DNA of 64,000 nucleotides. Source: Paracoccaceae bacterium. Its GTDB lineage: Bacteria > Pseudomonadota > Alphaproteobacteria > Rhodobacterales > Rhodobacteraceae. The notes below the pieces were generated by a model. It was not told the DNA's origin and made no database searches. It was given only the letters and a program-made list of their open reading frames with translations. This document shows positions 1 through 64,000 of the stretch, piece by piece (position 1 is the first letter of the stretch; each line of letters starts with the position of its first letter). The DNA lies in assembly GCA_033344815.1 (NCBI GenBank), contig JAWPMR010000001.1:2466136-2530135 (forward strand), written 5' to 3'. A program made the translations under genes and the position numbers.

Positions 1-320
1 GCGCCCAGTGCTTCCGCCTTTGCTACGGCCTCCTCGGGATCGGTATCATAAAACCGGATCTCGATCCCGGCCCCGCGTGGCGGGTTTTCCGGTAGCAGCC
101 CCAGCAGAGGGTTGGCTCCATAGGTGCCATCACTGTGCAGTTGAAACACCTCCGCACCGTAAGTGATGATCGCGAAATCCTCGCTGAGCCGGTGCACCCC
201 CACATCGAACACGCCCGCCAGAAATGCGGCGGTGGCCCGCACATCCCGCACCAGCAGGTTCAGCCCGATACCACGCAAGCTTTTGCCGAAATCCTCTGCT
301 GATACGGTTTCGTAGTCCAT
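1..320 (-). CDS. VOC (glyoxalase/bleomycin-resistance) family protein, 3' end cut by window edge
   Basis: The reading frame starts at the ATG at 318-320 and runs off the left edge, giving about 106 residues. The visible part has the beta-alpha-beta-beta-beta layout of a vicinal-oxygen-chelate domain. It opens with a strand containing GLNLLVRDV, continues with a helix around TAAFLAGVFD, then FAIITYGAEVFQLH, and ends in GAGIEIRFYDTDPEEAVAKA. Such proteins bind a metal and act as lyases, dioxygenases or small-molecule binding proteins. No substrate can be assigned. The gene is divergent from ade with about 50 bp between the starts. The family call is fairly safe; the function is open. Confidence 0.7.
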   Translation of the reverse strand, partial: MDYETVSAEDFGKSLRGIGLNLLVRDVRATAAFLAGVFDVGVHRLSEDFAIITYGAEVFQLHSDGTYGANPLLGLLPENPPRGAGIEIRFYDTDPEEAVAKAEALG

Positions 321-370
321 CAGATACTCTCCATACTTGAACATCCCCGAAACCCGTGGCACCTAGGGAC

Positions 371-2173
371 ATGACGATAGCTTCTTTTCCCACATGGCCC
401 GATACCGCAGCGCAGCTCATCGCCGTTGCCACAGGCCGCGCGCCCGCTGATACCGTTATACAGGGCGGTAAATGGGTCAATGTCCATACCCGCGAGGTGC
501 TGGACGCCCACGATATTTCCATTTTCGCGGGGCGCATTGCCTGCGTTGTGCCAGATGCCACCCATTGTATGGGTCCGGACACCCGCATCATCAACGCCCA
601 AGGGCGCTATATGATCCCCGGCCTGTGCGACGGGCATATGCATATTGAGAGCGGTATGCTGACCCCTGCGGAATTTGCCCGCGCCGTGATCCCGCATGGT
701 ACAACATCGATGTTCACCGATCCGCATGAAATCGCCAATGTGCTTGGGTTGGAGGGCGTGCGCATGATGCATGACGAAGCCCTGATGCAGCCGGTCAATA
801 TTTTCACCCAGATGCCCTCCTGCGCACCCTCCGCGCCGGGGATGGAAACCACCGGCTTTGAAATCACACCCGAGGACGTGGCCGAGGCAATGGGGTGGCC
901 GGGCATCATCGGGCTGGGCGAAATGATGAATTTCCCCGGTGTGTCAAATGCCGATCCCAAGATGCTCGCCGAAATCGCCGCCACCCAGAACGCGGGTAAA
1001 ACCGTTGGCGGGCACTATGCCTCTCCGGATCTTGGCCCCGCCTTCGCGGGCTATGTGGCGGGCGGTCCTGCGGATGACCATGAGGGCACCTGCGAGGCGG
1101 ACGCCATTGCGCGGATGCGGCAGGGAATGCGTTCGATGATCCGGTTGGGGTCGGCGTGGTATGACGTGGAAACCCAAATCACGGCCATCACCGAAAAGGG
1201 TCTGGATCCGCGCAACATGATCCTGTGCACAGACGATTGTCACTCTGGCACGCTGGTTAATGAAGGGCATATGAACCGGGTTGTGCGCCACGCTATAGAT
1301 TGCGGGTGCGACCCGCTGATCGCCCTGCAAATGGCGACGATCAACACCGCGACACATTTTGGGTTGGAGCGCGAGATTGGCTCGCTGACACCCGGACGTC
1401 GTGCGGATGTGATCCTGACTTCTGACCTCAAAACCCTGCCCATTGAGACAGTGATGGCCCGCGGGCAGATCATCGCTGAGAACGGCGTCTGTCTGGTCGA
1501 ATGCCCGCATTATGACTGGCCCGACACCGCGCGCCAGACCGTCAACATGGGCAAAACGCTTGTGGCGGATGATTTCGCCGTGCCTGCGCCCACCGGGGCC
1601 AATGCGGTGCGCGCCAATGTCATCGGTGTGGTCGAAAACCAAGCCCCCACGAAAGCGTTGCAATTTGAGTTGCCGGTGACCGAGGGCCGCGTTCAGGCCA
1701 CCGGCGATGTGGCCCAAATCGCGCTGGTTGAACGTCATCGCGCCACCGGATCCGTAACAAACGCCTTTGTGTCAGGTTTTGGCTATGAAGGCCCGATGGC
1801 GATGGCCTCCACCGTCGCCCATGACAGCCACCACATGATCGTTGTCGGCACGGACGCCGTACACATGGCGATGGCCGCCAATCGCCTGAACGATGTCGGC
1901 GGTGGCATTGTGATCTTCAAGGACGGCGTGGAACTGGCCCTGGTGGAATTGCCCATCGCGGGGCTGATGTCCGACCGGCCCGCCACAGAGGTCGCTGCCA
2001 AAGCCGATCGGATGATGCAAGCCATGCGCGACTGCGGTTGCACGCTGAACAATGCCTATATGCAACACTCCCTCCTTGCCCTCGTGGTCATCCCTGAACT
2101 GCGCATTTCCGACCTTGGACTGGTCGATGTGCGCAGCTTTGAATTCATTCCAGTAATCGAGCCCCTGTCATGA
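371..2173 (+). CDS. ade: Adenine deaminase
   Basis: This enzyme hydrolyses adenine to hypoxanthine and ammonia (amidohydrolase superfamily, metal dependent, cytoplasmic). About 600 residues fits the bacterial Ade family. Visible motifs are the metal-binding HMHIES near residue 90, the TDPHEIANVLG stretch, LCTDDCHSGTL in the catalytic half, and the C-terminal SGFGYEGPMAMAS and GGGIVIFKDG segments typical of Ade. The frame stays open to a GTG at 356, but ATG 371 leads directly into the conserved part and was preferred. The stop overlaps the amn start by 4 bp (ATGA), so the two are co-translated. Together they convert AMP via adenine to hypoxanthine. Confidence 0.93.
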   Translation: MTIASFPTWPDTAAQLIAVATGRAPADTVIQGGKWVNVHTREVLDAHDISIFAGRIACVVPDATHCMGPDTRIINAQGRYMIPGLCDGHMHIESGMLTPAEFARAVIPHGTTSMFTDPHEIANVLGLEGVRMMHDEALMQPVNIFTQMPSCAPSAPGMETTGFEITPEDVAEAMGWPGIIGLGEMMNFPGVSNADPKMLAEIAATQNAGKTVGGHYASPDLGPAFAGYVAGGPADDHEGTCEADAIARMRQGMRSMIRLGSAWYDVETQITAITEKGLDPRNMILCTDDCHSGTLVNEGHMNRVVRHAIDCGCDPLIALQMATINTATHFGLEREIGSLTPGRRADVILTSDLKTLPIETVMARGQIIAENGVCLVECPHYDWPDTARQTVNMGKTLVADDFAVPAPTGANAVRANVIGVVENQAPTKALQFELPVTEGRVQATGDVAQIALVERHRATGSVTNAFVSGFGYEGPMAMASTVAHDSHHMIVVGTDAVHMAMAANRLNDVGGGIVIFKDGVELALVELPIAGLMSDRPATEVAAKADRMMQAMRDCGCTLNNAYMQHSLLALVVIPELRISDLGLVDVRSFEFIPVIEPLS

Positions 2174-3633
2174 CCAATATCAACACACCTAATGCGCCAG
2201 CCACGGAACAGTTTCATGATGCGAAAGCTGCCGTTGCCAGGTTGGAAGAACTCTACACCCAGGCCACGCAATTCCTGTGCAAGCACTTCATCGAAGCCCT
2301 TTCCCACGGCGCCCCGGATGAGCGCATCCGTGCGTTTTACCCCGAAGTTCTGTTCAAAACCTCCAGCTATGCGCAGGTCGATACCCGCCTCAGCTTTGGT
2401 CATGTTTCAGCCCCCGGCAGTTTTCGCGCCACGATCACGCGCCCGGACCTGTTCCGCAGCTACCTGATCCAACAGATTGGCCTTTTGATAGAAAACCACG
2501 GGCAACCCGTCAGCATCGGCCCCTCAGATACGCCAATGCCGGTGCATTTCGCGGTCGCAACAGACGCAAGCATCACCGTGCCTCAGGAGGGCGCGGCTGA
2601 GTTCACCCTGCGTGATGTGTTCGATGTCCCGGATCTGTCCACGACCAATGACGACATCGTCAATGGCACCTATGTCTCCCCCGATGGCATCGGCCCGCTG
2701 GCCCCGTTTACCGCACAGCGCGTAGATTATTCGCTGGCGCGGCTGTCCCATTACACGGCGACGGATGCAACGCATTTCCAGAACCACGTGCTCTTCACCA
2801 ACTACCAGTTCTATGTCTCCGAATTTGAAGCCTTTGCCCGGACGCAGTTGGATGACCCGGGCTCAGGGTATACCGCCTTTGTCTCCACCGATAATGCGAT
2901 CATCACCGCCGGGGATCAGCCCCTGGCCGATCCAATCAAAACACCGCAAATGCCGACCTATCACCTCAAACGCGCCGATGGCTCCGGCATCACGCTGGTG
3001 AACATCGGCGTTGGTCCCTCGAATGCCAAAACCGCCACCGATCACATTGCGGTGCTGCGCCCCCATGCCTGGCTCATGGTGGGACACTGTGCCGGTTTGC
3101 GCAACTCTCAGGCGCTCGGGGACTTTGTGCTGGCCCACGCTTACCTGCGCGAGGATCACGTGCTGGATGATGACCTGCCGCCCTGGGTCCCGATCCCCGC
3201 TCTGGCCGAAATCCAGATCGCGCTGGAACAATCCGTGGCGCAGGTGACCAATCTGGAGGGCTATGAGCTCAAGCGGATCATGCGCACCGGGACGGTCGCC
3301 ACCTATGATGATCGCAACTGGGAGTTGCGCGACCAATCCGGTCCGGTGCAGCGTCTCAGCCAGTCCCGCGCCGTCGCGCTGGACATGGAAAGCGCCACCA
3401 TCGCCGCCAACGGATACCGGTTTCGTGTGCCATATGGCACACTTTTATGCGTCTCCGACAAGCCCCTGCACGGCGAGTTGAAACTCCCCGGCATGGCATC
3501 AGACTTCTACAGAACACAGGTTTCACGCCATTTGATGATCGGAATTCATGCCATGGAACGCCTTCGCACCATGCCGCTGGAACGCATCCACAGTCGGAAA
3601 TTACGCTCCTTTGAGGAGACAGCCTTCCTCTGA
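2170..3633 (+). CDS. amn: AMP nucleosidase
   Basis: This enzyme cleaves the N-glycosidic bond of AMP to give adenine and ribose 5-phosphate. At 487 residues it matches the usual length of bacterial Amn (E. coli about 484). The N-terminal regulatory half contains YAQVDTRLSFGHVSAPG. The C-terminal phosphorylase-like half contains VGHCAGLRNSQALGDFVL, AVALDMESATIAANGYRF and LCVSDKPLHGELKLPG, the classic nucleoside-phosphorylase-fold signatures. It is translationally coupled to ade upstream, so its product adenine feeds straight into Ade. The pair looks like a dedicated AMP-degradation or adenine-salvage module. Confidence 0.95.
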   Translation: MTNINTPNAPATEQFHDAKAAVARLEELYTQATQFLCKHFIEALSHGAPDERIRAFYPEVLFKTSSYAQVDTRLSFGHVSAPGSFRATITRPDLFRSYLIQQIGLLIENHGQPVSIGPSDTPMPVHFAVATDASITVPQEGAAEFTLRDVFDVPDLSTTNDDIVNGTYVSPDGIGPLAPFTAQRVDYSLARLSHYTATDATHFQNHVLFTNYQFYVSEFEAFARTQLDDPGSGYTAFVSTDNAIITAGDQPLADPIKTPQMPTYHLKRADGSGITLVNIGVGPSNAKTATDHIAVLRPHAWLMVGHCAGLRNSQALGDFVLAHAYLREDHVLDDDLPPWVPIPALAEIQIALEQSVAQVTNLEGYELKRIMRTGTVATYDDRNWELRDQSGPVQRLSQSRAVALDMESATIAANGYRFRVPYGTLLCVSDKPLHGELKLPGMASDFYRTQVSRHLMIGIHAMERLRTMPLERIHSRKLRSFEETAFL

Positions 3634-3696
3634 GGGGCCAAAACCCAATAAAATAGGTTAATTTTGCACCTTTTTCCTTGCATTACTCTACTAATC

Positions 3697-3714
3697 GTTG
3701 TGTTCATACACAAC
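3697..3714. promoter_or_regulatory. Perfect 7-bp inverted repeat upstream of the HU gene
   Basis: GTTGTGT and ACACAAC flank a 4-nt TCAT spacer about 60 bp before the HU start, inside the 140-bp amn-HU intergenic region. It could be an operator or a small hairpin in the leader. No U tract follows, so it is not a convincing terminator for amn. The binding protein is unknown. Confidence 0.4.
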
Positions 3715-3773
3715 ATCCGGGTAGATTTCGGACATGAGGCCCTACTGTTCGGGCAGCGAAGGAGAATAAGAAC

Positions 3774-4061
3774 ATGGCAAAACCAATGACAAAGACACAG
3801 CTCGTCGCGGCCCTGGCCGAAGAGATGGGTAGCGACAAGAAATCCGCAGGCGCGGCACTGGAAGCAGTTTGCAACCTGATCACCACGGAAGTTTCCGGCG
3901 GCGGCGCGGTCACTCTGCCCGGAGTCGGCAAGATCTACTGCCGCGAGCGTCCGGAGCGTATGGTACGCAATCCGGCCACAGGCGAACAATTCAAAAAAGA
4001 CGCGGACAAGGTGGTCAAAATGACCATCGCCAAAGCGCTCAAAGACAGCGTGAACGGCTAA
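3774..4061 (+). CDS. HU/IHF-family DNA-binding protein
   Basis: A 95-residue nucleoid-associated protein. It starts MAKPMTKTQLVAALAEEM, followed by the helical dimerisation part. The DNA-binding beta-arm region is GVGKIYCRERPERMVRNPATGEQF, matching the RxxRxxRNPxTGE signature of HU proteins. The C-terminal KVVKMTIAKALKDSV helix completes the fold. An AGGAG ribosome binding site lies just before the start. It is monocistronic: an inverted repeat lies upstream and a strong terminator downstream. It bends and compacts DNA as a dimer. Which HU paralogue it is cannot be decided here. Confidence 0.9.
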   Translation: MAKPMTKTQLVAALAEEMGSDKKSAGAALEAVCNLITTEVSGGGAVTLPGVGKIYCRERPERMVRNPATGEQFKKDADKVVKMTIAKALKDSVNG

Positions 4062-4083
4062 TCGCCTCTCATGCTAGACTTCA

Positions 4084-4113
4084 AAGGGTCGCCTTCGGGC
4101 GGCCCTTTTTTAT
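4084..4113 (+). terminator. Rho-independent terminator after the HU gene
   Basis: AGGGTCGCC and GGCGGCCCT pair (one G-U) around a TTCG tetraloop, followed by a run of T. It starts about 20 bp after the HU stop. Confidence 0.85.
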
Positions 4114-4128
4114 GGCCTGAACCGGACC

Positions 4129-4755
4129 CTATCGCTGCGCTGTGAGCAATCGGATCGCAAGCGCCGCGAAAATACCCCCTGCAATCCTGTTCATCACCAC
4201 CTGCGCGCGCGGCGTGCGTGCCAGCCATGCCCCCAGAAATCCAGCCGCCCAGGCAATCGCGCCAAACACCACCAGCGCGCATAAGATGAAAAAAGCCCCA
4301 AAGAGGAATATCTGCGGCGTCACGGCGCCCCGTGCGGGGTCAGCAAACTGTGGCAGAAAAGCCAGGAAAAAGATCGCGACTTTGGGGTTCGTGACATTCA
4401 TGATGACACCGCGACCCACAAGCTTGGGATAGCTCATATCGAGCCCCTTTTCTGTGCCAATTGCCGACGGTTTCGCGCGCACCGCTTTCCACGCAAGATA
4501 TAACAGATAGCACCCGCCCACGATCTTCAGGGCCAAGAACGCCGTCGCGGAGGTTTGAAAGATCACCGCCACGCCCAGCGCCACCAGCGTGGTGTGCACG
4601 GCCACGCCAATACACAGCCCCAAGGTCACCATCACACCCGCCATACGCCCATAGAGCGCAGATTGTGTCAGCACGAATATGTTGTCCGGCCCCGGTGCAA
4701 GCGACAAGGCAACAGACGCGGTAATGAACACAAACAAAACATCCGGTGCGATCAT
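4129..4755 (-). CDS. LysE/RhtB family amino-acid exporter
   Basis: A 208-residue inner-membrane protein with about six hydrophobic segments. The N-terminal signature ASVALSLAPGPDNIFVLTQS (residues about 12-32) is diagnostic for the LysE/RhtB exporter family. VGGCYLLYLAWKAVR and GVIMNVTNPKVAIFFLAFLPQF are the other conserved segments. Such proteins export amino acids or related metabolites using the proton gradient. The exported compound cannot be told. It is convergent with the HU gene and divergent from the EamA transporter. Confidence 0.9.
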   Translation of the reverse strand: MIAPDVLFVFITASVALSLAPGPDNIFVLTQSALYGRMAGVMVTLGLCIGVAVHTTLVALGVAVIFQTSATAFLALKIVGGCYLLYLAWKAVRAKPSAIGTEKGLDMSYPKLVGRGVIMNVTNPKVAIFFLAFLPQFADPARGAVTPQIFLFGAFFILCALVVFGAIAWAAGFLGAWLARTPRAQVVMNRIAGGIFAALAIRLLTAQR

Positions 4756-4929
4756 TTCAGGCCCTCTGATGGAATTTAATAACTGGCAAGCACTGCCTAA
4801 CTGCCCGAAACACCGCTGACCAGTACCCGATTAACAATTACCAACCACGACAACACCGCCACGGCTTGCCCTTGCCCTGAATTTGCGAAAGGGTCGCGCC
4901 GAATGGGCAAGGCAAAGGCACGGGCATAA

Positions 4930-5799
4930 ATGGACATACGCGCAATCCTTGCAGGCCTTGCTTTTGCGCTCATGTGGTCTTCGGCCTTTTCTTCTGCACG
5001 CATCATTGTCGCGGATGCCTCGCCCCTTGCGGCGCTGACGCTGCGCTACCTGATCTCCGGGTTGTTGGGCGTGGCGATCGCCCGCATGCTGGGTCAGTCC
5101 TGGCACCTGACGCCCGCGCAATGGCGTGCCACAATCGTCTTTGGCGTATTGCAAAACGCCGTCTATCTCGGCCTGAATTTTGTGGCCATGCAAACCATCG
5201 AGGCCTCGGTGGCGGCCATCATCGCCTCCACCATGCCCCTGCTGGTGGCCCTTGCCGGTTGGGTCTTCCTCAGCGAAACCTTGAAACCGCTCAGCATCGC
5301 GGGGCTTGTTGCCGGGGTCATTGGCGTTGGGCTGATCATGGGCGCCCGCATCACCGGCGGCGTGGATCTGTTTGGGTTGATGCTGTGCGGTATTGGCGTG
5401 CTGGCTCTGACCATCGCCACGCTATCGGTGCGCGGGGCCACGTCGGGCGGCAATTTCCTGATGATCGTCGGCTTGCAGATGCTGGTTGGTTGCGCAGCCC
5501 TTGCCATCGCCACCGCGCTCTTTGAAACACCGCGCCTCAACCCAAGCTGGCCTCTGGCGGCGGCCTTTGTTTATACCACGCTGGTGCCGGGATTGGCGGC
5601 GACATTTGTGTGGTTCTGGCTGGTCAACCGCATCGGGGCCACGCGTGCCGCGACGTTCCACTTTCTCAACCCGTTTCTGGGTGTTGCCATTGCCGCCTTG
5701 TTGCTGGGCGAAAGCCTGGGGGCGCGCGATGTCCTTGGTGTGGCAATCATCGCATTGGGCATTCTGGCCGTTCAACTGTCGCGACAATCCAAAGCATAG
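4930..5799 (+). CDS. EamA/DMT-family transporter
   Basis: 289 residues with ten predicted membrane spans arranged as two EamA repeats, the usual size for drug/metabolite transporters. Repeat one begins IRAILAGLAFALMWSSAFSS. Its end has EASVAAIIASTMPLLVALAGW, the conserved PLxxALxG-type segment. Repeat two has TFHFLNPFLGVAIAALLLGE, the conserved N/P-rich segment before the last helix. It is probably an exporter of metabolites or amino acids; the substrate is unknown. It stands alone, divergent from the LysE-family gene. Confidence 0.9.
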   Translation: MDIRAILAGLAFALMWSSAFSSARIIVADASPLAALTLRYLISGLLGVAIARMLGQSWHLTPAQWRATIVFGVLQNAVYLGLNFVAMQTIEASVAAIIASTMPLLVALAGWVFLSETLKPLSIAGLVAGVIGVGLIMGARITGGVDLFGLMLCGIGVLALTIATLSVRGATSGGNFLMIVGLQMLVGCAALAIATALFETPRLNPSWPLAAAFVYTTLVPGLAATFVWFWLVNRIGATRAATFHFLNPFLGVAIAALLLGESLGARDVLGVAIIALGILAVQLSRQSKA

Positions 5800-5878
5800 T
5801 TTTTACTATCCAATGCGGCACGTCTGTGGCTAGGGTCATGATCAGCCCGCCCAACAGCCAGCCTTGGACCTAGACCAC

Positions 5879-6862
5879 ATGACCTCACAGGACGCGCCGA
5901 AACCCTATGCATTTGTGCTGGTGCCCGGATTTTCGCAACTCGGGTTCGCCTGCGCGCTCGAAGCGCTGTCTCTGGCAAACCGGCATCCCGGCGCGGAGCC
6001 CTATTACCGCTGGCGGTTGCTCAGCGAGGACGGCGCGCCCGTGCCTGCCTATAATGGCGTGATCACACAGGTTGACGGGCCATTGGATACGCTGGAACGC
6101 GATGAGACCATAGTCATCTGCGCGGGCGAAAACGTCAGCACAAACGCCAGCAAAAAGCTCATCAACTGGCTGCGGCGCGAAGTGCGGCGCGGGATGGATT
6201 TTGGCGCGCTCTCCTCGGGCACCTATATCCTTGCGCTCGCCGGTCTGGTGGCGGGCAAGCGCGTCACGACCCATTGGGAGTATCGTTCTGCCCTCACAGA
6301 GATCCTGCCCGATGTGATCATGGAGGATGCGATCTTTTCCATCGACGGGCGGGTATTTACCACCGCGGGCGGTGCCGCGTCCATGGATATGATGCTGGAA
6401 CGGATCAAGTCCGACTTTGGCACGGAACTGGCCACCTGGGTCGCCGATCAGATGGTCTATACCGACCCGCGTCTGCCCGATCACGCGCAGCGCATGACGC
6501 TGCAACGGCGCACGCAGGTGCGCAACGGCAAGCTCGCCCTGGCGATGCAGATCATGGACAACAACATCGAAGATCCACTGAGCCCGGACGAAATATCCGA
6601 CATCGTCGAGATTTCCACGCGGCAATTGGAGCGGCTGTTTGCCAAATACGTCGGGCTATCGCCAAAACGTCACTACATGCGGCTGAGGCTGGAAAGGGCG
6701 CGCGATCTGTTGCGCCAGACCGACTTTTCGGTAACGGACGTTTGCGTCGCCTGTGGGTTCAAATCCCTGTCGCATTTTTCCAAAAGCTACCGCGCCGCCT
6801 TTGGCATCAGCCCCGGATTGGACGGTGGGTCCAGCAAATTGGTGTGGCGCGGCGGGATCTGA
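5879..6862 (+). CDS. GlxA-type transcriptional regulator (DJ-1/PfpI domain plus AraC HTH)
   Basis: The N-terminal domain (about residues 10-180) is a DJ-1/PfpI-like glutamine-amidotransferase fold with YAFVLVPGFSQLGFACALEA and DETIVICAGEN. The nucleophile position reads GALSSGTY, with serine in place of a catalytic cysteine, as in sensor-type members. The C-terminal AraC domain (about 220-320) has two helix-turn-helices: SPDEISDIVEISTRQLERLF and DVCVACGFKSLSHFSKSYRA. The family includes regulators of choline, glycine-betaine and carnitine catabolism, and the N-terminus resembles that branch. No matching catabolic genes sit beside it, so the ligand is uncertain. ATG 5879 was chosen over a TTG 15 bp upstream. 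Confidence 0.88.
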   Translation: MTSQDAPKPYAFVLVPGFSQLGFACALEALSLANRHPGAEPYYRWRLLSEDGAPVPAYNGVITQVDGPLDTLERDETIVICAGENVSTNASKKLINWLRREVRRGMDFGALSSGTYILALAGLVAGKRVTTHWEYRSALTEILPDVIMEDAIFSIDGRVFTTAGGAASMDMMLERIKSDFGTELATWVADQMVYTDPRLPDHAQRMTLQRRTQVRNGKLALAMQIMDNNIEDPLSPDEISDIVEISTRQLERLFAKYVGLSPKRHYMRLRLERARDLLRQTDFSVTDVCVACGFKSLSHFSKSYRAAFGISPGLDGGSSKLVWRGGI

Positions 6863-6868
6863 CGCGCG

Positions 6869-7390
6869 CTACTGGAGCAGCGCGTCGATCTCGCGGGTGA
6901 TCTTGGGCGATTGCGGTTTGGTGCCTGATCCCCATGTGCCCACGACCTCGCCTTCCGGACTGATCAGCACTTTGTTGAAATTCCAGCGCGGCTTGAACCC
7001 GGTGTCCGCCGCGACTTCGCGGTAAAACGGATGCGCCTCTGGGCCTTTAACGGGGGTGATATCCGTCATCGGCAGATCAAGACCAAAGTTCATTTCGCAG
7101 AACTCCTTGACCTCTTCCGCACTGCCCAACTCCTGGTTGAAATCATCAGATGGCACCGCCAGCACAACCAATCCCTGATCGCGGTATGTGTCATAAAGCG
7201 CCTGCAACCCGGCGTATTGCCCGGTAAATCCACATTGCGACGCGGTATTGACCACCAGCACCGGCTGCCCGGCCCAATCCCCTGTATTCAAGGTGCCGCC
7301 ATCAATGGAAGGAAAGGAATGAGACGAGATGCCACCAGCCGCCGCTGTGGCCACCATCCCGCCTGTGAGCAGTGCAATAAGTCGTATCAT
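6869..7390 (-). CDS. Glutathione peroxidase family protein, exported
   Basis: This thiol peroxidase reduces hydroperoxides. The peroxidatic cysteine lies in VVNTASQCGFTGQY (Cys about 53). The family's tryptophan is in KPRWNFNKVLIS, and the second family block is LAVPSDDFNQELGSAEEV. A GAGGAG ribosome binding site precedes ATG 7390. That start gives a short hydrophobic signal peptide (MIRLIALLTGGMVATAAAGG), so the enzyme is probably periplasmic, unlike typical cytosolic BtuE-type enzymes. It is divergent from msrB-msrA, so the neighbourhood is devoted to oxidative repair. Confidence 0.9.
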   Translation of the reverse strand: MIRLIALLTGGMVATAAAGGISSHSFPSIDGGTLNTGDWAGQPVLVVNTASQCGFTGQYAGLQALYDTYRDQGLVVLAVPSDDFNQELGSAEEVKEFCEMNFGLDLPMTDITPVKGPEAHPFYREVAADTGFKPRWNFNKVLISPEGEVVGTWGSGTKPQSPKITREIDALLQ

Positions 7391-7527
7391 GAAAATGCTC
7401 CTCTCTCGTTTGGCCGTAACATAGAGCCGTGCGGACCAAAGGCACGTGAACGTGACCACAATCGTTTTGCCCTTTTAATTGCCCGGATTTGTCCCATCTA
7501 ATAGGCAAAGGTCAAAAGGAGCGTTTC

Positions 7528-7977
7528 ATGCCCAAATATGAAAAAACCGATGCGGCGGTCTCAAAGCTGTCACTCGAAGAATATCGCGTGACCCAGCAAA
7601 GCGGCACCGAACGGCCCGGCACCGGCAAACTTCTGAAAAACAAAGAGCCCGGTATCTACGTGGACATCGTGTCAGGTGAGCCGCTGTTTGCCTCAGCGGA
7701 TAAATACGAGTCCGGGTGCGGCTGGCCCAGCTTTACCAAACCGATTGAACCCGCGCATGTCACCGAATTGCGGGATGTGACCATGGGCATGGTACGCACC
7801 GAGGTCCGCTCGACCCATGGTGACAGCCATCTGGGACATGTGTTTCCCGACGGGCCACAGGATCGCGGGGGTCTGCGCTATTGCATCAACTCAGCGTCCT
7901 TGCGGTTTGTGCACCGCGATGACATGGCCGCCCAAGGATACGGCGATTACGTAGATCAAGTGGAGGATGTGGCATGA
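7528..7977 (+). CDS. msrB: Peptide-methionine (R)-S-oxide reductase MsrB
   Basis: Reduces the R epimer of methionine sulfoxide in proteins. ATG 7528 was chosen because an AAGGAG site lies just before it; an upstream in-frame ATG at 7489 lacks one. Family blocks are [31 protein letters not shown] and [14 protein letters not shown], with catalytic Cys 119. The two CxxC pairs that bind structural zinc in many MsrB proteins are absent, so this is the zinc-free subtype. The stop overlaps msrA by 4 bp, forming a two-gene repair operon for both epimers. Confidence 0.95.
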
Positions 7978-8489
7978 GCCATCAACGCGCAGTACTGGCA
8001 GGGGGTTGTTTCTGGGGCATGCAGGATCTGATCCGCAAGCGCCCCGGCGTGATCGCCACCCGCGTCGGGTATACCGGCGGAGACGTGCCGAATGCCACCT
8101 ATCGCAATCACGGCACCCATGCCGAGGGGATCGAGGTCATCTTTGACCCTGCCGTGATCAGCTTTCGGGACGTCTTGGAACTGTTTTTTCAGATCCACGA
8201 CCCCACCACGCTGAACCGTCAGGGCAATGATCGTGGTATGAGCTACCGCTCCGCGATTTATTATGTGGATGACGACCAACAGAACGTCGCGCGCGATACC
8301 ATCGCGGATGTGGAAGCCTCCGGTCTCTGGCCCGGCAAAGTGGTCACCGAAGTCGAACCTGTCGGCCCCTTCTGGGAAGCTGAACCGGAGCATCAGGATT
8401 ATCTGGAACGCGTGCCGGGGGGCTATACCTGCCATTTCCCGCGCGCGGATTGGGTCTTGCCGAAACGGGCCACGCAGGCGGCTGAATAG
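7974..8489 (+). CDS. msrA: Peptide-methionine (S)-S-oxide reductase MsrA
   Basis: Reduces the S epimer of methionine sulfoxide in free or protein-bound form. The catalytic motif GGCFWGMQD (Cys 12) is at the very N-terminus. Further family blocks are [25 protein letters not shown] and [21 protein letters not shown]. 171 residues is the normal size of a single-domain MsrA. The start overlaps the msrB stop (ATGA), so the two are co-translated. Confidence 0.96.
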
Positions 8490-8529
8490 AAAACGATCGC
8501 GCGCGTCGCTCGCCCCTTTGGCAGGTGAC

Positions 8530-8553
8530 GCGCGGTTTCTGCAGGAACCGCGC
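8530..8553. terminator. GC-rich hairpin between convergent msrA and hyuA-like genes
   Basis: GCGCGGTT pairs perfectly with AACCGCGC around an 8-nt loop, in the 70-bp gap between two convergent stops. There is no clear T run on either side, so it may be a weak bidirectional terminator. Confidence 0.45.
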
Positions 8554-8561
8554 TGCGCCCC

Positions 8562-10571
8562 TTACCCGGTCGCGGCAACCCTCGGACGACCCGTGGCCTC
8601 AACGCTCACATGGGCTTCGATGAACACCTCACGCGCTTCTACGCCTGCCATGCGAACGTCCCGGCTCACGCTCACCTGAACATCCGCCGCGCCAGCTGCC
8701 ACAGCCGCCGAACGTGCCGCTTGCTCCAACGTGCTTTCCAGCAGCGCCATGGCCTCCGCCTGTGACGCGAAATCCTGCGGTCCGGCCTCCAGATGCACGC
8801 GGAATTGCCCTTCGCCGGGGGATGTGACCGTGCCGCTGCGCCGCATCGTGACACGCCCGACAACCGCGCCAATCGCGTTGGCCACATCCGCGTGGCGCGG
8901 CAAAATCATGTCACTTCCCAGCGCTTCACCGACCTGCGGATAATAGCTCGACGCTGAGGCACCCAACCCAACCACTGGCACATTCAACCCGGTGTTGATC
9001 CGCACCAAGTCACTGTCTCCCGACAATCCGCGCTGCATCAATTCATGCCCGGCCAGAACCTCCGGCGGGTCCTCAAACGGTATGTCTTCTCCAGCGAATG
9101 CCGCCTCCAGCAGGGCCAGTTGCGTCTGGTGCCGCAGTTGCGCCACGACCTGTTGCGCCATCTCCTCAGCGCCCCCGGCCAAAGAGTTGCCAGACCCCGC
9201 GCGTTTACGTGCCAGAAGTTCCAGCGCCTTTTGCGCCGCAGCCCCGTCCCAAGCCTCGGACAATCCCAGGACATGACAGGCATCAGAGGGCGTCACGCCA
9301 CTCACCTGCACCAACCCGCGCCCCACAAGCCGCGCCAAGGCACTATGCTCCAGACGGGCGCGCAAGATCTCCGCCAGCGGATGAACACCCGCGCCAATGC
9401 GTTCTAAAACCACCGTCTCGCGCGCATCAAGGCCCTCGCGCGACAGCCCCATAATGGCCCGCACGAACCGCGCATCAAACTCACTTGGCACCGTGTTGCG
9501 CAACTGTTTGTCCAAGGCCGCGTGCACCACGTCGGGGGCTTCCATCGCCATCAAGGACACCGGCAAAACCCGGCGCGGCCCCAGAACCAAGCCCCCTTGC
9601 AGCCCCTCGCTCACGGGGTGAACCTCGCTGTCTCCGCCCAGACCGGTGGTGCGCATGGCGACGGCCTCGACCATAGTGCGAAACCCGCCAACGCGCGCCC
9701 CACCCTGGTCAATCATCGGCTTGCCGTCCTTGAGCAGCGCAATATCCGTCGTCGTCCCGCCGATGTCGCTGACAAGCGCACGATCAGCCCCCGTCAACCA
9801 GCGCGCCCCGACGATGGAGGCCGCAGGACCACTCAGGATCGTCTCAATTGGACTCGCGCGGGCCTGCGTGGCGGAGATCAACGCCCCATCGCCGCGCACC
9901 ACCATCATGGGCGCGCTGACGCCAAGGTCGATCAACACTTGCTCCGCGCGTCCGATCAACCTGTCTATCATACCAATCAGCCGCGCATTCAGCACCGCTG
10001 TCACCGCGCGTTTAGGCCCATTCAGGCGCGCAGACAATTGATGCGAGGCGGAGACCGGTCTGCCGATGATTTTGGCAATCAACGCGGCAGCACGCTGTTC
10101 ATGCGCGGGGTTACGGGTAGCAAATTGCGCCGCCACGGCAAAACCGCTGACCCGGTCCCTTTGCGCTTCCAAAAAGGCGCGGATCGCAGATTCATCCAAA
10201 GCATGCGCTTCGCTTCCGGCATGATCATGACCCCCGGCGCAAACCAGATAGGGGTCGCCCTTCAGCGCATCGCTCAATCCTTGGGTGGCCAAATCGCGCT
10301 CGCGAAACCCGATATAGATCAGCGCCACGCGCCCACCCTGCCCCTCCACCAATGCGTTGGTGGCAAGGGTCGTGGACAGTGACGCCATGGAAATATCAGA
10401 GGCCGGGATTTCAGCAGCCTCCAGAACTGCGCGCACCGCACCGCCGACGCCAATCGCCAGATCCTCGCGGGTTGTGAGCGCCTTGGCGGATGCGATGACC
10501 TCGGTTTCATCACGGATCAGCACCGCATCGGTATAGGTCCCGCCCGTGTCCACGCCCAATAGAACCGTCAT
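8562..10571 (-). CDS. Hydantoinase/oxoprolinase family protein (HyuA-like), stand-alone
   Basis: 669 residues. The N-terminus has the actin-like ATP-binding start LLGVDTGGTYTDAVLI and STTLATNALVEGQGGRVALI. The core has ALVSDIGGTTTDIALLKDG and RTTGLGGDSEVH, all typical of the HyuA/oxoprolinase A fold. These enzymes use ATP to open cyclic amides such as 5-oxoproline or N-methylhydantoin, normally with a HyuB partner. No HyuB gene is adjacent here, unlike the pair at 41.7-45.5 kb, so the substrate and partner are unknown. It is convergent with msrA and upstream-adjacent to queG on the same strand. Confidence 0.85.
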   Translation of the reverse strand: MTVLLGVDTGGTYTDAVLIRDETEVIASAKALTTREDLAIGVGGAVRAVLEAAEIPASDISMASLSTTLATNALVEGQGGRVALIYIGFRERDLATQGLSDALKGDPYLVCAGGHDHAGSEAHALDESAIRAFLEAQRDRVSGFAVAAQFATRNPAHEQRAAALIAKIIGRPVSASHQLSARLNGPKRAVTAVLNARLIGMIDRLIGRAEQVLIDLGVSAPMMVVRGDGALISATQARASPIETILSGPAASIVGARWLTGADRALVSDIGGTTTDIALLKDGKPMIDQGGARVGGFRTMVEAVAMRTTGLGGDSEVHPVSEGLQGGLVLGPRRVLPVSLMAMEAPDVVHAALDKQLRNTVPSEFDARFVRAIMGLSREGLDARETVVLERIGAGVHPLAEILRARLEHSALARLVGRGLVQVSGVTPSDACHVLGLSEAWDGAAAQKALELLARKRAGSGNSLAGGAEEMAQQVVAQLRHQTQLALLEAAFAGEDIPFEDPPEVLAGHELMQRGLSGDSDLVRINTGLNVPVVGLGASASSYYPQVGEALGSDMILPRHADVANAIGAVVGRVTMRRSGTVTSPGEGQFRVHLEAGPQDFASQAEAMALLESTLEQAARSAAVAAGAADVQVSVSRDVRMAGVEAREVFIEAHVSVEATGRPRVAATG

Positions 10572-10620
10572 GATGCGTTCCGTCTTTCAGGTTTGCGGTG
10601 TCTGGTTCGTGGCTTGAACA

Positions 10621-11664
10621 TCATGTCACATCCAATTGCGCCACGGCCCAACGCGCGGCATCCGCCACGACCGGGTCCGGATCCTCACTCAAACGCATCG
10701 CAACATCGCGCAGATCGGGCAGACCAGAATTGCCAATCGCATAAAGCACGTTGCGCACGAACCTGTCTCGCCCGATGCGCTTGATCGGGGAGCCAGAAAA
10801 CAACGCGCGGAACGCAGCATCATCCAATTGCGCCAATTCAGCCAGCCGCGCATCTTTGAGTTCCGGTCGCGCAAGCAATCGGATGTCGCGCGCCGTTTCG
10901 GCGAACTTATTCCACGGGCAAATTGCGAGGCAATCATCACACCCATAGATGCGATTTCCCATACGTTTGCGTATGTTTTCCGGAACCACACCTTTGTGCT
11001 CAATCGTCAGATAGGAAACGCATTTACGCGCATCTAATTGATAAGGTGCGACAAATGCCTCTGTCGGACAGATATCCAGACAGGAACGGCATGATCCGCA
11101 ATGATCAACCTCTGCAGCATCCGGGGCCAATTCAAGCGTTGTGAAAATCGCGCCCAGAAATGCCCAGTTGCCCCAATCCCGGCTCACAAGATTGGTGTGT
11201 TTGCCCTGCCAGCCGAGGCCGGCCGCAGCCCCCAGTGCCTTTTCCGGCACCGGGGCCGTGTCCACAAACACCTTGACCTGCGTGGCGTCCCCCGTCTCGG
11301 CAATCAGCCAGCGCGCCACCCGTTTCAACCGCTTTTTCACCACATCATGATAATCGCGCCCCTGCGCATAAACCGAAATCGCGGCGCGCTCAGGATGACC
11401 CAAAACCTCCAGCGGATCATGCTCGGGCGTATAGCTTTCGGCCAACATGATCACCGAACGCGCCTCCGGCCAAAGCGCTGCGGGATTGCCACGCCATGCC
11501 ATGCGTTCCGCCAACCAACTCATCTGCCCGTGATAGCCCGCCGCGACAAAGGCCTCTAACCGCGCGGGCACCTCAGGCACTGCATCAGGGCGGCAAATCC
11601 GACAGGCCACAAACCCCTCCGCCAATGCCTGATCAACCAGCCGTGTCTTGAGCGCGGACGTCAT
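10621..11664 (-). CDS. queG: Epoxyqueuosine reductase QueG
   Basis: Catalyses the last step of queuosine synthesis, reducing epoxyqueuosine in the tRNA wobble position with cobalamin and two [4Fe-4S] clusters. The ferredoxin-like cysteine motifs are visible: [12 protein letters not shown] and [13 protein letters not shown], with a further Cys in [13 protein letters not shown]. The catalytic region reads [16 protein letters not shown]. The C-terminal part is HEAT-like ([19 protein letters not shown]). 347 residues is normal. It lies about 40 bp downstream of a GST gene on the same strand. Confidence 0.95.
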
Positions 11665-11703
11665 GCTTCATTGTTCCGCAAATATGCATGCACGCCGTCC
11701 GCC

Positions 11704-12369
11704 TCAAAAATCGAGGTCATTATAATGCCGCGGCGGTGGAAACCCCGACACCTGATCGGCCAAAATCGACCGGAAGGCCGGGCGCGACTTGATCTTGGCG
11801 TACCAGTCCTTGACCACATCCGAACGGTTCCAATCCACGTCGGAAATATAATCCAGCGCACTCAGATGCGCAGCGGCAGCGAAATCAGCCAATGTCATAT
11901 TGTCCCCCGCCAACCAGCGGCGGTGGTCCAGCAACCATGTCATGTAATCAAGGTGATATTTGATCGCCTTGGCCCCGGCCTTGACGTTGCCACTGTCGGG
12001 ATAACCCTTGCTCATGACCTTCTTGTTGACCCGCTCATAGAGCAGCTTGGACGTCACCTCATGGTGGAATTTATCATCAAACCAACTCACCAGACGGCGC
12101 ACTTCCTGCTTGGCAATCGGATCGCTTGGCATCAAGGCCGGGTCCGGGCGGGTTTCTTCGATGTATTCACAAATCGAACTGCTCTCGGCCATCATGATCC
12201 CGTCGAGCTTAAGCACTGGCACCTTGCCCGCCGGATTGCGGCGCAGGAAATCGGCGTCCTCTTCCCAATAACGTTCCTCGACGAGTTCGACCTCAATCTT
12301 CTTTTCCGCAAGGCTCAGGCGCACCTTGCGACAAAACGGCGATAGAGGGACATGAAACAGGCGCGCCAT
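11704..12369 (-). CDS. Glutathione S-transferase family protein
   Basis: About 221 residues from ATG 12369. The N-terminal thioredoxin-like domain has LFHVPLSPFCRKVRLSLAEK with a CxxK-type redox or glutathione site. It also has the cis-proline GKVPVLKLDG and the glutathione-binding AESSSICEYIEE. The helical C-terminal domain contains DNMTLADFAAAAHLSALDYI, the conserved N-capping/Asp motif. The true substrate is unknown. It is the first gene of a likely GST-queG unit. Confidence 0.9.
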   Translation of the reverse strand: MARLFHVPLSPFCRKVRLSLAEKKIEVELVEERYWEEDADFLRRNPAGKVPVLKLDGIMMAESSSICEYIEETRPDPALMPSDPIAKQEVRRLVSWFDDKFHHEVTSKLLYERVNKKVMSKGYPDSGNVKAGAKAIKYHLDYMTWLLDHRRWLAGDNMTLADFAAAAHLSALDYISDVDWNRSDVVKDWYAKIKSRPAFRSILADQVSGFPPPRHYNDLDF

Positions 12370-12424
12370 GGGAACATCCGGGTTATTCGAGGTCATCCTT
12401 CAATGCCCGCAACCGACATCAAAT

Positions 12425-13147
12425 TCAACTCTCGAAACATCTCGATCGACCATCTTTGCTGATTGTTGCTGCCCCGGACAGAATGGCGCGGGTGCGTTTG
12501 CGCACAAAATCAGACGGGCGACTTGCAGAGCGCCCTTTGGGGTCAGGCAAAATCGCCGCCAGACGCGCGGCCTGAAGATCGGACAGCTGATCGGGGGAGA
12601 CGCCGAAATAATGCTGCGCCGCGGCCTTCACGCCAAAAACGCCTGTGTCGAATTCGGCCACGTTCAGATAAACCTCGACAATCCGCCGCTTGGACCAGAT
12701 CGCCTCCATCACCGGGGTCAAGATGGCCTCCAGCGCCTTGCGCGTGTAATTGCGCCCATGCCAGAGATAGACGTTTTTCACCACCTGCTGGCTGAGGGTG
12801 GAGGCCCCCCGGTTGCTGCCCTCGGCGATGGCCTGTTTGATTGCAGGCAGATCAAAACCCCAATGATTGCAGAAATTTGCGTCCTCTGCGGCCACAACGG
12901 CACGCGCCATGACCGGGGCAATCGCTTCCATTGCGACCCACTCCTGAGACACACCGCCCAATTGGCGCGATTGAGCGGCCATATAGGGCGTGGTCGGCGG
13001 GTTCAGCACCGCCCCCAAGGCGATCAAAACAAGCACGATAGCCACCACGGCCAACATCCCGCGCAGCAGATAGCGCCGCATTTTGCGCAGCCCTTCCCGC
13101 CACCGGGACGTCGTTTTACGAGACTTCTTTTTACTGCGCGCTGCCAT
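12425..13147 (-). CDS. mtgA: Monofunctional biosynthetic peptidoglycan transglycosylase
   Basis: A GT51 glycosyltransferase that polymerises lipid II into glycan strands at the periplasmic face. There is a basic N-terminal tail, then one membrane anchor (residues about 25-48). The GT51 motifs follow: VVAAEDANFCNHWGFD with the catalytic Glu, RGASTLSQQVVKN, and KRRIVEVYLNVAEF. 240 residues and no transpeptidase domain define MtgA rather than a class A PBP. No partner gene is nearby. Confidence 0.94.
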   Translation of the reverse strand: MAARSKKKSRKTTSRWREGLRKMRRYLLRGMLAVVAIVLVLIALGAVLNPPTTPYMAAQSRQLGGVSQEWVAMEAIAPVMARAVVAAEDANFCNHWGFDLPAIKQAIAEGSNRGASTLSQQVVKNVYLWHGRNYTRKALEAILTPVMEAIWSKRRIVEVYLNVAEFDTGVFGVKAAAQHYFGVSPDQLSDLQAARLAAILPDPKGRSASRPSDFVRKRTRAILSGAATISKDGRSRCFES

Positions 13148-13249
13148 ATGCCAAGCTATAGGGCGACGCGGTCCTGTTGTGAACCAAGGATGATAAATTA
13201 CGCAGACACCTGAACCGCCAAACCCGATGGCATCCGGGATACCACAGAT

Positions 13250-13275
13250 AAAAAAGGGCCCCGCAGGGCCCTTTA
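13250..13275 (-). terminator. Rho-independent terminator of the gltB operon
   Basis: On the minus strand AAAGGGCCC and GGGCCCTTT form a perfect 9-bp stem with a short loop. A T run follows, immediately after the gltB stop. Confidence 0.85.
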
Positions 13276-13276
13276 T

Positions 13277-16200
13277 CTATTCCGCAGGCATCGCCTGATT
13301 TTCAATCTCCAGAGGGGCTGGCAAATGCACCAGCATCTCCTTGGGGCATACTTGCAGGAAGTGGTGTTTCTCACTGTCCCAATGCTGCAGGATATCGGCC
13401 GCATGTCGGCTGCCCGTCTCGCGCAGATGCGCCTGCAGCAGCTCTTCAAGCTCCTGCATCCAGTGATCGACGGTGACCGGACAGGTGACCAGCGTCTCCA
13501 TGTTCATCAGCGCGGGCGCTTTGCCCTCAGGGTCATAAAGATAGGCCATACCCCCGGTCATGCCGGCGCCGAAATTGGCCCCGATATCGCCCAGAATGAC
13601 CGCCACACCGCCGGTCATATATTCACACCCGTTGGATCCGCAGCCCTCGATCACCACGTGGGCACCGGAATTGCGCACCGCAAACCGCTCCCCCGCGCGC
13701 CCGGCGGCAAACAGATATCCGTCGGTCGCGCCATATAGCACCGTATTGCCGATGATGGTATTCTTGGACGCCTCAATCGGCGAGGCCATGGGTGGGCGTA
13801 AAACGATCATGCCGCCCGACAGACCCTTGCCCACATAATCATTGGCATCCCCCGACACCTCAAGCTTCAGGCCCGGTGCAGCAAAGGCACCCAGCGATTG
13901 CCCGGCAGAGCCACTGAGTTTTACCGTCAGGTGGTCAGGCTGCAACTTGTTGCGCATGCCAAATTTCTGGACGATATGGCTGGAGGTGCGCGTGCCGACC
14001 GTACGATGGGTGTTTTGCACCGCATAAGACAGCTGCATCTTTTCGCCATCCTCCAGGAAGCGCGCCGCATCCCGCACAATTTCCGCATCCAGTGTGTCCG
14101 GCACGGGATTGCGCGACTTTGCCCGGTCATAGACGATGTCCGCCGCCCCATCCACGGTGATCAACAGCGGGTTGAGATCCAGATCATCCAGATGCGCTGA
14201 CCCCCGGCTGACCTGCGCCAGCAGATCCGCTCGCCCGATCACATCGTCCATACTGCGCGCCCCGATCGAGGCCAGGATTTCGCGCACCTCAGACGCATAA
14301 AATGTGATCAGGTTGACCACCTTATCCGCATTGCCAGTGAACTTCTCGCGCAGGGATTCATCCTGCGTACAGACGCCCACGGGGCAGGTATTGGACTGGC
14401 ACTGGCGTACCATGATGCAGCCCATCGCGATCAGGGCTGCGGTGCCGATGCCATATTCTTCGGCCCCCAGCATCGCCGCCATGACGATATCGCGCCCGGT
14501 GCGCAAACCACCGTCGGTGCGCAATGTCACCCGGCTGCGCAGGTTGTTCATCGACAGGACCTGATGCGCCTCGGTGAGACCCATTTCCCAGGGTAGGCCA
14601 GCGTATTTGATCGAGGTCGCAGGGCTGGCTCCAGTGCCGCCGTTATGACCCGAAATCAGGATCACATCCGCTTTGGCCTTGGCCACCCCGGCGGCAATTG
14701 TGCCGACCCCGGAGGACGCCACAAGTTTCACCGTCACCTTGCAGCGCGGGTTGATTTGCTTGAGGTCATAAATCAGCTGCGCCAAATCCTCGATGGAATA
14801 GATATCGTGGTGGGGCGGTGGTGAAATCAGCGTCACGCCTTTGGTCGAATGACGCAGCCGCGCGATCAGGTCGGTGACCTTCATGCCCGGCAATTGCCCG
14901 CCCTCACCGGGCTTGGCGCCTTGCGCGACCTTGATCTCCAGCTCCTCGCACATGTTGAGGTATTCCGCCGTGACGCCAAAGCGCCCTGACGCAACCTGTT
15001 TGATCTTGGCGCTCGGGTTGTCGCCATTGGGTTCCGGCACGAAATGTGCGGGATCTTCACCGCCCTCACCACTGTCGGATTTCGCCCCGATCCGGTTCAT
15101 CGCCACGTTCAGCGTTTTGTGCGCCTCGGGGCTCAGCGCCCCAAGAGACATACCCGGAGTGACAAAGCGCTTGCGAATGGACGTGATGCTTTCGACCTCC
15201 TCCAGCGGGATCGATGTGCCCAGCGGTTTGATCTCCAGAAGGTCCCGCAGATGGATCGGCGGGTTGCTTTGCATCTTGGAAGAATACTGTTTCCACATCG
15301 CATAGGACGCCTTGTTGCACGCCATCTGCATCATGTGCATTGAGGTGGCTTCCCATGCATGGGTTTCGCCGGACTGACGTGCCTTGTAAAAGCCGCCGAT
15401 GGGCAGAACGGAGGAGGCAGCCCCCCATGCCTTGGCGTGAACTTCCTCAGCCTTGCGCTGAATGCCGATCACACCAATGCCCGAAATCCGGCTGGTCATG
15501 CCCGGGAAGTATTCCGCCACCATCGCACGTGACAGGCCGACGGCTTCGAAATTGAGGCCACCGCGATAGGAGGAAATCACTGAGATGCCCATCTTGGCCA
15601 TGATCTTGAGCAGACCCTGATCAATCGCCACGCGATAACGATCAATCGCTGTGGTCAGGCTCATGTCCAGCAAGCCCCGCTCAATCCGGTCCGCCAGAGA
15701 ATCCTCGGCGAGGTAGGCGTTCACGATGGTCGCGCCGGCCCCGATCAGCACGGCAAAGTAATGCGGGTCAACGCATTCCGCCGAACGCACATTGATAGAG
15801 GTGAACGTCCGCAATCCTTTGCGCACCAGATGGCTGTGCACAGCCGATGTGGCCAGAATCATCGGCATCGCGACCTTATCTGCATCCGACATCTGATCGG
15901 TCAGGACGATATGCCCGGCACCGGAACGCACCGCGTCCTCGGCCTCCGCACGCAGGCGCTTTAACCCCGCATCCAACGTCTCTTGACCGGGCTTGAAGGT
16001 GCAATCGAGCGTCACCAGATCGGCGTTGAAGTGTTTGGTCAGCTCGGCAAACTGCGCATTGCCCATGAACGGGCTGTCCAGAGTCAGAATCTCGGTCTGG
16101 CTGCTGTTCTCATCCAGCACGTTCTTGAGGTTGCCAAACCGTGTCTTCAGGCTCATCACTCTGAATTCACGCAAGGAATCAATCGGCGGGTTGGTCACCT

Positions 16201-17809
16201 GACTGAAATTCTGGCGGAAAAAATGGCTCAGGGGCCGGTATTGCCCGGACAAGACCGCAGAGGGCGTATCATCGCCCATGGAGGCAAGAACCTCTTTGGC
16301 GTCTTCCGCCATCGGGGCCAGTATCTGCTCCAGTTCTTCAATGGTATAGCCCGCCGCCACCTGCCGCTTGCGCAACTCGGCGCCGGTGAAAATTGGCGCC
16401 TCGGTCACATCACCCAACGCCTCTTCGAGGTCGTTGATCTTGCCGACCCAATCGCCGAACGGCTGGGAAGCGGCCAGTTTGTTCTTGATCGCCTTGTCGT
16501 GGAACAATTCGCCCTTTTTCATGTCCACGGCCAGCAATTGACCCGGACCCAGCGCGCCTTTTTCAACGACATTTGCCTCATTGAGCGGCACCATTCCGGT
16601 CTCTGATCCCGCGATCAGCATCCCGTCATTGGTCACCACATAGCGCATCGGGCGCAGCCCGTTACGATCCAGCCCCGCACAAACCCAACGCCCGTCGGTC
16701 ATCGCCAAAGCCGCCGGACCATCCCAGGGTTCCATCACCGAATTGCAATAGGAATACATGTCGCGCCAGGCCTGCGGCAATTCAATCGCCTGTTTCGACC
16801 AGCTTTCCGGCACCAGCATGGTTTTGGCCATCGGCGCATTACGTCCTGCGCGCACCAGCACCTCGAACACCGCATCCAAAGCCGCACTGTCGGATGATCC
16901 GGCGGCCACAATCGGTTTGATATCTTCAGCCATATCGCCAAAAGCACCGCTCGCCATGCGGATCTCGTGGCTCTTCATCCAATTGAGGTTGCCTTTAAGC
17001 GTGTTGATCTCGCCGTTATGCGCCAACATGCGGAACGGCTGCGCCAACCACCACTGCGGAAAGGTATTGGTCGAATAACGCTGGTGATAAATCGCAAAGG
17101 CGCTCTCGAACCGCTCGTCCATCAGGTCGGGATAGAATTCCGCAACCTGCTCGGCCAGCATCATACCTTTATAAATGATCGACCGGCACGACATCGAGGC
17201 GATGTATAATGTCGGGACCTGCGCGGCCAAAGCGGCCTTTTCGATGCGCCGCCGGATCACATAAAGCTCGCGCTCGAATGTGTCCTCATCCACGCCCTTG
17301 GCATTGGAAATCAGGATCTGTTCGATCTCGGGCCGGGTCGCATTGGCCTTTTCGCCGAGGCAGGAAATATCCACCGGCACATGACGCCAGCCATAGATGT
17401 AATAGCCCATGCGCAACACTTCGGTTTCTACTATGGTACGACATGTTTCCTGTGCGCCAAAATCGGTGCGCGGCAAAAACACCTGACCCACGGCGATCAT
17501 CTCGCCTGTGCGCGGGTCATGCCCGGTCCGCTTGACCTGATTGTAAAAGAAATCGACCGGAATTTGCACGTGGATGCCCGCACCGTCGCCGGTTTTGCCG
17601 TCTGCATCCACCGCGCCCCGGTGCCAGATCGCCTTCAGCGCCTTGATGCCGTTTTCCACGACACCCCGGCTCTTTTCGCCGTCAATGGACACGACAAGAC
17701 CCACACCGCAGGAAGAATGTTCCTCGGATGTGTCATAAAGACCGTTTTCAGCCATGTAAGCGCGTTTTGCTTCTTCGCGCGCGACCCATGCGTCATCATA
17801 TGTGGTCAT
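13277..17809 (-). CDS. gltB: Glutamate synthase (NADPH) large subunit
   Basis: The large subunit of GOGAT: glutamine plus 2-oxoglutarate gives two glutamates, with electrons from GltD. 1510 residues is the full family length. The class II amidotransferase nucleophile is Cys 34 in EEHSSCGVGLVVSIDG, implying removal of a short propeptide. The FMN-binding synthase core includes LISPPPHHDIYSIEDLAQ and ILISGHNGGTGASPATSI. The [3Fe-4S] cluster cysteines are in CIMVRQCQSNTCPVGVC. The C-terminal GXGXG beta-helix has GMIVLRPP and GGVAVILGDIGANFGAGMTG. Its ATG overlaps the upstream GFA stop by one base, so it ends a gltD-GFA-GFA-gltB operon. Confidence 0.97.
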   Translation of the reverse strand: MTTYDDAWVAREEAKRAYMAENGLYDTSEEHSSCGVGLVVSIDGEKSRGVVENGIKALKAIWHRGAVDADGKTGDGAGIHVQIPVDFFYNQVKRTGHDPRTGEMIAVGQVFLPRTDFGAQETCRTIVETEVLRMGYYIYGWRHVPVDISCLGEKANATRPEIEQILISNAKGVDEDTFERELYVIRRRIEKAALAAQVPTLYIASMSCRSIIYKGMMLAEQVAEFYPDLMDERFESAFAIYHQRYSTNTFPQWWLAQPFRMLAHNGEINTLKGNLNWMKSHEIRMASGAFGDMAEDIKPIVAAGSSDSAALDAVFEVLVRAGRNAPMAKTMLVPESWSKQAIELPQAWRDMYSYCNSVMEPWDGPAALAMTDGRWVCAGLDRNGLRPMRYVVTNDGMLIAGSETGMVPLNEANVVEKGALGPGQLLAVDMKKGELFHDKAIKNKLAASQPFGDWVGKINDLEEALGDVTEAPIFTGAELRKRQVAAGYTIEELEQILAPMAEDAKEVLASMGDDTPSAVLSGQYRPLSHFFRQNFSQVTNPPIDSLREFRVMSLKTRFGNLKNVLDENSSQTEILTLDSPFMGNAQFAELTKHFNADLVTLDCTFKPGQETLDAGLKRLRAEAEDAVRSGAGHIVLTDQMSDADKVAMPMILATSAVHSHLVRKGLRTFTSINVRSAECVDPHYFAVLIGAGATIVNAYLAEDSLADRIERGLLDMSLTTAIDRYRVAIDQGLLKIMAKMGISVISSYRGGLNFEAVGLSRAMVAEYFPGMTSRISGIGVIGIQRKAEEVHAKAWGAASSVLPIGGFYKARQSGETHAWEATSMHMMQMACNKASYAMWKQYSSKMQSNPPIHLRDLLEIKPLGTSIPLEEVESITSIRKRFVTPGMSLGALSPEAHKTLNVAMNRIGAKSDSGEGGEDPAHFVPEPNGDNPSAKIKQVASGRFGVTAEYLNMCEELEIKVAQGAKPGEGGQLPGMKVTDLIARLRHSTKGVTLISPPPHHDIYSIEDLAQLIYDLKQINPRCKVTVKLVASSGVGTIAAGVAKAKADVILISGHNGGTGASPATSIKYAGLPWEMGLTEAHQVLSMNNLRSRVTLRTDGGLRTGRDIVMAAMLGAEEYGIGTAALIAMGCIMVRQCQSNTCPVGVCTQDESLREKFTGNADKVVNLITFYASEVREILASIGARSMDDVIGRADLLAQVSRGSAHLDDLDLNPLLITVDGAADIVYDRAKSRNPVPDTLDAEIVRDAARFLEDGEKMQLSYAVQNTHRTVGTRTSSHIVQKFGMRNKLQPDHLTVKLSGSAGQSLGAFAAPGLKLEVSGDANDYVGKGLSGGMIVLRPPMASPIEASKNTIIGNTVLYGATDGYLFAAGRAGERFAVRNSGAHVVIEGCGSNGCEYMTGGVAVILGDIGANFGAGMTGGMAYLYDPEGKAPALMNMETLVTCPVTVDHWMQELEELLQAHLRETGSRHAADILQHWDSEKHHFLQVCPKEMLVHLPAPLEIENQAMPAE

Positions 17810-18288
17810 CAGTTATCTCCTTCAACGAATGGATGGGCCGCCTGCACATCGGCCCGCGTCTTGCGACGATGATCGCCTTTCAGGCAGACATAGTCCGGTG
17901 CGAGGTCGGTATAGATTTCAGAGATCAGCGCAAAATTGGCTGCCTCTTTGAAGCTGCCCGGAAAAAGCTCGATCTCTTCTTCATCGGGATCGGTGGACTT
18001 CAACCACACGGCGCTGCCGCAGGTTGTACAAAATCCGCGTTCCGAAAAGGACGATGACGCATAGCTCGACACCGGCCCCGTGACATGCACGGCCTCCGCC
18101 GCCGCGACGAATGATCCGAAAAGCATCCCGTTCCACCGCTGGCACATGATACAATGGCACGCTCCGATGGCCGCGACATAGTCTCCATCAACCGCAATTG
18201 TGACCTCTCCGCACAAGCAACGGCCTGACAGTCGGCCAGTCCGCTTGTAGGGAGCGATGATCGCCTCGCGGGCTGCGTCTTCGCTCAT
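17809..18288 (-). CDS. GFA-family zinc protein (second of two in the glt operon)
   Basis: 159 residues with the CENP-V/GFA zinc fold: GRCLCGEVTI, CHCIMCQRWNG and GFCTTCGSAVW supply the cysteines for two zinc sites. The family is named for a formaldehyde-glutathione activity that does not hold for most members, so no reaction is assigned. It overlaps the preceding GFA gene by 4 bp and gltB by 1 bp, so translation is coupled within the glutamate synthase operon. It is a diverged paralogue of its neighbour. Confidence 0.88.
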   Translation of the reverse strand: MSEDAAREAIIAPYKRTGRLSGRCLCGEVTIAVDGDYVAAIGACHCIMCQRWNGMLFGSFVAAAEAVHVTGPVSSYASSSFSERGFCTTCGSAVWLKSTDPDEEEIELFPGSFKEAANFALISEIYTDLAPDYVCLKGDHRRKTRADVQAAHPFVEGDN

Positions 18289-18710
18289 CCGCCCTCTCCC
18301 TCGAACATCGCAATCGTTTCGGCGGTGCTTAAACGGCGATGATCACCTTTGAGGCCGTAGCCTTGCGGGCATTGATCTGCGAAAAATTCCATTTTCATGT
18401 CACCACCGGCGGCGTTTTCAAACAATCCGGCGGCCAGATGGCGCGCGCCGTCATGTACGGTGCCATACCAAAGCGTTGATCCGCAGGTCTCGCAAAAGCC
18501 CCGTTCGGCCCACTCGGAGGAGCGAAAGCTCTTGGCCGGGCCTTCAATGATCATGCTGTCCTGTTCGGTATCGAGCGAAATGAACATACCACTGGTATGC
18601 TGGCGGCACATGTCACAGTGACAGGCGCGCAGACGCGGGTTGGGCGCGTGCGCTTTTACCGTGACCGCCCCGCAAAGGCAGCGTCCTTCAATCAGTGCTG
18701 CATCGCTCAT
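18285..18710 (-). CDS. GFA-family zinc protein (first of two in the glt operon)
   Basis: 141 residues with the same zinc-binding layout as its neighbour: EGRCLCGAVTVKA, CHCDMCRQHTSG and GFCETCGSTLWYG. Both proteins end in a motif containing LKGDHRR, so they probably arose by tandem duplication. It lies 115 bp after the gltD stop and overlaps the next GFA gene by 4 bp. A link to glutamate or glutathione metabolism is suggested only by operon position. Confidence 0.88.
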   Translation of the reverse strand: MSDAALIEGRCLCGAVTVKAHAPNPRLRACHCDMCRQHTSGMFISLDTEQDSMIIEGPAKSFRSSEWAERGFCETCGSTLWYGTVHDGARHLAAGLFENAAGGDMKMEFFADQCPQGYGLKGDHRRLSTAETIAMFEGEGG

Positions 18711-18786
18711 GGCCTGTGCTGCCTCGGATAGGTCAGCGATGCCGCCCTATTGGCGGAGGCCCGTATTTGGCCGTGCACCAGATCAG

Positions 18787-18819
18787 TGTACAGGCTGTGT
18801 ACAGGGTGTGTACAGGCTG
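18787..18819. repeat. Three tandem 11-bp units between gltD and the GFA genes
   Basis: The unit TGTACAGGSTG occurs three times head to tail with one base varying (C/G/C), in the 115-bp gap after gltD. It could be a replication-slippage repeat or a protein site; TGTACA itself is palindromic. Confidence 0.8.
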
Positions 18820-18825
18820 TGCGTC

Positions 18826-20256
18826 TCATTCCGCGGCCAGTGCTGCGGCGCTAAATCGGCTCAGGATCGCATCTGCGCAGTCACGACCATCGCGAATGGC
18901 CCAGACCACCAGCGACGCGCCGCGCACAATATCCCCCACAGCATAAACCCCGTCGAGGTCGGTGGCTCCGCTGGTGAATTCCGCCTTGATCGTGCCCCAG
19001 CGGGTGACCGGCAAATCCGGTTCATCCCACAAGGTCGGCAGGGCTTCTGGCTCAAAACCCAGCGCCATGATCACGATGTCCGCGTCCTCGATGTAATCCG
19101 CACCTTCGATCACTTCGGGGGCCTGACGTCCGGTGGCATCGGGCGCACCGAGGCGCATTTTCTGCACCATGACGCCCGTGACCGGATCGCCAACAAACCC
19201 TTTGGGCGCGGAGAGCCATTCAAAAATTACGCCTTCTTCTTCGGCGTTTTGAACCTCGCGTTGCGAGCCCGGCATATTGGCACGGTCCCGGCGATAAAGG
19301 CATTTCACTGACGTGGCTCCCTGACGTACAGAAGTGCGCACACAATCCATGGCCGTGTCGCCGCCACCGATCACGACAACACGTTTACCTTCGGCGTTCA
19401 ACTCGCCGGAGTCGAACTCAGGCACAGCGTCGCCAAAGCTTTTGCGATTGCTTGCGGTCAGGAAGTCAATGGCCCGTACAAGCCCTTTGGCACCGACACC
19501 CGGCGCTTCGATTTCCCTTGTTTTATAGACACCTGTGGCGATGATCACCGCATCATGTTTGGCGCGCAAATCGGCAAAACTGATGTCTTCGCCAACATTT
19601 GTGTTCAACTCGAACGTGACGCCGCCCTCTTCGAATTGGGCGTTGCGGCGCATCACGATGTCTTTTTCCAGCTTGAAACCGGGGATGCCGTAGGTCAGCA
19701 ATCCGCCCGCGCGATCATAGCGGTCATAGACAGTGACCTGCACACCCGCCCGGCGCAAAACATCCGCCGCCGCCAGACCACCTGGTCCGGCGCCAATGAT
19801 GCCAACCGACTCCGCGCGCTCCTGTGAAGGGGAGATCGGCAGCACCCAGCCTTTGTCAAACGCCGTGTCGGTAATGTATTTCTCCACCGCGCCAATGGTC
19901 ACGGTGCCATGCCCGGATTGTTCGATCACACAGTTGCCTTCGCAGAGGCGATCCTGCGGGCAGATACGGCCACAAATCTCGGGGAACGTGTTTGTTGCCT
20001 GGCTGACCTCATAGGCCTCCTGCAAGCGCCCCTCCGCTGTCAAACGCAACCAATCGGGGATGTTGTTGTGCAGGGGGCAATGGCTCTGACAATAGGGCAC
20101 ACCGCATTGGCTGCAGCGGCTGGATTGCTCCTGCGCCTTGGCTTCAGCGTACTCTGCGTAGATTTCATTGAAATCTTCCCGGCGCATATCTGCAGATCGT
20201 TTCTCGGGCATATCCCGATCCACGGTCACGAATTTTAACATGGGCTGTCCGGACAT
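18826..20256 (-). CDS. gltD: Glutamate synthase (NADPH) small subunit
   Basis: Supplies electrons from NADPH through FAD and [4Fe-4S] clusters to GltB. The N-terminal cysteine-rich domain has CSQCGVPYCQSHCPLHNN and CGRICPQDRLCEGNCV. The FAD Rossmann motif is GIIGAGPGGLAAADVLRR and the NADPH motif VVVIGGGDTAMDCVRT. The end YAVGDIVRGASLVVWAIRDG is the family's second FAD-contact block. 476 residues is normal. It is the first gene of the operon, with about 220 bp separating it from divergent uppP. Confidence 0.96.
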   Translation of the reverse strand: MSGQPMLKFVTVDRDMPEKRSADMRREDFNEIYAEYAEAKAQEQSSRCSQCGVPYCQSHCPLHNNIPDWLRLTAEGRLQEAYEVSQATNTFPEICGRICPQDRLCEGNCVIEQSGHGTVTIGAVEKYITDTAFDKGWVLPISPSQERAESVGIIGAGPGGLAAADVLRRAGVQVTVYDRYDRAGGLLTYGIPGFKLEKDIVMRRNAQFEEGGVTFELNTNVGEDISFADLRAKHDAVIIATGVYKTREIEAPGVGAKGLVRAIDFLTASNRKSFGDAVPEFDSGELNAEGKRVVVIGGGDTAMDCVRTSVRQGATSVKCLYRRDRANMPGSQREVQNAEEEGVIFEWLSAPKGFVGDPVTGVMVQKMRLGAPDATGRQAPEVIEGADYIEDADIVIMALGFEPEALPTLWDEPDLPVTRWGTIKAEFTSGATDLDGVYAVGDIVRGASLVVWAIRDGRDCADAILSRFSAAALAAE

Positions 20257-20476
20257 CGATCAACTCCTCCACAAAAGTCAGAAACGCACCCTTACGCGAA
20301 CCTAAACAGGAAATAAAGTCAGCAGTACTTACCTATATACGGAAATTTGCAATTGGGAATCGTCAATTTTTGAAATTTCACGGATTTTTAAATCCGATTC
20401 GGACCTATATTGGCGCTTTTCTTTTGATTCCCTCGCTTTATACCACAGAAACCTGCGCCATACCGGAGCCTTTTAG

Positions 20477-21280
20477 ATGACGCTTTTCCAGCTCTTTCTC
20501 GTCGCCATGATACAGGGGCTTACCGAGTTTCTTCCGATCAGCTCGTCGGGGCATCTTGTGCTCCTGCCGGCTCTTACCGGGGGGGATGATCAGGGGCTGG
20601 CCATTGACGTCGCCGTGCATGTCGGAACGCTCTTTGCCGTGGTTGCCTACTTCTGGGCGGACGTCAAAATAGCGCTTTTGGGAACAACCCGTCTGCTGCG
20701 GGGGCGTGTGGATACGCAAGGGGCTTTTCTGGCCCTGTGCTTGGCGATCAGCACCGTGCCTGTGGTTCTGGCGGGCGCCGCCATTAAGTTGAGCGGACTG
20801 GATGAGGCCATGCGCTCTGTTACCGTCATCGGATGGACGATGCTAGGATTTGGTATCGTTCTCTATTGGGCTGATAAAACAGGGAAAACGGATCAAAAAG
20901 CGTCGAATTGGTCCTTGAAAGATGCGGTTCTGATGGGCCTTGCGCAGGTTCTGGCGCTGATCCCGGGCACATCTCGATCAGGCATCACAATCACTGCGGC
21001 GCGCCGCCTTGGATACGCACGCGAAGACGCCGCAAAACTTGCAATGCTGATGTCGATCCCAACCATTGCCGCATCCGGCATGCTGCTGGGCGTTGACGTA
21101 GTTCAGCAGGCGGACTGGAGCATCGCGCGCGACGGCCTCATCGCGGCGGCGTTCGCCTTTGTCGCAGCCCTCCTGGCGCTGACCCTCATGATGCGCCTAT
21201 TGCGCAGCGTCAGCTTTACGCCCTACGTTATTTATCGGGTGGTATTAGGCATTATCTTGCTGATCTACGCCTATTCGTGA
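20477..21280 (+). CDS. uppP: Undecaprenyl-diphosphate phosphatase UppP (BacA type)
   Basis: An inner-membrane enzyme that recycles the lipid carrier of cell-wall synthesis by removing one phosphate from undecaprenyl diphosphate. 267 residues and about eight membrane segments fit the family. Catalytic regions are QGLTEFLPISSSGHLVLLP (ExxxE/Q region plus the serine-rich loop) near residues 13-32 and LIPGTSRSGITI near residue 160. It overlaps the convergent NDUFA9-like gene by 10 bp at their 3' ends. Confidence 0.96.
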   Translation: MTLFQLFLVAMIQGLTEFLPISSSGHLVLLPALTGGDDQGLAIDVAVHVGTLFAVVAYFWADVKIALLGTTRLLRGRVDTQGAFLALCLAISTVPVVLAGAAIKLSGLDEAMRSVTVIGWTMLGFGIVLYWADKTGKTDQKASNWSLKDAVLMGLAQVLALIPGTSRSGITITAARRLGYAREDAAKLAMLMSIPTIAASGMLLGVDVVQQADWSIARDGLIAAAFAFVAALLALTLMMRLLRSVSFTPYVIYRVVLGIILLIYAYS

Positions 21281-22260
21281 GCGCGGAGGTTTTCTGCTGA
21301 TTTCTTGATCGCGTCATACTGACCTGACGGACGAAACCGCCACAGATAGTCAGGCAATACAGACGCCAATGATACTGGCGTTATACCCAGATCTTCAAAG
21401 GTTCTGGCACCATCGCTGACGATGTTGTCATTGGCAAGATTTCGCACCTGATCTCGTGTGATCAGAGAATTGCTAAACAGTCCGAGCGTCAGTGTTTGCA
21501 GCAAATCAAATCCGGCACCCATCAATCTGGCGACAAAAAATGGTGTGTTAACAATTAGCTTGCGCCGATGGATCACACCCAGCATTTGCTCCATTAGCGC
21601 TCGGAAACTGGCTACATCCGGACCACCAAGCTCAAAGACGCCCGCGTCGACATCGCCCGTCAATGCATGTTCCGCCGCTTGAGCGACATCATCTACATAC
21701 ACAGGTTGAAACAGCGTCTCCGCGCCAACAACCGGCAAGATTGGCCCCAGGCGGCTCATAGAAGCGAAGCGATTGAAGAACTGGTCCTCTGCGCCAAAAA
21801 CGATTGAAGGCCGCAGGATTACAGCTTTCGGAAAGTGTTCCTGGACGCCTGCTTCGCCCAAAGCTTTGGTCTGGGAATAGTCGCTGTCTGAGTCAGGGTC
21901 CGCCCCGATGGCGGAAATATGCACAAGTTTGGAAACGCCCTGTTCACGGGCAATCCGGGCGATACGCGTGGCCCCTTCAGCCTGCACTGCGCCAAATTTA
22001 TTCTTCCCCGATTCAGCCAAAATTCCCACGCAATTTACGACAGCGTCCGCGCCTGCCATCACAGCCTCGACTGAGGCATCGTCCCTGACATTGCACAGGA
22101 CAGGCTCGACCTGACCCACAACACCGTATGGCTTTACAAATATCGCTTCATTGGGACGGCGCACGGCAACCCGAACACGCCAACCGGCTTTTGCCATCCG
22201 ACGGGCAATGTATCGCCCGACAAAACCCGAACCGCCATAGATCGTGACCAGTTTTGACAT
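21271..22260 (-). CDS. NDUFA9-like NAD(P)-binding protein (atypical SDR)
   Basis: About 330 residues from ATG 22260, chosen because a GGAGCGAG site precedes it and the Rossmann motif follows at once (VTIYGGSGFVGRYIARRM). Later blocks are ADAVVNCVGILAESGKNKF, LVHISAIGADPDSDSDYSQTK and VILRPSIVFGAEDQFFNRF. They match the complex I NDUFA9/39-kDa-like family common in alphaproteobacteria. The role may be quinone or complex I related, but this is inferred from the family only. The frame stays open a further 210 bp upstream without family similarity. Confidence 0.85.
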   Translation of the reverse strand: MSKLVTIYGGSGFVGRYIARRMAKAGWRVRVAVRRPNEAIFVKPYGVVGQVEPVLCNVRDDASVEAVMAGADAVVNCVGILAESGKNKFGAVQAEGATRIARIAREQGVSKLVHISAIGADPDSDSDYSQTKALGEAGVQEHFPKAVILRPSIVFGAEDQFFNRFASMSRLGPILPVVGAETLFQPVYVDDVAQAAEHALTGDVDAGVFELGGPDVASFRALMEQMLGVIHRRKLIVNTPFFVARLMGAGFDLLQTLTLGLFSNSLITRDQVRNLANDNIVSDGARTFEDLGITPVSLASVLPDYLWRFRPSGQYDAIKKSAENLRAHE

Positions 22261-22477
22261 AGCTCGCTCCATCCAATCGCCTGCAATCGATGTAGCGCTG
22301 CGAAGACCGTGAAACAAGGTACAATTACGAGTGCGCACGTTTCGCAAGGGGCAGAGTTGATCGCGGTACAGTGTGGAAAAATCTTTCAGCGAGCCCGCCA
22401 AAGACAAGCCGGAAATTCCTTCAATTTCCGTTTGACAGATCTCTAGCTTGGCCTTAAACGCAACGCTCACGACACCT

Positions 22478-22563
22478 GCCCAGGTGGCGGAATGGTAGAC
22501 GCGCTAGCTTCAGGTGCTAGTACTCGCAAGGGTGTGGAGGTTCGAGTCCTCTCCTGGGCACCA
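22478..22563 (+). tRNA. tRNA-Leu (anticodon CAG)
   Basis: 86 nt with a 7-bp acceptor stem GCCCAGG/CCTGGGC, discriminator A and an encoded CCA. The D arm contains GGCGGAATGGTAGACGC. The anticodon stem CTAGC/GCTAG carries CAG at 22511-22513. There is a long class II variable arm, and the T arm is GGAGG-TTCGAGT-CCTCT. An integrase gene starts 114 bp downstream, so the 3' part of this tRNA is the likely attachment site of an integrative element. Confidence 0.97.
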
Positions 22564-22676
22564 CTTATCCTTCAAAAATTCCTTATATAGCTGTTTTTAC
22601 TTGCCTTATCGACTTGAGATGATGCGGTTTCACATACATTATCGCATACAAAGCACATACAATCACGGCTCTATCA

Positions 22677-24053
22677 GTGGAAATTAAGCACGTAACCAAA
22701 CTCAAAAATGGCTCCTATCTGTTTCGACGCAGGCTTCCGGTTAAAGTCTTCAGAGCCACCGGGCATGAGTTCTTTGAAATTACAATGCGGAGTAAAGACC
22801 TGTCCTCTGAGAATTTCATGAAGGAACATGCCCTGCTATTGCGAGAGTGGAAAGCGCTGTCGGATACCTACAAAGCGTCCATAAAGGCGACAGAGCTTTC
22901 ACCTCAGCAAGCCTACAATGAAGCTCTCAAGAAGCGCGCAGAGTTGCTGAATGGAGTTGTCGGCCTGTCGGAGGCAGACGCAGTATCGGTCATCCTCGAA
23001 CATAGCGGAGATCAGTTCGAAAGTTTGACGCGGCGCGTATTGGCGGACCCAAAAGGCGCAAAGCCTGCCTACACGTTGGCAGACGCCTGCGTGAAGTATG
23101 TGAAGGACAAAGGCATTGGGTCCAATATCAAGAAGATGCAGCGCATTGACAGAGCCTTTGACCGACTGGAGGAAGCGATAGGTGCCCCAAAGGAAATCGC
23201 ATTGGTGGACCTCAAGAAGAAACATGGAGAGAAGTGGTTAGATACTCTGAAGGATTATCGACAAGCTAACGGGCAACCCTATGCAGTCGACACCATGAAA
23301 CGCATGACGAACGATCTGAAGGCCGTTGTGAATCATGCAATCACCTACGTGGACTTTGACAAACCAGTTTCAAACCCGTTCACGAAACTTCCCTTCCCCT
23401 CAGAGGAACAGATCAAGGCTGTAGAGCGAAAGGCATCTACGCCAGATGACATGATGCATTCAATAACTGCTCGAATAGCCCAGCGCGCCCGCGTCCCAGA
23501 TTTATTGACAATATGGAAGATGCTCACTGTAACCGGATGTAGGCTCTCTGAGGTTGGCTTCCTCCAGATGAAAGACATCGACCTCGACGGAAGCCAAAGT
23601 GGAGGTATTCCAGTGGTTCATGTTAGGCCGAATGAATTCAGACGAATAAAAGACTTGGCCACAATGCGCACCTTGCCGCTTGTTGGAAGAGGCCTTGAAG
23701 CTGCACGCCAACACGAAGCCAAGAGGTCTGCTGAGGGTGCTGGACCGGGTGATGCTCTCTTTCCCGCATACGCAAAAGTGAAAAATGATGAAAACGCTAC
23801 AGATACGGCGGCTTCTAATCTTTCACAAACGCTGATGAAGCACGTCCACGCCGAGAGCGGTGGTGATCGAAGGATTGTAGTTCACAGCTTGCAACACAGA
23901 CTACTTGATAAGCTCCGCGATGCTGGAGCCTCAGAGGCCACCCGTGACCCGTTTGCTGGACATGCATCCAAGTCAACCGGAGACAGGGTCTACGGCAGCG
24001 TAGCGGCGCGCGTTCGGGAGTTGCACCGGTATGCCCTTAAAGCGGACCTGTGA
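22677..24053 (+). CDS. Tyrosine recombinase / integrase next to tRNA-Leu
   Basis: 458 residues from a GTG start. The N-terminal part is a phage-type arm or core-binding region (KLKNGSYLFRRRLP; residues 130-260 helical). The catalytic domain shows Arg 289 in VTGCRLSEVGFL, His 403 in VHSLQHRLLDKL, His 429 in FAGHASKST and Tyr 439 in DRVYGSV. The HxxR motif reads HSLQ: residue 406 is Gln (CAA), where the second catalytic Arg is expected. One G-to-A change from CGA would explain it. The gene probably brought in the element at this tRNA but may now be inactive. A real divergent active site is the alternative. Confidence 0.85.
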   Translation: MEIKHVTKLKNGSYLFRRRLPVKVFRATGHEFFEITMRSKDLSSENFMKEHALLLREWKALSDTYKASIKATELSPQQAYNEALKKRAELLNGVVGLSEADAVSVILEHSGDQFESLTRRVLADPKGAKPAYTLADACVKYVKDKGIGSNIKKMQRIDRAFDRLEEAIGAPKEIALVDLKKKHGEKWLDTLKDYRQANGQPYAVDTMKRMTNDLKAVVNHAITYVDFDKPVSNPFTKLPFPSEEQIKAVERKASTPDDMMHSITARIAQRARVPDLLTIWKMLTVTGCRLSEVGFLQMKDIDLDGSQSGGIPVVHVRPNEFRRIKDLATMRTLPLVGRGLEAARQHEAKRSAEGAGPGDALFPAYAKVKNDENATDTAASNLSQTLMKHVHAESGGDRRIVVHSLQHRLLDKLRDAGASEATRDPFAGHASKSTGDRVYGSVAARVRELHRYALKADL

Positions 24054-24064
24054 AGACTGCAGGC

Positions 24065-24874
24065 TTACTCTTCGCTTGAACTTTTGGCGAGTTGTCCTTT
24101 GTCATGGCGATAGCCTTTCCGGCGTTCTACAAAGGCAATATCACCTTCGCTTCGAACGTTCACCAATGCTGAAGATACCCAAATCCGCTGACCATTTTGT
24201 AGTTCACGCTCGTGCGCACGTCGCAAATGCGGAATCGGGCTTGCATGAGAGCCTGAGGCGACAGCGTTACTTCTATTGCTGGCCCCAAGAGCCGTCAGAT
24301 ATTCTGCGGTTCCAACATCCCAGTGAGATGGTATAGCCAGCTTCCCGCGCTTCACTCGTTTTGCGTTGATAATACTTGGAGCGCGCTTTAGGTCGACACG
24401 ACACCCACGAGTGTTCAGCACCGCAATGGCAAGCGGGTAAAGCGACAAACTTGCTTGCTCTGCATCCCTTCTTTTTCCATCTGCATTTCTGGCTTTGATA
24501 GTTGTGCCAGCTGGAGTGTGTTCGTAAATGAAGTAAGCAGTTCTGTGCAGACCTTTAGGCAAAGCAAACAATTGCGTGACAAATACTGCCCTATTCTTCT
24601 GAGGCTCGACGAGTTCAACGAATGTCAGTGGTTTTGGATCACCATTCTGCTTGATCGTCGACAGACGAACTATGGCGATCCATGGGTGCAACTCGAACGG
24701 TTGACCGATGTGGTCTTTCAAACCTTCTACAACATCAGTCACACGACCGTGCAACTCTTCGGAATTTTCAAACGTTCCCAACTCAAAAATTCGTCCCTCG
24801 TCAATGACACCTTTCGGGAAAATTTTATGGTCAGCCAGCCTGGACAGATTTTCAAATATTCGTTGCAGTTTCAT
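24065..24874 (-). CDS. Protein of unknown function in the tRNA-Leu element
   Basis: About 269 residues from ATG 24874 (a second in-frame ATG lies 18 bp upstream). I recognise no defined family. The middle has a KRAPSIINAKRVKRGKLAIP stretch. The C-terminus PIPHLRRAHERELQNGQRIWV followed by SSALVNVRSEG resembles the HLRRGHxRxxxxGxxxWV ending seen in many phage or plasmid hypothetical proteins. No signal peptide or membrane segment is evident. It is convergent with the integrase, 11 bp apart, and its codon use is less GC-rich than the core genes. It is probably cargo of the integrative element. Confidence 0.6.
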   Translation of the reverse strand: MKLQRIFENLSRLADHKIFPKGVIDEGRIFELGTFENSEELHGRVTDVVEGLKDHIGQPFELHPWIAIVRLSTIKQNGDPKPLTFVELVEPQKNRAVFVTQLFALPKGLHRTAYFIYEHTPAGTTIKARNADGKRRDAEQASLSLYPLAIAVLNTRGCRVDLKRAPSIINAKRVKRGKLAIPSHWDVGTAEYLTALGASNRSNAVASGSHASPIPHLRRAHERELQNGQRIWVSSALVNVRSEGDIAFVERRKGYRHDKGQLAKSSSEE

Positions 24875-25223
24875 TTCTAAGCCCAAACACACGCTTCATA
24901 TACCAGCATCACTTGGCGCAAGTTTCGAGGGATATCAAGATAGGCCCTTGGCACACCCGCTTGGTTCCGGCGGTAGGAGGTGGTGGCTTCCTAGGCGATT
25001 ATAAAAAATGTTTAATTACAGTGCTTTGAGGTCTTTTTGTAGAGTCGGTCAAACCCGAAAGTGTGTCGTAAGGGCCACGTTTTGTGTGTCGTATCGGGGG
25101 CAAAAGATAGCTTGCCGACTATTCTCTGTTTGGAAATGTGGTCAAGTCTATTAGCGACTTTCGATGCAACAATTTTTTTTTTGGCATTTTGTAGCATCAA
25201 AAGCAAATTGCCGAGAATATGAA

Positions 25224-25275
25224 TTGACTAGTTCCGTTTTCGGAACTACCAATTGATTGGTTCCGAATTCGGAAC
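25224..25275. promoter_or_regulatory. Two perfect palindromes with an overlapping candidate promoter
   Basis: AGTTCCG-TTTT-CGGAACT (25230-25247) and GTTCCGAATTCGGAAC (25260-25275) share the half-site GTTCCG/CGGAAC, with centres 29 bp apart. A TTGACT box at 25224-25229 and a TACCAA box at 25247-25252 are 17 bp apart, so the first palindrome fills the spacer of the candidate promoter. The second would lie near the transcription start. This looks like a repressor-controlled promoter for the small gene at 25330, possibly autoregulated. Confidence 0.6.
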
Positions 25276-25329
25276 AATCCCAAAATGGCAGACGGCACCG
25301 GGCCGCGCCTCTCAGGAGAGAAGAATACA

Positions 25330-25761
25330 GTGACCAATCACAGACGTGATGCCTCTTACGCGACAATGTGCTCTTACTTTGGACTTTCCGCCCGAGATTT
25401 GGCGGAGATCGGGGGTTTCTCCGATAGATTTGCACGCGATATTTTGGCCGGTCGAAAATCGTTTCCACAAGACACAAAGGTAGCTCTTTTTCAGCTACTC
25501 AAGGATTTCAAGAAAATAGTCGAAGCAATGAAGTCAGACGTTCGAGCGGGCGAACGCGTCGTCTACATATACCGAACAAATGAGCAGCTACGTGCTTCAC
25601 CTGTTGGAAAAATCTGGCCAGCAATTGGTAAATCCGACGGAGGTTTCGTTGGTCCTTACAGGACAGCTGCATGGGAGGTTTACAGTAGGTCTGGCGACGT
25701 AACGCAGGGCCAAGGTCTCCCGGTCAACTTGGTCTTCGCTGAGATGCCTGACTCAACTTAA
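25330..25761 (+). CDS. Small protein of unknown function, putative DNA-binding N-terminus
   Basis: About 143 residues from the GTG at 25330, chosen for an AGGAGAG site just upstream; ATG 25285 in the same frame is an alternative. Residues about 10-55 (MCSYFGLSARDLAEIGGFSD then RFARDILAGRKSFP) have the pattern of a short helix-turn-helix. The C-terminal half (IYRTNEQLRASP, IGKSDGGFVGPYRTAAWEVY) is unfamiliar. It follows two palindromic operator-like sites, which suggests an autoregulating repressor. That role is inference only. Confidence 0.55.
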   Translation: MTNHRRDASYATMCSYFGLSARDLAEIGGFSDRFARDILAGRKSFPQDTKVALFQLLKDFKKIVEAMKSDVRAGERVVYIYRTNEQLRASPVGKIWPAIGKSDGGFVGPYRTAAWEVYSRSGDVTQGQGLPVNLVFAEMPDST

Positions 25762-25903
25762 CTTAAAGAGATCAACCTCCGAGACAACACCTTTGAAAGG
25801 CAAGTCGCCTCAAAGGGAACTGGATCGCGGCACCCACAGGAAACCGCCTGTTCGGTTCTCTGCCGCGTGCCAAGACACCAATACCAATATTGACGGTAAA
25901 ACT

Positions 25904-26896
25904 ATGTCAGACCTCTTTATCAATACCTTCACAGAAATCCGAACATGCACCTACAAAGACGACACTTACGACGTTAGAGACAACGGTGCGATACTACGCA
26001 GAAGACGCCTTAGTGGCAGGCACCGCAAGCTAGACAATTATTGGACCTTCGGGACCAAAAACGAAAAGACCGGCTATGCTAACTTTGGAAGTGACCCGGT
26101 CCACCGGATTGTCGCCACCGCGTTTCACGGTGATCCACCAACCAAGCAGCATATCGTTGATCACATTGATACAAACAGAATGAATAACCGGCCTGAGAAC
26201 CTTCGATGGATTACAAAGCTCGAGAATATGTTACTCAACCCAATAACCCTTAAGCGCATCGTCGAAGCTTATGGCTCAGTTGAGCAATTCTTCGCCGACC
26301 CCTCGAGGCCAAAAAACCAGCCCTTGCCAGGTCAGTTTAATTGGATGCGAACGGTCTCGCGTGATGAAGCAGCGGCTAGCCGGACGAAGCTCGAAAGTTG
26401 GGCAAACAGTTCGAAGAAGTCTTCCGGTGGTAGCCTAGGTGAATGGTTATTTGAGCACCGCAATCAAGTAGATCCACCCAAGTTGCCTGAGATAACGAAG
26501 GCGCTTACGGATGGTGCTTTGCAAGCAAATTGGGTTACGCCATCAGAATTTCCACTCTGTCCGAAAGCGGGTGAAGGGGGGTCGCTTTCCGAATACGCGA
26601 GTGCTCTACGTTTCGGAGAGACATTCTCTAAAAACGAATATGGTCGATCATTTATCGTCGAGGGCGGCCACGATTTTAGAAGCAACTGTTTGGTTGTCGT
26701 GTGCCGAATTGAGAACGCGCCGATCAACAATTGGGGCATCACAACAATCTACCTGCACGAGGGGAATTTTATTCATGAAAACAAAGGAACCTATTTGACG
26801 CTGGTTGAGGCTGTAGAAATCTACGCAGCAGGGACAGGCGACAGTTTCAGTCCAGACGCGTTCGAACCAAACCTAGGACCAAGTTATGGAACATGA
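25904..26896 (+). CDS. HNH-domain protein (homing-endonuclease-like N-terminus)
   Basis: About 330 residues from ATG 25904; the frame is open upstream only to a TTG at 25793. Residues about 15-60 resemble the NUMOD-like lead of HNH proteins. Residues 66-104 carry the HNH core: VHRIVATAF, then HIVDHIDTNRMNNRPENLRW, then a KLENM end. The C-terminal 200 residues are unrecognised. The protein could be a nuclease of the integrative element, a homing endonuclease or a restriction-like defence protein. It sits 140 bp after the small palindrome-controlled gene on the same strand. Confidence 0.7.
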   Translation: MSDLFINTFTEIRTCTYKDDTYDVRDNGAILRRRRLSGRHRKLDNYWTFGTKNEKTGYANFGSDPVHRIVATAFHGDPPTKQHIVDHIDTNRMNNRPENLRWITKLENMLLNPITLKRIVEAYGSVEQFFADPSRPKNQPLPGQFNWMRTVSRDEAAASRTKLESWANSSKKSSGGSLGEWLFEHRNQVDPPKLPEITKALTDGALQANWVTPSEFPLCPKAGEGGSLSEYASALRFGETFSKNEYGRSFIVEGGHDFRSNCLVVVCRIENAPINNWGITTIYLHEGNFIHENKGTYLTLVEAVEIYAAGTGDSFSPDAFEPNLGPSYGT

Positions 26897-27140
26897 TGGG
26901 GCGCGCCCGTAGCGGGTAAAGCAAAGCTGCGGAAATCATCCGCTGATGATGTTCAATTTCTGCGCGCTTGGTAGATAAACTCGCAAAGAGCGAGAAGCCC
27001 CGATTGACTTTTTGAGTTGTGACGCCAACCGTGAGCTAAAATCTTCGGAGAGGAAATTACTAAAATAAAATGCAAGATAGCAGATTTTTAGTAAGTGATG
27101 TCGGGAGAACGTATTTCGCTCCAATTCCATTGCAAGCGTG
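26897..27140. other. Non-coding stretch between the HNH gene and IS copy 1
   Basis: No supported gene. I looked for a repeat of the tRNA-Leu 3' end (CTCTCCTGGGCACCA) here and did not see one, so the right end of the element is not marked in this gap. Confidence 0.5.
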
Positions 27141-27214
27141 TGTCCGTCGTCAGGGTTTTTGGCACCAAAGGCGGCCTAAGCTAAGAGAGAGTTTGGCTCA
27201 TCTGGTTGGTTTGA

Positions 27215-28240
27215 TTATGCGGCGTGCTGGCGGTGATGCAAGCGTCGCGCTTCGAGTGTCTTTCGTTTGATCTTTTCGCGTTGTTTTAGAATGGCTTTGT
27301 CACTCCCGAAGTAGACGTCAGCAGGTGTGACGTTGTTGATGCTCTCGTGATATCGCTGATGATTGTAATGATCGACGAAGGCTTCGATTTGCGCTTCGAG
27401 GTCACCTGGCAGGAAGTAGTTTTCCAGCAAGATGCGGTTCTTCAGGGTTTGATGCCACCGCTCGATCTTGCCTTGGGTTTGCGGATGATAGGGGGCTCCG
27501 CGCGAGTGCTTCATGCCTTTGTCTTTCAACCATTCCGCCAGATCCCCGGAGACGTAGCTTGATCCGTTATCGCTGAGCAGACGTGGCTTGTGAACGACAT
27601 GGACCTGATCACAGCCAGACGCTTGCAACGCGAGGTCCAGTGTATCGGTCACGTCTTCGGCCCGCATGTTCGTGCAGAGTTTCCAGGAGACGATGTAGCG
27701 ACTGTAGTCGTCCAGAACCGTACTGAGATAGAACCAGCCCCAACCAAGGACCTTGATGTAGGTGAAGTCGGTCTGCCAAAGCTGATTGATGGCCGTGGTT
27801 TTGTCTTTGAACTCGCTGGCGGCTTTCATGACGATGAAGGCTGGGCTGGTGATCAGATCATGCGCTTTGAGCACGCGATAGACAGTGGATTCTGACACAA
27901 AGTAGCGCTCTTGATCCGTGAACGTCACTGCCAGTTCGCGCGGTGACAGCTCTGTCTCTTTCAAGGCGAAGTCGACAACCTTGCGCTTCACGTCGTCAGG
28001 CACGCGGTTCCAGACATGCTTTGGCTTGGGCGATTGGTCCTGCAGACCAGCCTCACCGCGTTGAAGATACCGGCCGTACCAGCGATAGAACGTGGTGCGC
28101 GGAATGCCGAGCTTGGCTAATGTCAGACGGGCCGACAGATGCGACCCCTCGACCAGCCGGATGATCTCAAGCTTCTCAGATGCGGGGTACCTCATTCGTG
28201 GTCGCCCCCATCTATTACCCGGCAGGTGAATGTCTTGCAT
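27215..28240 (-). CDS. tnpB: IS3-type transposase OrfB (DDE integrase), copy 1
   Basis: 341 residues. An N-terminal helix-turn-helix (LTLAKLGIPRTTFYRWYGRY) is followed by a retroviral-integrase-like core. The DDE residues are in WQTDFTYIKV, LLSDNGSSYV and KIERWHQTLK. It starts with an ATG directly after the tnpA TGA, in the same frame, rather than in the -1 frame usual for IS3 elements. It appears intact and, together with tnpA, able to mobilise the element. Confidence 0.92.
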   Translation of the reverse strand: MQDIHLPGNRWGRPRMRYPASEKLEIIRLVEGSHLSARLTLAKLGIPRTTFYRWYGRYLQRGEAGLQDQSPKPKHVWNRVPDDVKRKVVDFALKETELSPRELAVTFTDQERYFVSESTVYRVLKAHDLITSPAFIVMKAASEFKDKTTAINQLWQTDFTYIKVLGWGWFYLSTVLDDYSRYIVSWKLCTNMRAEDVTDTLDLALQASGCDQVHVVHKPRLLSDNGSSYVSGDLAEWLKDKGMKHSRGAPYHPQTQGKIERWHQTLKNRILLENYFLPGDLEAQIEAFVDHYNHQRYHESINNVTPADVYFGSDKAILKQREKIKRKTLEARRLHHRQHAA

Positions 28241-28597
28241 TCACTGAGAGGGCCCGAGCATGCTTTTTTTGAGAAGACGCAGTTCGAGCGTTTGTTCTGC
28301 CACCACCTCTTTGAGCTCCTTGGCTTCGCGGCGCAGTTCCTTGACCTCATCAGTGTTCGCAGCGCGTGCTGTGTCCCCAGCTAGCCGCTTCTTTCCGGCC
28401 TCCATGAAGTCTTTCGACCATTTGTAGTAGATGCCCTGCGATATCCCTTCACGGCGGCACAGCTCAGCAATGCTGTTTTCACCACGCAGACCATCCAACA
28501 CGATCCTGATCTTCTCTTCAGATGAATAGTGCTTGCGCGTTGCACGTTTAATATCTTTGACGATCTTCTCGCCAGGGCTCTTCGCTGTCTTTCTCAT
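28241..28597 (-). CDS. tnpA: IS3-type transposase OrfA (HTH plus leucine-zipper-like), copy 1
   Basis: 118 residues from ATG 28597. The helix-turn-helix reads NSIAELCRREGISQGIYYKW, followed by a charged coiled coil (EVKELRREAKELKEVVAEQT). It recognises the IS ends together with OrfB. It ends TGA immediately before the in-frame ATG of tnpB. Confidence 0.92.
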   Translation of the reverse strand: MRKTAKSPGEKIVKDIKRATRKHYSSEEKIRIVLDGLRGENSIAELCRREGISQGIYYKWSKDFMEAGKKRLAGDTARAANTDEVKELRREAKELKEVVAEQTLELRLLKKSMLGPSQ

Positions 28598-28683
28598 CGT
28601 CCACTCCTCGGTGGTTACGATGAGCAACAAACACTCCCTTAGCAAATAACCCTATTTGGATCCATAAGCGCTGACGTCAGACA

Positions 28684-29565
28684 CTCCGCTCTTGCGGACT
28701 TCTACAGCTACACGGGCCGCCAATCGATTGATCCTGAATTGCTGATCCGCATGCTGCTGGTAGGATCCTGCTTCGGCATCCGATCCGAGCGGAGGTTGTG
28801 CGAAGAGGTGCATCTGAACCTAGCCTATCGCTGGTTCTGCCGCCTTGATCTGACAGACCGCCTTCCAGATCATTCGACTTTTTCCAAGAACCGGCACGGT
28901 CGGTTCCGTGAGAGCGACCTGCTAAGGCATGTGTTCGAGACAACCGTGGCACGCTGCATGGAAGAAGGGCTCGTCGGTGATCAAGGTTTTGCTGTGGACG
29001 CCAGTTTGATCAGCGCCGACGTCCAGAAACAGAACTCCAGCAACCCGGAGGACTGGGCAGCACGCGACACCGATCCGACGACAGCGCCACGAGCGGTGCG
29101 CGAGGACCTGGGTACCGTTGATGACGAAGCATTTGGTACAGCCACCACCGTCAAACCCAAGGTCACCGCCCATGCTGACCCCGCCAGTCAATGGACAGCT
29201 GCACGCAAAGGTCCCGCATTCTTTGCGTTTTCTACCTATTATCTGATCGACACCGATCACAGCATTATCGTGGCTGTGGACGCCAGTCGGTCCAACAAGA
29301 CCGCTGAGGTCGGTGCTGTGCTCAAGATGCTCGATCACACGGAAGAACGTTTTCGTGTGAAGCTTGATTGGATTGCCGCCGATACGGCATATGGGTCTTC
29401 CAACAATCTGGTCTGGCTTGCACTCAAGCACTAAATCCTTCCCTTCATCCCCGTCTTCGACAAGGGCGAGCGAACCGATGGAACTTTCTCTCGATCTGAC
29501 TTCACTTGGGATGACGAGAACGACCTTTAGGTCTGTCTGGGCGGCAAAGAGATGCAGCACACTTA
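28684..29565 (+). pseudogene. IS1182-type transposase, 5'-truncated and degenerate
   Basis: The frame begins at the IS copy 1 boundary with HSALADFYSYTGRQSIDPEL, then RSERRLCEEVHLNLAYRWFC and RLPDHSTFSKNRHGRF, typical of IS1182/IS5-like transposases. An in-frame TAA at 29432-29434 is followed by recognisable sequence in the same frame (PVFDKGERTDGTFSRSDFTW) with further TAG stops. The 5' end is missing at the IS junction. A 92-bp piece of the same gene recurs at 46679-46770 with one base change I could see. Confidence 0.88.
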
Positions 29566-29949
29566 GCGGACTTATTCCGATTCCAAGCGAAACGCGCCAG
29601 ACTGGCGAGCCCGCAAGTATCAGGCGCGGAAGTCTCCAAATCAAGCTGCAAGCGCTGGCGGCACCAAAAGCGCTACAGGTGCGAGTTTTTAGCCGCTGCG
29701 GCGCAGCAGGAGAACCAGCCGTTGGTTCAAGACGCGGCGAATAAAGAGGACGCAGTTCACAGGTCACAGGTCACAGAACTTCTTGCCGTCGCGTTTCAAG
29801 CCAACGCCTCCAACGCAACTGTGCGGGTAGAATGGCCCGGTCAGACCACCAGCGGCGGAGCGGAGCGGCGTCGCACACATGGGTAAGCTAAATGCAGATG
29901 CCCTCTATTCTTGCCGAAAGTCTGCAAACAGAGGTGTGCGCAAAAAACT
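29566..29949. other. Intergenic debris after the IS1182 pseudogene
   Basis: About 380 bp without a supported gene. It holds decayed sequence continuing from the transposase, the 7-bp tandem repeat at 29757, and the 3' flank of the CTERM-protein gene. Confidence 0.5.
29757..29776. repeat. 7-bp tandem repeat TCACAGG, almost three units
   Basis: TCACAGG TCACAGG TCACAG in transposon debris. Probably slippage. Confidence 0.7.
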
Positions 29950-30603
29950 TTAGGCGCGCCTGAAGCACCGTAGCCCCAAAAGACCAAGGCCAGAAAGAAG
30001 CAGCCAAGCGGGAAGTGGTCCCGGAACCGGCGACGGCGTGGACTCGATGAACGCGAACGCCGAGGCTTCAAGCGAAAAGGACACGCTTGCGAACGGGTCG
30101 AGGTAGTCAATGGGTGTGTCAAACACATCCAGCAAATCGTCGTCGAACACGCCAAAGCAATCAAAGCCCGCAGAGCTGTAATCGGCATCGGTGCAGTCAT
30201 ACCTCCCGTTCGTGGAGGTAAAGGCCGACCGAAAGCCCAACTCGACAAACGCGTTCGAATCGTAACGCGCATCGCGGATCACCACACCATCCAAAAACTC
30301 TGTCGAGGACTGGCTCATAAGCTCGTATTCGACATAAAGCTCAAGCGCCTCACCAAGCGGGTTGGTGAAGGTTACGGTTGCGCTGTCGCTATCAGCATCC
30401 CGTCCGTTGGCGCTGTCCACGAAAGCACTGGCGCTGACCGAGGTGCGACCATCCACAATCAGATCAACCTGCTCAAAATCGGTCTCAAAGGTGGACGCAG
30501 TGATCGCGATGGACGCAAAGCCAAACGCAGAGCTGATCGTCGACGCGGCACCCGGTGACGCGGCGACGATCACTAAGGCAAGTGCATATCGTGCAGGTTG
30601 CAT
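29950..30603 (-). CDS. Secreted protein with VPLPA/PEP-CTERM-type sorting tail
   Basis: 217 residues from ATG 30603. A signal peptide (ALALVIVAASPGAAS) is followed by a beta-rich, acidic, Asp/Ser-rich middle with a possible disulfide pair (YDCTDADYSSAGFDCFG). The tail is SPVPGPLPAWLLLSGLGLLG followed by a basic end (RCFRRA). That is the three-part signal of PEP-CTERM-type proteins processed by an exosortase or a related sorting system. No sorting enzyme or polysaccharide genes are in the window. It is probably surface- or matrix-associated; function unknown. Confidence 0.8.
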   Translation of the reverse strand: MQPARYALALVIVAASPGAASTISSAFGFASIAITASTFETDFEQVDLIVDGRTSVSASAFVDSANGRDADSDSATVTFTNPLGEALELYVEYELMSQSSTEFLDGVVIRDARYDSNAFVELGFRSAFTSTNGRYDCTDADYSSAGFDCFGVFDDDLLDVFDTPIDYLDPFASVSFSLEASAFAFIESTPSPVPGPLPAWLLLSGLGLLGLRCFRRA

Positions 30604-31080
30604 CTGAAATCTCCGAAATCCGTTTCTAGCCTCGCGCGTACGGCACGCCTCTGTCAACAAGTTATGAGCCCCGGCAGAATTCCGCCGCCCTTGCGCCGAT
30701 ACGCCTCTTACCTGTCCAGGAGAAGTCGAGGAGAACGGACATTGGTGCTGATGCACCGAGCTCACAGATTGTCCCGCGTTATACTTGTCTGACCAAGCTG
30801 CGGCGAAAGCACGGTCTCGGTTTCGGGCAAATCGACGCCGGAGAATGACCAGTCTGGCGACGTTGGTTGCAGCGCAGCGACAAGCGTACGGCAACTGCAA
30901 GCGGATGCTGCGTCAGCAACATGCCCTAACATCAATGTCGGAAAAGTCCGCGTTTCCGTCACTAACAAGATGTATTTCAAACAGCTGCTTTTGAACGTGC
31001 CCAACCTATCGGTACCGGTCGATGAACCCCAATGATTGTCGGCATCCAATTCTGCAGATGTCGCCATCGGGTTTAGGACC
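30604..31080. other. Stretch without a recognisable gene
   Basis: 477 bp between the CTERM-protein gene and the deacetylase-family pseudogene. A 110-codon open frame on the minus strand (30762-31094) has no recognisable motif, overlaps the deacetylase end and is not supported. Confidence 0.5.
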
Positions 31081-32192
31081 CTACAACACACCACCCTGCT
31101 GCAACTCTGCGTGTAAGCGGGTTACCACGTCGTGATGAAAGGCGTCCGCACGTTGATCTGGTTGTTGGCCTGTAATGCGCGCATACAAAGGGTCTTCGGC
31201 AACGATTTCGGACGCTGACATTTCTTCTAGCATCGCATGACCGTAGAAGGGCACGTAAAGCTCTGAATAGCCACCTTCATGCGCGGCAACCAGTTTGCCC
31301 CCAGTCACCTCCATCACTTGCCGTGTCATCTGTTTGTAGGTTTTGGGCGAACACATCATACGGGCCAATGGGTCAAACCCAGAGGCATCGAACCCGCAAG
31401 CAATGATCACCAGATCGGCATCAAATGCCTTGAGCTTTGGAACAACCAGTCTTTCCATCGCGTCGACATAGGCCTTATGTCCGCAGCCCTGTGGCAGCGG
31501 AATGTTCATGTTGAACCCAGCCCCCGGTCCTTCGCCGACGACATCTGTGCTGCCGGTGTCATGAGGGTAACACCGATCCTGATGGATCGAGATTGTCAGC
31601 ACATCATTGCTATCGAGGAAAATCGCCTCGGTTCCATTGCCGTGGTGCACGTCCCAATCGACGACCGCAAACTTCTTCCCAAGCCCCGCCGCGCGCGCTG
31701 TTTCAATGGCAATCGCGATGTTCGCCAATAGACAGAACCCGTTTGGGAACTCCGGCAAACAATGATGCCCCGGTGGACGCGACAAAGCATATGCATTCCG
31801 CGCCTGACCGGTCTGCACCACCTCGATCGCTTTGGTCACAAGACCGGCAGACAAAGCAGCGATCTCGAACGCGCATGGTCCGAAAGGTGTGCGCGACCCG
31901 AGCTCTGCGCCACCATTGTCAGATTTTGATTTGAACGTTTCGAGATAGTCCTGCGGGTGCACGCGAGCCAAGTCTCCCATGCTGGCCCGCGGCGCATTCA
32001 TCAAGTCAAGCTCTGCAGACAGGCCAGTTACATCCATAAGGTTCTTTAGGGGGCGTTTGGTCTCTGGGGCTCCGGCAAGCCGGCCGCACCCATTGGCTGC
32101 ACCAATCCACCTACAGGTGCAAGAAGAGCATAATTACCACCGAAATGCCAAAAGCATTTCTCGCCCCAAACAAAGGCTGTTTTGTTAGTCAT
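31081..32192 (-). pseudogene. Histone-deacetylase-family (acetylpolyamine amidohydrolase-like) protein, one frameshift
   Basis: The main frame (ATG 32037) has class II deacetylase blocks: RPPGHHCLPEFPNGFC, VVDWDVHHGNGTEAIF and CGFDASGFDPL. The last two include the zinc ligands. The N-terminus of the family is in another frame: ATG 32192 gives MTNKTAFVWGEKCFWHFGGN up to GLPEPQRPNAP and a stop. Adding one C to the C4 run (complement of 32066-32069) joins the frames as GLPEPPETKRPLKNLMDV, the expected PETKRRL motif. So either a one-base deletion inactivated the gene or the read has an error. Substrates in this family are acetylated amines. Confidence 0.85.
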
Positions 32193-32213
32193 TTTGGTTT
32201 CCGTTGTTCCAGT

Positions 32214-33411
32214 TCAAACCGCTTCATGTGCAGCAAGCACACGGGCAGCAGTGCTAAGCGAACCGGAGCCGTGAGGTATGCTATGCGCGATCATGGCTGT
32301 TTCGATCGCGCCAAGCACACCCATCACCATGTGAATATTTAAATGGCCCATATGGCCGATGCGAAAATGATCTTCGACCTCATCCAAGGGAAACCCCAGA
32401 GAATTCCCAAGGGTCACCCCTGCTTCATCCTGGCACCAACGCCGGATCTTGTGGGCAACACCTGGTGCGGTATTGATCGTCGTAACACCTGATGCACGTT
32501 TCGTTGGATCTGTTATGTTCAAAGCAAGCGCACCCGCTTCTGACCAAACGTCGACTGCGGCGCAGGCGGCCCGGGAAATTGTGGCGTGCCTTGCCCAAAC
32601 GGCCTCCATCCCCTCTTCATCCAGCATCATCTGGAGCGTTTCACGTAGGGCAAACATGTGGTGGCCCGGCGGGCTACCAGACCAACGCAGATACAAAAAA
32701 CTTCGATTTGGCGCGATCAGTCCAATCCCAATACTGATCAGGATTGGCGTGGGTGCGTGCGGCATCAGCTTTTTCATTGAAGAACACAAATGATAGGCCA
32801 ATTGGGTTCATCATTCCCTTCTGTCCCGCAGACACCGCGACATCAACACCCCACGCGTCCATCTCGAACTGGTCACACCCCAGTGACGCGATGCAGTCCA
32901 CCATGAAAAGCGCAGCATGTCCCGCAGTGTCGATGGCCGCGCGCAAGGAAGGGATATCGTTTCGGACTGAGGATGACGTTTCGGATTGTACGGCTAATAC
33001 TGCTTTGATTTGACCGTCTGTGTAGGCGCGCAGAACATCCTCTAATCGCGCGGCATCAGCGTCTGATGTCATTCCATAGTCAATATACTCGACTTCGAAT
33101 TTGTGGGTGGCGGCCACTTCCCCCCATTTGTGGGCGAAAAATCCATTGCTAAGCACTACGATCTTGTCGCCCTCATTCAGTGTATTTTTGATTGCCGCTT
33201 CCCATGCCCCGTGCCCGTTCGCCAAGTAGATCGCCGCGTAGCCTTCTGTCCGGACAACTTTCTTCAGCTGTTCCAAAAGGTGATCGGTCATCTCGACCAG
33301 TTCACCTTCATAAATGTTGGCCGAAGGGCGATGCATCGCGTTCAGCACGCGTTCAGGCACAACCGTCGGTCCCGGGATGGCCATGATCGGGTGGCCTTTG
33401 TTGAGCGACAT
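32214..33411 (-). pseudogene. Class V PLP aminotransferase (serine/alanine-glyoxylate type), one frameshift
   Basis: ATG 33411 opens IMAIPGPTVVPERVLNAM. The middle has LFMVDCIASLGCDQFEMD and the PLP lysine in VSAGQKGMMNPIGLSF, then the frame stops after SKFFVSALVW. The other frame continues as FLYLRWSGSPPGHHMFALRE to the end AARVLAAHEAV at 32214. Removing one T from the T6 run (plus-strand A6 at 32695-32700) restores a single frame of about 400 residues, KSKFLYLRWSG. It uses a small oxo-acid such as glyoxylate or pyruvate as amino acceptor. It shares direction with the damaged deacetylase gene, so both decayed together or share an assembly problem. Confidence 0.87.
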
Positions 33412-33548
33412 GTCGGGATCACCTTTCTACTTACGATTTTCTGTCTAAAGCGGCTGAAAGGCTGCTGAGCCGCCCTCGTCTATGAACACAAAATCACAAA
33501 TGCATAAGTATATAAAATATAAACTTTGTTCGTATATCGCTACAAAAT

Positions 33549-33578
33549 ATATATACGCGAGCATCTGCGCTTATATAT
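33549..33578. promoter_or_regulatory. 30-bp inverted repeat upstream of the aldehyde dehydrogenase gene
   Basis: ATATATA-C-GCG and CGC-T-TATATAT (10 of 11 positions paired) surround an 8-nt centre. The very AT-rich divergent intergenic region is 33412-33640. It looks like an operator for a dimeric regulator controlling the ALDH operon, the aminotransferase operon, or both. The regulator is not identifiable. Confidence 0.55.
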
Positions 33579-33581
33579 CAG

Positions 33582-35105
33582 ATGTCACATCTCTCACAAA
33601 TTATATATTTTATACTCTTTTCAATCTGTGCTCTTTTTCGTCAAAACGCAGGAGTTGCGACAATAAAAGACGCACGCAAATTCTACATCAATGGCAGCTG
33701 GGTATCCTCAAAAGGCGGCAACGAGGCGTTTCTTGTCAATCCCTCGAAAGAGGAAGCTTTTGCCACAATCACTCTTGGCAGTTCTACAGACGCAGATGCC
33801 GCCGTCGCTGCAGCTAAGGCTGCATTCCCCGCTTGGGCGGCTACGACCAAGGCCGAACGTCTCGCTCTTTTACGCAAGGTACATGAGGTTTATCTGAGCC
33901 GGCACGCCGATATCGCAGCTGCCATGAGTGAAGAAATGGGCGCTTCCATTGATTTCGCCAACGGTATTCAAACCGGCATCGGCGCAGTGCACCTTGATGA
34001 GTATATTGATGCACTGGAAGCTTTGGAATTTGAACGTTCCCTGAATGACGGCGCGCCAAACGATCACATCATCTATGAGCCAATCGGAGTCTGCGCGCTG
34101 ATCAAGCCGTGGAACTGGCCAATGAACCAAGTGACCCGGAAAGTGGGGGCTGCTCTGGCAGCGGGCTGCACGATGATCCTGAAACCATCCGCAGAATCTC
34201 CGATGTCTTCGATGATCTTTGCAGGAATTCTGCACGAAGCAGGCGCTCCAGCCGGGGTGTTCAATCTGGTGAATGGGGATGGGCTGAGTGTCGGCACGCA
34301 GCTTTCTGGTCATCCCGATGTGGATTTCGTATCTTTCACCGGCTCGACACGGGCCGGCACCGCCATCACGAAAAACGCTGCTAATACAGTGAAGTGTGTG
34401 TCGCTGGAACTTGGCGGCAAAGGCGCAAACATCGTGTTCGCCGATGCAGACAAAGACGCGGTCCGCCGTAGCGCGTTGCACTGTTTCAACAATACCGGAC
34501 AATCATGCAATGCACCGACGCGCATGCTTGTTGAGCGATCGCGCTATGACGAAGCCGTCGCACAAGCCGTTGCGATCGCCGAAGAACAAGGTGTGGATAC
34601 CGCCGCCAAATCAGGCGATCATATTGGGCCTTTGGTCAACAAAGCCCAGTTCGACAAAGTTCAGGCGATGATCGAAACCGGTATTCGGGAAGGTGCCCGT
34701 CTTGTGACCGACGGTACAGGACGTCCTCAGGACATGAACCGAGGATATTTCGTACGCCCCACCATCTTTGCGGACGTGAACAACGACATGGACGTGATGC
34801 AGGAAGAAATCTTCGGACCCGTCTTGTGCGTCATGCCGTTTGACAGTGAGGGAGAAGCCATCGAGATCGCCAATGATACGCTTTGCGGTCTAACAAATTA
34901 CGTACAGACCACAAACCCAGATCGCGACAATCGCGTCGCGCGCGCCTTGAAATCAGGACTGGTTGAAATGAACGGCAACTTCTGCTCCAAAGGCGCGCCA
35001 TTTGGTGGCTTCAAACAGTCAGGGACAGGACGTGAAGGCAGTTTTTGGGGTCTCGAAGAGTTTCTCGAAGTCAAAGCTGTAGGTGGATGGTTTCCCGAGA
35101 CCTAA
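33582..35105 (+). CDS. Aldehyde dehydrogenase family protein (start uncertain)
   Basis: An NAD(P)-dependent aldehyde dehydrogenase: IKPWNWPMNQVTRKVGAALA, VSFTGSTRAGTAI, the glutamate in VSLELGGKGANIVF and the catalytic Cys in NNTGQSCNAPTR. The family homology starts at KDARKFYINGSWV. The only in-frame ATG/GTG/TTG upstream of that is ATG 33582, which adds 27 hydrophobic residues and lies 4 bp after an operator-like palindrome. An AGGAG site at 33650-33654 is 8 nt before an in-frame ATA (33663), so a non-standard ATA start or a lost start codon is possible. It begins the ALDH-hpaH-hpaI row. Confidence 0.88.
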   Translation: MSHLSQIIYFILFSICALFRQNAGVATIKDARKFYINGSWVSSKGGNEAFLVNPSKEEAFATITLGSSTDADAAVAAAKAAFPAWAATTKAERLALLRKVHEVYLSRHADIAAAMSEEMGASIDFANGIQTGIGAVHLDEYIDALEALEFERSLNDGAPNDHIIYEPIGVCALIKPWNWPMNQVTRKVGAALAAGCTMILKPSAESPMSSMIFAGILHEAGAPAGVFNLVNGDGLSVGTQLSGHPDVDFVSFTGSTRAGTAITKNAANTVKCVSLELGGKGANIVFADADKDAVRRSALHCFNNTGQSCNAPTRMLVERSRYDEAVAQAVAIAEEQGVDTAAKSGDHIGPLVNKAQFDKVQAMIETGIREGARLVTDGTGRPQDMNRGYFVRPTIFADVNNDMDVMQEEIFGPVLCVMPFDSEGEAIEIANDTLCGLTNYVQTTNPDRDNRVARALKSGLVEMNGNFCSKGAPFGGFKQSGTGREGSFWGLEEFLEVKAVGGWFPET

Positions 35106-35156
35106 TTAGAAAGGGTGCGCGGAAACGCGCATTCCAAAGGCAATTTGGGAAATGAC

Positions 35157-35972
35157 ATGACCCTGACCAACGACCAGGTCACACAGCTTGCGTCTGCCTA
35201 CGATGACGCCGAACGCACGCGTCAGGTTGTCCGAGCGCCAAGCGTCCAATACCTGAACTTCTCGATGCATGACGCCTACAAAGTGCAATCGGCTTGGGTG
35301 CAACAACGCTTAGCACGTGGGGAACGGGTCATTGGTCACAAGATAGGCCTCACAAGTCGCGCCATGCAGCTGGCTGTTAGCATCGACATTCCAGACTACG
35401 GCGTTCTGACCGATACTATGGTGATCGATGACGGTGCCGTCATTGCGCCTAATCGCTTTATCTTCCCACGCTTCGAGGTCGGACTTGGCTTCAAGCTGAA
35501 ATCCGCGTTGTCAGGACCTGATGTCACCATTCTTGACGTTCTAGATGCGACCGAATGGGTGATCCCAGCAATCGAAGTGATCGATTGTCGCGCGCATCTC
35601 AACGACCCGGACACCGGTGCTCCTCTCAAGGTTATGGACTCAATCGCAGACAATGCGGCCAATGCCGGGATCATTTGGGGCGGCACTCCAGTCCGTCCCG
35701 ATGAGATTGATCTTCGGATGGTGCCTGGCATCCTGTATCGCAACGGCAAGATCGAAGAAACCGGCGTGTCTGCTGGCGTTCTCGGGCACCCGGCTAACGG
35801 CGTCGTTTGGTTGACCCGCGAATTGCACAAACTGGGCGCATCACTGAAGGCTGGTGAGTTTGTCTTGGGTGGCAGCTTTACCCGACCAGTTGCAGGCGCC
35901 CCTGGTGACACAATCCAATGCGACTTTGGCACGCTTGGCCAGATCACCTACTCCATTGGGAAGGAATCCTGA
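35157..35972 (+). CDS. HpaH-like 2-oxo-hept-4-ene-1,7-dioate hydratase, altered metal site
   Basis: 271 residues from ATG 35157. The family hydrates 2-oxo-alkenoates in the homoprotocatechuate pathway; it belongs to the FAH fold. Blocks seen are GHKIGLTSRAMQ, IPAIEVIDCRA, MDSIADNAANAGIIWGG, ETGVSAGVLGHPANGV and LGGSFTRPVAG. The metal motif ExE of the family reads FEVGLGF: residue 109 is Gly (GGA) where a ligand Glu is expected. The first Glu (107) and the later one in IPAIEV are kept. The protein may be impaired. Its stop overlaps hpaI by one base (TGATG). Confidence 0.82.
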   Translation: MTLTNDQVTQLASAYDDAERTRQVVRAPSVQYLNFSMHDAYKVQSAWVQQRLARGERVIGHKIGLTSRAMQLAVSIDIPDYGVLTDTMVIDDGAVIAPNRFIFPRFEVGLGFKLKSALSGPDVTILDVLDATEWVIPAIEVIDCRAHLNDPDTGAPLKVMDSIADNAANAGIIWGGTPVRPDEIDLRMVPGILYRNGKIEETGVSAGVLGHPANGVVWLTRELHKLGASLKAGEFVLGGSFTRPVAGAPGDTIQCDFGTLGQITYSIGKES

Positions 35973-36370
35973 TGCCGGCGCCGAAGAACACATTCAAAGC
36001 GGCCCTCGAGGGCGACCGCCCGCACATGGGATGTTGCGTTGGTCTAGCATCGCAATACGCGGCTGAGATCGTTGGCACCGCCGGGTTTGATTGGCTCTTG
36101 ATTGATGGCGAGCATGCGCCAAACGATCTGCGTTCAATTTCCGACCAAATTGGTATCCTCCAGGCTAGCGATAGTGATGTTGTCGTGCGCTTGCCAAGTG
36201 GCGATCGTGATCTGATAAAACAGGTGTTAGATGCCGGGGTGCAAAGCCTTCTTATCCCAATGGTCGATAGCGCGGATCAGGCGCGAGATCTTGTGCGTGC
36301 CGTATGCTATCCCCCGCACGGCATTTGGGGCGTTGGCTACGCCTTGGGGCGGGCCTCTCGTTTTGCGGCT
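35972..36370 (+). pseudogene. HpaI-type aldolase, 3'-truncated
   Basis: The first about 130 residues match 4-hydroxy-2-oxoheptanedioate aldolase: MGCCVGLASQYAAEIVGTAG, FDWLLIDGEHAPNDL, SLLIPMVDSADQARDLVRAV and YPPHGIWGVGYALGRASRF. About half of the usual 250 residues. After position about 36370 the sequence belongs to an old yellow enzyme gene on the other strand. The open frame runs on to 36469 with unrelated residues. An intact paralogue of the same family is at 39769-40542. Confidence 0.88.
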
Positions 36371-36945
36371 AGGAATGAATGCAACAGATTCCCATGTGCG
36401 CAATGTACCTCTAGCAGATCATATCCAACATCCCGCGCAAGTTTTGCCGATTGCACAAACTCCTCTTGAATTACTCGAATGTCTTCAACACTCAACGCCC
36501 GAGGTTGCCGCCAAAGACGCGTGCCATCGGGATCAAATGCGTTATCGGTCGGGCCAACTGTCTCCCAAGCGGATGCATTCCCTGCATCCAAGTGACAGCC
36601 GCCTTCAAGTGCCGTCCCCGCGCTACCTTTGCGCCCTGAATGGGAAATTTGCGCGCCCGTTACTGCACCAAACGACTTTTGAAACGCGACAATTGATTCC
36701 AGGGCTTCGGCCTGTTTTTGATCCCAAAGTCCGGCACACCCGTTTGAAATGTGACCATTGGCGGAAACGGCAGTGCATTCAGCCATGATGAAACCCACGC
36801 CGCCAACGGTACGCGACCCCAGATGCACCATGTGCCATGGACCAGCGACACCATCGGTTGAACTGTATTGGCACATCGGGGACATCCCGATCCGGTTCTT
36901 AAAGGTGACGTCTTTGATACGCAGCTACGTGAACAATTCGGACAT
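36371..36945 (-). pseudogene. NADH:flavin oxidoreductase (old yellow enzyme family), broken at both ends
   Basis: ATG 36945 reads MSELFT and then meets a TAG (36925-36927). The frame continues with family sequence LRIKDVTFKNRIGMSPMCQY, then GIGFIMAE-like text (VGGVGFIMAECTAVSANGHI) and GAVTGAQISHSGRKG. It ends at ARDVGYDLLEVHCAHGNLLH where the hpaI fragment begins. About half of the roughly 370 residues remain. The stop near codon 7 and the truncation both argue for a dead gene. Confidence 0.88.
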
Positions 36946-36993
36946 GGGACAGCCCCTTTTCAATACCAATTGTGGCCTAGCTTGCTGGGCGTG

Positions 36994-37701
36994 TTAGACC
37001 GACCTTGTGATGCCACCGTCAACGCGGATGTTCTGACCGGTAATATAGGCTCCGCCCTCGGACGCGAGGAACGCGACAACACTTGCGATCTCATTCAATG
37101 AATTGCCATAGCGCCCCATCGGGATCATCGAACGAAACTCTTCTTTTTCAGGAAGGCTGTCGATAAATCCGGGCAACACGTTGTTCATACGAATGTTTTC
37201 GGCCGCGTATTTATCGGCGAACAGCTTGCTGTAAGAGGCGAGACCCGCGCGCATGACGCCGGAGGTGGGGAATACAGGGTTTGGTTCAAATGCGGCGAAG
37301 GTCGAGATGTTGATGATCGTGCCGCCACCTTGTTTCAACATAATCGGCGTCACCAAACGCGTTGGGCGCACAGCATTGAGGAAATAAACCTCCATGCCTT
37401 CATGCCAGTCATCGTCCGTCAGTTCGAGCACAGGCGCGCGCGGGCCATGACCGGCAGAGTTCACCAGCACATCGATGCGGCCCCAGTGATCCATGGCGGC
37501 ATCCACCAACTTTTGCAGATCTTCTTCGGATTTGTTGGTGCCGGTGATACCAACGCCACCAAGCTCCTTGGCCAAAGCCTCGCCCCTGCCCGATGATGAC
37601 AAGATACCAACCTTGAACCCATCAGCGGCCAAAGCGCGCGCGCTGTCTGCGCCCATGCCGGACCCACCGGCGGTGATGAGTGCTACTTTTACGTCAGACA
37701 T
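36994..37701 (-). CDS. Short-chain dehydrogenase/reductase
   Basis: 235 residues with the SDR glycine motif near the N-terminus (VALITAGGSGMGADSARALA), IDVLVNSAGHGPRAP (NAG), TIINISTFAAFEPNP (catalytic Ser region) and YITGQNIRVDGGITRSV at the end. The usual YxxxK is not clearly conserved: the region reads MRAGLASYSKLFADKYAAEN. It may therefore belong to an atypical SDR branch. It ends a seven-gene minus-strand row beginning with hyuA at 45.5 kb; the substrate is unknown. Confidence 0.88.
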   Translation of the reverse strand: MSDVKVALITAGGSGMGADSARALAADGFKVGILSSSGRGEALAKELGGVGITGTNKSEEDLQKLVDAAMDHWGRIDVLVNSAGHGPRAPVLELTDDDWHEGMEVYFLNAVRPTRLVTPIMLKQGGGTIINISTFAAFEPNPVFPTSGVMRAGLASYSKLFADKYAAENIRMNNVLPGFIDSLPEKEEFRSMIPMGRYGNSLNEIASVVAFLASEGGAYITGQNIRVDGGITRSV

Positions 37702-37714
37702 GTTTGGTCTCCTT

Positions 37715-38557
37715 TTAGGTTTTCTTGGTGTCGTCGACGATGTTCATCCTAGCGACCCCACTATTGCCAAGCTCTACAGCCGCGAACGGCCCACCGTGGC
37801 ACATGTTGCCAGGATCCTGGGTATCCATAGGCTCGGTCTCGGCCAGAATGGCGTCGGCAAATTGCTCTGCATTGTCGGCTGGACGATAATCCAAAAAGCT
37901 GGCCTTGGCGTTATCAACGGGTACACGGTCATTGTTGGACACCCCGTAGACGATAGAGAAGCCAGTCACAGGCGCCTCGATGCTGCGCTGCACCAGTTGG
38001 ATCAGATCATCGTAGGATAACCACGACCCAAGCGCACGCGCGTTGGTCACTTGGGCACAGGACAGAATGCGCATGTGCACGCTCTCAAGGCCCCGTTTGT
38101 CCCAATACATCGATCCCAGATCTTCTGCGAAGCATTTGGCCAGACCGTAGAATGTATCGGGGCGGTGGCGTACATCGGTGCCGATAAAATCGTTCTTTGG
38201 GTGCATCCCGACTGCATGAATAGAGCTACCGTAAACAACGCGTTTAAGGCCATGCTGATAGGCGGCCTCCCAGATGTTGTAGGCACCCACAAAGTTCGGG
38301 CCGAGCAGTTTTTCAAAAGGCCCCTCATCGGCATATGCGCCCATATGCACGACCATGTCGGCCCCATCCAGAACACGCATCATTTCCTCAAGGCTCGTCA
38401 GATCGCCTTTGGCATAGGTTTCGCCGCCATAAAGCGTGCCGATATCATCAACGATGTCCGTGGATACCAATTCATCGCACATCTTTGTCATCGGTTCGCG
38501 CAGGTAGGATCCAAGACGGCCAGCGGCACCGGTCAGAACAAGTTTCTTCAATTTCAT
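37715..38557 (-). CDS. NAD-dependent epimerase/dehydratase, uronate-dehydrogenase-like
   Basis: 280 residues of an extended SDR: KLVLTGAAGRLGSYLREPM, DMVVHMGAYADEGPFEKLLG, RVVYGSSIHAVGMHP and DTFYGLAKCFAED with the YxxxK pair. Size and these blocks fit uronate dehydrogenases, which oxidise galacturonate or glucuronate to lactones. A different sugar-like or cyclic substrate is possible. It sits 13 bp upstream of the SDR gene and 3 bp after the aminotransferase stop. Confidence 0.85.
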   Translation of the reverse strand: MKLKKLVLTGAAGRLGSYLREPMTKMCDELVSTDIVDDIGTLYGGETYAKGDLTSLEEMMRVLDGADMVVHMGAYADEGPFEKLLGPNFVGAYNIWEAAYQHGLKRVVYGSSIHAVGMHPKNDFIGTDVRHRPDTFYGLAKCFAEDLGSMYWDKRGLESVHMRILSCAQVTNARALGSWLSYDDLIQLVQRSIEAPVTGFSIVYGVSNNDRVPVDNAKASFLDYRPADNAEQFADAILAETEPMDTQDPGNMCHGGPFAAVELGNSGVARMNIVDDTKKT

Positions 38558-38560
38558 TGC

Positions 38561-39772
38561 TCAGGTCTTTCTTTTGAGTTTGGCGACAGAGGTCGCGATA
38601 CGGTCCATCGCTTGCCTAAGGACATCCGTCGAGGCAGCGGTTGAGATACGAAAAAACGGGGACAGCTCGTAGGCACTGCCCGGAACGGCAGCGATGCCTG
38701 CGTCGTTCAGGATATAGGCTGTGATTTCAGCGTCATCGGTCAGCGTGTCACCATCCACGGTTTGCGCCCCGATCAAATAAGCACAACCGATCAGGCCGTA
38801 AAATGCCCCGCCGGGCGGATCAAGCGTTAGCCCGTCGATCTGCGAGATGCGGTCCACAACCAAATCACGACGTTCTTCGAATGCGGCGCAGAAACGGCGC
38901 ACGTCATCCTGCGGTCCGTTCAACGCAGTAGCGGCAGCAGCCTGCGCGATGGCACAGGCACCTGAGCAAATCTGGCTTTGCACCTTGGTCATTGCAGCAA
39001 TCAACGGCCTTGGTCCCGCACCATAACCGATGCGCCAGCCGGTCATGGCATAGGCTTTGGAGACACCATTCACTGTGAGCGTGCGACCTTTCAGTAATGG
39101 ATTGGCCGCGGCAAAAGACAGAAACGTGCGGCCATCAAATAAGATGTGTTCATAAATTTCATCCGACAGGATCAACACGTGCGGGTGGTTTTCCAGAATC
39201 GCGCCAAGGGCACGCAAATCTTCATCAGAATAAACCGCGCCCGCCGGGTTCGAAGGCAGGTTCAGCATGACCCAGCGGGTCTTGGTCGTAATCGCCGCCT
39301 CAAGCTGTGCGGGGGCCAACCGAAAGCCGTTCTCGGCAGGGCATTTCAGCGCCACGGCTTGCCCACCAAGGATCAGCACGATGTCCTTGTACTGCCCAAA
39401 ATAAGGCGCGCACATCAGAACCTCATCGCCCTGTTCCAATGTGGCCATCATCGCATTGAACAACACCTGTTTCGCCCCGTTGGACACGATCACTTCGTCG
39501 GTCGCGTAACTCAGGTTGTTTTCGCGGGCGAGCTTATCCACCACCGCGCGGCGCATCTCTAGCGTGCCGCCCGTAGGCGGATAACGCGTTTCACCGCGCA
39601 AGGCGGCTTCATGCGCCGCCTCAATGATATGAGCAGGCGTGTCGAAATCCGGCTCGCCTAGCCCAAGGTCAATAACGTCTTCGCCGCGGACCTTGGCTTC
39701 TTTTGCGGCTTGGCTGACCCATGCAGAAGCGGAGGGTTTTACCGGGTCAAGTCGGGATGATGCAAACTTCAT
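38561..39772 (-). CDS. Class I/II PLP aminotransferase (aspartate aminotransferase-like)
   Basis: 403 residues. Family blocks are VIDLGLGEPDFDTPAHIIEA, ETRYPPTGGTLEMRRAV, VSNGAKQVLFNAMMATL, NLPSNPAGAVYSDEDL, LILSDEIYEHILF and the PLP lysine in TVNGVSKAYAMTGWRIGYG. It transfers amino groups between an amino acid and an oxo acid. The start overlaps the upstream aldolase stop by 4 bp. In this locus it may deaminate an intermediate made by the hydantoinase and FAD enzyme, which is inference. Confidence 0.9.
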   Translation of the reverse strand: MKFASSRLDPVKPSASAWVSQAAKEAKVRGEDVIDLGLGEPDFDTPAHIIEAAHEAALRGETRYPPTGGTLEMRRAVVDKLARENNLSYATDEVIVSNGAKQVLFNAMMATLEQGDEVLMCAPYFGQYKDIVLILGGQAVALKCPAENGFRLAPAQLEAAITTKTRWVMLNLPSNPAGAVYSDEDLRALGAILENHPHVLILSDEIYEHILFDGRTFLSFAAANPLLKGRTLTVNGVSKAYAMTGWRIGYGAGPRPLIAAMTKVQSQICSGACAIAQAAAATALNGPQDDVRRFCAAFEERRDLVVDRISQIDGLTLDPPGGAFYGLIGCAYLIGAQTVDGDTLTDDAEITAYILNDAGIAAVPGSAYELSPFFRISTAASTDVLRQAMDRIATSVAKLKRKT

Positions 39773-40542
39773 GACAGGCCATCTTTGACGGTGGCGAGCA
39801 GATGGTCTGATGCCTTTGCCAGAAGGCTTGCGTCCGTTCCACAGGCAACGAAAGTGAACCCTTCGTTAAGCAATTCGGTTGCAAATGCCGGATCAAGAAC
39901 AAGCGTACCAACAGGAATTCCCTTCGCTATCAGCTTTTGTGCGGCGGGTTTGATCAACGCCCACACTTCAGGGTCCATCGGCATGCCAACTTTTCCAATG
40001 TCGGCAGCGATATCTCCGGGTCCAAAGAAGATACCATGAATACCGTCTACATCCGCAATCGCTTCGGCCTGCTCAACAGCGGCGCGTGTTTCAAGCTGCA
40101 AAAGGACGGTTGTTTCTTCTTCAATGCGCGCGACGTAATCCGTTACACGCCCGAATTTGGTGGCCCGTGTCGCACCCGATACACCGCGCACTCCGTGGGG
40201 TGGATAGCGGGTTGCAGCGACGGCCTTTTCAGCCTCCTCTACCGATTGGATCATCGGAAACAGAATACCCGGCGCGCCCAGATCGAGCAGGCGTTTGACC
40301 GCGACCGTGTCGTTCCATTCGACCCGCACAATCGCTTTCGTGTCACTGGCGGCAAAGGCCTGCATCTGGCTCAACACACTGAAATAGTCGTTGGGGCTGT
40401 GCTCCATGTCGATCAGCGCCCAATCATAGCCAGCGTGTGCTGTGACTTCGGCTACGAAATTGCTGCACAGGCTGATCCAGAGGCCAACTTGTTTGTCACC
40501 TGCGCCAAGCGCATGGGTGAAGCGGTTTGGCGCAAGTTTCAT
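39769..40542 (-). CDS. HpcH/HpaI-family aldolase, intact
   Basis: 257 residues of the class II pyruvate aldolase family: GLWISLCSNFVAEVTAHAGY, DWALIDMEHSPNDYFSVLSQ, GILFPMIQSVEEAEKAVAAT and RYPPHGVRGVSGATRATKFG. GIFFGPGDIAADIGKVGMP closes the metal site. It cleaves 4-hydroxy-2-oxo acids to pyruvate and an aldehyde. It starts next to the FAD-oxidoreductase stop with a one-base overlap. It complements the truncated aldolase at 36 kb. Confidence 0.9.
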   Translation of the reverse strand: MKLAPNRFTHALGAGDKQVGLWISLCSNFVAEVTAHAGYDWALIDMEHSPNDYFSVLSQMQAFAASDTKAIVRVEWNDTVAVKRLLDLGAPGILFPMIQSVEEAEKAVAATRYPPHGVRGVSGATRATKFGRVTDYVARIEEETTVLLQLETRAAVEQAEAIADVDGIHGIFFGPGDIAADIGKVGMPMDPEVWALIKPAAQKLIAKGIPVGTLVLDPAFATELLNEGFTFVACGTDASLLAKASDHLLATVKDGLS

Positions 40543-41753
40543 CAGATGATCGCCTTTTCGATGATCTTGCGACCTGCTGGGATACGGTCAAAATGGAATT
40601 GCGTCATGTCCAGCGTTTTATATGCGCCATGCACCATGAATTCGGCCGTGCCGCGCCCCATTGCGGGGGATTGCTGCAAGCCATGCCCCGAAAAGCCGTT
40701 GAGGAAGAAGAAGTTCTCAATTTCCATATGCGGACCTAAAATGGCGTTGTGATCAAAGGTGTTCATCGCGTAATGCCCACCCCATTCTGACTGGACCTTG
40801 ATCGCTTCAAACTGCGGAATGCGCGTGGCAAGGATCGGCCAGACGTGGTTTTCCCACATGCTGTGATCCATGGCGAAATCGTCGTAATCCACGGCCGGAT
40901 CAATATCGGAATGGCCGCCACATTGATACGTGCCGCCACCATTTTCGCGTACGTGGACACCCGAGGGGTCAATGGTCAGCGGCAGGTCACGATCCAGTGG
41001 TTTCTCAGCTGAGAAGATCCAAGAGAACCGTTTACGCGGCTCGACCGGCACATCGATGCCCGCCATTTCAGCTGTCCGCGCAGCGCGCGGGCCCGATGCG
41101 TTCAGCACTTGCCCACAAGCGATAAACTCACCCGATTTCAGCGTCACGCTTTCAACGCGCGTACCGTCAGCGTTCTTATTGATCGCAACGACTTCGTTCT
41201 CAACGTACTCCACACCCCGTTCGCGCGCAGATTTGCGCCACCAGTCGAACACAGCGGTAGCATCCCAAAATCCTTCATCAACGAGGTTGATCGACCCCAG
41301 AACGATATCGTCGACATTGTAGAACGGATAAGCGGCCTTGATCTGATCCGGTGTCATCAATTGCGTCGCGGCACCCGCGTTGACCTGTACCTGTTGGCTT
41401 TCGCGCAGCACGTCGGCAAAGGCGTCGTTATCGGCGAGATACATGTAGCCGAAGGACCGGATCGATAGCGCGGGCACACGATCATCGTTGCCCATGTAGC
41501 GCGGCAGGTTCTTGACGAAATCCGCTGCAAATTGGCTGATACGCACATTCAATTCGCCCGAGAACTGCTGGCGCATGCATGAATTTGTGTGCATGGTCGA
41601 GGTGTTTTCATAGCTCAGATCACGGTCAACAACTAAAACCTTCCCGTCGAAATCTTTGTCATCAGACAAGAACCAAGCGGCTGAGGCTCCCATAATGGCC
41701 CCGCCGATGATCACGACGTCATAGGATGTATTTTGCGGCGCTTGGGTTTTCAT
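40542..41753 (-). CDS. FAD-dependent oxidoreductase (DAO/sarcosine-oxidase type)
   Basis: 403 residues. The N-terminal dinucleotide motif is VVIIGGAIMGASAAWFL, followed by TMHTNSCMRQQFSGELNVRI. A later block, IACGQVLNASGPRAARTAEM, is typical of DAO-type amine or amino-acid oxidases. The last part has a FLNGFSGHGLQQSPAMGRGT end. It may oxidise an N-alkyl or amino-acid substrate to an imine. It overlaps the hyuB stop by 4 bp, so it is co-translated in the hydantoinase operon. Confidence 0.9.
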   Translation of the reverse strand: MKTQAPQNTSYDVVIIGGAIMGASAAWFLSDDKDFDGKVLVVDRDLSYENTSTMHTNSCMRQQFSGELNVRISQFAADFVKNLPRYMGNDDRVPALSIRSFGYMYLADNDAFADVLRESQQVQVNAGAATQLMTPDQIKAAYPFYNVDDIVLGSINLVDEGFWDATAVFDWWRKSARERGVEYVENEVVAINKNADGTRVESVTLKSGEFIACGQVLNASGPRAARTAEMAGIDVPVEPRKRFSWIFSAEKPLDRDLPLTIDPSGVHVRENGGGTYQCGGHSDIDPAVDYDDFAMDHSMWENHVWPILATRIPQFEAIKVQSEWGGHYAMNTFDHNAILGPHMEIENFFFLNGFSGHGLQQSPAMGRGTAEFMVHGAYKTLDMTQFHFDRIPAGRKIIEKAII

Positions 41754-43456
41754 ATCTTGTCTCCTCGCGCAACAGCGGCTTGGACTTCTGCGATGTCTGC
41801 CGCGGAGAGATTGTAGTCCTCGGCCGCGACCTCAGCCGAGATATAGCCGCGTGCCAGATCACGTTTCACGAGCTCAACGGAACGCTCGGATGGATTGCCG
41901 TAGCCCGCACCCCCGGGGAAGGCCATGATGACGCGCCGACCATGGGCCACGAACTGTTTTCCCTTGCCGCTCATCGCGCTGCCATCGTCTTGGGAAATAG
42001 TTGTGGGCGCTCCTGCACTGCCACCTCGACGGCCACGTGCAGGATAATCAACCCGGTCAAACATCGCTTGGATGTCGAATTCATGCCCTTCTTGCGCGCC
42101 GACTTCCATATATTGGCCAAGGCCGCCACGGGTCTTGCCTGCCCCTCCTGAGTCGGGCCGCAATTCCTTGCGCCAGATGATCACGGGGCCTGCGTGTTCT
42201 GTTGCCTCGATCGGCATGGTCATCACACCGGAAGGGAAGGCCGTCGCATTCAACCCGTCATGTTCAGGCCGCGCGCCGGAGCCGCCAGAGTTGAACGTCA
42301 GCACTTCGGACCGCCGTGCGCTCAAAGGGGCTGGCGCATCCGTGCGCGGGCGCAGCGACACCTGAAAATTGCACAGACATCCCGCTCCTTCGGCCGGCAC
42401 GAGGCCCGGCACGATCTTGTCGAAAGCATTAAACACGGCGTCTGGCACGAAGTGACCCACGATATGGCGCAGTGCCACGGGGGCAGGGTGCAACGCGTTG
42501 ACAATGGAGTTTTCGGGTGCGGTGATTTCAAACGGAGCAAGGGACGCCGCGTTGTTCGGAATTTCTGGCGCGATTGCAACTTTCAATGCATAGCAAGCAT
42601 AGGCTTTGGCGTACACCAGCGGGCAGTTGATGCCCTTTTTGTCGAGCCCGGATGAGCCGGTGAAATCAGAGACGATCCTGTCACTTTCAACGCTCACCTT
42701 GACCTTGAGCGTTATAGGGCGATCAAACCCGTCCACTGTCATCTCACCTTCCGCGGATTGTTGTGGCAGAGCCGCGATCCGCTCAACCGTCGCGCGGCGC
42801 GAGTTGTCCAGGATGAAGGTGGCGATGCCGTTCAAGTCAGACAAGGCAAACTCCTCCATCATGTCGATCAGGCGGCGGTGACCGATCTCATTGCAGGTCG
42901 CCAGCGCATAGATGTCGCCGATCAGCTGATCTGGTTCACGCACGTTGCCGCGAATAATGCGGGTGAGGGTTTCATCGACTGTGCCCTTGTCGGCAAACTT
43001 CATGATCGGGATATAAAGACCTTCTTCATAGACGCTGGCCGCATCCGCACCAAAGCCTCGCCCGCCAATGTCCACGATATGGGCGGTGCAGGCAAAGAAC
43101 CCGACCAGTGCGCCGTTGTGGAAAGAGGGCGTTACCATGGTAATGTCATGCAGGTGGCCGGTGCCTTCCCACGGGTCATTGGTGATGTAAATGTCTCCAT
43201 CATGGATATTGTCACGCCCGATACGGCGGATGAAGTGCGCCACGGCGTCGGCCATCGCATTCACGTGGCCCGGCGTACCTGTGACCGCTTGGGCGAGCAT
43301 CTGACCGTGGAGGTCATAGACGCCAGCGGACAAATCGCCCGCTTCGCGCACGGAAGTTGAAAACGCTGTGCGGACCAGCGCCTGAGCTTGTTCCTCAACG
43401 ACGGAAATCAAGCGGTTCCACATGACCTGATAGGCGACTTTTGAATGCTGGGTCAT
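41750..43456 (-). CDS. hyuB: Hydantoinase/oxoprolinase B subunit (HyuB)
   Basis: 568 residues matching HyuB: VQALVRTAFSTSVREAGDLS-like start (EQAQALVRTAFSTSVREAGD), HVNAMADAVAHFIRR, DIYITNDPWEGTGHLHDITM, SDFTGSSGLDKKGINCPL and GGSGARPEHDGLNATAFPSG. It is the partner of HyuA in ATP-dependent opening of cyclic amides such as N-methylhydantoin or 5-oxoproline. It overlaps hyuA upstream and the FAD enzyme downstream by 4 bp each. Confidence 0.92.
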   Translation of the reverse strand: MTQHSKVAYQVMWNRLISVVEEQAQALVRTAFSTSVREAGDLSAGVYDLHGQMLAQAVTGTPGHVNAMADAVAHFIRRIGRDNIHDGDIYITNDPWEGTGHLHDITMVTPSFHNGALVGFFACTAHIVDIGGRGFGADAASVYEEGLYIPIMKFADKGTVDETLTRIIRGNVREPDQLIGDIYALATCNEIGHRRLIDMMEEFALSDLNGIATFILDNSRRATVERIAALPQQSAEGEMTVDGFDRPITLKVKVSVESDRIVSDFTGSSGLDKKGINCPLVYAKAYACYALKVAIAPEIPNNAASLAPFEITAPENSIVNALHPAPVALRHIVGHFVPDAVFNAFDKIVPGLVPAEGAGCLCNFQVSLRPRTDAPAPLSARRSEVLTFNSGGSGARPEHDGLNATAFPSGVMTMPIEATEHAGPVIIWRKELRPDSGGAGKTRGGLGQYMEVGAQEGHEFDIQAMFDRVDYPARGRRGGSAGAPTTISQDDGSAMSGKGKQFVAHGRRVIMAFPGGAGYGNPSERSVELVKRDLARGYISAEVAAEDYNLSAADIAEVQAAVARGDKI

Positions 43457-45540
43457 TGCGCTGATCCTTTCAATACAATGTCGATGCAGCCATCTGGCTG
43501 GCGGATTGCATCCCGACTTGCAGGCACGATGATGGTGGTTTCATCTTCGACCACTGCGACTGGGCCCGCCGCGCGCTGACCGGTGGCCATGTCGAAACGG
43601 TTCACGACCTGCGCATCAAGGTATTTTCCGACCGCCGCATCAAAAAGCTGTCGATCCCCGTCACTTGCCGCAACACCGGAACCGTCTGTTTCATCCATGC
43701 GCGCCACCTTTTCAGGAGGTGTTGTGGCGTTCACCGACCAAACCGTGATCTCGATATCCATGCCCGCAACGGGGCGGCCAAACAGCTTGGAATAATCCTC
43801 GATGAAACGCGCCTCAAACGTCACCGCATCAGGGTTCATCGCCTGGTCTTCCGTCAGCTCAATGGGAATTTCCCAACCTTGGCCCGTATAGCGCATATAG
43901 ACTTTGAACTCCGACAGGATCGGGCTGATCGCATCGCAGGTGCGGACGAACCCAGTGGCCTCAGCCTTTAGATCCGTGAGCAACGATTTAATCCGATCGC
44001 CATCGAAATCGGACAGCTTCATGTAAACCGAGCGGTTGGCCTCAAAGCTAAATGGTGCGCGCAGGAAGCCAATAGCCGAGCCGACTCCAGCCCCCGGCGG
44101 CACCAACAAACGGTCGACGCCCAGTTTTTCACACAAGCGCCCAGCATGCAGCGGCGCTGCCCCGCCAAAAGCAATCATAGTATATTCTGACAGATCCTCG
44201 CCATTCTCGACTGCATGAACACGGGCCGCGTTGGCCATGTTTTCATCAACCACTTCGGCGACACCAAACGCCGCCTCAACCGCATCCATATCAAGCGTAT
44301 CGCCCACATGACCCAACAGCGCGGATTTGGATGCGTCGGGGTGCAGTTTAATCGAGCCGCCCGCGAAATTGTCGGGATCGAGTTTACCCAGCACCAAATC
44401 GGCGTCGGTGACTGCGGGGCGGGTGCCCTCGCGGCCGTAACAGGCAGGGCCAGGTTCTGATCCGGCACTTTCGGGACCAACACGGATCTGACGCATCGCA
44501 TCAACATGTGCCAGAGAACCGCCGCCCGCACCAATTTCGACCATATCAATCACCGGGATCGAGATGGGCATGCCCGAGCCTTTTTTGAACCGATACGTTC
44601 GGGCAACTTCGAACACGCGGGACGTCTTGGGCGTTTGGTTCTTGATCAGGCAAATCTTGGCCGTGGTACCGCCCATATCGAACGACAGTACCTTGTCCAA
44701 CCCGTAGCGCGCCGCGATATGGGCCGCAAACACAGCGCCACCTGCAGGGCCGGATTCGACCAAACGCACGGGAAAGTCAGCCGCATTCTGGATCGAGATG
44801 ATCCCACCACCAGAATGCATCAGGAAGATACGGCACGCCACACCTTCGCCCTTCAGTCGATCCTCAAGGCGGCCCAGATAAGACGCCATCAGAGGCTTGA
44901 TATAGGCGTTGGCGACGACGGTGTTGAACCGCTCATATTCACGCATCTGCGGCGAGACCTCGGACGAAATAGACACCGCAACATCCGGCAGTTTTTCGGC
45001 CATTACATCGCGCACCAACTCTTCGTGGGCGGGGTTCAGGTAGGAATGGATCAACCCGACGGCGACGCTTTCAAAGCCAGCCTTCGCAATCTGATCAACA
45101 ACGGCTTCAACCTCGTTGCGGTCGATATCGATCAATACCGCGCCATTGGCATCCACACGTCCACCAACGGTAAACCGCATCTGACGCGGTAGCAGCGGGT
45201 CGGGCAAGTTCAGGTTCAGATCATACTGTTCAAACCTGCTTTCCGTGCGCATTTCAATGACATCGCGAAACCCTTCGGTTGTAATCAAGGCTGTCTTCGC
45301 CCCGCGCCGTTCGATCAGCGCATTGGTCGCAAGGGTCGTGCCATGGATGATCTGATCGACCTCGTTTGGGGCAACTCCTGCCTTGTCCAAGACCTGATGC
45401 ATCCCGTCGATGATCGCATTTTCGGGCGCGGCATAGGTCGTCAGCACCTTGGTCGAGAAAACCTCCGTGCCTTTTTCCAGAACCACGTCGGTAAATGTGC
45501 CGCCAATGTCGACGCCAAGGCGGATAGAGGTCGTTGCCAT
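43453..45540 (-). CDS. hyuA: Hydantoinase/oxoprolinase A subunit (HyuA)
   Basis: 695 residues from ATG 45540, which follows a GGAGCC site. Family blocks are RLGVDIGGTFTDVVLEKG, IIHGTTLATNALIERRGAKT, the phosphate-binding SFDMGGTTAKICLIKN and GAGGGSLAHVDAMRQIRVGP. The ending part is IAFGGAAPLHAGRLCEKLGV plus LLVPPGAGVGSAIGFLRAP. With HyuB it forms an ATP-dependent amidohydrolase; the ring substrate is unknown. It heads the seven-gene row hyuA-hyuB-FAD enzyme-aldolase-aminotransferase-epimerase-SDR. Confidence 0.92.
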   Translation of the reverse strand: MATTSIRLGVDIGGTFTDVVLEKGTEVFSTKVLTTYAAPENAIIDGMHQVLDKAGVAPNEVDQIIHGTTLATNALIERRGAKTALITTEGFRDVIEMRTESRFEQYDLNLNLPDPLLPRQMRFTVGGRVDANGAVLIDIDRNEVEAVVDQIAKAGFESVAVGLIHSYLNPAHEELVRDVMAEKLPDVAVSISSEVSPQMREYERFNTVVANAYIKPLMASYLGRLEDRLKGEGVACRIFLMHSGGGIISIQNAADFPVRLVESGPAGGAVFAAHIAARYGLDKVLSFDMGGTTAKICLIKNQTPKTSRVFEVARTYRFKKGSGMPISIPVIDMVEIGAGGGSLAHVDAMRQIRVGPESAGSEPGPACYGREGTRPAVTDADLVLGKLDPDNFAGGSIKLHPDASKSALLGHVGDTLDMDAVEAAFGVAEVVDENMANAARVHAVENGEDLSEYTMIAFGGAAPLHAGRLCEKLGVDRLLVPPGAGVGSAIGFLRAPFSFEANRSVYMKLSDFDGDRIKSLLTDLKAEATGFVRTCDAISPILSEFKVYMRYTGQGWEIPIELTEDQAMNPDAVTFEARFIEDYSKLFGRPVAGMDIEITVWSVNATTPPEKVARMDETDGSGVAASDGDRQLFDAAVGKYLDAQVVNRFDMATGQRAAGPVAVVEDETTIIVPASRDAIRQPDGCIDIVLKGSAQ

Positions 45541-45635
45541 CTGAGGCTCCTGCAATGAATTACACATGCAGATGGCCCGAGAATTTTCAAATAATCAAAT
45601 CGATTAAATCTTTCACCCTGATCAATTTTAATGAT

Positions 45636-46535
45636 CTACTGGGACCGTATTGCGATCTTTGCGATCTGAGCCGCTTTTTCAACGTAAAGGGCAGCACGTG
45701 CAGGAGCGTATCGTGCGAAGAACGACAAAGGCTCAGGATGCCAATCAGTATCTATTCTATGCAGATCCGAAGCAGCGACTTCTGCCTCCACAAGTCGTTC
45801 GGGCAATAGGGCGACGCCCAGCCCCTCAAGCACCATCGGGACACAGGCCGACAATGCGCTGGAATGGACAATCCGTTCGCGGCGCAAGCCTTGCTTTGCA
45901 GCCAGATTATGAAGCGCAGCACAGGCTTGAGTGTGTTTTGCATGCGTTAGAACTGTCAGCTCAAAGAGCTCGGACAGGGTAGGCTCAGTGCTGACGTTTT
46001 GGATCAAATCAGTGTTCGCAACCCAACAGTAATGCTCTTGACCCAAAGTCTCGCTTGCGAAGGCTTTCGATTTGAACGGGCCCGTTTGAAGGGCCAAATC
46101 AAGCTGCCCTTCCATCAATCGTGCATCAATCGTTGTTGAAAGGTCGACCTCCAGCTGTATGCGCAGCTTTGGGTAGGCCTCTCTCATCAACCGCAAGAAA
46201 CTTTGCAACCAAGTGCAGGCCACAAGCTCTGTCACGCCCAGTCGAAGCGTTTCCTCAATCAGCTCCCGACGGCCAGCTTCCTCGATGAGCGCTTCTCCGG
46301 CCCACAACACTTCACGTGTTTTGTGAAGTAACCTCTCACCATTTACAGTCAAACGAACCGATCCGGCATCCCGTACCAACAACGTCTCATCAAGGGCGGA
46401 TTCAAGCGCAATGATCCGTGCTGAAATATTGGGTTGAGTGGTTCCAAGCGCAGACGCCGCAGCACGAAATGTGCCGGTATCGACGACAAAGGCAAACGCC
46501 TCCAGCTGTTTGAGAGTGATCTGACTTTTGATCAT
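45636..46535 (-). CDS. LysR-family transcriptional regulator
   Basis: 299 residues from ATG 46535. The N-terminal winged HTH is ITLKQLEAFAFVVDTGTFRA plus ASALGTTQPNISARIIALES (residues about 5-65). The rest is the periplasmic-binding-like effector domain (LRLGVTELVACTWLQSFLRL, MVLEGLGVALLPERLVEAEV). It is transcribed in the same direction as hyuA, 95 bp upstream, and is the probable regulator of that operon. Position suggests this; no LysR box was pinned down. Confidence 0.9.
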   Translation of the reverse strand: MIKSQITLKQLEAFAFVVDTGTFRAAASALGTTQPNISARIIALESALDETLLVRDAGSVRLTVNGERLLHKTREVLWAGEALIEEAGRRELIEETLRLGVTELVACTWLQSFLRLMREAYPKLRIQLEVDLSTTIDARLMEGQLDLALQTGPFKSKAFASETLGQEHYCWVANTDLIQNVSTEPTLSELFELTVLTHAKHTQACAALHNLAAKQGLRRERIVHSSALSACVPMVLEGLGVALLPERLVEAEVAASDLHRIDTDWHPEPLSFFARYAPARAALYVEKAAQIAKIAIRSQ

Positions 46536-46678
46536 TTTCGGCTCATGGATAGAAAATATTGATAGGCACGGTAGCTGTTCTTTTGAAGCGGACAAAGCTC
46601 TTTCGGAGCATTCACAGGTCTGACGTTAAAAAAATCCCCTACTTACTCCCAAGCGGGACGAAGCGCGCGAATGGCAGG

Positions 46679-46770
46679 TATCGCTGGTTCTGCCGCCTTG
46701 ATCTGACAGACCGCCTTCCAGATCATTCGACTTTTTCCAAGAATCGGCACGGTCGGTTCCGTGAGAGCGA
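46679..46770 (+). pseudogene. 92-bp fragment of the IS1182-type transposase
   Basis: Matches the pseudogene at 28829-28920 (YRWFCRLDLTDRLPDHSTFS region) with one difference seen. Both ends are abrupt. It is the first of several unrelated fragments joined here. Confidence 0.9.
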
Positions 46771-46876
46771 TCACCACTCTGTCATGATGCTCAATGCCGA
46801 TTGTAACGATGCCAACGTCATCAACGTGTTCGAGCCTGCGATCCTGCATATCGCGTCAGGCGACAGCGTCACTTTT
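46771..46876 (+). pseudogene. Internal fragment of a pseudoazurin-like cupredoxin gene
   Basis: Reads HHSVMMLNADCNDANVINVF followed by EPAILHIASGDSVTF. This is the first two strands of a type I copper protein of the pseudoazurin group (VxMLN...VFEPA...GDxVTF). The signal peptide and the copper-ligand C-terminus are absent. It is cut at both ends. Confidence 0.75.
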
Positions 46877-46989
46877 GGGCCGATCAAGGCGGTCAGTTTG
46901 CCGGGGCGTAGCGGTGCGACGCAAGCGCCCGTCAGGATGGCGCGCGACCCGTAGGCAAAGCTGAGGTCGGTAACTTGAAGCGCGTTCAT
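46873..46989 (-). pseudogene. N-terminal fragment of an iron-siderophore-type ABC ATPase
   Basis: About 38 codons from the ATG at 46989: NALQVTDLSFAYGSRAILTG then GKLTALIGP, ending just before the Walker A GxGKS/T would be completed. The ATG overlaps the permease stop (ATGA), the original operon arrangement of FecCD-type permease followed by ATPase. Confidence 0.8.
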
Positions 46990-47272
46990 TGCCAGTGCCT
47001 TTTTCGTTGGCTGAGGATCAGCGAGACAAAAAATGGAATGCCGATAAGCGAGGTAATCATGCCGATAGGATAGACGACGCCGGGGGTGATGGCCTTTGAG
47101 GCGATAGAGGTACCGCACAGGATCAGCGCACCGGCAAGGGCTGAGAGTGGCAGGAAGCCGCGCTGGTCTTCCCCGTCAAGCATCCGCGCGATATGTGGCC
47201 CCACAAGGCCCACGAAAGCGACGGCACCAACAAAGGACACAGCCGCGGCCGAGAGTAGTGAAACGCCAGCCG
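46986..47272 (-). pseudogene. C-terminal fragment of a FecCD-family iron permease
   Basis: About 95 residues: LLSAAAVSFVGAVAFVGLVG, PHIARMLDGEDQRGFLPLSA, and IGMITSLIGIPFFVSLI at the natural end. Full members are about 330 residues, so roughly 70 percent is lost. Its 5' side abuts an IS3-type fragment at about 47273. Confidence 0.85.
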
Positions 47273-47274
47273 GC

Positions 47275-47496
47275 AACCGCCAGCGCTACCACGAGAGCCT
47301 GAATAACGTCACGCCGGCCGATGCCTACTTCAGGCGTTACAAAGCCATTATAAAACAATGGGAAAGGATCAAAAGGAAGACGCTCGGAACGCGCCACTTG
47401 CATCACATCCAGCGCGCCGCATAATCAAACCAACAAGATGGGCTGAACTCTCCCTTAGTTTAGACTGCCATTGGTGCCAAAAATTCTAACGACGAG
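47275..47496 (+). mobile_element. 3' fragment of an IS related to the 1543-bp element
   Basis: Encodes the OrfB end NRQRYHESLNNVTPADAYFR through KRKTLGTRHLHHIQRAA, clearly similar but not identical to the intact copies. The terminal region GGTGCCAAAAATTCTAACGACGAG matches the intact IS end (GGTGCCAAAAACCCTGACGACGGACA). It is therefore an older, diverged relative. Confidence 0.85.
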
Positions 47497-47504
47497 CAGG
47501 CCGC

Positions 47505-47639
47505 ACGTTTCCAAGTGCCAATCCGGGTTGGGTGAACACCGTATTGCGTGGGCTACTCCGTCAGGCTTATCTCCTCGCGAAACGCTTCAAGTGAAACTTG
47601 GGCTTTGAACTCAGGAGAATGGATCTTTCGTTTCTTCAT
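47505..47639 (-). pseudogene. OrfA N-terminal fragment of a different IS3-family element
   Basis: From ATG 47639: KKRKIHSPEFKAQVSLEAFR then EEISLTE, a stop, and PTQYGVHPTRIGTW in frame. This is the standard start of an IS3-type OrfA with an in-frame stop. It borders the flagellar cluster, 33 bp from the end of its last gene. Confidence 0.8.
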
Positions 47640-47671
47640 CGCAGATCACTTCTCTCGTCAGGCAGTCGACC

Positions 47672-48136
47672 TTAACGTTTGACCCTTACGTCAGCGAGCA
47701 CTTCGGTATTGAAAGTGTCCAAACTCTGTCGTTGGGAAAAGATTTGGGACTCGATTGCTTCCCCCAGCGCTAAATCGTTGAGCGCTTTCCTGTCCCGGTC
47801 CGACAGGTCTTCAATCAGACGTTCTGCAGCAATGACTTTTCCATATGCTTGCCGAACTTGACGAATATGCTGTTCCTTTTCTGCCAAAACCAACGCCAAT
47901 TTGGTATTCAGGGAAGCCTTTGCTCTGCCCACCCATCGCTTCCAAATGACATCGGCACCAATTGATTGCATGGATGGGACTACTGATTGGCGGGCAGTTT
48001 GAGCCTGTATATCAATGCGTCGTAATTCAGAGCGCAGGTCGTTTTCTTTCGCAACTATAGTTTGAAAAGCTTGTCGCCTGACTTCATACTTTGCTTCAAC
48101 AAGCGCGCTGATTTCCTTTAAGTCTTTCAGATTCAT
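47672..48136 (-). CDS. Coiled-coil protein of the flagellar cluster (possibly FliJ-like)
   Basis: 154 residues, almost entirely charged helix (EISALVEAKYEVRRQAFQTI, RLIEDLSDRDRKALNDLALG). No membrane segment or signal peptide. The start overlaps the flhB stop by one base (TGATG), so it belongs to the flhA-fliR-flhB operon. Size and coiled-coil character resemble the export chaperone FliJ, but sequence alone does not prove it. Its 3' end lies 33 bp from IS3 debris, so the native C-terminus may have been altered. Confidence 0.75.
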   Translation of the reverse strand: MNLKDLKEISALVEAKYEVRRQAFQTIVAKENDLRSELRRIDIQAQTARQSVVPSMQSIGADVIWKRWVGRAKASLNTKLALVLAEKEQHIRQVRQAYGKVIAAERLIEDLSDRDRKALNDLALGEAIESQIFSQRQSLDTFNTEVLADVRVKR

Positions 48137-49212
48137 CAGATTCTACCCTTTGCTTTGTTACGCATTGTTTCGGCAAACCGAATAGCGGCCGCTACGGCAC
48201 GATAGTGGTCAGGCGAAATCTGTTCGCCAATGTCCGTAGTCGCGTGGATCGCGCGTGCCGTTGGCGGATCGCTATGGATTGGTACGTCACTTTCATTTGC
48301 AATTTCTCTGATACGCAATGCTATTTCATCCAAACCTTTGGCCACACATACAGGCGCTTGACCAGGTTTTCGATCCCATTTGAGCGCAACTGCGTAATGT
48401 GTAGGATTGACGATAATGACATCCGCCGAATGTACTTCAGACATCATTTGAGCGCTGGCGATAGCATGAGCGCGCTGTCGGCGCTCTTGCTTCATATGAG
48501 GGTCGCCTTCGTTGTTTTTTGTCTCATCCATGATTTCTTTGCGAGACATCATGTTTTTTCTCAGGTGCTCAAAATGCTGCCAAATGGCATCGATGAAACC
48601 AATCACGCCAGAAACAACAACTACCACCAAAAGAAACTTGAGGCAGATCTCTGCAAGCAAAGTAACGACAATGCGCGGATTGGTCTGCAGGACAGCGACC
48701 ATCTCGTCAAGGCGAGCATTTATGAATAAGGCGAGGCACGCAGAATAAATCAATAGCTTTGAAAAACTTACGGCAAACTGGAAAAGGCCGGTACGACCAT
48801 ATTTGTTCTTGGCATTTGAAATTATTGAAATTTTCGATATTTTAGGCGCGATTTTATTTGGCGCAAAGACGATACCCTTCAGCGCGAGCAAACAAAGGAT
48901 AACGGCCAGTGAAGGCAAAAGAAACAGCGGCGAAATAGACCAGGCAACAGCGCGAATTAGCCCTTGAGTCGGCGCAGCGGCAGCACCATCAAAGAATAAG
49001 GGAGCCAACTGCGCTGATTGTTCAATCAGCACCATCATTGAGGTGCCCAGCAGGGTCAATCCGCTACTGCCCGCAACCAAAAAAGCTATCAGCAGACCAG
49101 AGTACGCGCATGCCGTCAGCAGTTCAGTCGAGCGAGCAAACTCACCTTTCTTACGAGCTTCAAGAAGCTTCTGAGGCGTGGCATCGTATGTCTTGTCACC
49201 TTCCTCGCTCAC
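48136..49212 (-). CDS. flhB: Flagellar export apparatus protein FlhB
   Basis: 358 residues: four membrane spans in the first about 210 residues, then the cytoplasmic switch domain. The autocleavage motif NPTH is in SADVIIVNPTHYAVALKW near residue 270. FlhB controls the change of export substrate from rod/hook to filament. The N-terminus has the typical DKTYDATPQKLLEARKKGEF. It overlaps fliR by 4 bp and precedes a coiled-coil gene. Confidence 0.96.
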   Translation of the reverse strand: MSEEGDKTYDATPQKLLEARKKGEFARSTELLTACAYSGLLIAFLVAGSSGLTLLGTSMMVLIEQSAQLAPLFFDGAAAAPTQGLIRAVAWSISPLFLLPSLAVILCLLALKGIVFAPNKIAPKISKISIISNAKNKYGRTGLFQFAVSFSKLLIYSACLALFINARLDEMVAVLQTNPRIVVTLLAEICLKFLLVVVVVSGVIGFIDAIWQHFEHLRKNMMSRKEIMDETKNNEGDPHMKQERRQRAHAIASAQMMSEVHSADVIIVNPTHYAVALKWDRKPGQAPVCVAKGLDEIALRIREIANESDVPIHSDPPTARAIHATTDIGEQISPDHYRAVAAAIRFAETMRNKAKGRI

Positions 49213-49979
49213 GGCGTTGTCCCAAATGGATTTCTCAGGAAAACATCCATCGCATCTACCCAGACTGAGAGTATCAATGGAGCCGACATCAGCAACAAGA
49301 AGAGACCACCCGCTGTGATCAATGGAGCACCAACAAAAGCGACCATCAACTGCGGCATTGCTTTGTTTATAGCACCAAGAGCGAAATTATAGAGAACTGA
49401 GAGAATAACGAACGGCGCAGCAAGCGTGAACGCCAATGTGAATGCGCGAGCGACTTGTGCGACGCCCCAATCGGTGAGGACGGAGGCTTGCGTAAATCGA
49501 CCCATCGGCATGAATTCATAAGACAAGATTACCAGTTGCGCAGCCTTGACATGTAGGCCGGTCATCACTGCCAGAGCGAGGCCACCAACAATCAAAATGT
49601 AACCCATTGCCGGCATCGGATCGACTCCAGAGCCTCCAAAAACCTGAGAAAGCGAAGTTGCGTTAGCAGCAATTGTGCCCGCAGTCTGAAGCGCCAGAAC
49701 GAACAATCTGATCCCGATCCCAATCGCCAAACCCGACACTACTTCTGTAAAGATCAAAATTGACAGGTCACCGGTTCCTTGCGGGAAACCCACATTTGGC
49801 ACAGCTGGCGTAACGATGATCGTAAATGCCAAAGCTACCGCAAGTTTTATGCGGACCGGAACTGACTGTTCGCCAAATGCTGGTAGCATGGAGGCCAGTG
49901 CAGCAACGCGCAGAAAGACTAAAAAGCCATGCCAAATTGCGCTGTTCAGCAATGGGGCTAGTTCAGCCAGTGCTGTCAT
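49209..49979 (-). CDS. fliR: Flagellar export apparatus protein FliR
   Basis: 256 residues, about six membrane segments (FLVFLRVAALASMLPAFGEQ, LRL-type start). AGTIAANATSLSQVFGGSGV and PFVILSVLYNFALGAINKAM are typical FliR blocks. It forms the export gate with FliP and FliQ. Overlaps flhA and flhB by 4 bp. No fliQ is present in the window. Confidence 0.95.
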   Translation of the reverse strand: MTALAELAPLLNSAIWHGFLVFLRVAALASMLPAFGEQSVPVRIKLAVALAFTIIVTPAVPNVGFPQGTGDLSILIFTEVVSGLAIGIGIRLFVLALQTAGTIAANATSLSQVFGGSGVDPMPAMGYILIVGGLALAVMTGLHVKAAQLVILSYEFMPMGRFTQASVLTDWGVAQVARAFTLAFTLAAPFVILSVLYNFALGAINKAMPQLMVAFVGAPLITAGGLFLLLMSAPLILSVWVDAMDVFLRNPFGTTP

Positions 49980-52060
49980 GCAGCAACGACACCGACGAGG
50001 GATGGGCGCGCGTCCAAGCCTATTTCTTCAAAGGAAAGAACAGGGTTAGAAATTCCTTTTGCTCGCATCACAGTCCGCAAGAAACGCCGCCGGCGCGTAT
50101 TGGTCACAATGGCCGCATTAATCCCATCCTGATTTGCAGCGAGCAGTTTTTCTGACATATTTTCAGCCAACAAATTGAAAAGGTCAGGTGGCAACGCAAT
50201 GTCCAAGCCTCGATCAGCTTCGACTTGGTAGGTATTGAACGTGTCTTCCCACTCAGGTGCCAACTGAATGAGGGGGAGTGTTCCATCCTCGCGCTTCATA
50301 TCTGCAATCAATTGAAACCCAAGACGCTGGCGGACGTGCTCACAGATGGCCTCAGGTTGCGCATTGTGCGCCCGTGCTTCCGCTGTTGCTTCTAAGATAA
50401 GGGGTAAATTCCTGATAGAAACCTGTTCGTCCAAAAGCAAACGCAATACAGCATGCAAAACGTCAATCGGTACCTTGTCCGGGATCATTTCATCCAGCAG
50501 TTTTCGGTTGGCTTCAGCGCGCGCCGGTTCAGAAACGTTCACCATTTCGGAAAGCAAACGCCGTAGCGACTTGAGTGACAGCAGGCGACTGAAGTTGCGT
50601 TTGACAGTCTCCAGCAAGTGCGTGGCTAGGATTTCCGCGGGAGTCACCAACGTCAGCCCATCAAGAGCGGCACGTTCCTGATCCCGATTGTTAATCCATC
50701 TCGCGGGAGCGCCGTACACGGGTTCAGTAGTATCGACACCACCTGGTAGAGACATGGAGTCCTCCGGAACAAGGGCGAGTATTTGATCCGGGTTGAGTTG
50801 TGCGCGCGCCTGTTCCACGCCCTGAATTCGAATTACATAGGTCCCAACCGGCAAAACTGCGTTGTCCGTCAAGCGAATCTCCGGAAGGATCAAGCCAAAG
50901 ACTGAAGCGACATGCGTTCGCATATTCGATATTCGGGCATCCAAACCTGTTCCCGGATCTAGCACCATGTTGACCAAATCAGGCGCGAATTCTACATGGA
51001 TGTCATCGAGTTCCAAGATGTCTCCCAGAGACTTTTCTTTTGGAAGATCGGTAGTGACATCATCTTCAATCTTTTTGACCATCTTCGTCTTAACTTTTTT
51101 ATGCACCAGAAAGGCGACGAAACCCAATACTGCACCACCAAACAAAAAGGGCGCAAATGGCAAACCAGGGAACAGGGCAAACAAAATCATTAACCCAGAC
51201 ACGGTTGCTAGTGCGGAAGGGTGCTTACCTAGCTGACTAAACACCGCCAAGTCTGTAGCACCCTGTGCGCCGCCTCGTGCTAAAAGCAGGGCTGACGCAA
51301 TGGAGATAACCACGGCCGGGATCTGCGAAACAAGGCCATCTCCAACTGTCAGCATTGCGTAAGTTTCAAAAGCCTGTCCCAATGGCATACTATGAACTGC
51401 AACGCCCATGATTAGCCCTGCAACCAAGTTAAGCAACGTGATCAAAAGTCCAGCGACCGCATCGCCTTTTACAAATTTCGACGCACCATCCAATGACCCA
51501 AAAAACGTAGTTTCTTGTTGCTCTCTCTCACGCCGTTCTTTTGCTTCTGCATGCGTGATGGCTCCGGCCGACATGTCACTATCAATTGCGAGTTGTTTAC
51601 CGGGCATTCCGTCCAAAGCAAATCGAGCTCCAACCTCGGCCATTCTGGTCGCGCCCTTGGTAATGACCATAAAGTTAACGATCAGAAGTACGCAGAAGAC
51701 CACTAGGCCAAGAAAAACGCTTCCTCCCATTACAAACTGAGCGAAGCCCTCGATAACACCGCCGGCCGCATCAGTTCCGGTATGACCCTGGCCAATAATG
51801 AGTTTGGTTGATGAAACATTTAACGAAAGCCGCAGCATCAATGATGCCAGTAGGATCGTTGGAAATGCCGAAAAGTCCAATGGGCGTTCGATAAACAAAG
51901 TAATCGTAAAAATCAGAATTGCTAAGGCGAACGAAGCCGCCAACCCAATGTCCAAAATCCAAGATGGCATAGGCAAAATCATCATCACAATTACGGCCAT
52001 CAATGCAACCGCAAGCATAATCGTTGGATTGAAAAACGCGTTTATAGCAATCTTCTGCAT
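49976..52060 (-). CDS. flhA: Flagellar export gate protein FlhA
   Basis: 694 residues, the normal FlhA length. The N-terminal half has about eight membrane spans and the FHIPEP signature region (TILLASLMLRLSLNVSSTKL). A cytoplasmic loop contains GMPGKQLAIDSDMSAGAITH, and the C-terminal domain binds export chaperones. It forms the proton-driven export channel ring. It lies 5 bp after the lytic transglycosylase gene and overlaps fliR. Confidence 0.97.
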   Translation of the reverse strand: MQKIAINAFFNPTIMLAVALMAVIVMMILPMPSWILDIGLAASFALAILIFTITLFIERPLDFSAFPTILLASLMLRLSLNVSSTKLIIGQGHTGTDAAGGVIEGFAQFVMGGSVFLGLVVFCVLLIVNFMVITKGATRMAEVGARFALDGMPGKQLAIDSDMSAGAITHAEAKERREREQQETTFFGSLDGASKFVKGDAVAGLLITLLNLVAGLIMGVAVHSMPLGQAFETYAMLTVGDGLVSQIPAVVISIASALLLARGGAQGATDLAVFSQLGKHPSALATVSGLMILFALFPGLPFAPFLFGGAVLGFVAFLVHKKVKTKMVKKIEDDVTTDLPKEKSLGDILELDDIHVEFAPDLVNMVLDPGTGLDARISNMRTHVASVFGLILPEIRLTDNAVLPVGTYVIRIQGVEQARAQLNPDQILALVPEDSMSLPGGVDTTEPVYGAPARWINNRDQERAALDGLTLVTPAEILATHLLETVKRNFSRLLSLKSLRRLLSEMVNVSEPARAEANRKLLDEMIPDKVPIDVLHAVLRLLLDEQVSIRNLPLILEATAEARAHNAQPEAICEHVRQRLGFQLIADMKREDGTLPLIQLAPEWEDTFNTYQVEADRGLDIALPPDLFNLLAENMSEKLLAANQDGINAAIVTNTRRRRFLRTVMRAKGISNPVLSFEEIGLDARPSLVGVVAA

Positions 52061-52065
52061 TCCCT

Positions 52066-52776
52066 TTAATTTCCACTTCTTGAGACGAGGCTGCGCCTGT
52101 TTAAATTATCGTTTAATGGGACCAACGACCCACGCACTGGCCGCACGCTAGATTGTTGTAAAAGAGGGAACTGGTTTGCTTCTTGAATGCGCGCGCCTTT
52201 TTGCACAAACGACGGCAACTCATTCTGAAGATTTGCGTATATAGCAGAATATTTACTTTTGTACCGCTCTGAGATTTCGGTCGTTCTAGAATGGAATGCG
52301 CCAACGGCATCTGTCCAATCACCCTCTTCTAGGAAAAGTTGCGACAAAAACTCTGCCGCGTACTTAGCGTTTGTAAAGGGGTCGAACATGTCAGAAATTG
52401 AAGAAAAGGCGTCTCCATGCCAACGATAGTTCAATTGGAAACACCCTATATCAATATTCCTAATTCCATCGCTAACCTTTTCTTTTGCAACCCTTTCGGC
52501 TTCAGATCGGCTAGAAAGCCAAGCTCCTTGACCGCCTACATTAATTGACCAAGGCCACGGCTCCAAGCCGGCGCCGAGTGATCGCCCGGTTTCTGTTCGG
52601 GTAACAGCCAGCAACACCGAAAGTGGAACACTTGTTTCGTGCGAGGCAATCACAGCGGCTTGATCACACACATTTCCACTTGAAGGTGTAGCGTGTAGTC
52701 TAACAGCACCAAAAAGTAGGAAGAGCACAGCTATGAAGAATAATGCGGCCAGATCAATTGCTCTACAAAACGGCAT
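52066..52776 (-). CDS. Flagellar-cluster lytic transglycosylase (SltF-like)
   Basis: 236 residues with an N-terminal signal or anchor (AALFFIAVLFLLFGAVRLHA). The SLT domain has ASHETSVPLSVLLAVTRTET with the catalytic Glu, then NIDIGCFQLNYRWHG. Such enzymes cut peptidoglycan so the rod can pass; Rhodobacter SltF is the known flagellar example. Position directly before flhA in the same operon supports this role. Confidence 0.88.
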   Translation of the reverse strand: MPFCRAIDLAALFFIAVLFLLFGAVRLHATPSSGNVCDQAAVIASHETSVPLSVLLAVTRTETGRSLGAGLEPWPWSINVGGQGAWLSSRSEAERVAKEKVSDGIRNIDIGCFQLNYRWHGDAFSSISDMFDPFTNAKYAAEFLSQLFLEEGDWTDAVGAFHSRTTEISERYKSKYSAIYANLQNELPSFVQKGARIQEANQFPLLQQSSVRPVRGSLVPLNDNLNRRSLVSRSGN

Positions 52777-52879
52777 TCAAAACCTTCATCAACTGTTTTC
52801 TACAGTCATTTGAAGTTATCCGATCAAGGTTTATTTTGAGTAACTACTATTCTCAAAATAAAATTTCTTTATCAACGGT

Positions 52880-55141
52880 TCATTGTGAAGTGACTACCAA
52901 ATCTCTTAGAAGGTCAGCGACTATGGTTCTTGCTGAAGCGCTTTCATCCAAAGCATTCTGGGTTGCAGAGATCATTCCATCCTCAATTATTACTGGATCC
53001 ACAGAGCCATTTGCCAGTTCGCGTATGTCTTCGAATGTATTAGACTGTTGTGAAACCAGTTCCACCCAATCATCAGATAGCCAAGCAGCACGTTTCGCCG
53101 TTTCCGACATGTTCGCAGCCTGAAAAAGCTGGATTGCACGGGCGTTTTCCCCAATCCTAAAGAGTGCTTGCGCGCGAATTAAGTCTGCTTCTTGCCCAAG
53201 GGTAGATTGCAGTATCTCCAGCGCCTCTGTTGGCTTGTCCAAGGCGAGTAAGACCTCAGCTTCTAAAAGTATAGCTTGCAAGTTTCTCTCAGTGTTATCT
53301 ATGTCCGCCAATATGTCTGCTGCTGCACTCGCAAAACCCAGCGAGTTCATTCTCTTTGCAATAGCCAAAGCGGATAACGGCCGAATTGACCTGCTATTCT
53401 CTGGGAAATAGCCGAACGCGATATCCAAAAATTCTACATCGCTAGCATTTTTTGCCAAGACGGAGAAGACAGACGATCGCAAATCATCTAACGACTCCGC
53501 GTTCTGATAGAATTGATCTTTCTCGATAACATCAAAGGCCTTTTTAAATTGTCCGGACAACGCAGAAGCGATCGCGTGCGCGCGTGACAACTCGGGCGCA
53601 ATTCTACTGTCTTGAAGTTCGAAAGCATACGCTTCTATCAAGAGAGAGGTATCTGGGTCGATAGGTGTCAGGTCAGCCAGTCTGTTTTCAACGTACAAAA
53701 GTAAAGCTTCCGGTGAATCGATACTGTTTGCGTTTGAAACGTTAGACAAAATCCTAGCCGCAGATGCATTATTGCTAGAATTTTGTTGAATATAGGCAGA
53801 GGCTAGTTCGGTGCTTGGTGCACTTTGATTGGCATCCAGATTGACCCGGCGAAGAGCAACCGACGCCGCCTCTGTCTTTCCAATTTCCGCGAGTCGCTTG
53901 CTTAAAATTGGTGCAAGATAGTCTCTCAATTGTGGAGGCAGTTTTACAAGCGCGCGAAGCGCTGCGCGATCGTCCGCAACTTGATCCTTGGAGAAGGTTC
54001 TCGCAGCGAGGATGCCCCACAAGGCTAAATCAGACGCGCAGTCAGCAAAATGATGAACAATCCGCGGATTTCGGACGAATCCAATGTCTACTATATCCGC
54101 TAAGTCCATAAGTTCAGGGTTTTCCAAAACTAATTTGTCGGACAACCGCAACGTTTGCTTCGCTTCTACACCAAAACCGAAAAAAATGTATGCTCGGGCT
54201 AAGTCAATGGCTACTTTTTCGTCCAACCGGCCAAGTTCGGAAAACAGAGACTGCCTAAGCAAGGAGATTTGGCTGTGGAATTTGGTCTCATCGCCCCAAT
54301 TCGGAACATTGACCGAGATAGGGTCTGCGCAAACAACCCCGGATGTCGTCAGGTCGACTGTGTCGACCCGCCGGGGAACATCACGACTATTTGTAATCCT
54401 CAGATTAACGATTTCGTTAAATGTGGGCGAAACCATCTGATCAGATGAATCAAAAATAACGATTCCTGGCTCAGGCATTTCTTGTTTTACCGCCGCATCT
54501 AGGCTCGGTACTGATGGCTCAACCAAACCGCGCGAAGTTGCGTCTACAACACTTCTCAACAATTCTTGACGGGTAGTTTCTACGGTGCCGATTTCCTGAG
54601 AAGATAAACTTGAAACCGGAGCGGAGCCACTTTCTGACTCAGGGCTTTGTTGCTCTTGCGTCAAAAGAAACTGGTCGTCATCGCTGGTCGCGCTTGGCCA
54701 AAGCAATTCACCAAAAGCAAAATTTGATTGCGCCTTGAGGCTCTTGTAAGAGCCCTGTGTGGTAAGCGCATTTTTTGATAAAGGCGGGCCGTCCAGAATA
54801 TCGATAACCAGAAAACTGCCTTTTTCGACGAAGAATTTCGTATCACAATCACACGAAAGTTCTAATTCGAGACGTGAGGGATACGTTTTTATTTCTTTTA
54901 GGTAGTCTCTCGGTATCAGGTTAAAAACGCGGCTGATATCGAAGCCGTCTTCATGGCCTAAAAACGAAATCACTTGGCTACCGGGTTGACCAGAGACTTC
55001 CCACTGCACTTCCGAAGGAAGCCGCATAACCAATCTTGTGAAGCCGGTATGATCACCAGATCTTACGCTGATTGGATCAGCTAGTGCAAAATTGCTCACC
55101 ACACAAGCCAAGAGCCAAAAAACTATGAACTGCTTCTTCAT
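52880..55141 (-). CDS. Large periplasmic repeat protein of the flagellar motor region
   Basis: 753 residues from ATG 55141, starting with a clear signal peptide (KKQFIVFWLLACVVSNFALA). Residues about 20-120 form a beta-rich AMIN-like domain (TGFTRLVMRLPSEVQWEVSG). From about 300 on there are TPR-like helical pairs (RAYIFFGFGVEAKQTLRLSD, AQALFRIGENARAIQLFQAA). I do not recognise a named family. The start overlaps the motA stop by 4 bp. That position suggests a periplasmic partner of the stator, comparable in idea to rhizobial MotC, but no homology is claimed. Confidence 0.8.
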   Translation of the reverse strand: MKKQFIVFWLLACVVSNFALADPISVRSGDHTGFTRLVMRLPSEVQWEVSGQPGSQVISFLGHEDGFDISRVFNLIPRDYLKEIKTYPSRLELELSCDCDTKFFVEKGSFLVIDILDGPPLSKNALTTQGSYKSLKAQSNFAFGELLWPSATSDDDQFLLTQEQQSPESESGSAPVSSLSSQEIGTVETTRQELLRSVVDATSRGLVEPSVPSLDAAVKQEMPEPGIVIFDSSDQMVSPTFNEIVNLRITNSRDVPRRVDTVDLTTSGVVCADPISVNVPNWGDETKFHSQISLLRQSLFSELGRLDEKVAIDLARAYIFFGFGVEAKQTLRLSDKLVLENPELMDLADIVDIGFVRNPRIVHHFADCASDLALWGILAARTFSKDQVADDRAALRALVKLPPQLRDYLAPILSKRLAEIGKTEAASVALRRVNLDANQSAPSTELASAYIQQNSSNNASAARILSNVSNANSIDSPEALLLYVENRLADLTPIDPDTSLLIEAYAFELQDSRIAPELSRAHAIASALSGQFKKAFDVIEKDQFYQNAESLDDLRSSVFSVLAKNASDVEFLDIAFGYFPENSRSIRPLSALAIAKRMNSLGFASAAADILADIDNTERNLQAILLEAEVLLALDKPTEALEILQSTLGQEADLIRAQALFRIGENARAIQLFQAANMSETAKRAAWLSDDWVELVSQQSNTFEDIRELANGSVDPVIIEDGMISATQNALDESASARTIVADLLRDLVVTSQ

Positions 55142-56007
55142 GCGGCAGCCTGTTTTACCGACTTTAGAGCCTCTTCCAGCTCCGAAAAACTGGGACGACA
55201 ATGAGAAGGCGTATTTTGACGACCGACTTCAATACAAATGTTCGTTGCATGCGCGTGGAGGTTAGCAACCAAAACTTCTCGTATCAGTTGATAGAAATGG
55301 CCATCTTCTTCGGTTACCGTTTTTACTTTTGCAGCAAACGGGCCAACAAATCCGTACGCTAAAAACACGCCTAGGAAAGTTCCCACCAAAGCACCGCCGA
55401 TGAGTTTTCCAAGCACTTCAGGCGGCTGGTCGATAGAACCCATCGTCTTGATAATGCCCAAAACAGCGGCCACAATACCTAGAGCAGGCAAACCATCTGC
55501 TACTGTCTGGAGGGCATGACTTGAATGAAGTGCGTGATGCATGTTTGCTTCCATGCGTTTCTCCAAGACTTCTTCAACTTGATGAGGATCGTCGTAATTC
55601 ATAGAAGCAGATCGCATCGTATCGCAGATGAGCGCTACAGCTTCCCCATCATTCAGAATTTTAGGATATTTGGTAAATATATCAGAATCTTGTGGTGCTT
55701 CGATATGTTCTTCAATGGAAACCGGATTTTGCCTGGCAAGACGGATCAGTTCAAAGAGCAGACATAGCAAATCGCGATAGTCATCGTGCGCCCACTTTGG
55801 ACCTTTGAACACTCGGCCCATGTCTTTAGCTGTTTGCTTAACGGCCGACATACTGTTGCTTATGAGAAATGCGCCGACGGCAGCACCACCTATCATAGTC
55901 ATTTCAAAAGGTAAGGCCTTGATGATGATGCCCATTTTGCCACCCGCAGCAAGATAGCCACCGAACACCATAACAAACACGACAATTATTCCAACGAATC
56001 CGATCAT
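55138..56007 (-). CDS. motA: Flagellar motor stator protein MotA
   Basis: 289 residues with four membrane spans. Family features are the N-terminal GYLAAGGKMGIIIKALPFEM, the cytoplasmic loop with HALQTVADGLPALGIVAAVL and the conserved ALVGTFLGVFLAYGFVGPFA. MotA with MotB conducts ions and turns the rotor. No motB gene follows; the periplasmic repeat protein occupies that place, so motB must lie elsewhere. Confidence 0.96.
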   Translation of the reverse strand: MIGFVGIIVVFVMVFGGYLAAGGKMGIIIKALPFEMTMIGGAAVGAFLISNSMSAVKQTAKDMGRVFKGPKWAHDDYRDLLCLLFELIRLARQNPVSIEEHIEAPQDSDIFTKYPKILNDGEAVALICDTMRSASMNYDDPHQVEEVLEKRMEANMHHALHSSHALQTVADGLPALGIVAAVLGIIKTMGSIDQPPEVLGKLIGGALVGTFLGVFLAYGFVGPFAAKVKTVTEEDGHFYQLIREVLVANLHAHATNICIEVGRQNTPSHCRPSFSELEEALKSVKQAAA

Positions 56008-56073
56008 GTTTTTCCCCGGTTCAAATTACATCCGCATGTTCGCAAAAGGAGGTTAAAAAAACATCAGCAACTA

Positions 56074-56688
56074 CTAGCCTTTCGGAACGTCCGCATTTCG
56101 GCCGGCCAAAATAACGCTAATTGAATAGGCGACCTGAGGTGAAAGGCCTGCCAAGATTCCCGCTGCAGCATCAGGTTTCATACGTCCCAAGAAACCAGCC
56201 GCAAATGCGGGTTCCATTTGCTCAAAAAGCGGTGCTGCTTCTTTCGGTTTCATATTTTCATACACTGTTGTTAGTCTGGCCAGGTCATCTTCGGCAGCAG
56301 TGTTTGCTAAAGCGAGCAAGCCTCTAAGGGAGCTTTCAGCGTCCTCCAATATGACAAGCCTTTTCTCGATTTGTTCATCAGCGACACTCAAAGCCTTCAT
56401 GCGCATAGCAATCTGTTCTTCTTTTTTGACGAGCCTCGCTTCGCGTTCTTGAAAAGAGATCAGCATTTTAGACATTTTTGTTCTATCATCACCCGACAGA
56501 GAAATGGCTGTCTCTGAATCAGTGGGAGCCATTTGTGTATCAGCGGCAGGCAACAATGGATTTTCTGTTGCTACGGCCTGACCAGCGCCAGCACCGATGC
56601 GAACAACAGCGGAACCGACCAGCAATCCCGCTATTAGGATGATAGAACCGCGACCGTTTCGCGCCAGAAAAGCTCTTTTGGTTTTCAT
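56074..56688 (-). CDS. MotE-like protein (MgtE-N-like flagellar protein)
   Basis: 204 residues: one N-terminal membrane anchor (GSIILIAGLLVGSAVVRIGA), a long coiled coil around residues 70-120, then an MgtE-N/FliG-like helical end (YENMKPKEAAPLFEQMEPAF, AAGFLGRMKPDAAAGILAGL). This layout is that of MotE-type proteins in alphaproteobacterial flagellar loci, thought to assist stator assembly. Overlaps the upstream 129-residue gene by 4 bp. Confidence 0.85.
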   Translation of the reverse strand: MKTKRAFLARNGRGSIILIAGLLVGSAVVRIGAGAGQAVATENPLLPAADTQMAPTDSETAISLSGDDRTKMSKMLISFQEREARLVKKEEQIAMRMKALSVADEQIEKRLVILEDAESSLRGLLALANTAAEDDLARLTTVYENMKPKEAAPLFEQMEPAFAAGFLGRMKPDAAAGILAGLSPQVAYSISVILAGRNADVPKG

Positions 56689-57074
56689 TGGTGTGTCTCC
56701 GCAGTCCGGTGTCGAACAAACATCGGTTCACTTGTTGTAGGTGGAGGAGTCGAAGCCGCGCGTTCTGGTGCCGTTTCAACCGAAACTTGTTCCGGAATGT
56801 CGTGCAATGACGCCATTTGTAGCTCAAGTTTCCGCGACATATCTTCTGCCCTGTCCGTAAGACTTGTCAGAGTCTCTGCGGAACCTGCCGCAGTATTTTG
56901 GGCGGACGACAACGTTTTTGTTAGATCATCGACTTGCGCCGAAAGGACTGCTACGGCGCCGCCGACTCCTTTCTCAAGATCGTTAAATCGGTTCAACCGG
57001 CGACCCAAGACGAAGCAGTAAACACCTGCGCCCAAGGCTCCAGCAGCCAAAAATATATCTGCAATAAGGTCCAT
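56685..57074 (-). CDS. Small membrane-anchored coiled-coil protein in the flagellar operon
   Basis: 129 residues with one N-terminal membrane segment (IFLAAGALGAGVYCFVLGRR), a coiled coil around residues 45-90 (LTSLTDRAEDMSRKLELQMA) and a proline-rich tail. No family recognised. It sits between fliL (9 bp) and the MotE-like gene (4-bp overlap), so a motor-related role is likely from position only. Confidence 0.75.
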   Translation of the reverse strand: MDLIADIFLAAGALGAGVYCFVLGRRLNRFNDLEKGVGGAVAVLSAQVDDLTKTLSSAQNTAAGSAETLTSLTDRAEDMSRKLELQMASLHDIPEQVSVETAPERAASTPPPTTSEPMFVRHRTAETHQ

Positions 57075-57083
57075 TTGACCCTC

Positions 57084-57569
57084 CTAGTTCAGTACAAATT
57101 CCATGATGAGAAGATCATTGACATGATTGCGGCCTGTTGCGACCTGTACGCGGCGCAGCATTTGTGCGCGAAGGCGTGCCAAAGAAGATGGATCCTGAAT
57201 GTCTCTCACTTCTATTGCTCGCAAATAAGTGTTCAGAACATCAACTACTCTAGGTATGTTTTGCTCTACTTCTGCGGCATGCTCAGGCGATACCTCTAGC
57301 TGAGCGCGAAACCGCAAGTGCTTTTGCTGACTGTGTTGTGGAAGAGAAACTGTAATCGGTTCAAGCGGGATAAAAGTAGTTATCGCCTGGGGGTCTCTTT
57401 CTTCTTCGACGTCTGCCACATCAACCGATTCGCTGCTCAAAATCATGCCACTCCACGTCGTGTAGAATCCTGCACCAGCCCCTAGCAGAAGCAGTACAAT
57501 CCCAACAATTAAGGGCATTTTAGACGATTTTGGTTCGTCTGTTGGTTCGATTGCCGATGCGTCCGCCAT
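57084..57569 (-). CDS. fliL: Flagellar basal body-associated protein FliL (copy 1)
   Basis: 161 residues: a membrane anchor (LIVGIVLLLLGAGAGFYTTW), then a periplasmic stomatin-like domain (FIPLEPITVSLPQHSQQKHL, LRAQMLRRVQVATGRNHVND). FliL surrounds the stator and supports torque. First gene of the minus-strand fliL-orf129-motE-like-motA row, divergent from fliF. A second FliL-like gene lies at 63155. Confidence 0.93.
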   Translation of the reverse strand: MADASAIEPTDEPKSSKMPLIVGIVLLLLGAGAGFYTTWSGMILSSESVDVADVEEERDPQAITTFIPLEPITVSLPQHSQQKHLRFRAQLEVSPEHAAEVEQNIPRVVDVLNTYLRAIEVRDIQDPSSLARLRAQMLRRVQVATGRNHVNDLLIMEFVLN

Positions 57570-57667
57570 GCTTTTTCCATCTGCTGTTGTGAAATTTCTT
57601 ATAGACGCGATTGCACTAACCGATTGTTAAGCCAGTTCGTTCATTGCTGTTGCCATCACCGAATAGA
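57570..57667. promoter_or_regulatory. Divergent fliL/fliF intergenic region
   Basis: 98 bp separate the fliL and fliF starts, so the promoters of the two flagellar operons must lie here or overlap the coding ends. No box could be assigned by eye with confidence. Confidence 0.4.
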
Positions 57668-59317
57668 ATGTTCGGTTTGACGGAGGTGATTGTGCAGCAA
57701 TTGTTAAACGCGTGGACCGGCCTAGAACTGCGCCGACAAATCATTGTGATTGTAGCTACCGGTGCGATGTTTTTTGGAATCCTGGCGATGACCAGAATGG
57801 CTTCGGCACCGTCCATGACACTGCTTTATTCAGGTTTGGAAAACGGTGCCGCTGGAGATGTTGTGCGTTCACTGGAGCAACGTGGGGCCATGTTTGAAGT
57901 GCGTGGCGGGTCCATTTTTGTGTCCTCGAAAGACAGAGATCAATTGAGGATGACTCTGGCCAGCGAAGGCCTTCCGGAGAATTCGAATCGCGGCTACGAA
58001 CTGCTCGACACATTGTCGGGTTTCGGGACCACTTCTCAGATGTTTGACGCCGCGTATTGGCGTGCAAAAGAGGGCGAACTGGCCCGAACGATTGTATCCA
58101 GTCCACATATTTCCATGGCCAGAGTACATATCGCCAGTACCGGTTCAAACCCGTTTCAACGCGGCGTAACACCAAAAGCTTCCGTAGCCGTGACCCCATC
58201 GGGACCGGCAATTACAAGTCAGCAAGCTAAAGCAATCCGATTTCTGGTGTCTTCCGCCGTAGCAGGTTTGGCATCAGAAGATGTCGCCGTAATTGATGCA
58301 AATGGTTCATTAGTTGGTGCTTCCGATGAGGCGGCGCCATCCAATGGAGGCGATGACAAGGCGCAGCTCCTCAAAGACAAAGTTCAGAGGCTTTTGGAAG
58401 CAAGAGTCGGATTTGGCAATGCAGTCGTTGAGGTCAGCGTAGACACGGTGAATGAAAGCGAAGCCATCAGAGAGCGTTCCTTTGATCCCGAAAGTCGCGT
58501 TGCGATCAGCACTGACACCGAAGAAAGAACCAACTCATCTAATGAAGCTGGAGGAGGGGATGTAACCGTTGCCTCGAACCTTCCTGACGAAGAAGGCGGT
58601 GCGGGGGAAAATTCATCCTCTCAAAATAGTGAAAGCCGTGAGCGAATTAATTACGAGGTGTCAGAAACAGAACGCGAAATATTGCGTAGTCCTGGGGCGA
58701 TAAAACGGCTGACTGTCGCCGTGTTGGTAAATGAAGCACAAATTACTTCAGAAAATGGTGATCAGACGTTCGCGCCTCGAGAGGAAGCTGAACTGGAAGC
58801 ACTAAGAGACCTCGTTTCATCCGCAGTTGGTTTTGACGAGGCGCGGGGTGACATCATCACGATAAAATCGATGGCGCTTCAAAGCGTTTCTCCACAAGGC
58901 ACCGCCGCGAGCACATCATTTTTTGATGTACTCAGTATTGATCTGATGTCCGCAATTCAAATGGCAGTACTCGCCGCCGTCACACTAATTCTGGGTTTGT
59001 TCGTGGTACGACCGTTGCTCATGAAACCAGAACAGATAGCCGAAACATCTGCACCCGCGTTGCTAGAATCCGGCGATCCAAACACAGAGGAAGCGGGTCT
59101 GACAGGCGAAGTTACTCCAGAAGATTTCGATATGCCGGAGTTGCCAATAATTTCTGGCTTTGGCGGCGATGAGATGGGTGGGTTGCCTGATCTGAATATG
59201 GCTGGTGGTGTTTCCGACGATCCAGTGGATCGATTGCGCAATATGATTGGTGAACGTCAAGAAGAAACAGTTGAAATTTTGCGCGGTTGGCTTGAAGACA
59301 AGGAGGAAAAAGTCTGA
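57668..59317 (+). CDS. fliF: Flagellar MS-ring protein FliF
   Basis: 549 residues from ATG 57668. N-terminal membrane span (QIIVIVATGAMFFGILAMTR), then the ring-building motifs (DRDQLRMTLASEGLPENSNR, ARVHIASTGSNPFQRG, KASVAVTPSGPAITSQQAKA). The second membrane span is near residues 422-445 (AIQMAVLAAVTLILGLFVVR). The acidic C-terminus ending VEILRGWLED is the FliG-binding part. FliF is the platform of the basal body. It starts the fliF-fliH-fliN-fliP row; no fliG is in the window. Confidence 0.96.
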   Translation: MFGLTEVIVQQLLNAWTGLELRRQIIVIVATGAMFFGILAMTRMASAPSMTLLYSGLENGAAGDVVRSLEQRGAMFEVRGGSIFVSSKDRDQLRMTLASEGLPENSNRGYELLDTLSGFGTTSQMFDAAYWRAKEGELARTIVSSPHISMARVHIASTGSNPFQRGVTPKASVAVTPSGPAITSQQAKAIRFLVSSAVAGLASEDVAVIDANGSLVGASDEAAPSNGGDDKAQLLKDKVQRLLEARVGFGNAVVEVSVDTVNESEAIRERSFDPESRVAISTDTEERTNSSNEAGGGDVTVASNLPDEEGGAGENSSSQNSESRERINYEVSETEREILRSPGAIKRLTVAVLVNEAQITSENGDQTFAPREEAELEALRDLVSSAVGFDEARGDIITIKSMALQSVSPQGTAASTSFFDVLSIDLMSAIQMAVLAAVTLILGLFVVRPLLMKPEQIAETSAPALLESGDPNTEEAGLTGEVTPEDFDMPELPIISGFGGDEMGGLPDLNMAGGVSDDPVDRLRNMIGERQEETVEILRGWLEDKEEKV

Positions 59318-59916
59318 TGTCCTTAGCTCATAGATACCGAAATTTCGGCGACGTTAAGGAAGAACCGGCGACCAACGAAAGTTTGCTTGCCGAGGGAATA
59401 GAAGACCAAAAATTGCAGTCATTCGAAGAAGGTTATCAAGCTGGATGGGACGACGCAGTGAAGGCCCAAACCGACGCTACAATGAAAGTCAGCACAGAAT
59501 TTGGTCAAAACCTGCAGGACATGTCTTTTACCTACCATGAAGCTCTTTCAAAACTCACGCTTTCAATAGAACCAATGATGACGCAAATCGTGGATAGGCT
59601 TTTGCCTGCCGTTACCCGTCAAGCTGTTGGAGCGCACATAGCATCCGAACTGAATAACATGGTGAAAGCCGAAGCTGGCCAGCTCATCGAAATAGTCGTT
59701 GCACCAGAAAATGTCGAAACAGTCAAAGAGCTTGGCAAAAGTGGCCTGACTGAGGCATTTGAAATCATAGCAGAGCACTCCCTCGGCCAGGGCCAAGCGT
59801 ATGTTCGCATCGGTTCGGATGAAAAAAGTATTGACGTTGATTCAGTAGTCCTCGGGGTTTCCGAAGCTTTGACCGCATTTTTCCATGAAGCCAAACAGGA
59901 CCAAACAAATGAATGA
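59317..59916 (+). CDS. fliH: Flagellar assembly protein FliH
   Basis: 199 residues. The N-terminal part has SFEEGYQAGWDDAVKAQTDA with a GxxxG-like helix, and the end (TEAFEIIAEHSLGQGQAYVR) matches the FliH/HrpE globular end. FliH regulates the export ATPase FliI and links it to FliN, encoded next. Overlaps the fliF stop by one base and fliN by 8 bp. Confidence 0.88.
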   Translation: MSLAHRYRNFGDVKEEPATNESLLAEGIEDQKLQSFEEGYQAGWDDAVKAQTDATMKVSTEFGQNLQDMSFTYHEALSKLTLSIEPMMTQIVDRLLPAVTRQAVGAHIASELNNMVKAEAGQLIEIVVAPENVETVKELGKSGLTEAFEIIAEHSLGQGQAYVRIGSDEKSIDVDSVVLGVSEALTAFFHEAKQDQTNE

Positions 59917-60202
59917 TACAACTAACGACTTGAAACCCGCAAAAGATCGAGCCAACCCTTTCACATCAGTTCCAATTGAATTGACTGTGTGCGTTGGCAA
60001 GGCGAGACCCCTAATAAGGGACCTGATTTCTCTGGGTGAGAATGCTGTTTTGCCACTGGACAGGTCTGTGGATGACCCTGTGGATCTTTATGTTGGCGAT
60101 AGGTTAATTGCCCGCGGCGTGTTAGAAGAAAGCGAAGACGAGAAAAACAAACAACTAGTCGTTCGTCTTACAGAGATCGTTGATCTGCAAGCGAGCCTCT
60201 GA
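59909..60202 (+). CDS. fliN: Flagellar switch protein FliN
   Basis: 97 residues from ATG 59909; mainly a SpoA/surface-presentation domain: SVPIELTVCVGKARPLIRDL, then VLPLDRSVDDPVDLYVGDRL and IARG. FliN forms most of the C-ring and docks FliH. The C-terminus LTEIVDLQ is the family's last strand. Confidence 0.92.
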   Translation: MNDTTNDLKPAKDRANPFTSVPIELTVCVGKARPLIRDLISLGENAVLPLDRSVDDPVDLYVGDRLIARGVLEESEDEKNKQLVVRLTEIVDLQASL

Positions 60203-60208
60203 TCAAAA

Positions 60209-60943
60209 ATGTTGACCCGTGTTCTATTTGCAATCTCGATAGTGTTTGTTTTGAGCTTTCCGGCTGAGGTCAGAGCTCAAGACTTATCATTTTCGTTAGG
60301 GGACGGCGACTCAATCAGCGCACGCACGATTCAACTCTTTGTACTTATCACGGTTCTAAGCTTAGCACCCGGTTTGGCGATTATGGTAACTTGTTTTCCA
60401 TTTATCGTAACGGTGCTCTCAATTTTGCGGCAAGCAATCGGACTCCAACAGTCCCCGCCAAACATGCTGATCGTAAGCCTGGCTTTGTTTCTCACCTTCT
60501 TTGTCATGGAACCAGTTTTTGTAGACGCATGGACAAATGGTATTGTGCCGTTGAATGATGAAATAATAGATATTGAGACTGCATTCGTCCGCACTGTTGA
60601 GCCATTTCGAATTTTTATGGCCGCTCGAATAGATTCAGAAACCTTTTTTGCCATGGCGGAATTGCGACCGGACACGATTGACACAAGTCTGTCGCCAGAA
60701 GCTCCACTATCCGTTCTAGTTCCAAGTTTCCTACTTTCGGAAATATCTCGAGCATTTCAAATTGGCTTTCTGGTTTTTCTACCTTTTTTGATAATTGACC
60801 TAGTTGTTGCCGCTGTTCTTATGTCAATGGGCATGATGATGGTGCCACCAGTAATTGTGTCGCTACCTTTTAAGTTGGCGTTTTTTGTAATCGCCGATGG
60901 TTGGAGCCTTATCGCCGGCAGCTTGGTAAAGAGCTACTTCTAG
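60209..60943 (+). CDS. fliP: Flagellar export apparatus protein FliP
   Basis: 244 residues with a cleavable signal peptide (LFAISIVFVLSFPAEVRAQD). FliP blocks: LFVLITVLSLAPGLAIMVTC, FIVTVLSILRQAIGLQQSPP, PSFLLSEISRAFQIGFLVFL and LVVAAVLMSMGMMMVPP. It forms the export gate with FliQ and FliR. Starts 6 bp after fliN; last gene before the IS-rich junction. Confidence 0.96.
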   Translation: MLTRVLFAISIVFVLSFPAEVRAQDLSFSLGDGDSISARTIQLFVLITVLSLAPGLAIMVTCFPFIVTVLSILRQAIGLQQSPPNMLIVSLALFLTFFVMEPVFVDAWTNGIVPLNDEIIDIETAFVRTVEPFRIFMAARIDSETFFAMAELRPDTIDTSLSPEAPLSVLVPSFLLSEISRAFQIGFLVFLPFLIIDLVVAAVLMSMGMMMVPPVIVSLPFKLAFFVIADGWSLIAGSLVKSYF

Positions 60944-61105
60944 AAGCGATTTTTCGAGCCGGTCGATACAACCATGCGGATTTTCAACTGACAATCAGAT
61001 TGTTATGATTATCCTGTCTTGAGTAGTGGAGCTTGAATGTTAATGCTCCGTCGAAATGTGAAATTCTGATCTACGCCCCCACCCTTGGAAATTTTTCCGC
61101 ATAAG
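60944..61105. other. Gap after fliP
   Basis: No gene seen. It probably contains the end of the decayed IS3-type element that follows. Confidence 0.5.
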
Positions 61106-61350
61106 TTACGCTATTCTCTGCTCTCGCTGATCGATTTGGTTTAAATCGTTTCTCAGCCAAAAGATCATGGCTGGTGTTTTGCCGGTAACTGTGGAATTTG
61201 AGCATTCCATGTTTTGGAAATCCATCCAATTGATGATCCCCTCACGTGCCTCCAATCTGGCTCACCAAGCGTACAGATAGACGCATTCGTTTCTGAGAAA
61301 TTGCCAAAGCTGTTCAACAAAGATGTTGTCGGGGAACCGGACCTTGCGTG
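61106..61350 (-). pseudogene. OrfB C-terminal remnant of an IS3-family element
   Basis: Minus-strand translation reads KVRFPDNIFVEQLWQFLRNE, CVYLYAW, a stop, then INWMDFQNMECSNSTVTGKT and PAMIFWLRN to the end. These are the DDE catalytic-end motifs of IS3 OrfB (DNIFVExLW) with an in-frame stop. It is the type of partner expected for the OrfA fragment at 47505-47639 and has the same orientation. Confidence 0.82.
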
Positions 61351-61502
61351 AAAAGTCGAAAATCGAACAATTGGACCGGGCGGAAACAGCGCAAAAAAAT
61401 CTCCTCCGAGACGGAGTGTCTGACGTCAGCGCTTATGGATCCAAATAGGGTTATTTGCTAAGGGAGTGTTTGTTGCTCATCGTAACCACCGAGGAGTGGA
61501 CG

Positions 61503-61859
61503 ATGAGAAAGACAGCGAAGAGCCCTGGCGAGAAGATCGTCAAAGATATTAAACGTGCAACGCGCAAGCACTATTCATCTGAAGAGAAGATCAGGATCGT
61601 GTTGGATGGTCTGCGTGGTGAAAACAGCATTGCTGAGCTGTGCCGCCGTGAAGGGATATCGCAGGGCATCTACTACAAATGGTCGAAAGACTTCATGGAG
61701 GCCGGAAAGAAGCGGCTAGCTGGGGATACAGCACGCGCTGCGAACACTGATGAGGTCAAGGAACTGCGCCGCGAAGCCAAGGAGCTCAAAGAGGTGGTGG
61801 CAGAACAAACGCTCGAACTGCGTCTTCTCAAAAAAAGCATGCTCGGGCCCTCTCAGTGA
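61503..61859 (+). CDS. tnpA: IS3-type transposase OrfA, copy 2
   Basis: 118 residues, protein identical to copy 1. Only one synonymous base differs that I could see (GAT here, GAC there, 61728). TGA is followed directly by the in-frame tnpB ATG. Confidence 0.92.
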   Translation: MRKTAKSPGEKIVKDIKRATRKHYSSEEKIRIVLDGLRGENSIAELCRREGISQGIYYKWSKDFMEAGKKRLAGDTARAANTDEVKELRREAKELKEVVAEQTLELRLLKKSMLGPSQ

Positions 61860-62885
61860 ATGCAAGACATTCACCTGCCGGGTAATAGATGGGGGCGACC
61901 ACGAATGAGGTACCCCGCATCTGAGAAGCTTGAGATCATCCGGCTGGTCGAGGGGTCGCATCTGTCGGCCCGTCTGACATTAGCCAAGCTCGGCATTCCG
62001 CGCACCACGTTCTATCGCTGGTACGGCCGGTATCTTCAACGCGGTGAGGCTGGTCTGCAGGACCAATCGCCCAAGCCAAAGCATGTCTGGAACCGCGTGC
62101 CTGACGACGTGAAGCGCAAGGTTGTCGACTTCGCCTTGAAAGAGACAGAGCTGTCACCGCGCGAACTGGCAGTGACGTTCACGGATCAAGAGCGCTACTT
62201 TGTGTCAGAATCCACTGTCTATCGCGTGCTCAAAGCGCATGATCTGATCACCAGCCCAGCCTTCATCGTCATGAAAGCCGCCAGCGAGTTCAAAGACAAA
62301 ACCACGGCCATCAATCAGCTTTGGCAGACCGACTTCACCTACATCAAGGTCCTTGGTTGGGGCTGGTTCTATCTCAGTACGGTTCTGGACGACTACAGTC
62401 GCTACATCGTCTCCTGGAAACTCTGCACGAACATGCGGGCCGAAGACGTGACCGATACACTGGACCTCGCGTTGCAAGCGTCTGGCTGTGATCAGGTCCA
62501 TGTCGTTCACAAGCCACGTCTGCTCAGCGATAACGGATCAAGCTACGTCTCCGGGGATCTGGCGGAATGGTTGAAAGACAAAGGCATGAAGCACTCGCGC
62601 GGAGCCCCCTATCATCCGCAAACCCAAGGCAAGATCGAGCGGTGGCATCAAACCCTGAAGAACCGCATCTTGCTGGAAAACTACTTCCTGCCAGGTGACC
62701 TCGAAGCGCAAATCGAAGCCTTCGTCGATCATTACAATCATCAGCGATATCACGAGAGCATCAACAACGTCACACCTGCTGACGTCTACTTCGGGAGTGA
62801 CAAAGCCATTCTAAAACAACGCGAAAAGATCAAACGAAAGACACTCGAAGCGCGACGCTTGCATCACCGCCAGCACGCCGCATAA
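61860..62885 (+). CDS. tnpB: IS3-type transposase OrfB, copy 2
   Basis: 341 residues, identical in protein sequence to copy 1, with the same DDE residues in WQTDFTYIKV, LLSDNGSSYV and KIERWHQTLK. It appears intact. Confidence 0.92.
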   Translation: MQDIHLPGNRWGRPRMRYPASEKLEIIRLVEGSHLSARLTLAKLGIPRTTFYRWYGRYLQRGEAGLQDQSPKPKHVWNRVPDDVKRKVVDFALKETELSPRELAVTFTDQERYFVSESTVYRVLKAHDLITSPAFIVMKAASEFKDKTTAINQLWQTDFTYIKVLGWGWFYLSTVLDDYSRYIVSWKLCTNMRAEDVTDTLDLALQASGCDQVHVVHKPRLLSDNGSSYVSGDLAEWLKDKGMKHSRGAPYHPQTQGKIERWHQTLKNRILLENYFLPGDLEAQIEAFVDHYNHQRYHESINNVTPADVYFGSDKAILKQREKIKRKTLEARRLHHRQHAA

Positions 62886-62959
62886 TCAAACCAACCAGAT
62901 GAGCCAAACTCTCTCTTAGCTTAGGCCGCCTTTGGTGCCAAAAACCCTGACGACGGACA

Positions 62960-63154
62960 GTAAATTCTGCGGTTGAAACTTTCCTCAAATCATGAAGACC
63001 ATGCTGATCTGGCGCAGGCCGCGAAAAGCCCTAAAGCGATGCTTGGAGGCTTTTAAAAGTTTTCACAATCCGCGCCGCAAAATTCGAAACGTAAAGTGAA
63101 AGACCTCGTTGCTTTCGAATAGAAAGCGATTAACAAACCATGTAATTTGACGGA
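62960..63154. other. Gap between IS copy 2 and the fliL-like gene
   Basis: 195 bp; no gene, repeat or clear terminator seen. Confidence 0.4.
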
Positions 63155-63673
63155 TCAATAGTCTTGCCGAGCAATTTCAAAAATGAGAACGTCGTTTGCC
63201 ACATCTGATCCCATTACCCTTTTCGCAGCTTCTCGCAAATCACTTCTAAGGACGTCAAGATTTTCGTTGTTGATGAATGATCCGGAAAATCCTCCAATAG
63301 TTGCATAGTCAAAGAGAACGCGCAGAAACTCGTCCCGCAACTTTGGTTCCTTATCAATTACTTCTGTTGAAGCTCCGGCAGCGACTTCCACACTAAGCGC
63401 CATTACGACCATGGCGGAAATCCGATCTTTTTCAACTAACGGCACGACAAATTGGTTCGGCAGTTTTACATATTCCATACCTTCTGCGGAACTCGCAGCG
63501 CCAGGTATATTTGCAGAAGCTTCAACCTCGTCGAGCTCTTGCTCAGATCCTATCGGATCTATCATCGCATTTTCTTGATCAACTGCCGTTGGGGGAGGTC
63601 GCATAAAAATCCCAGCCCCCACGCCAGCACCAGATCCGATCAAGAGCATGATAATAGGTAATAATTTCTTCAT
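63155..63673 (-). CDS. FliL-family flagellar protein (copy 2)
   Basis: 172 residues from ATG 63673, which has an AGGAG site 9 nt upstream; a GTG 6 bp earlier is too close to that site. Membrane anchor LLPIIMLLIGSGAGVGAGIF, then the periplasmic domain (YVKLPNQFVVPLVEKDRISA, MVVMALSVEVAAGASTEV) typical of FliL. It differs clearly from the FliL at 57084. It follows flgH on the same strand, 12 bp apart, so it belongs to the flg operon. Confidence 0.88.
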   Translation of the reverse strand: MKKLLPIIMLLIGSGAGVGAGIFMRPPPTAVDQENAMIDPIGSEQELDEVEASANIPGAASSAEGMEYVKLPNQFVVPLVEKDRISAMVVMALSVEVAAGASTEVIDKEPKLRDEFLRVLFDYATIGGFSGSFINNENLDVLRSDLREAAKRVMGSDVANDVLIFEIARQDY

Positions 63674-63685
63674 GTCCACATTCTC

Positions 63686-64000
63686 CTAAAAGGGCAACAC
63701 TGCATCAAGAACTTGCTGACCAAGGCGAGGTTGCTGGACATCAGATATTTGCCCGCGGCCACCGTAAGAGACACGAGCTGTCGCAATTTTATCGTAAGTG
63801 ATTTCGTTTTGGCGGGATATATCCTCGGGTCGAACGTAACCGGTAACAAGCAGTTCTCGCATTTCAAAATTAACACGTAGCTCTTGACTGCCTGCGATCG
63901 AAAGCACGCCATTGGGCAATACATCCACAATAGTTGCCGCCACTCTGAGGGTAAGTTTTTCATTTCTCTTGACTGACCCATCTCCCGCAGAACTGCTGTT
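63686..64000 (-). CDS. flgH: Flagellar L-ring protein FlgH, C-terminal part (cut by window edge)
   Basis: About 104 residues visible: VKRNEKLTLRVAATIVDVLP, NGVLSIAGSQELRVNFEMRE, LLVTGYVRPEDISRQNEITY and RVSYGGRGQISDVQQP. These are the conserved C-terminal FlgH blocks. FlgH forms the outer-membrane ring around the rod. The N-terminal lipobox lies outside the window. It probably shares an operon with further flg genes to the right. Confidence 0.95.
   Translation of the reverse strand, partial: NSSSAGDGSVKRNEKLTLRVAATIVDVLPNGVLSIAGSQELRVNFEMRELLVTGYVRPEDISRQNEITYDKIATARVSYGGRGQISDVQQPRLGQQVLDAVLPF

Follow-up and report, generated by a model that had tools for sequence, protein, structure and literature searches.

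A 1.1-kb bed of broken genes and insertion sequences at one end of a flagellar gene block in a Roseobacter genome

Background

Nested and truncated copies of insertion sequences (IS), lying among the debris of pseudogenes, are well known from the breakpoints of bacterial chromosome rearrangements, where they form what may be called IS graveyards. The locus described here, a genuine assemblage of gene and transposon fragments occupying approximately 1.1 kb of a Roseobacter genome, resembles them in its nested insertion, its truncated IS ends, its gene remnants and the inversion adjacent to it. It departs from them in that most of its steps can be tied to a parent sequence, and in that one segment appears to have been copied away before the next insertion took place. 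It is a well-documented case, ordinary in kind, and not a new kind of system.

The intact FecCD-pseudoazurin operon found in related genomes shares with the bed both its sequence and the order fecD-fecE, and the pseudoazurin piece of the bed is closest to that operon's own; by comparison, the bed keeps 96 permease codons, the first ATPase codons and a flipped piece of pseudoazurin. As for the flagellar genes next to the bed, Roseobacter sp. WL0113 (G007, flagellar locus L167) has the same block inverted between fliL and flgI, but its junctions do not match the bed and its flgI is still adjacent. Our literature search found no paper combining "pseudoazurin" with "FecCD", and nothing on the bed locus; passages of PMC9409073 place pseudoazurin in the context of denitrification in Paracoccus, and PMC12363192 reports more frequent rearrangements in a different flagellar segment, flbT to flgD.

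The genome (coded G000) is a single contig of 5.08 Mb, of which we analysed a window of 64,000 nucleotides (bases 2466136-2530135). Its assignment to Roseobacter rests on named matches to its flagellar FlhA. It was compared with 18 genus relatives (codes within G001 and up) and with a family set of 295 genomes, our own included.

Results

Composition and limits of the bed

The features of the bed and its surroundings are given in Table 1. Read from left to right, the bed consists of the start of a putative phage-type integrase gene, a scrap of an IS1182-type element, a piece of pseudoazurin, a fecE-fecD piece, and the ends of two IS3-type elements, designated IS3-B and IS3-A. DNA searches of the same genome and of the genus relatives matched every named piece to a longer parent, and chance is excluded for the larger pieces (E = 9e-86 for the IS3-A end in its own genome; E = 7e-85 for fecE-fecD in G013), the 31-bp integrase piece being weaker (E = 8e-7, own-genome search).

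A first-pass annotation, made from the letters of the window, had described six unrelated fragments between 46596 and 47660. All six are indeed present, each with a longer parent, and the IS1182 scrap has the claimed length of 92 bp (46679-46770, with a DUF772 hit). However, they trace to four sources, namely the two IS3-type elements (IS3-B with its end, IS3-A with its start), the IS1182-type scrap and the remnant of a single operon. They are not unrelated, since three of the six derive from that operon, FecE and FecD forming a single piece. The integrase start (46649-46680) is a seventh piece, absent from that list. Of the proposed extent, 46596-46648 matches nothing, and the bed continues for approximately 46 bp beyond the right-hand limit, where it enters the last codons of the flagellar gene. 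On its left, the bed is bordered by a LysR regulator gene whose nearest genus match is 58%, in G011, and which adjoins two genes resembling caprolactamase subunits (scores below the model cut-offs).

Table 1. Features of the bed, of the flagellar block and of a parent sequence in the window
Feature	Position	Strand	Evidence or remark
LysR-type regulator	45636..46541	-	Pfam LysR_substrate and HTH_1; upstream side borders the bed; start 46541 chosen by hand, mechanical ORF extends to 46595
Stretch between LysR gene and first fragment	46596..46648		No match in own-genome and genus DNA searches
Integrase gene start, phage-type, 31-32 bp	46649..46680	-	97% over 31 bp to G000:C1:3761918; 91% to 1769967
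IS1182-type (DUF772) transposase, internal piece	46679..46770	+	1 difference in 92 bp from window 28826-28917
Pseudoazurin, N-terminal part	46764/46780..46875	+	Protein match to G015; DNA matches to G008, G010, G013 and G015
ABC ATPase start (FecE-type)	46874..46989	-	Unbroken with fecD in matches to G002, G013 and G016
FecCD permease end, last 96 codons	46986..47284	-	Pfam FecCD profile 227-310, E = 2e-22
IS3-B right end, cut inside orfB	47281..47498	+	82% to seven near-identical same-genome copies; end within ~2 bp
IS3-A left end: terminal end and orfA start	47499..~47706	-	Within 482-bp match to G000:C1:4430389-4430870
FliJ-like flagellar gene adjoining flhB	47672..48136	-	Conserved in genus relatives
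Flagellar block fliJ-like..flhB-fliR-flhA..motA..fliF..fliP	47672..60943		Inverted relative to fliL-flgH, by gene order
IS3 orfB 3' end remnant beside fliP	61095..61330	-	Extent by eye; 61223-61317 matches G003 IS3 region
IS3-B, full-length copy between fliP and fliL	61417..62959	+	99.9% to copy L004 over 1543 bp
fliL	63155..63679	-	Faces fliJ-like gene in relatives; flgH follows at window edge
Closest parent of IS1182 fragment	28826..28917	+	Inside left-truncated IS1182 copy starting at 28690

The IS1182 scrap and the integrase start

The reading frame carrying the IS1182 fragment scored 37.6 bits with DUF772 (cut-off 23.1; E = 2.3e-9), a domain that we take to mark IS1182-type elements, and a longer copy at 28643-29431 scored 87.8 bits. 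The fragment comprises 92 internal bp with neither terminal inverted repeats nor a complete frame; it is a dead remnant and not an element. Its closest parent, 18 kb away in the same window, belongs to a left-truncated copy that abuts an IS3-B copy at 27140-28683; the idea that the IS1182 copy at 28690 had been split by this adjacent IS3-B was rejected, as no left half was found in the window, and we call the copy truncated. Separately, the same 641 bp of an IS1182 element occur at two loci (L011 1154-1794 and L012 1301-1941), 99.8% identical and with different sequence following, so that a truncated part has perhaps moved as such.

The 31-bp integrase piece is too short for a domain test. In its parent at 1769967 (L011) the gene is spread over two overlapping frames, the one with the matching start having no Pfam hit over the cut-off and the following one (L011 427-849) matching Pfam Phage_integrase. 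At that locus an IS1182 copy has the integrase start just upstream of it, the order and orientation of the two matching those in the bed.

A remnant of an uptake operon

In eight of the 18 relatives (G002, G008, G010 and G012-G016), a binding protein, a FecCD permease and pseudoazurin are encoded consecutively and on the same strand. In G015 the frame of an ATPase is visible between the latter two; G002, G013 and G016 match the ATPase start, and for the other four operon-bearing relatives its presence is deduced from the spacing. Judged on this basis, the operon order kept in these 8 of 18 Roseobacter relatives is binding protein, FecCD permease, ATPase and, as the last gene, pseudoazurin. This conserved arrangement, in which a blue copper protein ends an uptake operon, is seen at L055 (7265-10772) and in relatives, and on plasmids (H1-H8 and H21-H28); permease, ATPase and pseudoazurin genes occur together on plasmids of Phaeobacter gallaeciensis and Tateyamaria omphalii.

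In the bed, the start of fecE and the end of fecD (46874-47284, minus strand) form one unbroken match at 73-77% identity to three genus relatives (G002, G013 and G016). The fecD part scored 80.1 bits with Pfam FecCD over profile positions 227-310 of 311, and only the last 96 codons remain, compared with approximately 350 residues in the complete permease; the 72-residue frame of the fecE piece gave no Pfam hit. An extension of the FecCD match to 47375-47381 was not counted, as it runs over the antisense strand of the IS3 end and is interrupted by three stops. The pseudoazurin fragment matches the G015 protein at 68% over 38 residues (32-69), and it is this intact parent, not the fragment, that passes TIGR02375 (130.4 bits; cut-off 109.85). 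Covering query residues 32-69 of 157, the fragment does not include the copper ligands, which presumably lie after the N-terminal part kept here. Against the arrangement in all 8 operons, it is reversed relative to fecE; the simplest account would be that a local segment turned round between points inside fecE and pseudoazurin, and that the remainder was then lost.

The bed was thus rightly read as recording a former FecCD-type uptake operon, of the iron-uptake type, and a copper protein, the operon being intact in 8 of the 18 relatives. A search for its missing parts elsewhere in the genome, as the first-pass annotation had advised, found none: no binding protein of the operon type was found in the genome, the fragment was the sole pseudoazurin match, and the sole strong FecCD match was again the fragment (85 bits, against 44 for the next). 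Other genomes, too, are without such a permease: five relatives (G003, G004, G006, G009 and G011) have no FecCD match above 46 bits; in the sister genome, G003, the binding protein was likewise not found. In none of the 8 operon-bearing relatives does the operon lie beside the flagellar genes, the two being on different contigs in 7 and 1.7-2.4 Mb apart on one contig in G002.

Over 93 codons, the fecD fragment differs from G013 at 3, 4 and 44 sites in codon positions 1, 2 and 3, respectively, and 88 of 93 residues are identical. It shows 4 unique residues and 14 unique synonymous third positions; the corresponding figures for intact fecD are 3 and 8 in G016, 3 and 6 in G002, 6 and 8 in G014, 1 and 14 in G015, and 0 and 5 in G013, and the genes of G008, G010 and G012 have 0 unique residues and 0-1 unique synonymous sites, these three being near-identical to each other, which hides unique changes. 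The piece still carries the signature of purifying selection, and because its differences fall in this way over the codon positions and its unique residues are few, its death looks recent relative to the split from its relatives. In the fecD tree the fragment groups with G016 (0.92) and G013 stands next to both (0.83), whereas in a tree built from three flagellar proteins (16 genomes, of which 13 are among the 19 of the genus and three are others) G016 is next to the pair G000 and G003 (0.93) and G013 is placed elsewhere. That the fragment groups with G016, the neighbour of G000 and G003 in the flagellar tree, suggests that fecD was inherited rather than freshly imported; given the differing position of G013 in the two trees, inheritance need not have been purely vertical.

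Two IS3-type elements and a distant copy

The genome carries seven copies of IS3-B. Six show 99.7-99.9% identity to the remaining one over approximately 1.54 kb, which points to recent spread; the bed fragment, at 82%, is a diverged relative of this recently spread element. Two of the seven copies lie in the window (27140-28683 and 61417-62959). The class assignment rests on NCBIfam transpos_IS3 (189.6 bits against a cut-off of 160, for the copy at 27218-28240), the IS481 model scoring higher on the same copy (215.5) but below its own cut-off of 224; the 52-residue IS3-B fragment of the bed had no Pfam hit over the cut-off. IS3-A is placed in the family more tentatively. It is homologous to multi-copy elements of G003 and 74-78% identical to copies in G003 and G009; the start of its orfB matches HTH_21 below the Pfam threshold and the 28-residue start of its orfA has no Pfam hit.

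The intact copies put the end of IS3-B at 47498 (within ~2 bp). From 47499 onwards, 482 bp recur 1.9 Mb away, at G000:C1:4430389-4430870. The two sequences differ at 4 positions, of which three fall in the IS and one close to the final base of the match, with no change between them; so few differences likewise make the decay look recent. At the distant place IS3-A runs uninterrupted through orfA into orfB, and at the DNA level the copied segment extends over roughly the 102 final codons of the gene beside flhB (protein match: residues 51-154). Since the distant IS3-A is uninterrupted and the end of IS3-B abuts IS3-A in the bed, IS3-B would most simply have entered IS3-A after the copying. The copying probably went from the flagellar locus to the distant place, because only the flagellar copy of the gene is whole.

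The distant place (L002 1501-1982) is itself a second fossil bed, composed of an integrase fragment, some 600 bp of IS3-A and the flagellar gene end. Beyond the copied segment, one of its flanks holds a phage-integrase fragment, and the other a frame that we take to resemble phage-type lysozyme. In G003, L030 and L039 are two identical 610-bp IS3-A-like copies (four places match), one of which lies approximately 2 kb from the homologue of the window locus 41835-44085.

Read base by base, four junctions between the pieces show short stretches common to both parents: ~2 bp at integrase/IS1182, up to 10 bp with two mismatches at IS1182/pseudoazurin (against G008), 3 bp at pseudoazurin/fecE and 4 bp at fecD/IS3-B. 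Such overlaps of 2-10 bp would fit an origin by end joining, although chance matches are possible and the operon parents, 17-32% diverged, are too distant for proof of junction homology.

The order of the bed in other genomes

None of the 18 genus relatives joins two independent pieces as the bed does (23 candidates scored per genome). In the family set, 87 of 295 genomes gave matches at E<=1e-10, all to single pieces except for the locus itself, a weak negative as two candidates per genome were scored (the 294 other genomes include one genus relative); the longest overrun of the IS3-B end in this set was ~14 bp, in G067. None of the 1059 plasmid records with a match covers 80% of the stretch, and no phage record matches it. 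The possibility that the bed order is a conserved functional unit, which the first-pass annotation had named as the case that would overturn its reading, is therefore rejected, as this order was found in its own genome only by the genus, family, plasmid and phage searches. What did recur was the intact, co-directional fecD-fecE-pseudoazurin order, and not the truncated one.

An inverted flagellar block

In G006, G008 and G010, flgI is followed by the block from fliP to the fliJ-like gene and then by fliL and flgH, so that the fliJ-like gene faces fliL; G013 and G016 keep fliP to flgH in this order. The junction was examined in the named loci of the best 80 of at least 529 FlhA relatives, five of which are genomes also among the 18 genus relatives. 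fliL faces the fliJ-like gene in 72 of the 75 informative loci among these 80 (17 of the 72 were anchored on flhB, no fliJ-like gene having been detected there), the five uninformative ones (L175, L191, L196, L219 and L229) ending within 2.6 kb. The three exceptions are all named Roseobacter: L161 and L164 have no fliL in the following 7.7 kb, and in L167 the block is inverted. In other genera, the junction is intact in all informative loci among these 80. A match was obtained in 17 genus relatives: in 10 of them fliL or flgH lies within 1.5 kb, in G001 the flagellar order is intact with ~2.4 kb between, and in G002, G003, G005, G007, G014 and G015 the adjacency to fliL/flgH is not kept in the stretches seen. 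In G003, fliL is 370 kb from the fliJ-like gene.

In the window, it is fliP and not the fliJ-like gene that faces fliL, the 13-kb block from fliP to the fliJ-like gene being inverted, and therefore the bed forms the outer boundary of the inverted block. The bed had been placed at the boundary between a catabolic locus and the flagellar cluster; it does lie there, and to this we add that the boundary is an inversion breakpoint of the flagellar block. Between fliP and fliL, at the other boundary, lie a full-length IS3-B (61417-62959) and an IS3 orfB remnant (~61095-61330), of which 61223-61317 matches an IS3 region of G003 at 72% (E = 1.6e-5), and 52 aa tested gave no Pfam hit. As IS remnants are present at both boundaries, a role of IS elements in the inversion is likely, but the orientations of the IS3 remnants do not fit simple recombination between inverted copies. 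In particular, a model of inverted IS3-A copies was not supported, the remnant beside fliP being on the minus strand where the model expects plus.

Common descent of this inversion with that of WL0113 is unlikely: the flagellar tree makes G003 the sister of G000 and places G007 with G013. The inversion of G007 looks like a separate event, because G007 is not a close relative of our genome in that tree.

The flagellar supercluster is split (47672-63679 and G000:C1:2923881-2924972): a motB-flgE-flgK-flgL-flgI part lies about 400 kb away. Its flgI, 410 kb from the fliJ-like gene, has a short IS3-B-like match after it.

The end of the flagellar gene

The flagellar gene at 47672-48136, which we take to be FliJ-like from its position beside flhB, gave no Pfam hit over the cut-off and no NCBIfam hit. 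It was matched in 17 of the 18 genus relatives, with alignments that reach no further than residues 124-139 of 154. Along its outer 29 bp (47678-47706), IS3-A shares 14, 16 and 16 of 29 positions with related element ends in G003, G009 and G010, respectively, as many as are reached by 0.6%, 0.06% and 0.07% of the plus-strand 29-mers of the window. The last ~11 codons and the stop of the gene therefore probably come from the IS3-A end.

Discussion

We consider the bed to be a non-functional, IS-rich scar of deletion and inversion at the end of the flagellar block, with a probability of roughly 0.85 for this reading together with the steps proposed here. An uptake operon, probably inherited with the species, would have been cut down to ~400 bp of fecD-fecE and ~100 bp of pseudoazurin, the latter having been flipped by the local inversion with its ends inside fecE and pseudoazurin. 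IS3-A entered the extreme end of the gene next to flhB; the two abut, and the exact end is a matter of deduction. A segment of IS3-A together with the ~102 last flagellar codons was copied, probably from here to the place 1.9 Mb away, after which IS3-B went into IS3-A, as indicated by their abutment within ~2 bp and by the distant copy without IS3-B. Deletions brought fecD against the interior of IS3-B, and IS1182 against pseudoazurin on one side and the integrase start on the other, at the junctions described above. By gene order, the same flank is one boundary of the inversion from fliP to the fliJ-like gene, and IS elements probably had a role in the turning of the block. The order of several of these steps is not fixed by nesting, and deletion and inversion are linked by position only. 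The orientation of the IS3 remnants at the two boundaries, the placing of the operon away from the flagellar genes in the 8 relatives and the position of G013 in the fecD tree also speak against parts of this account. In outline, the view of the first-pass annotation that dead fragments had accumulated through several insertions and deletions holds.

Alternatively, the mosaic could have been assembled elsewhere, on a plasmid or an island, and have arrived as one unit by horizontal transfer. IS- and integrase-rich segments do travel, permease, ATPase and pseudoazurin are carried together by the Phaeobacter gallaeciensis and Tateyamaria omphalii plasmids, and G013 changes place between the fecD and flagellar trees. 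Yet none of the matching plasmid records covers 80% of the stretch, phage records do not match it, and the order was not found in the 18 genus relatives and the 294 family genomes (at most 23 and at most 2 candidates scored per genome); moreover, the partner of the fecD piece in its tree is G016, and the nearest matches of both the IS1182 and the IS3-A piece are in their own chromosome. We regard such an arrival as very improbable.

A functional bed, acting as the promoter of the LysR gene, as a small RNA or through a selected, IS-derived flagellar tail, appears very improbable to us. The LysR gene reads out of the bed, so that its putative promoter must lie in or beside it, and the flagellar gene probably takes its last ~11 codons and its stop from the IS3-A end; against this, the stretch matches no Rfam family at E<=0.5, the genes are cut short inside their frames and the order of the bed was not found elsewhere. 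Apart from a possible new tail of the flagellar protein, there is no sign of present function in the fragments. Finally, the joining of unrelated contig ends at repeats is extremely unlikely even if assemblies do fail at IS-rich junctions, because the genome is one contig and repeat collapse would not make these pieces, the IS pieces differing from all other copies in the genome (82% for IS3-B, 98% for IS3-A and 99% for IS1182) and the operon piece being found nowhere else in it.

Taken as a scar, the bed is an unusually readable record, within 1.1 kb, of a bacterial chromosome dismantling an operon. A FecCD uptake operon with pseudoazurin that 8 of 18 genus relatives keep has been lost in one lineage, and its loss leaves the genome without another strong FecCD permease match. 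Seen together are an operon remnant still marked by selection, a nested pair of IS elements, a segment copied after one insertion and before the next, and the border of an inverted block in a flagellar cluster whose order is kept intact by most of the related loci examined (the best 80 of at least 529).

More tentatively, and with considerable doubt, the ends of the block from fliP to the fliJ-like gene may be a recurrent, IS-fed inversion site in Roseobacter, of which the bed would be the debris, left at one end by repeated turning and trimming, with an IS-derived tail that is predicted to be still expressed. Pointing in this direction is the inversion of the same block, apparently independent, in another Roseobacter.
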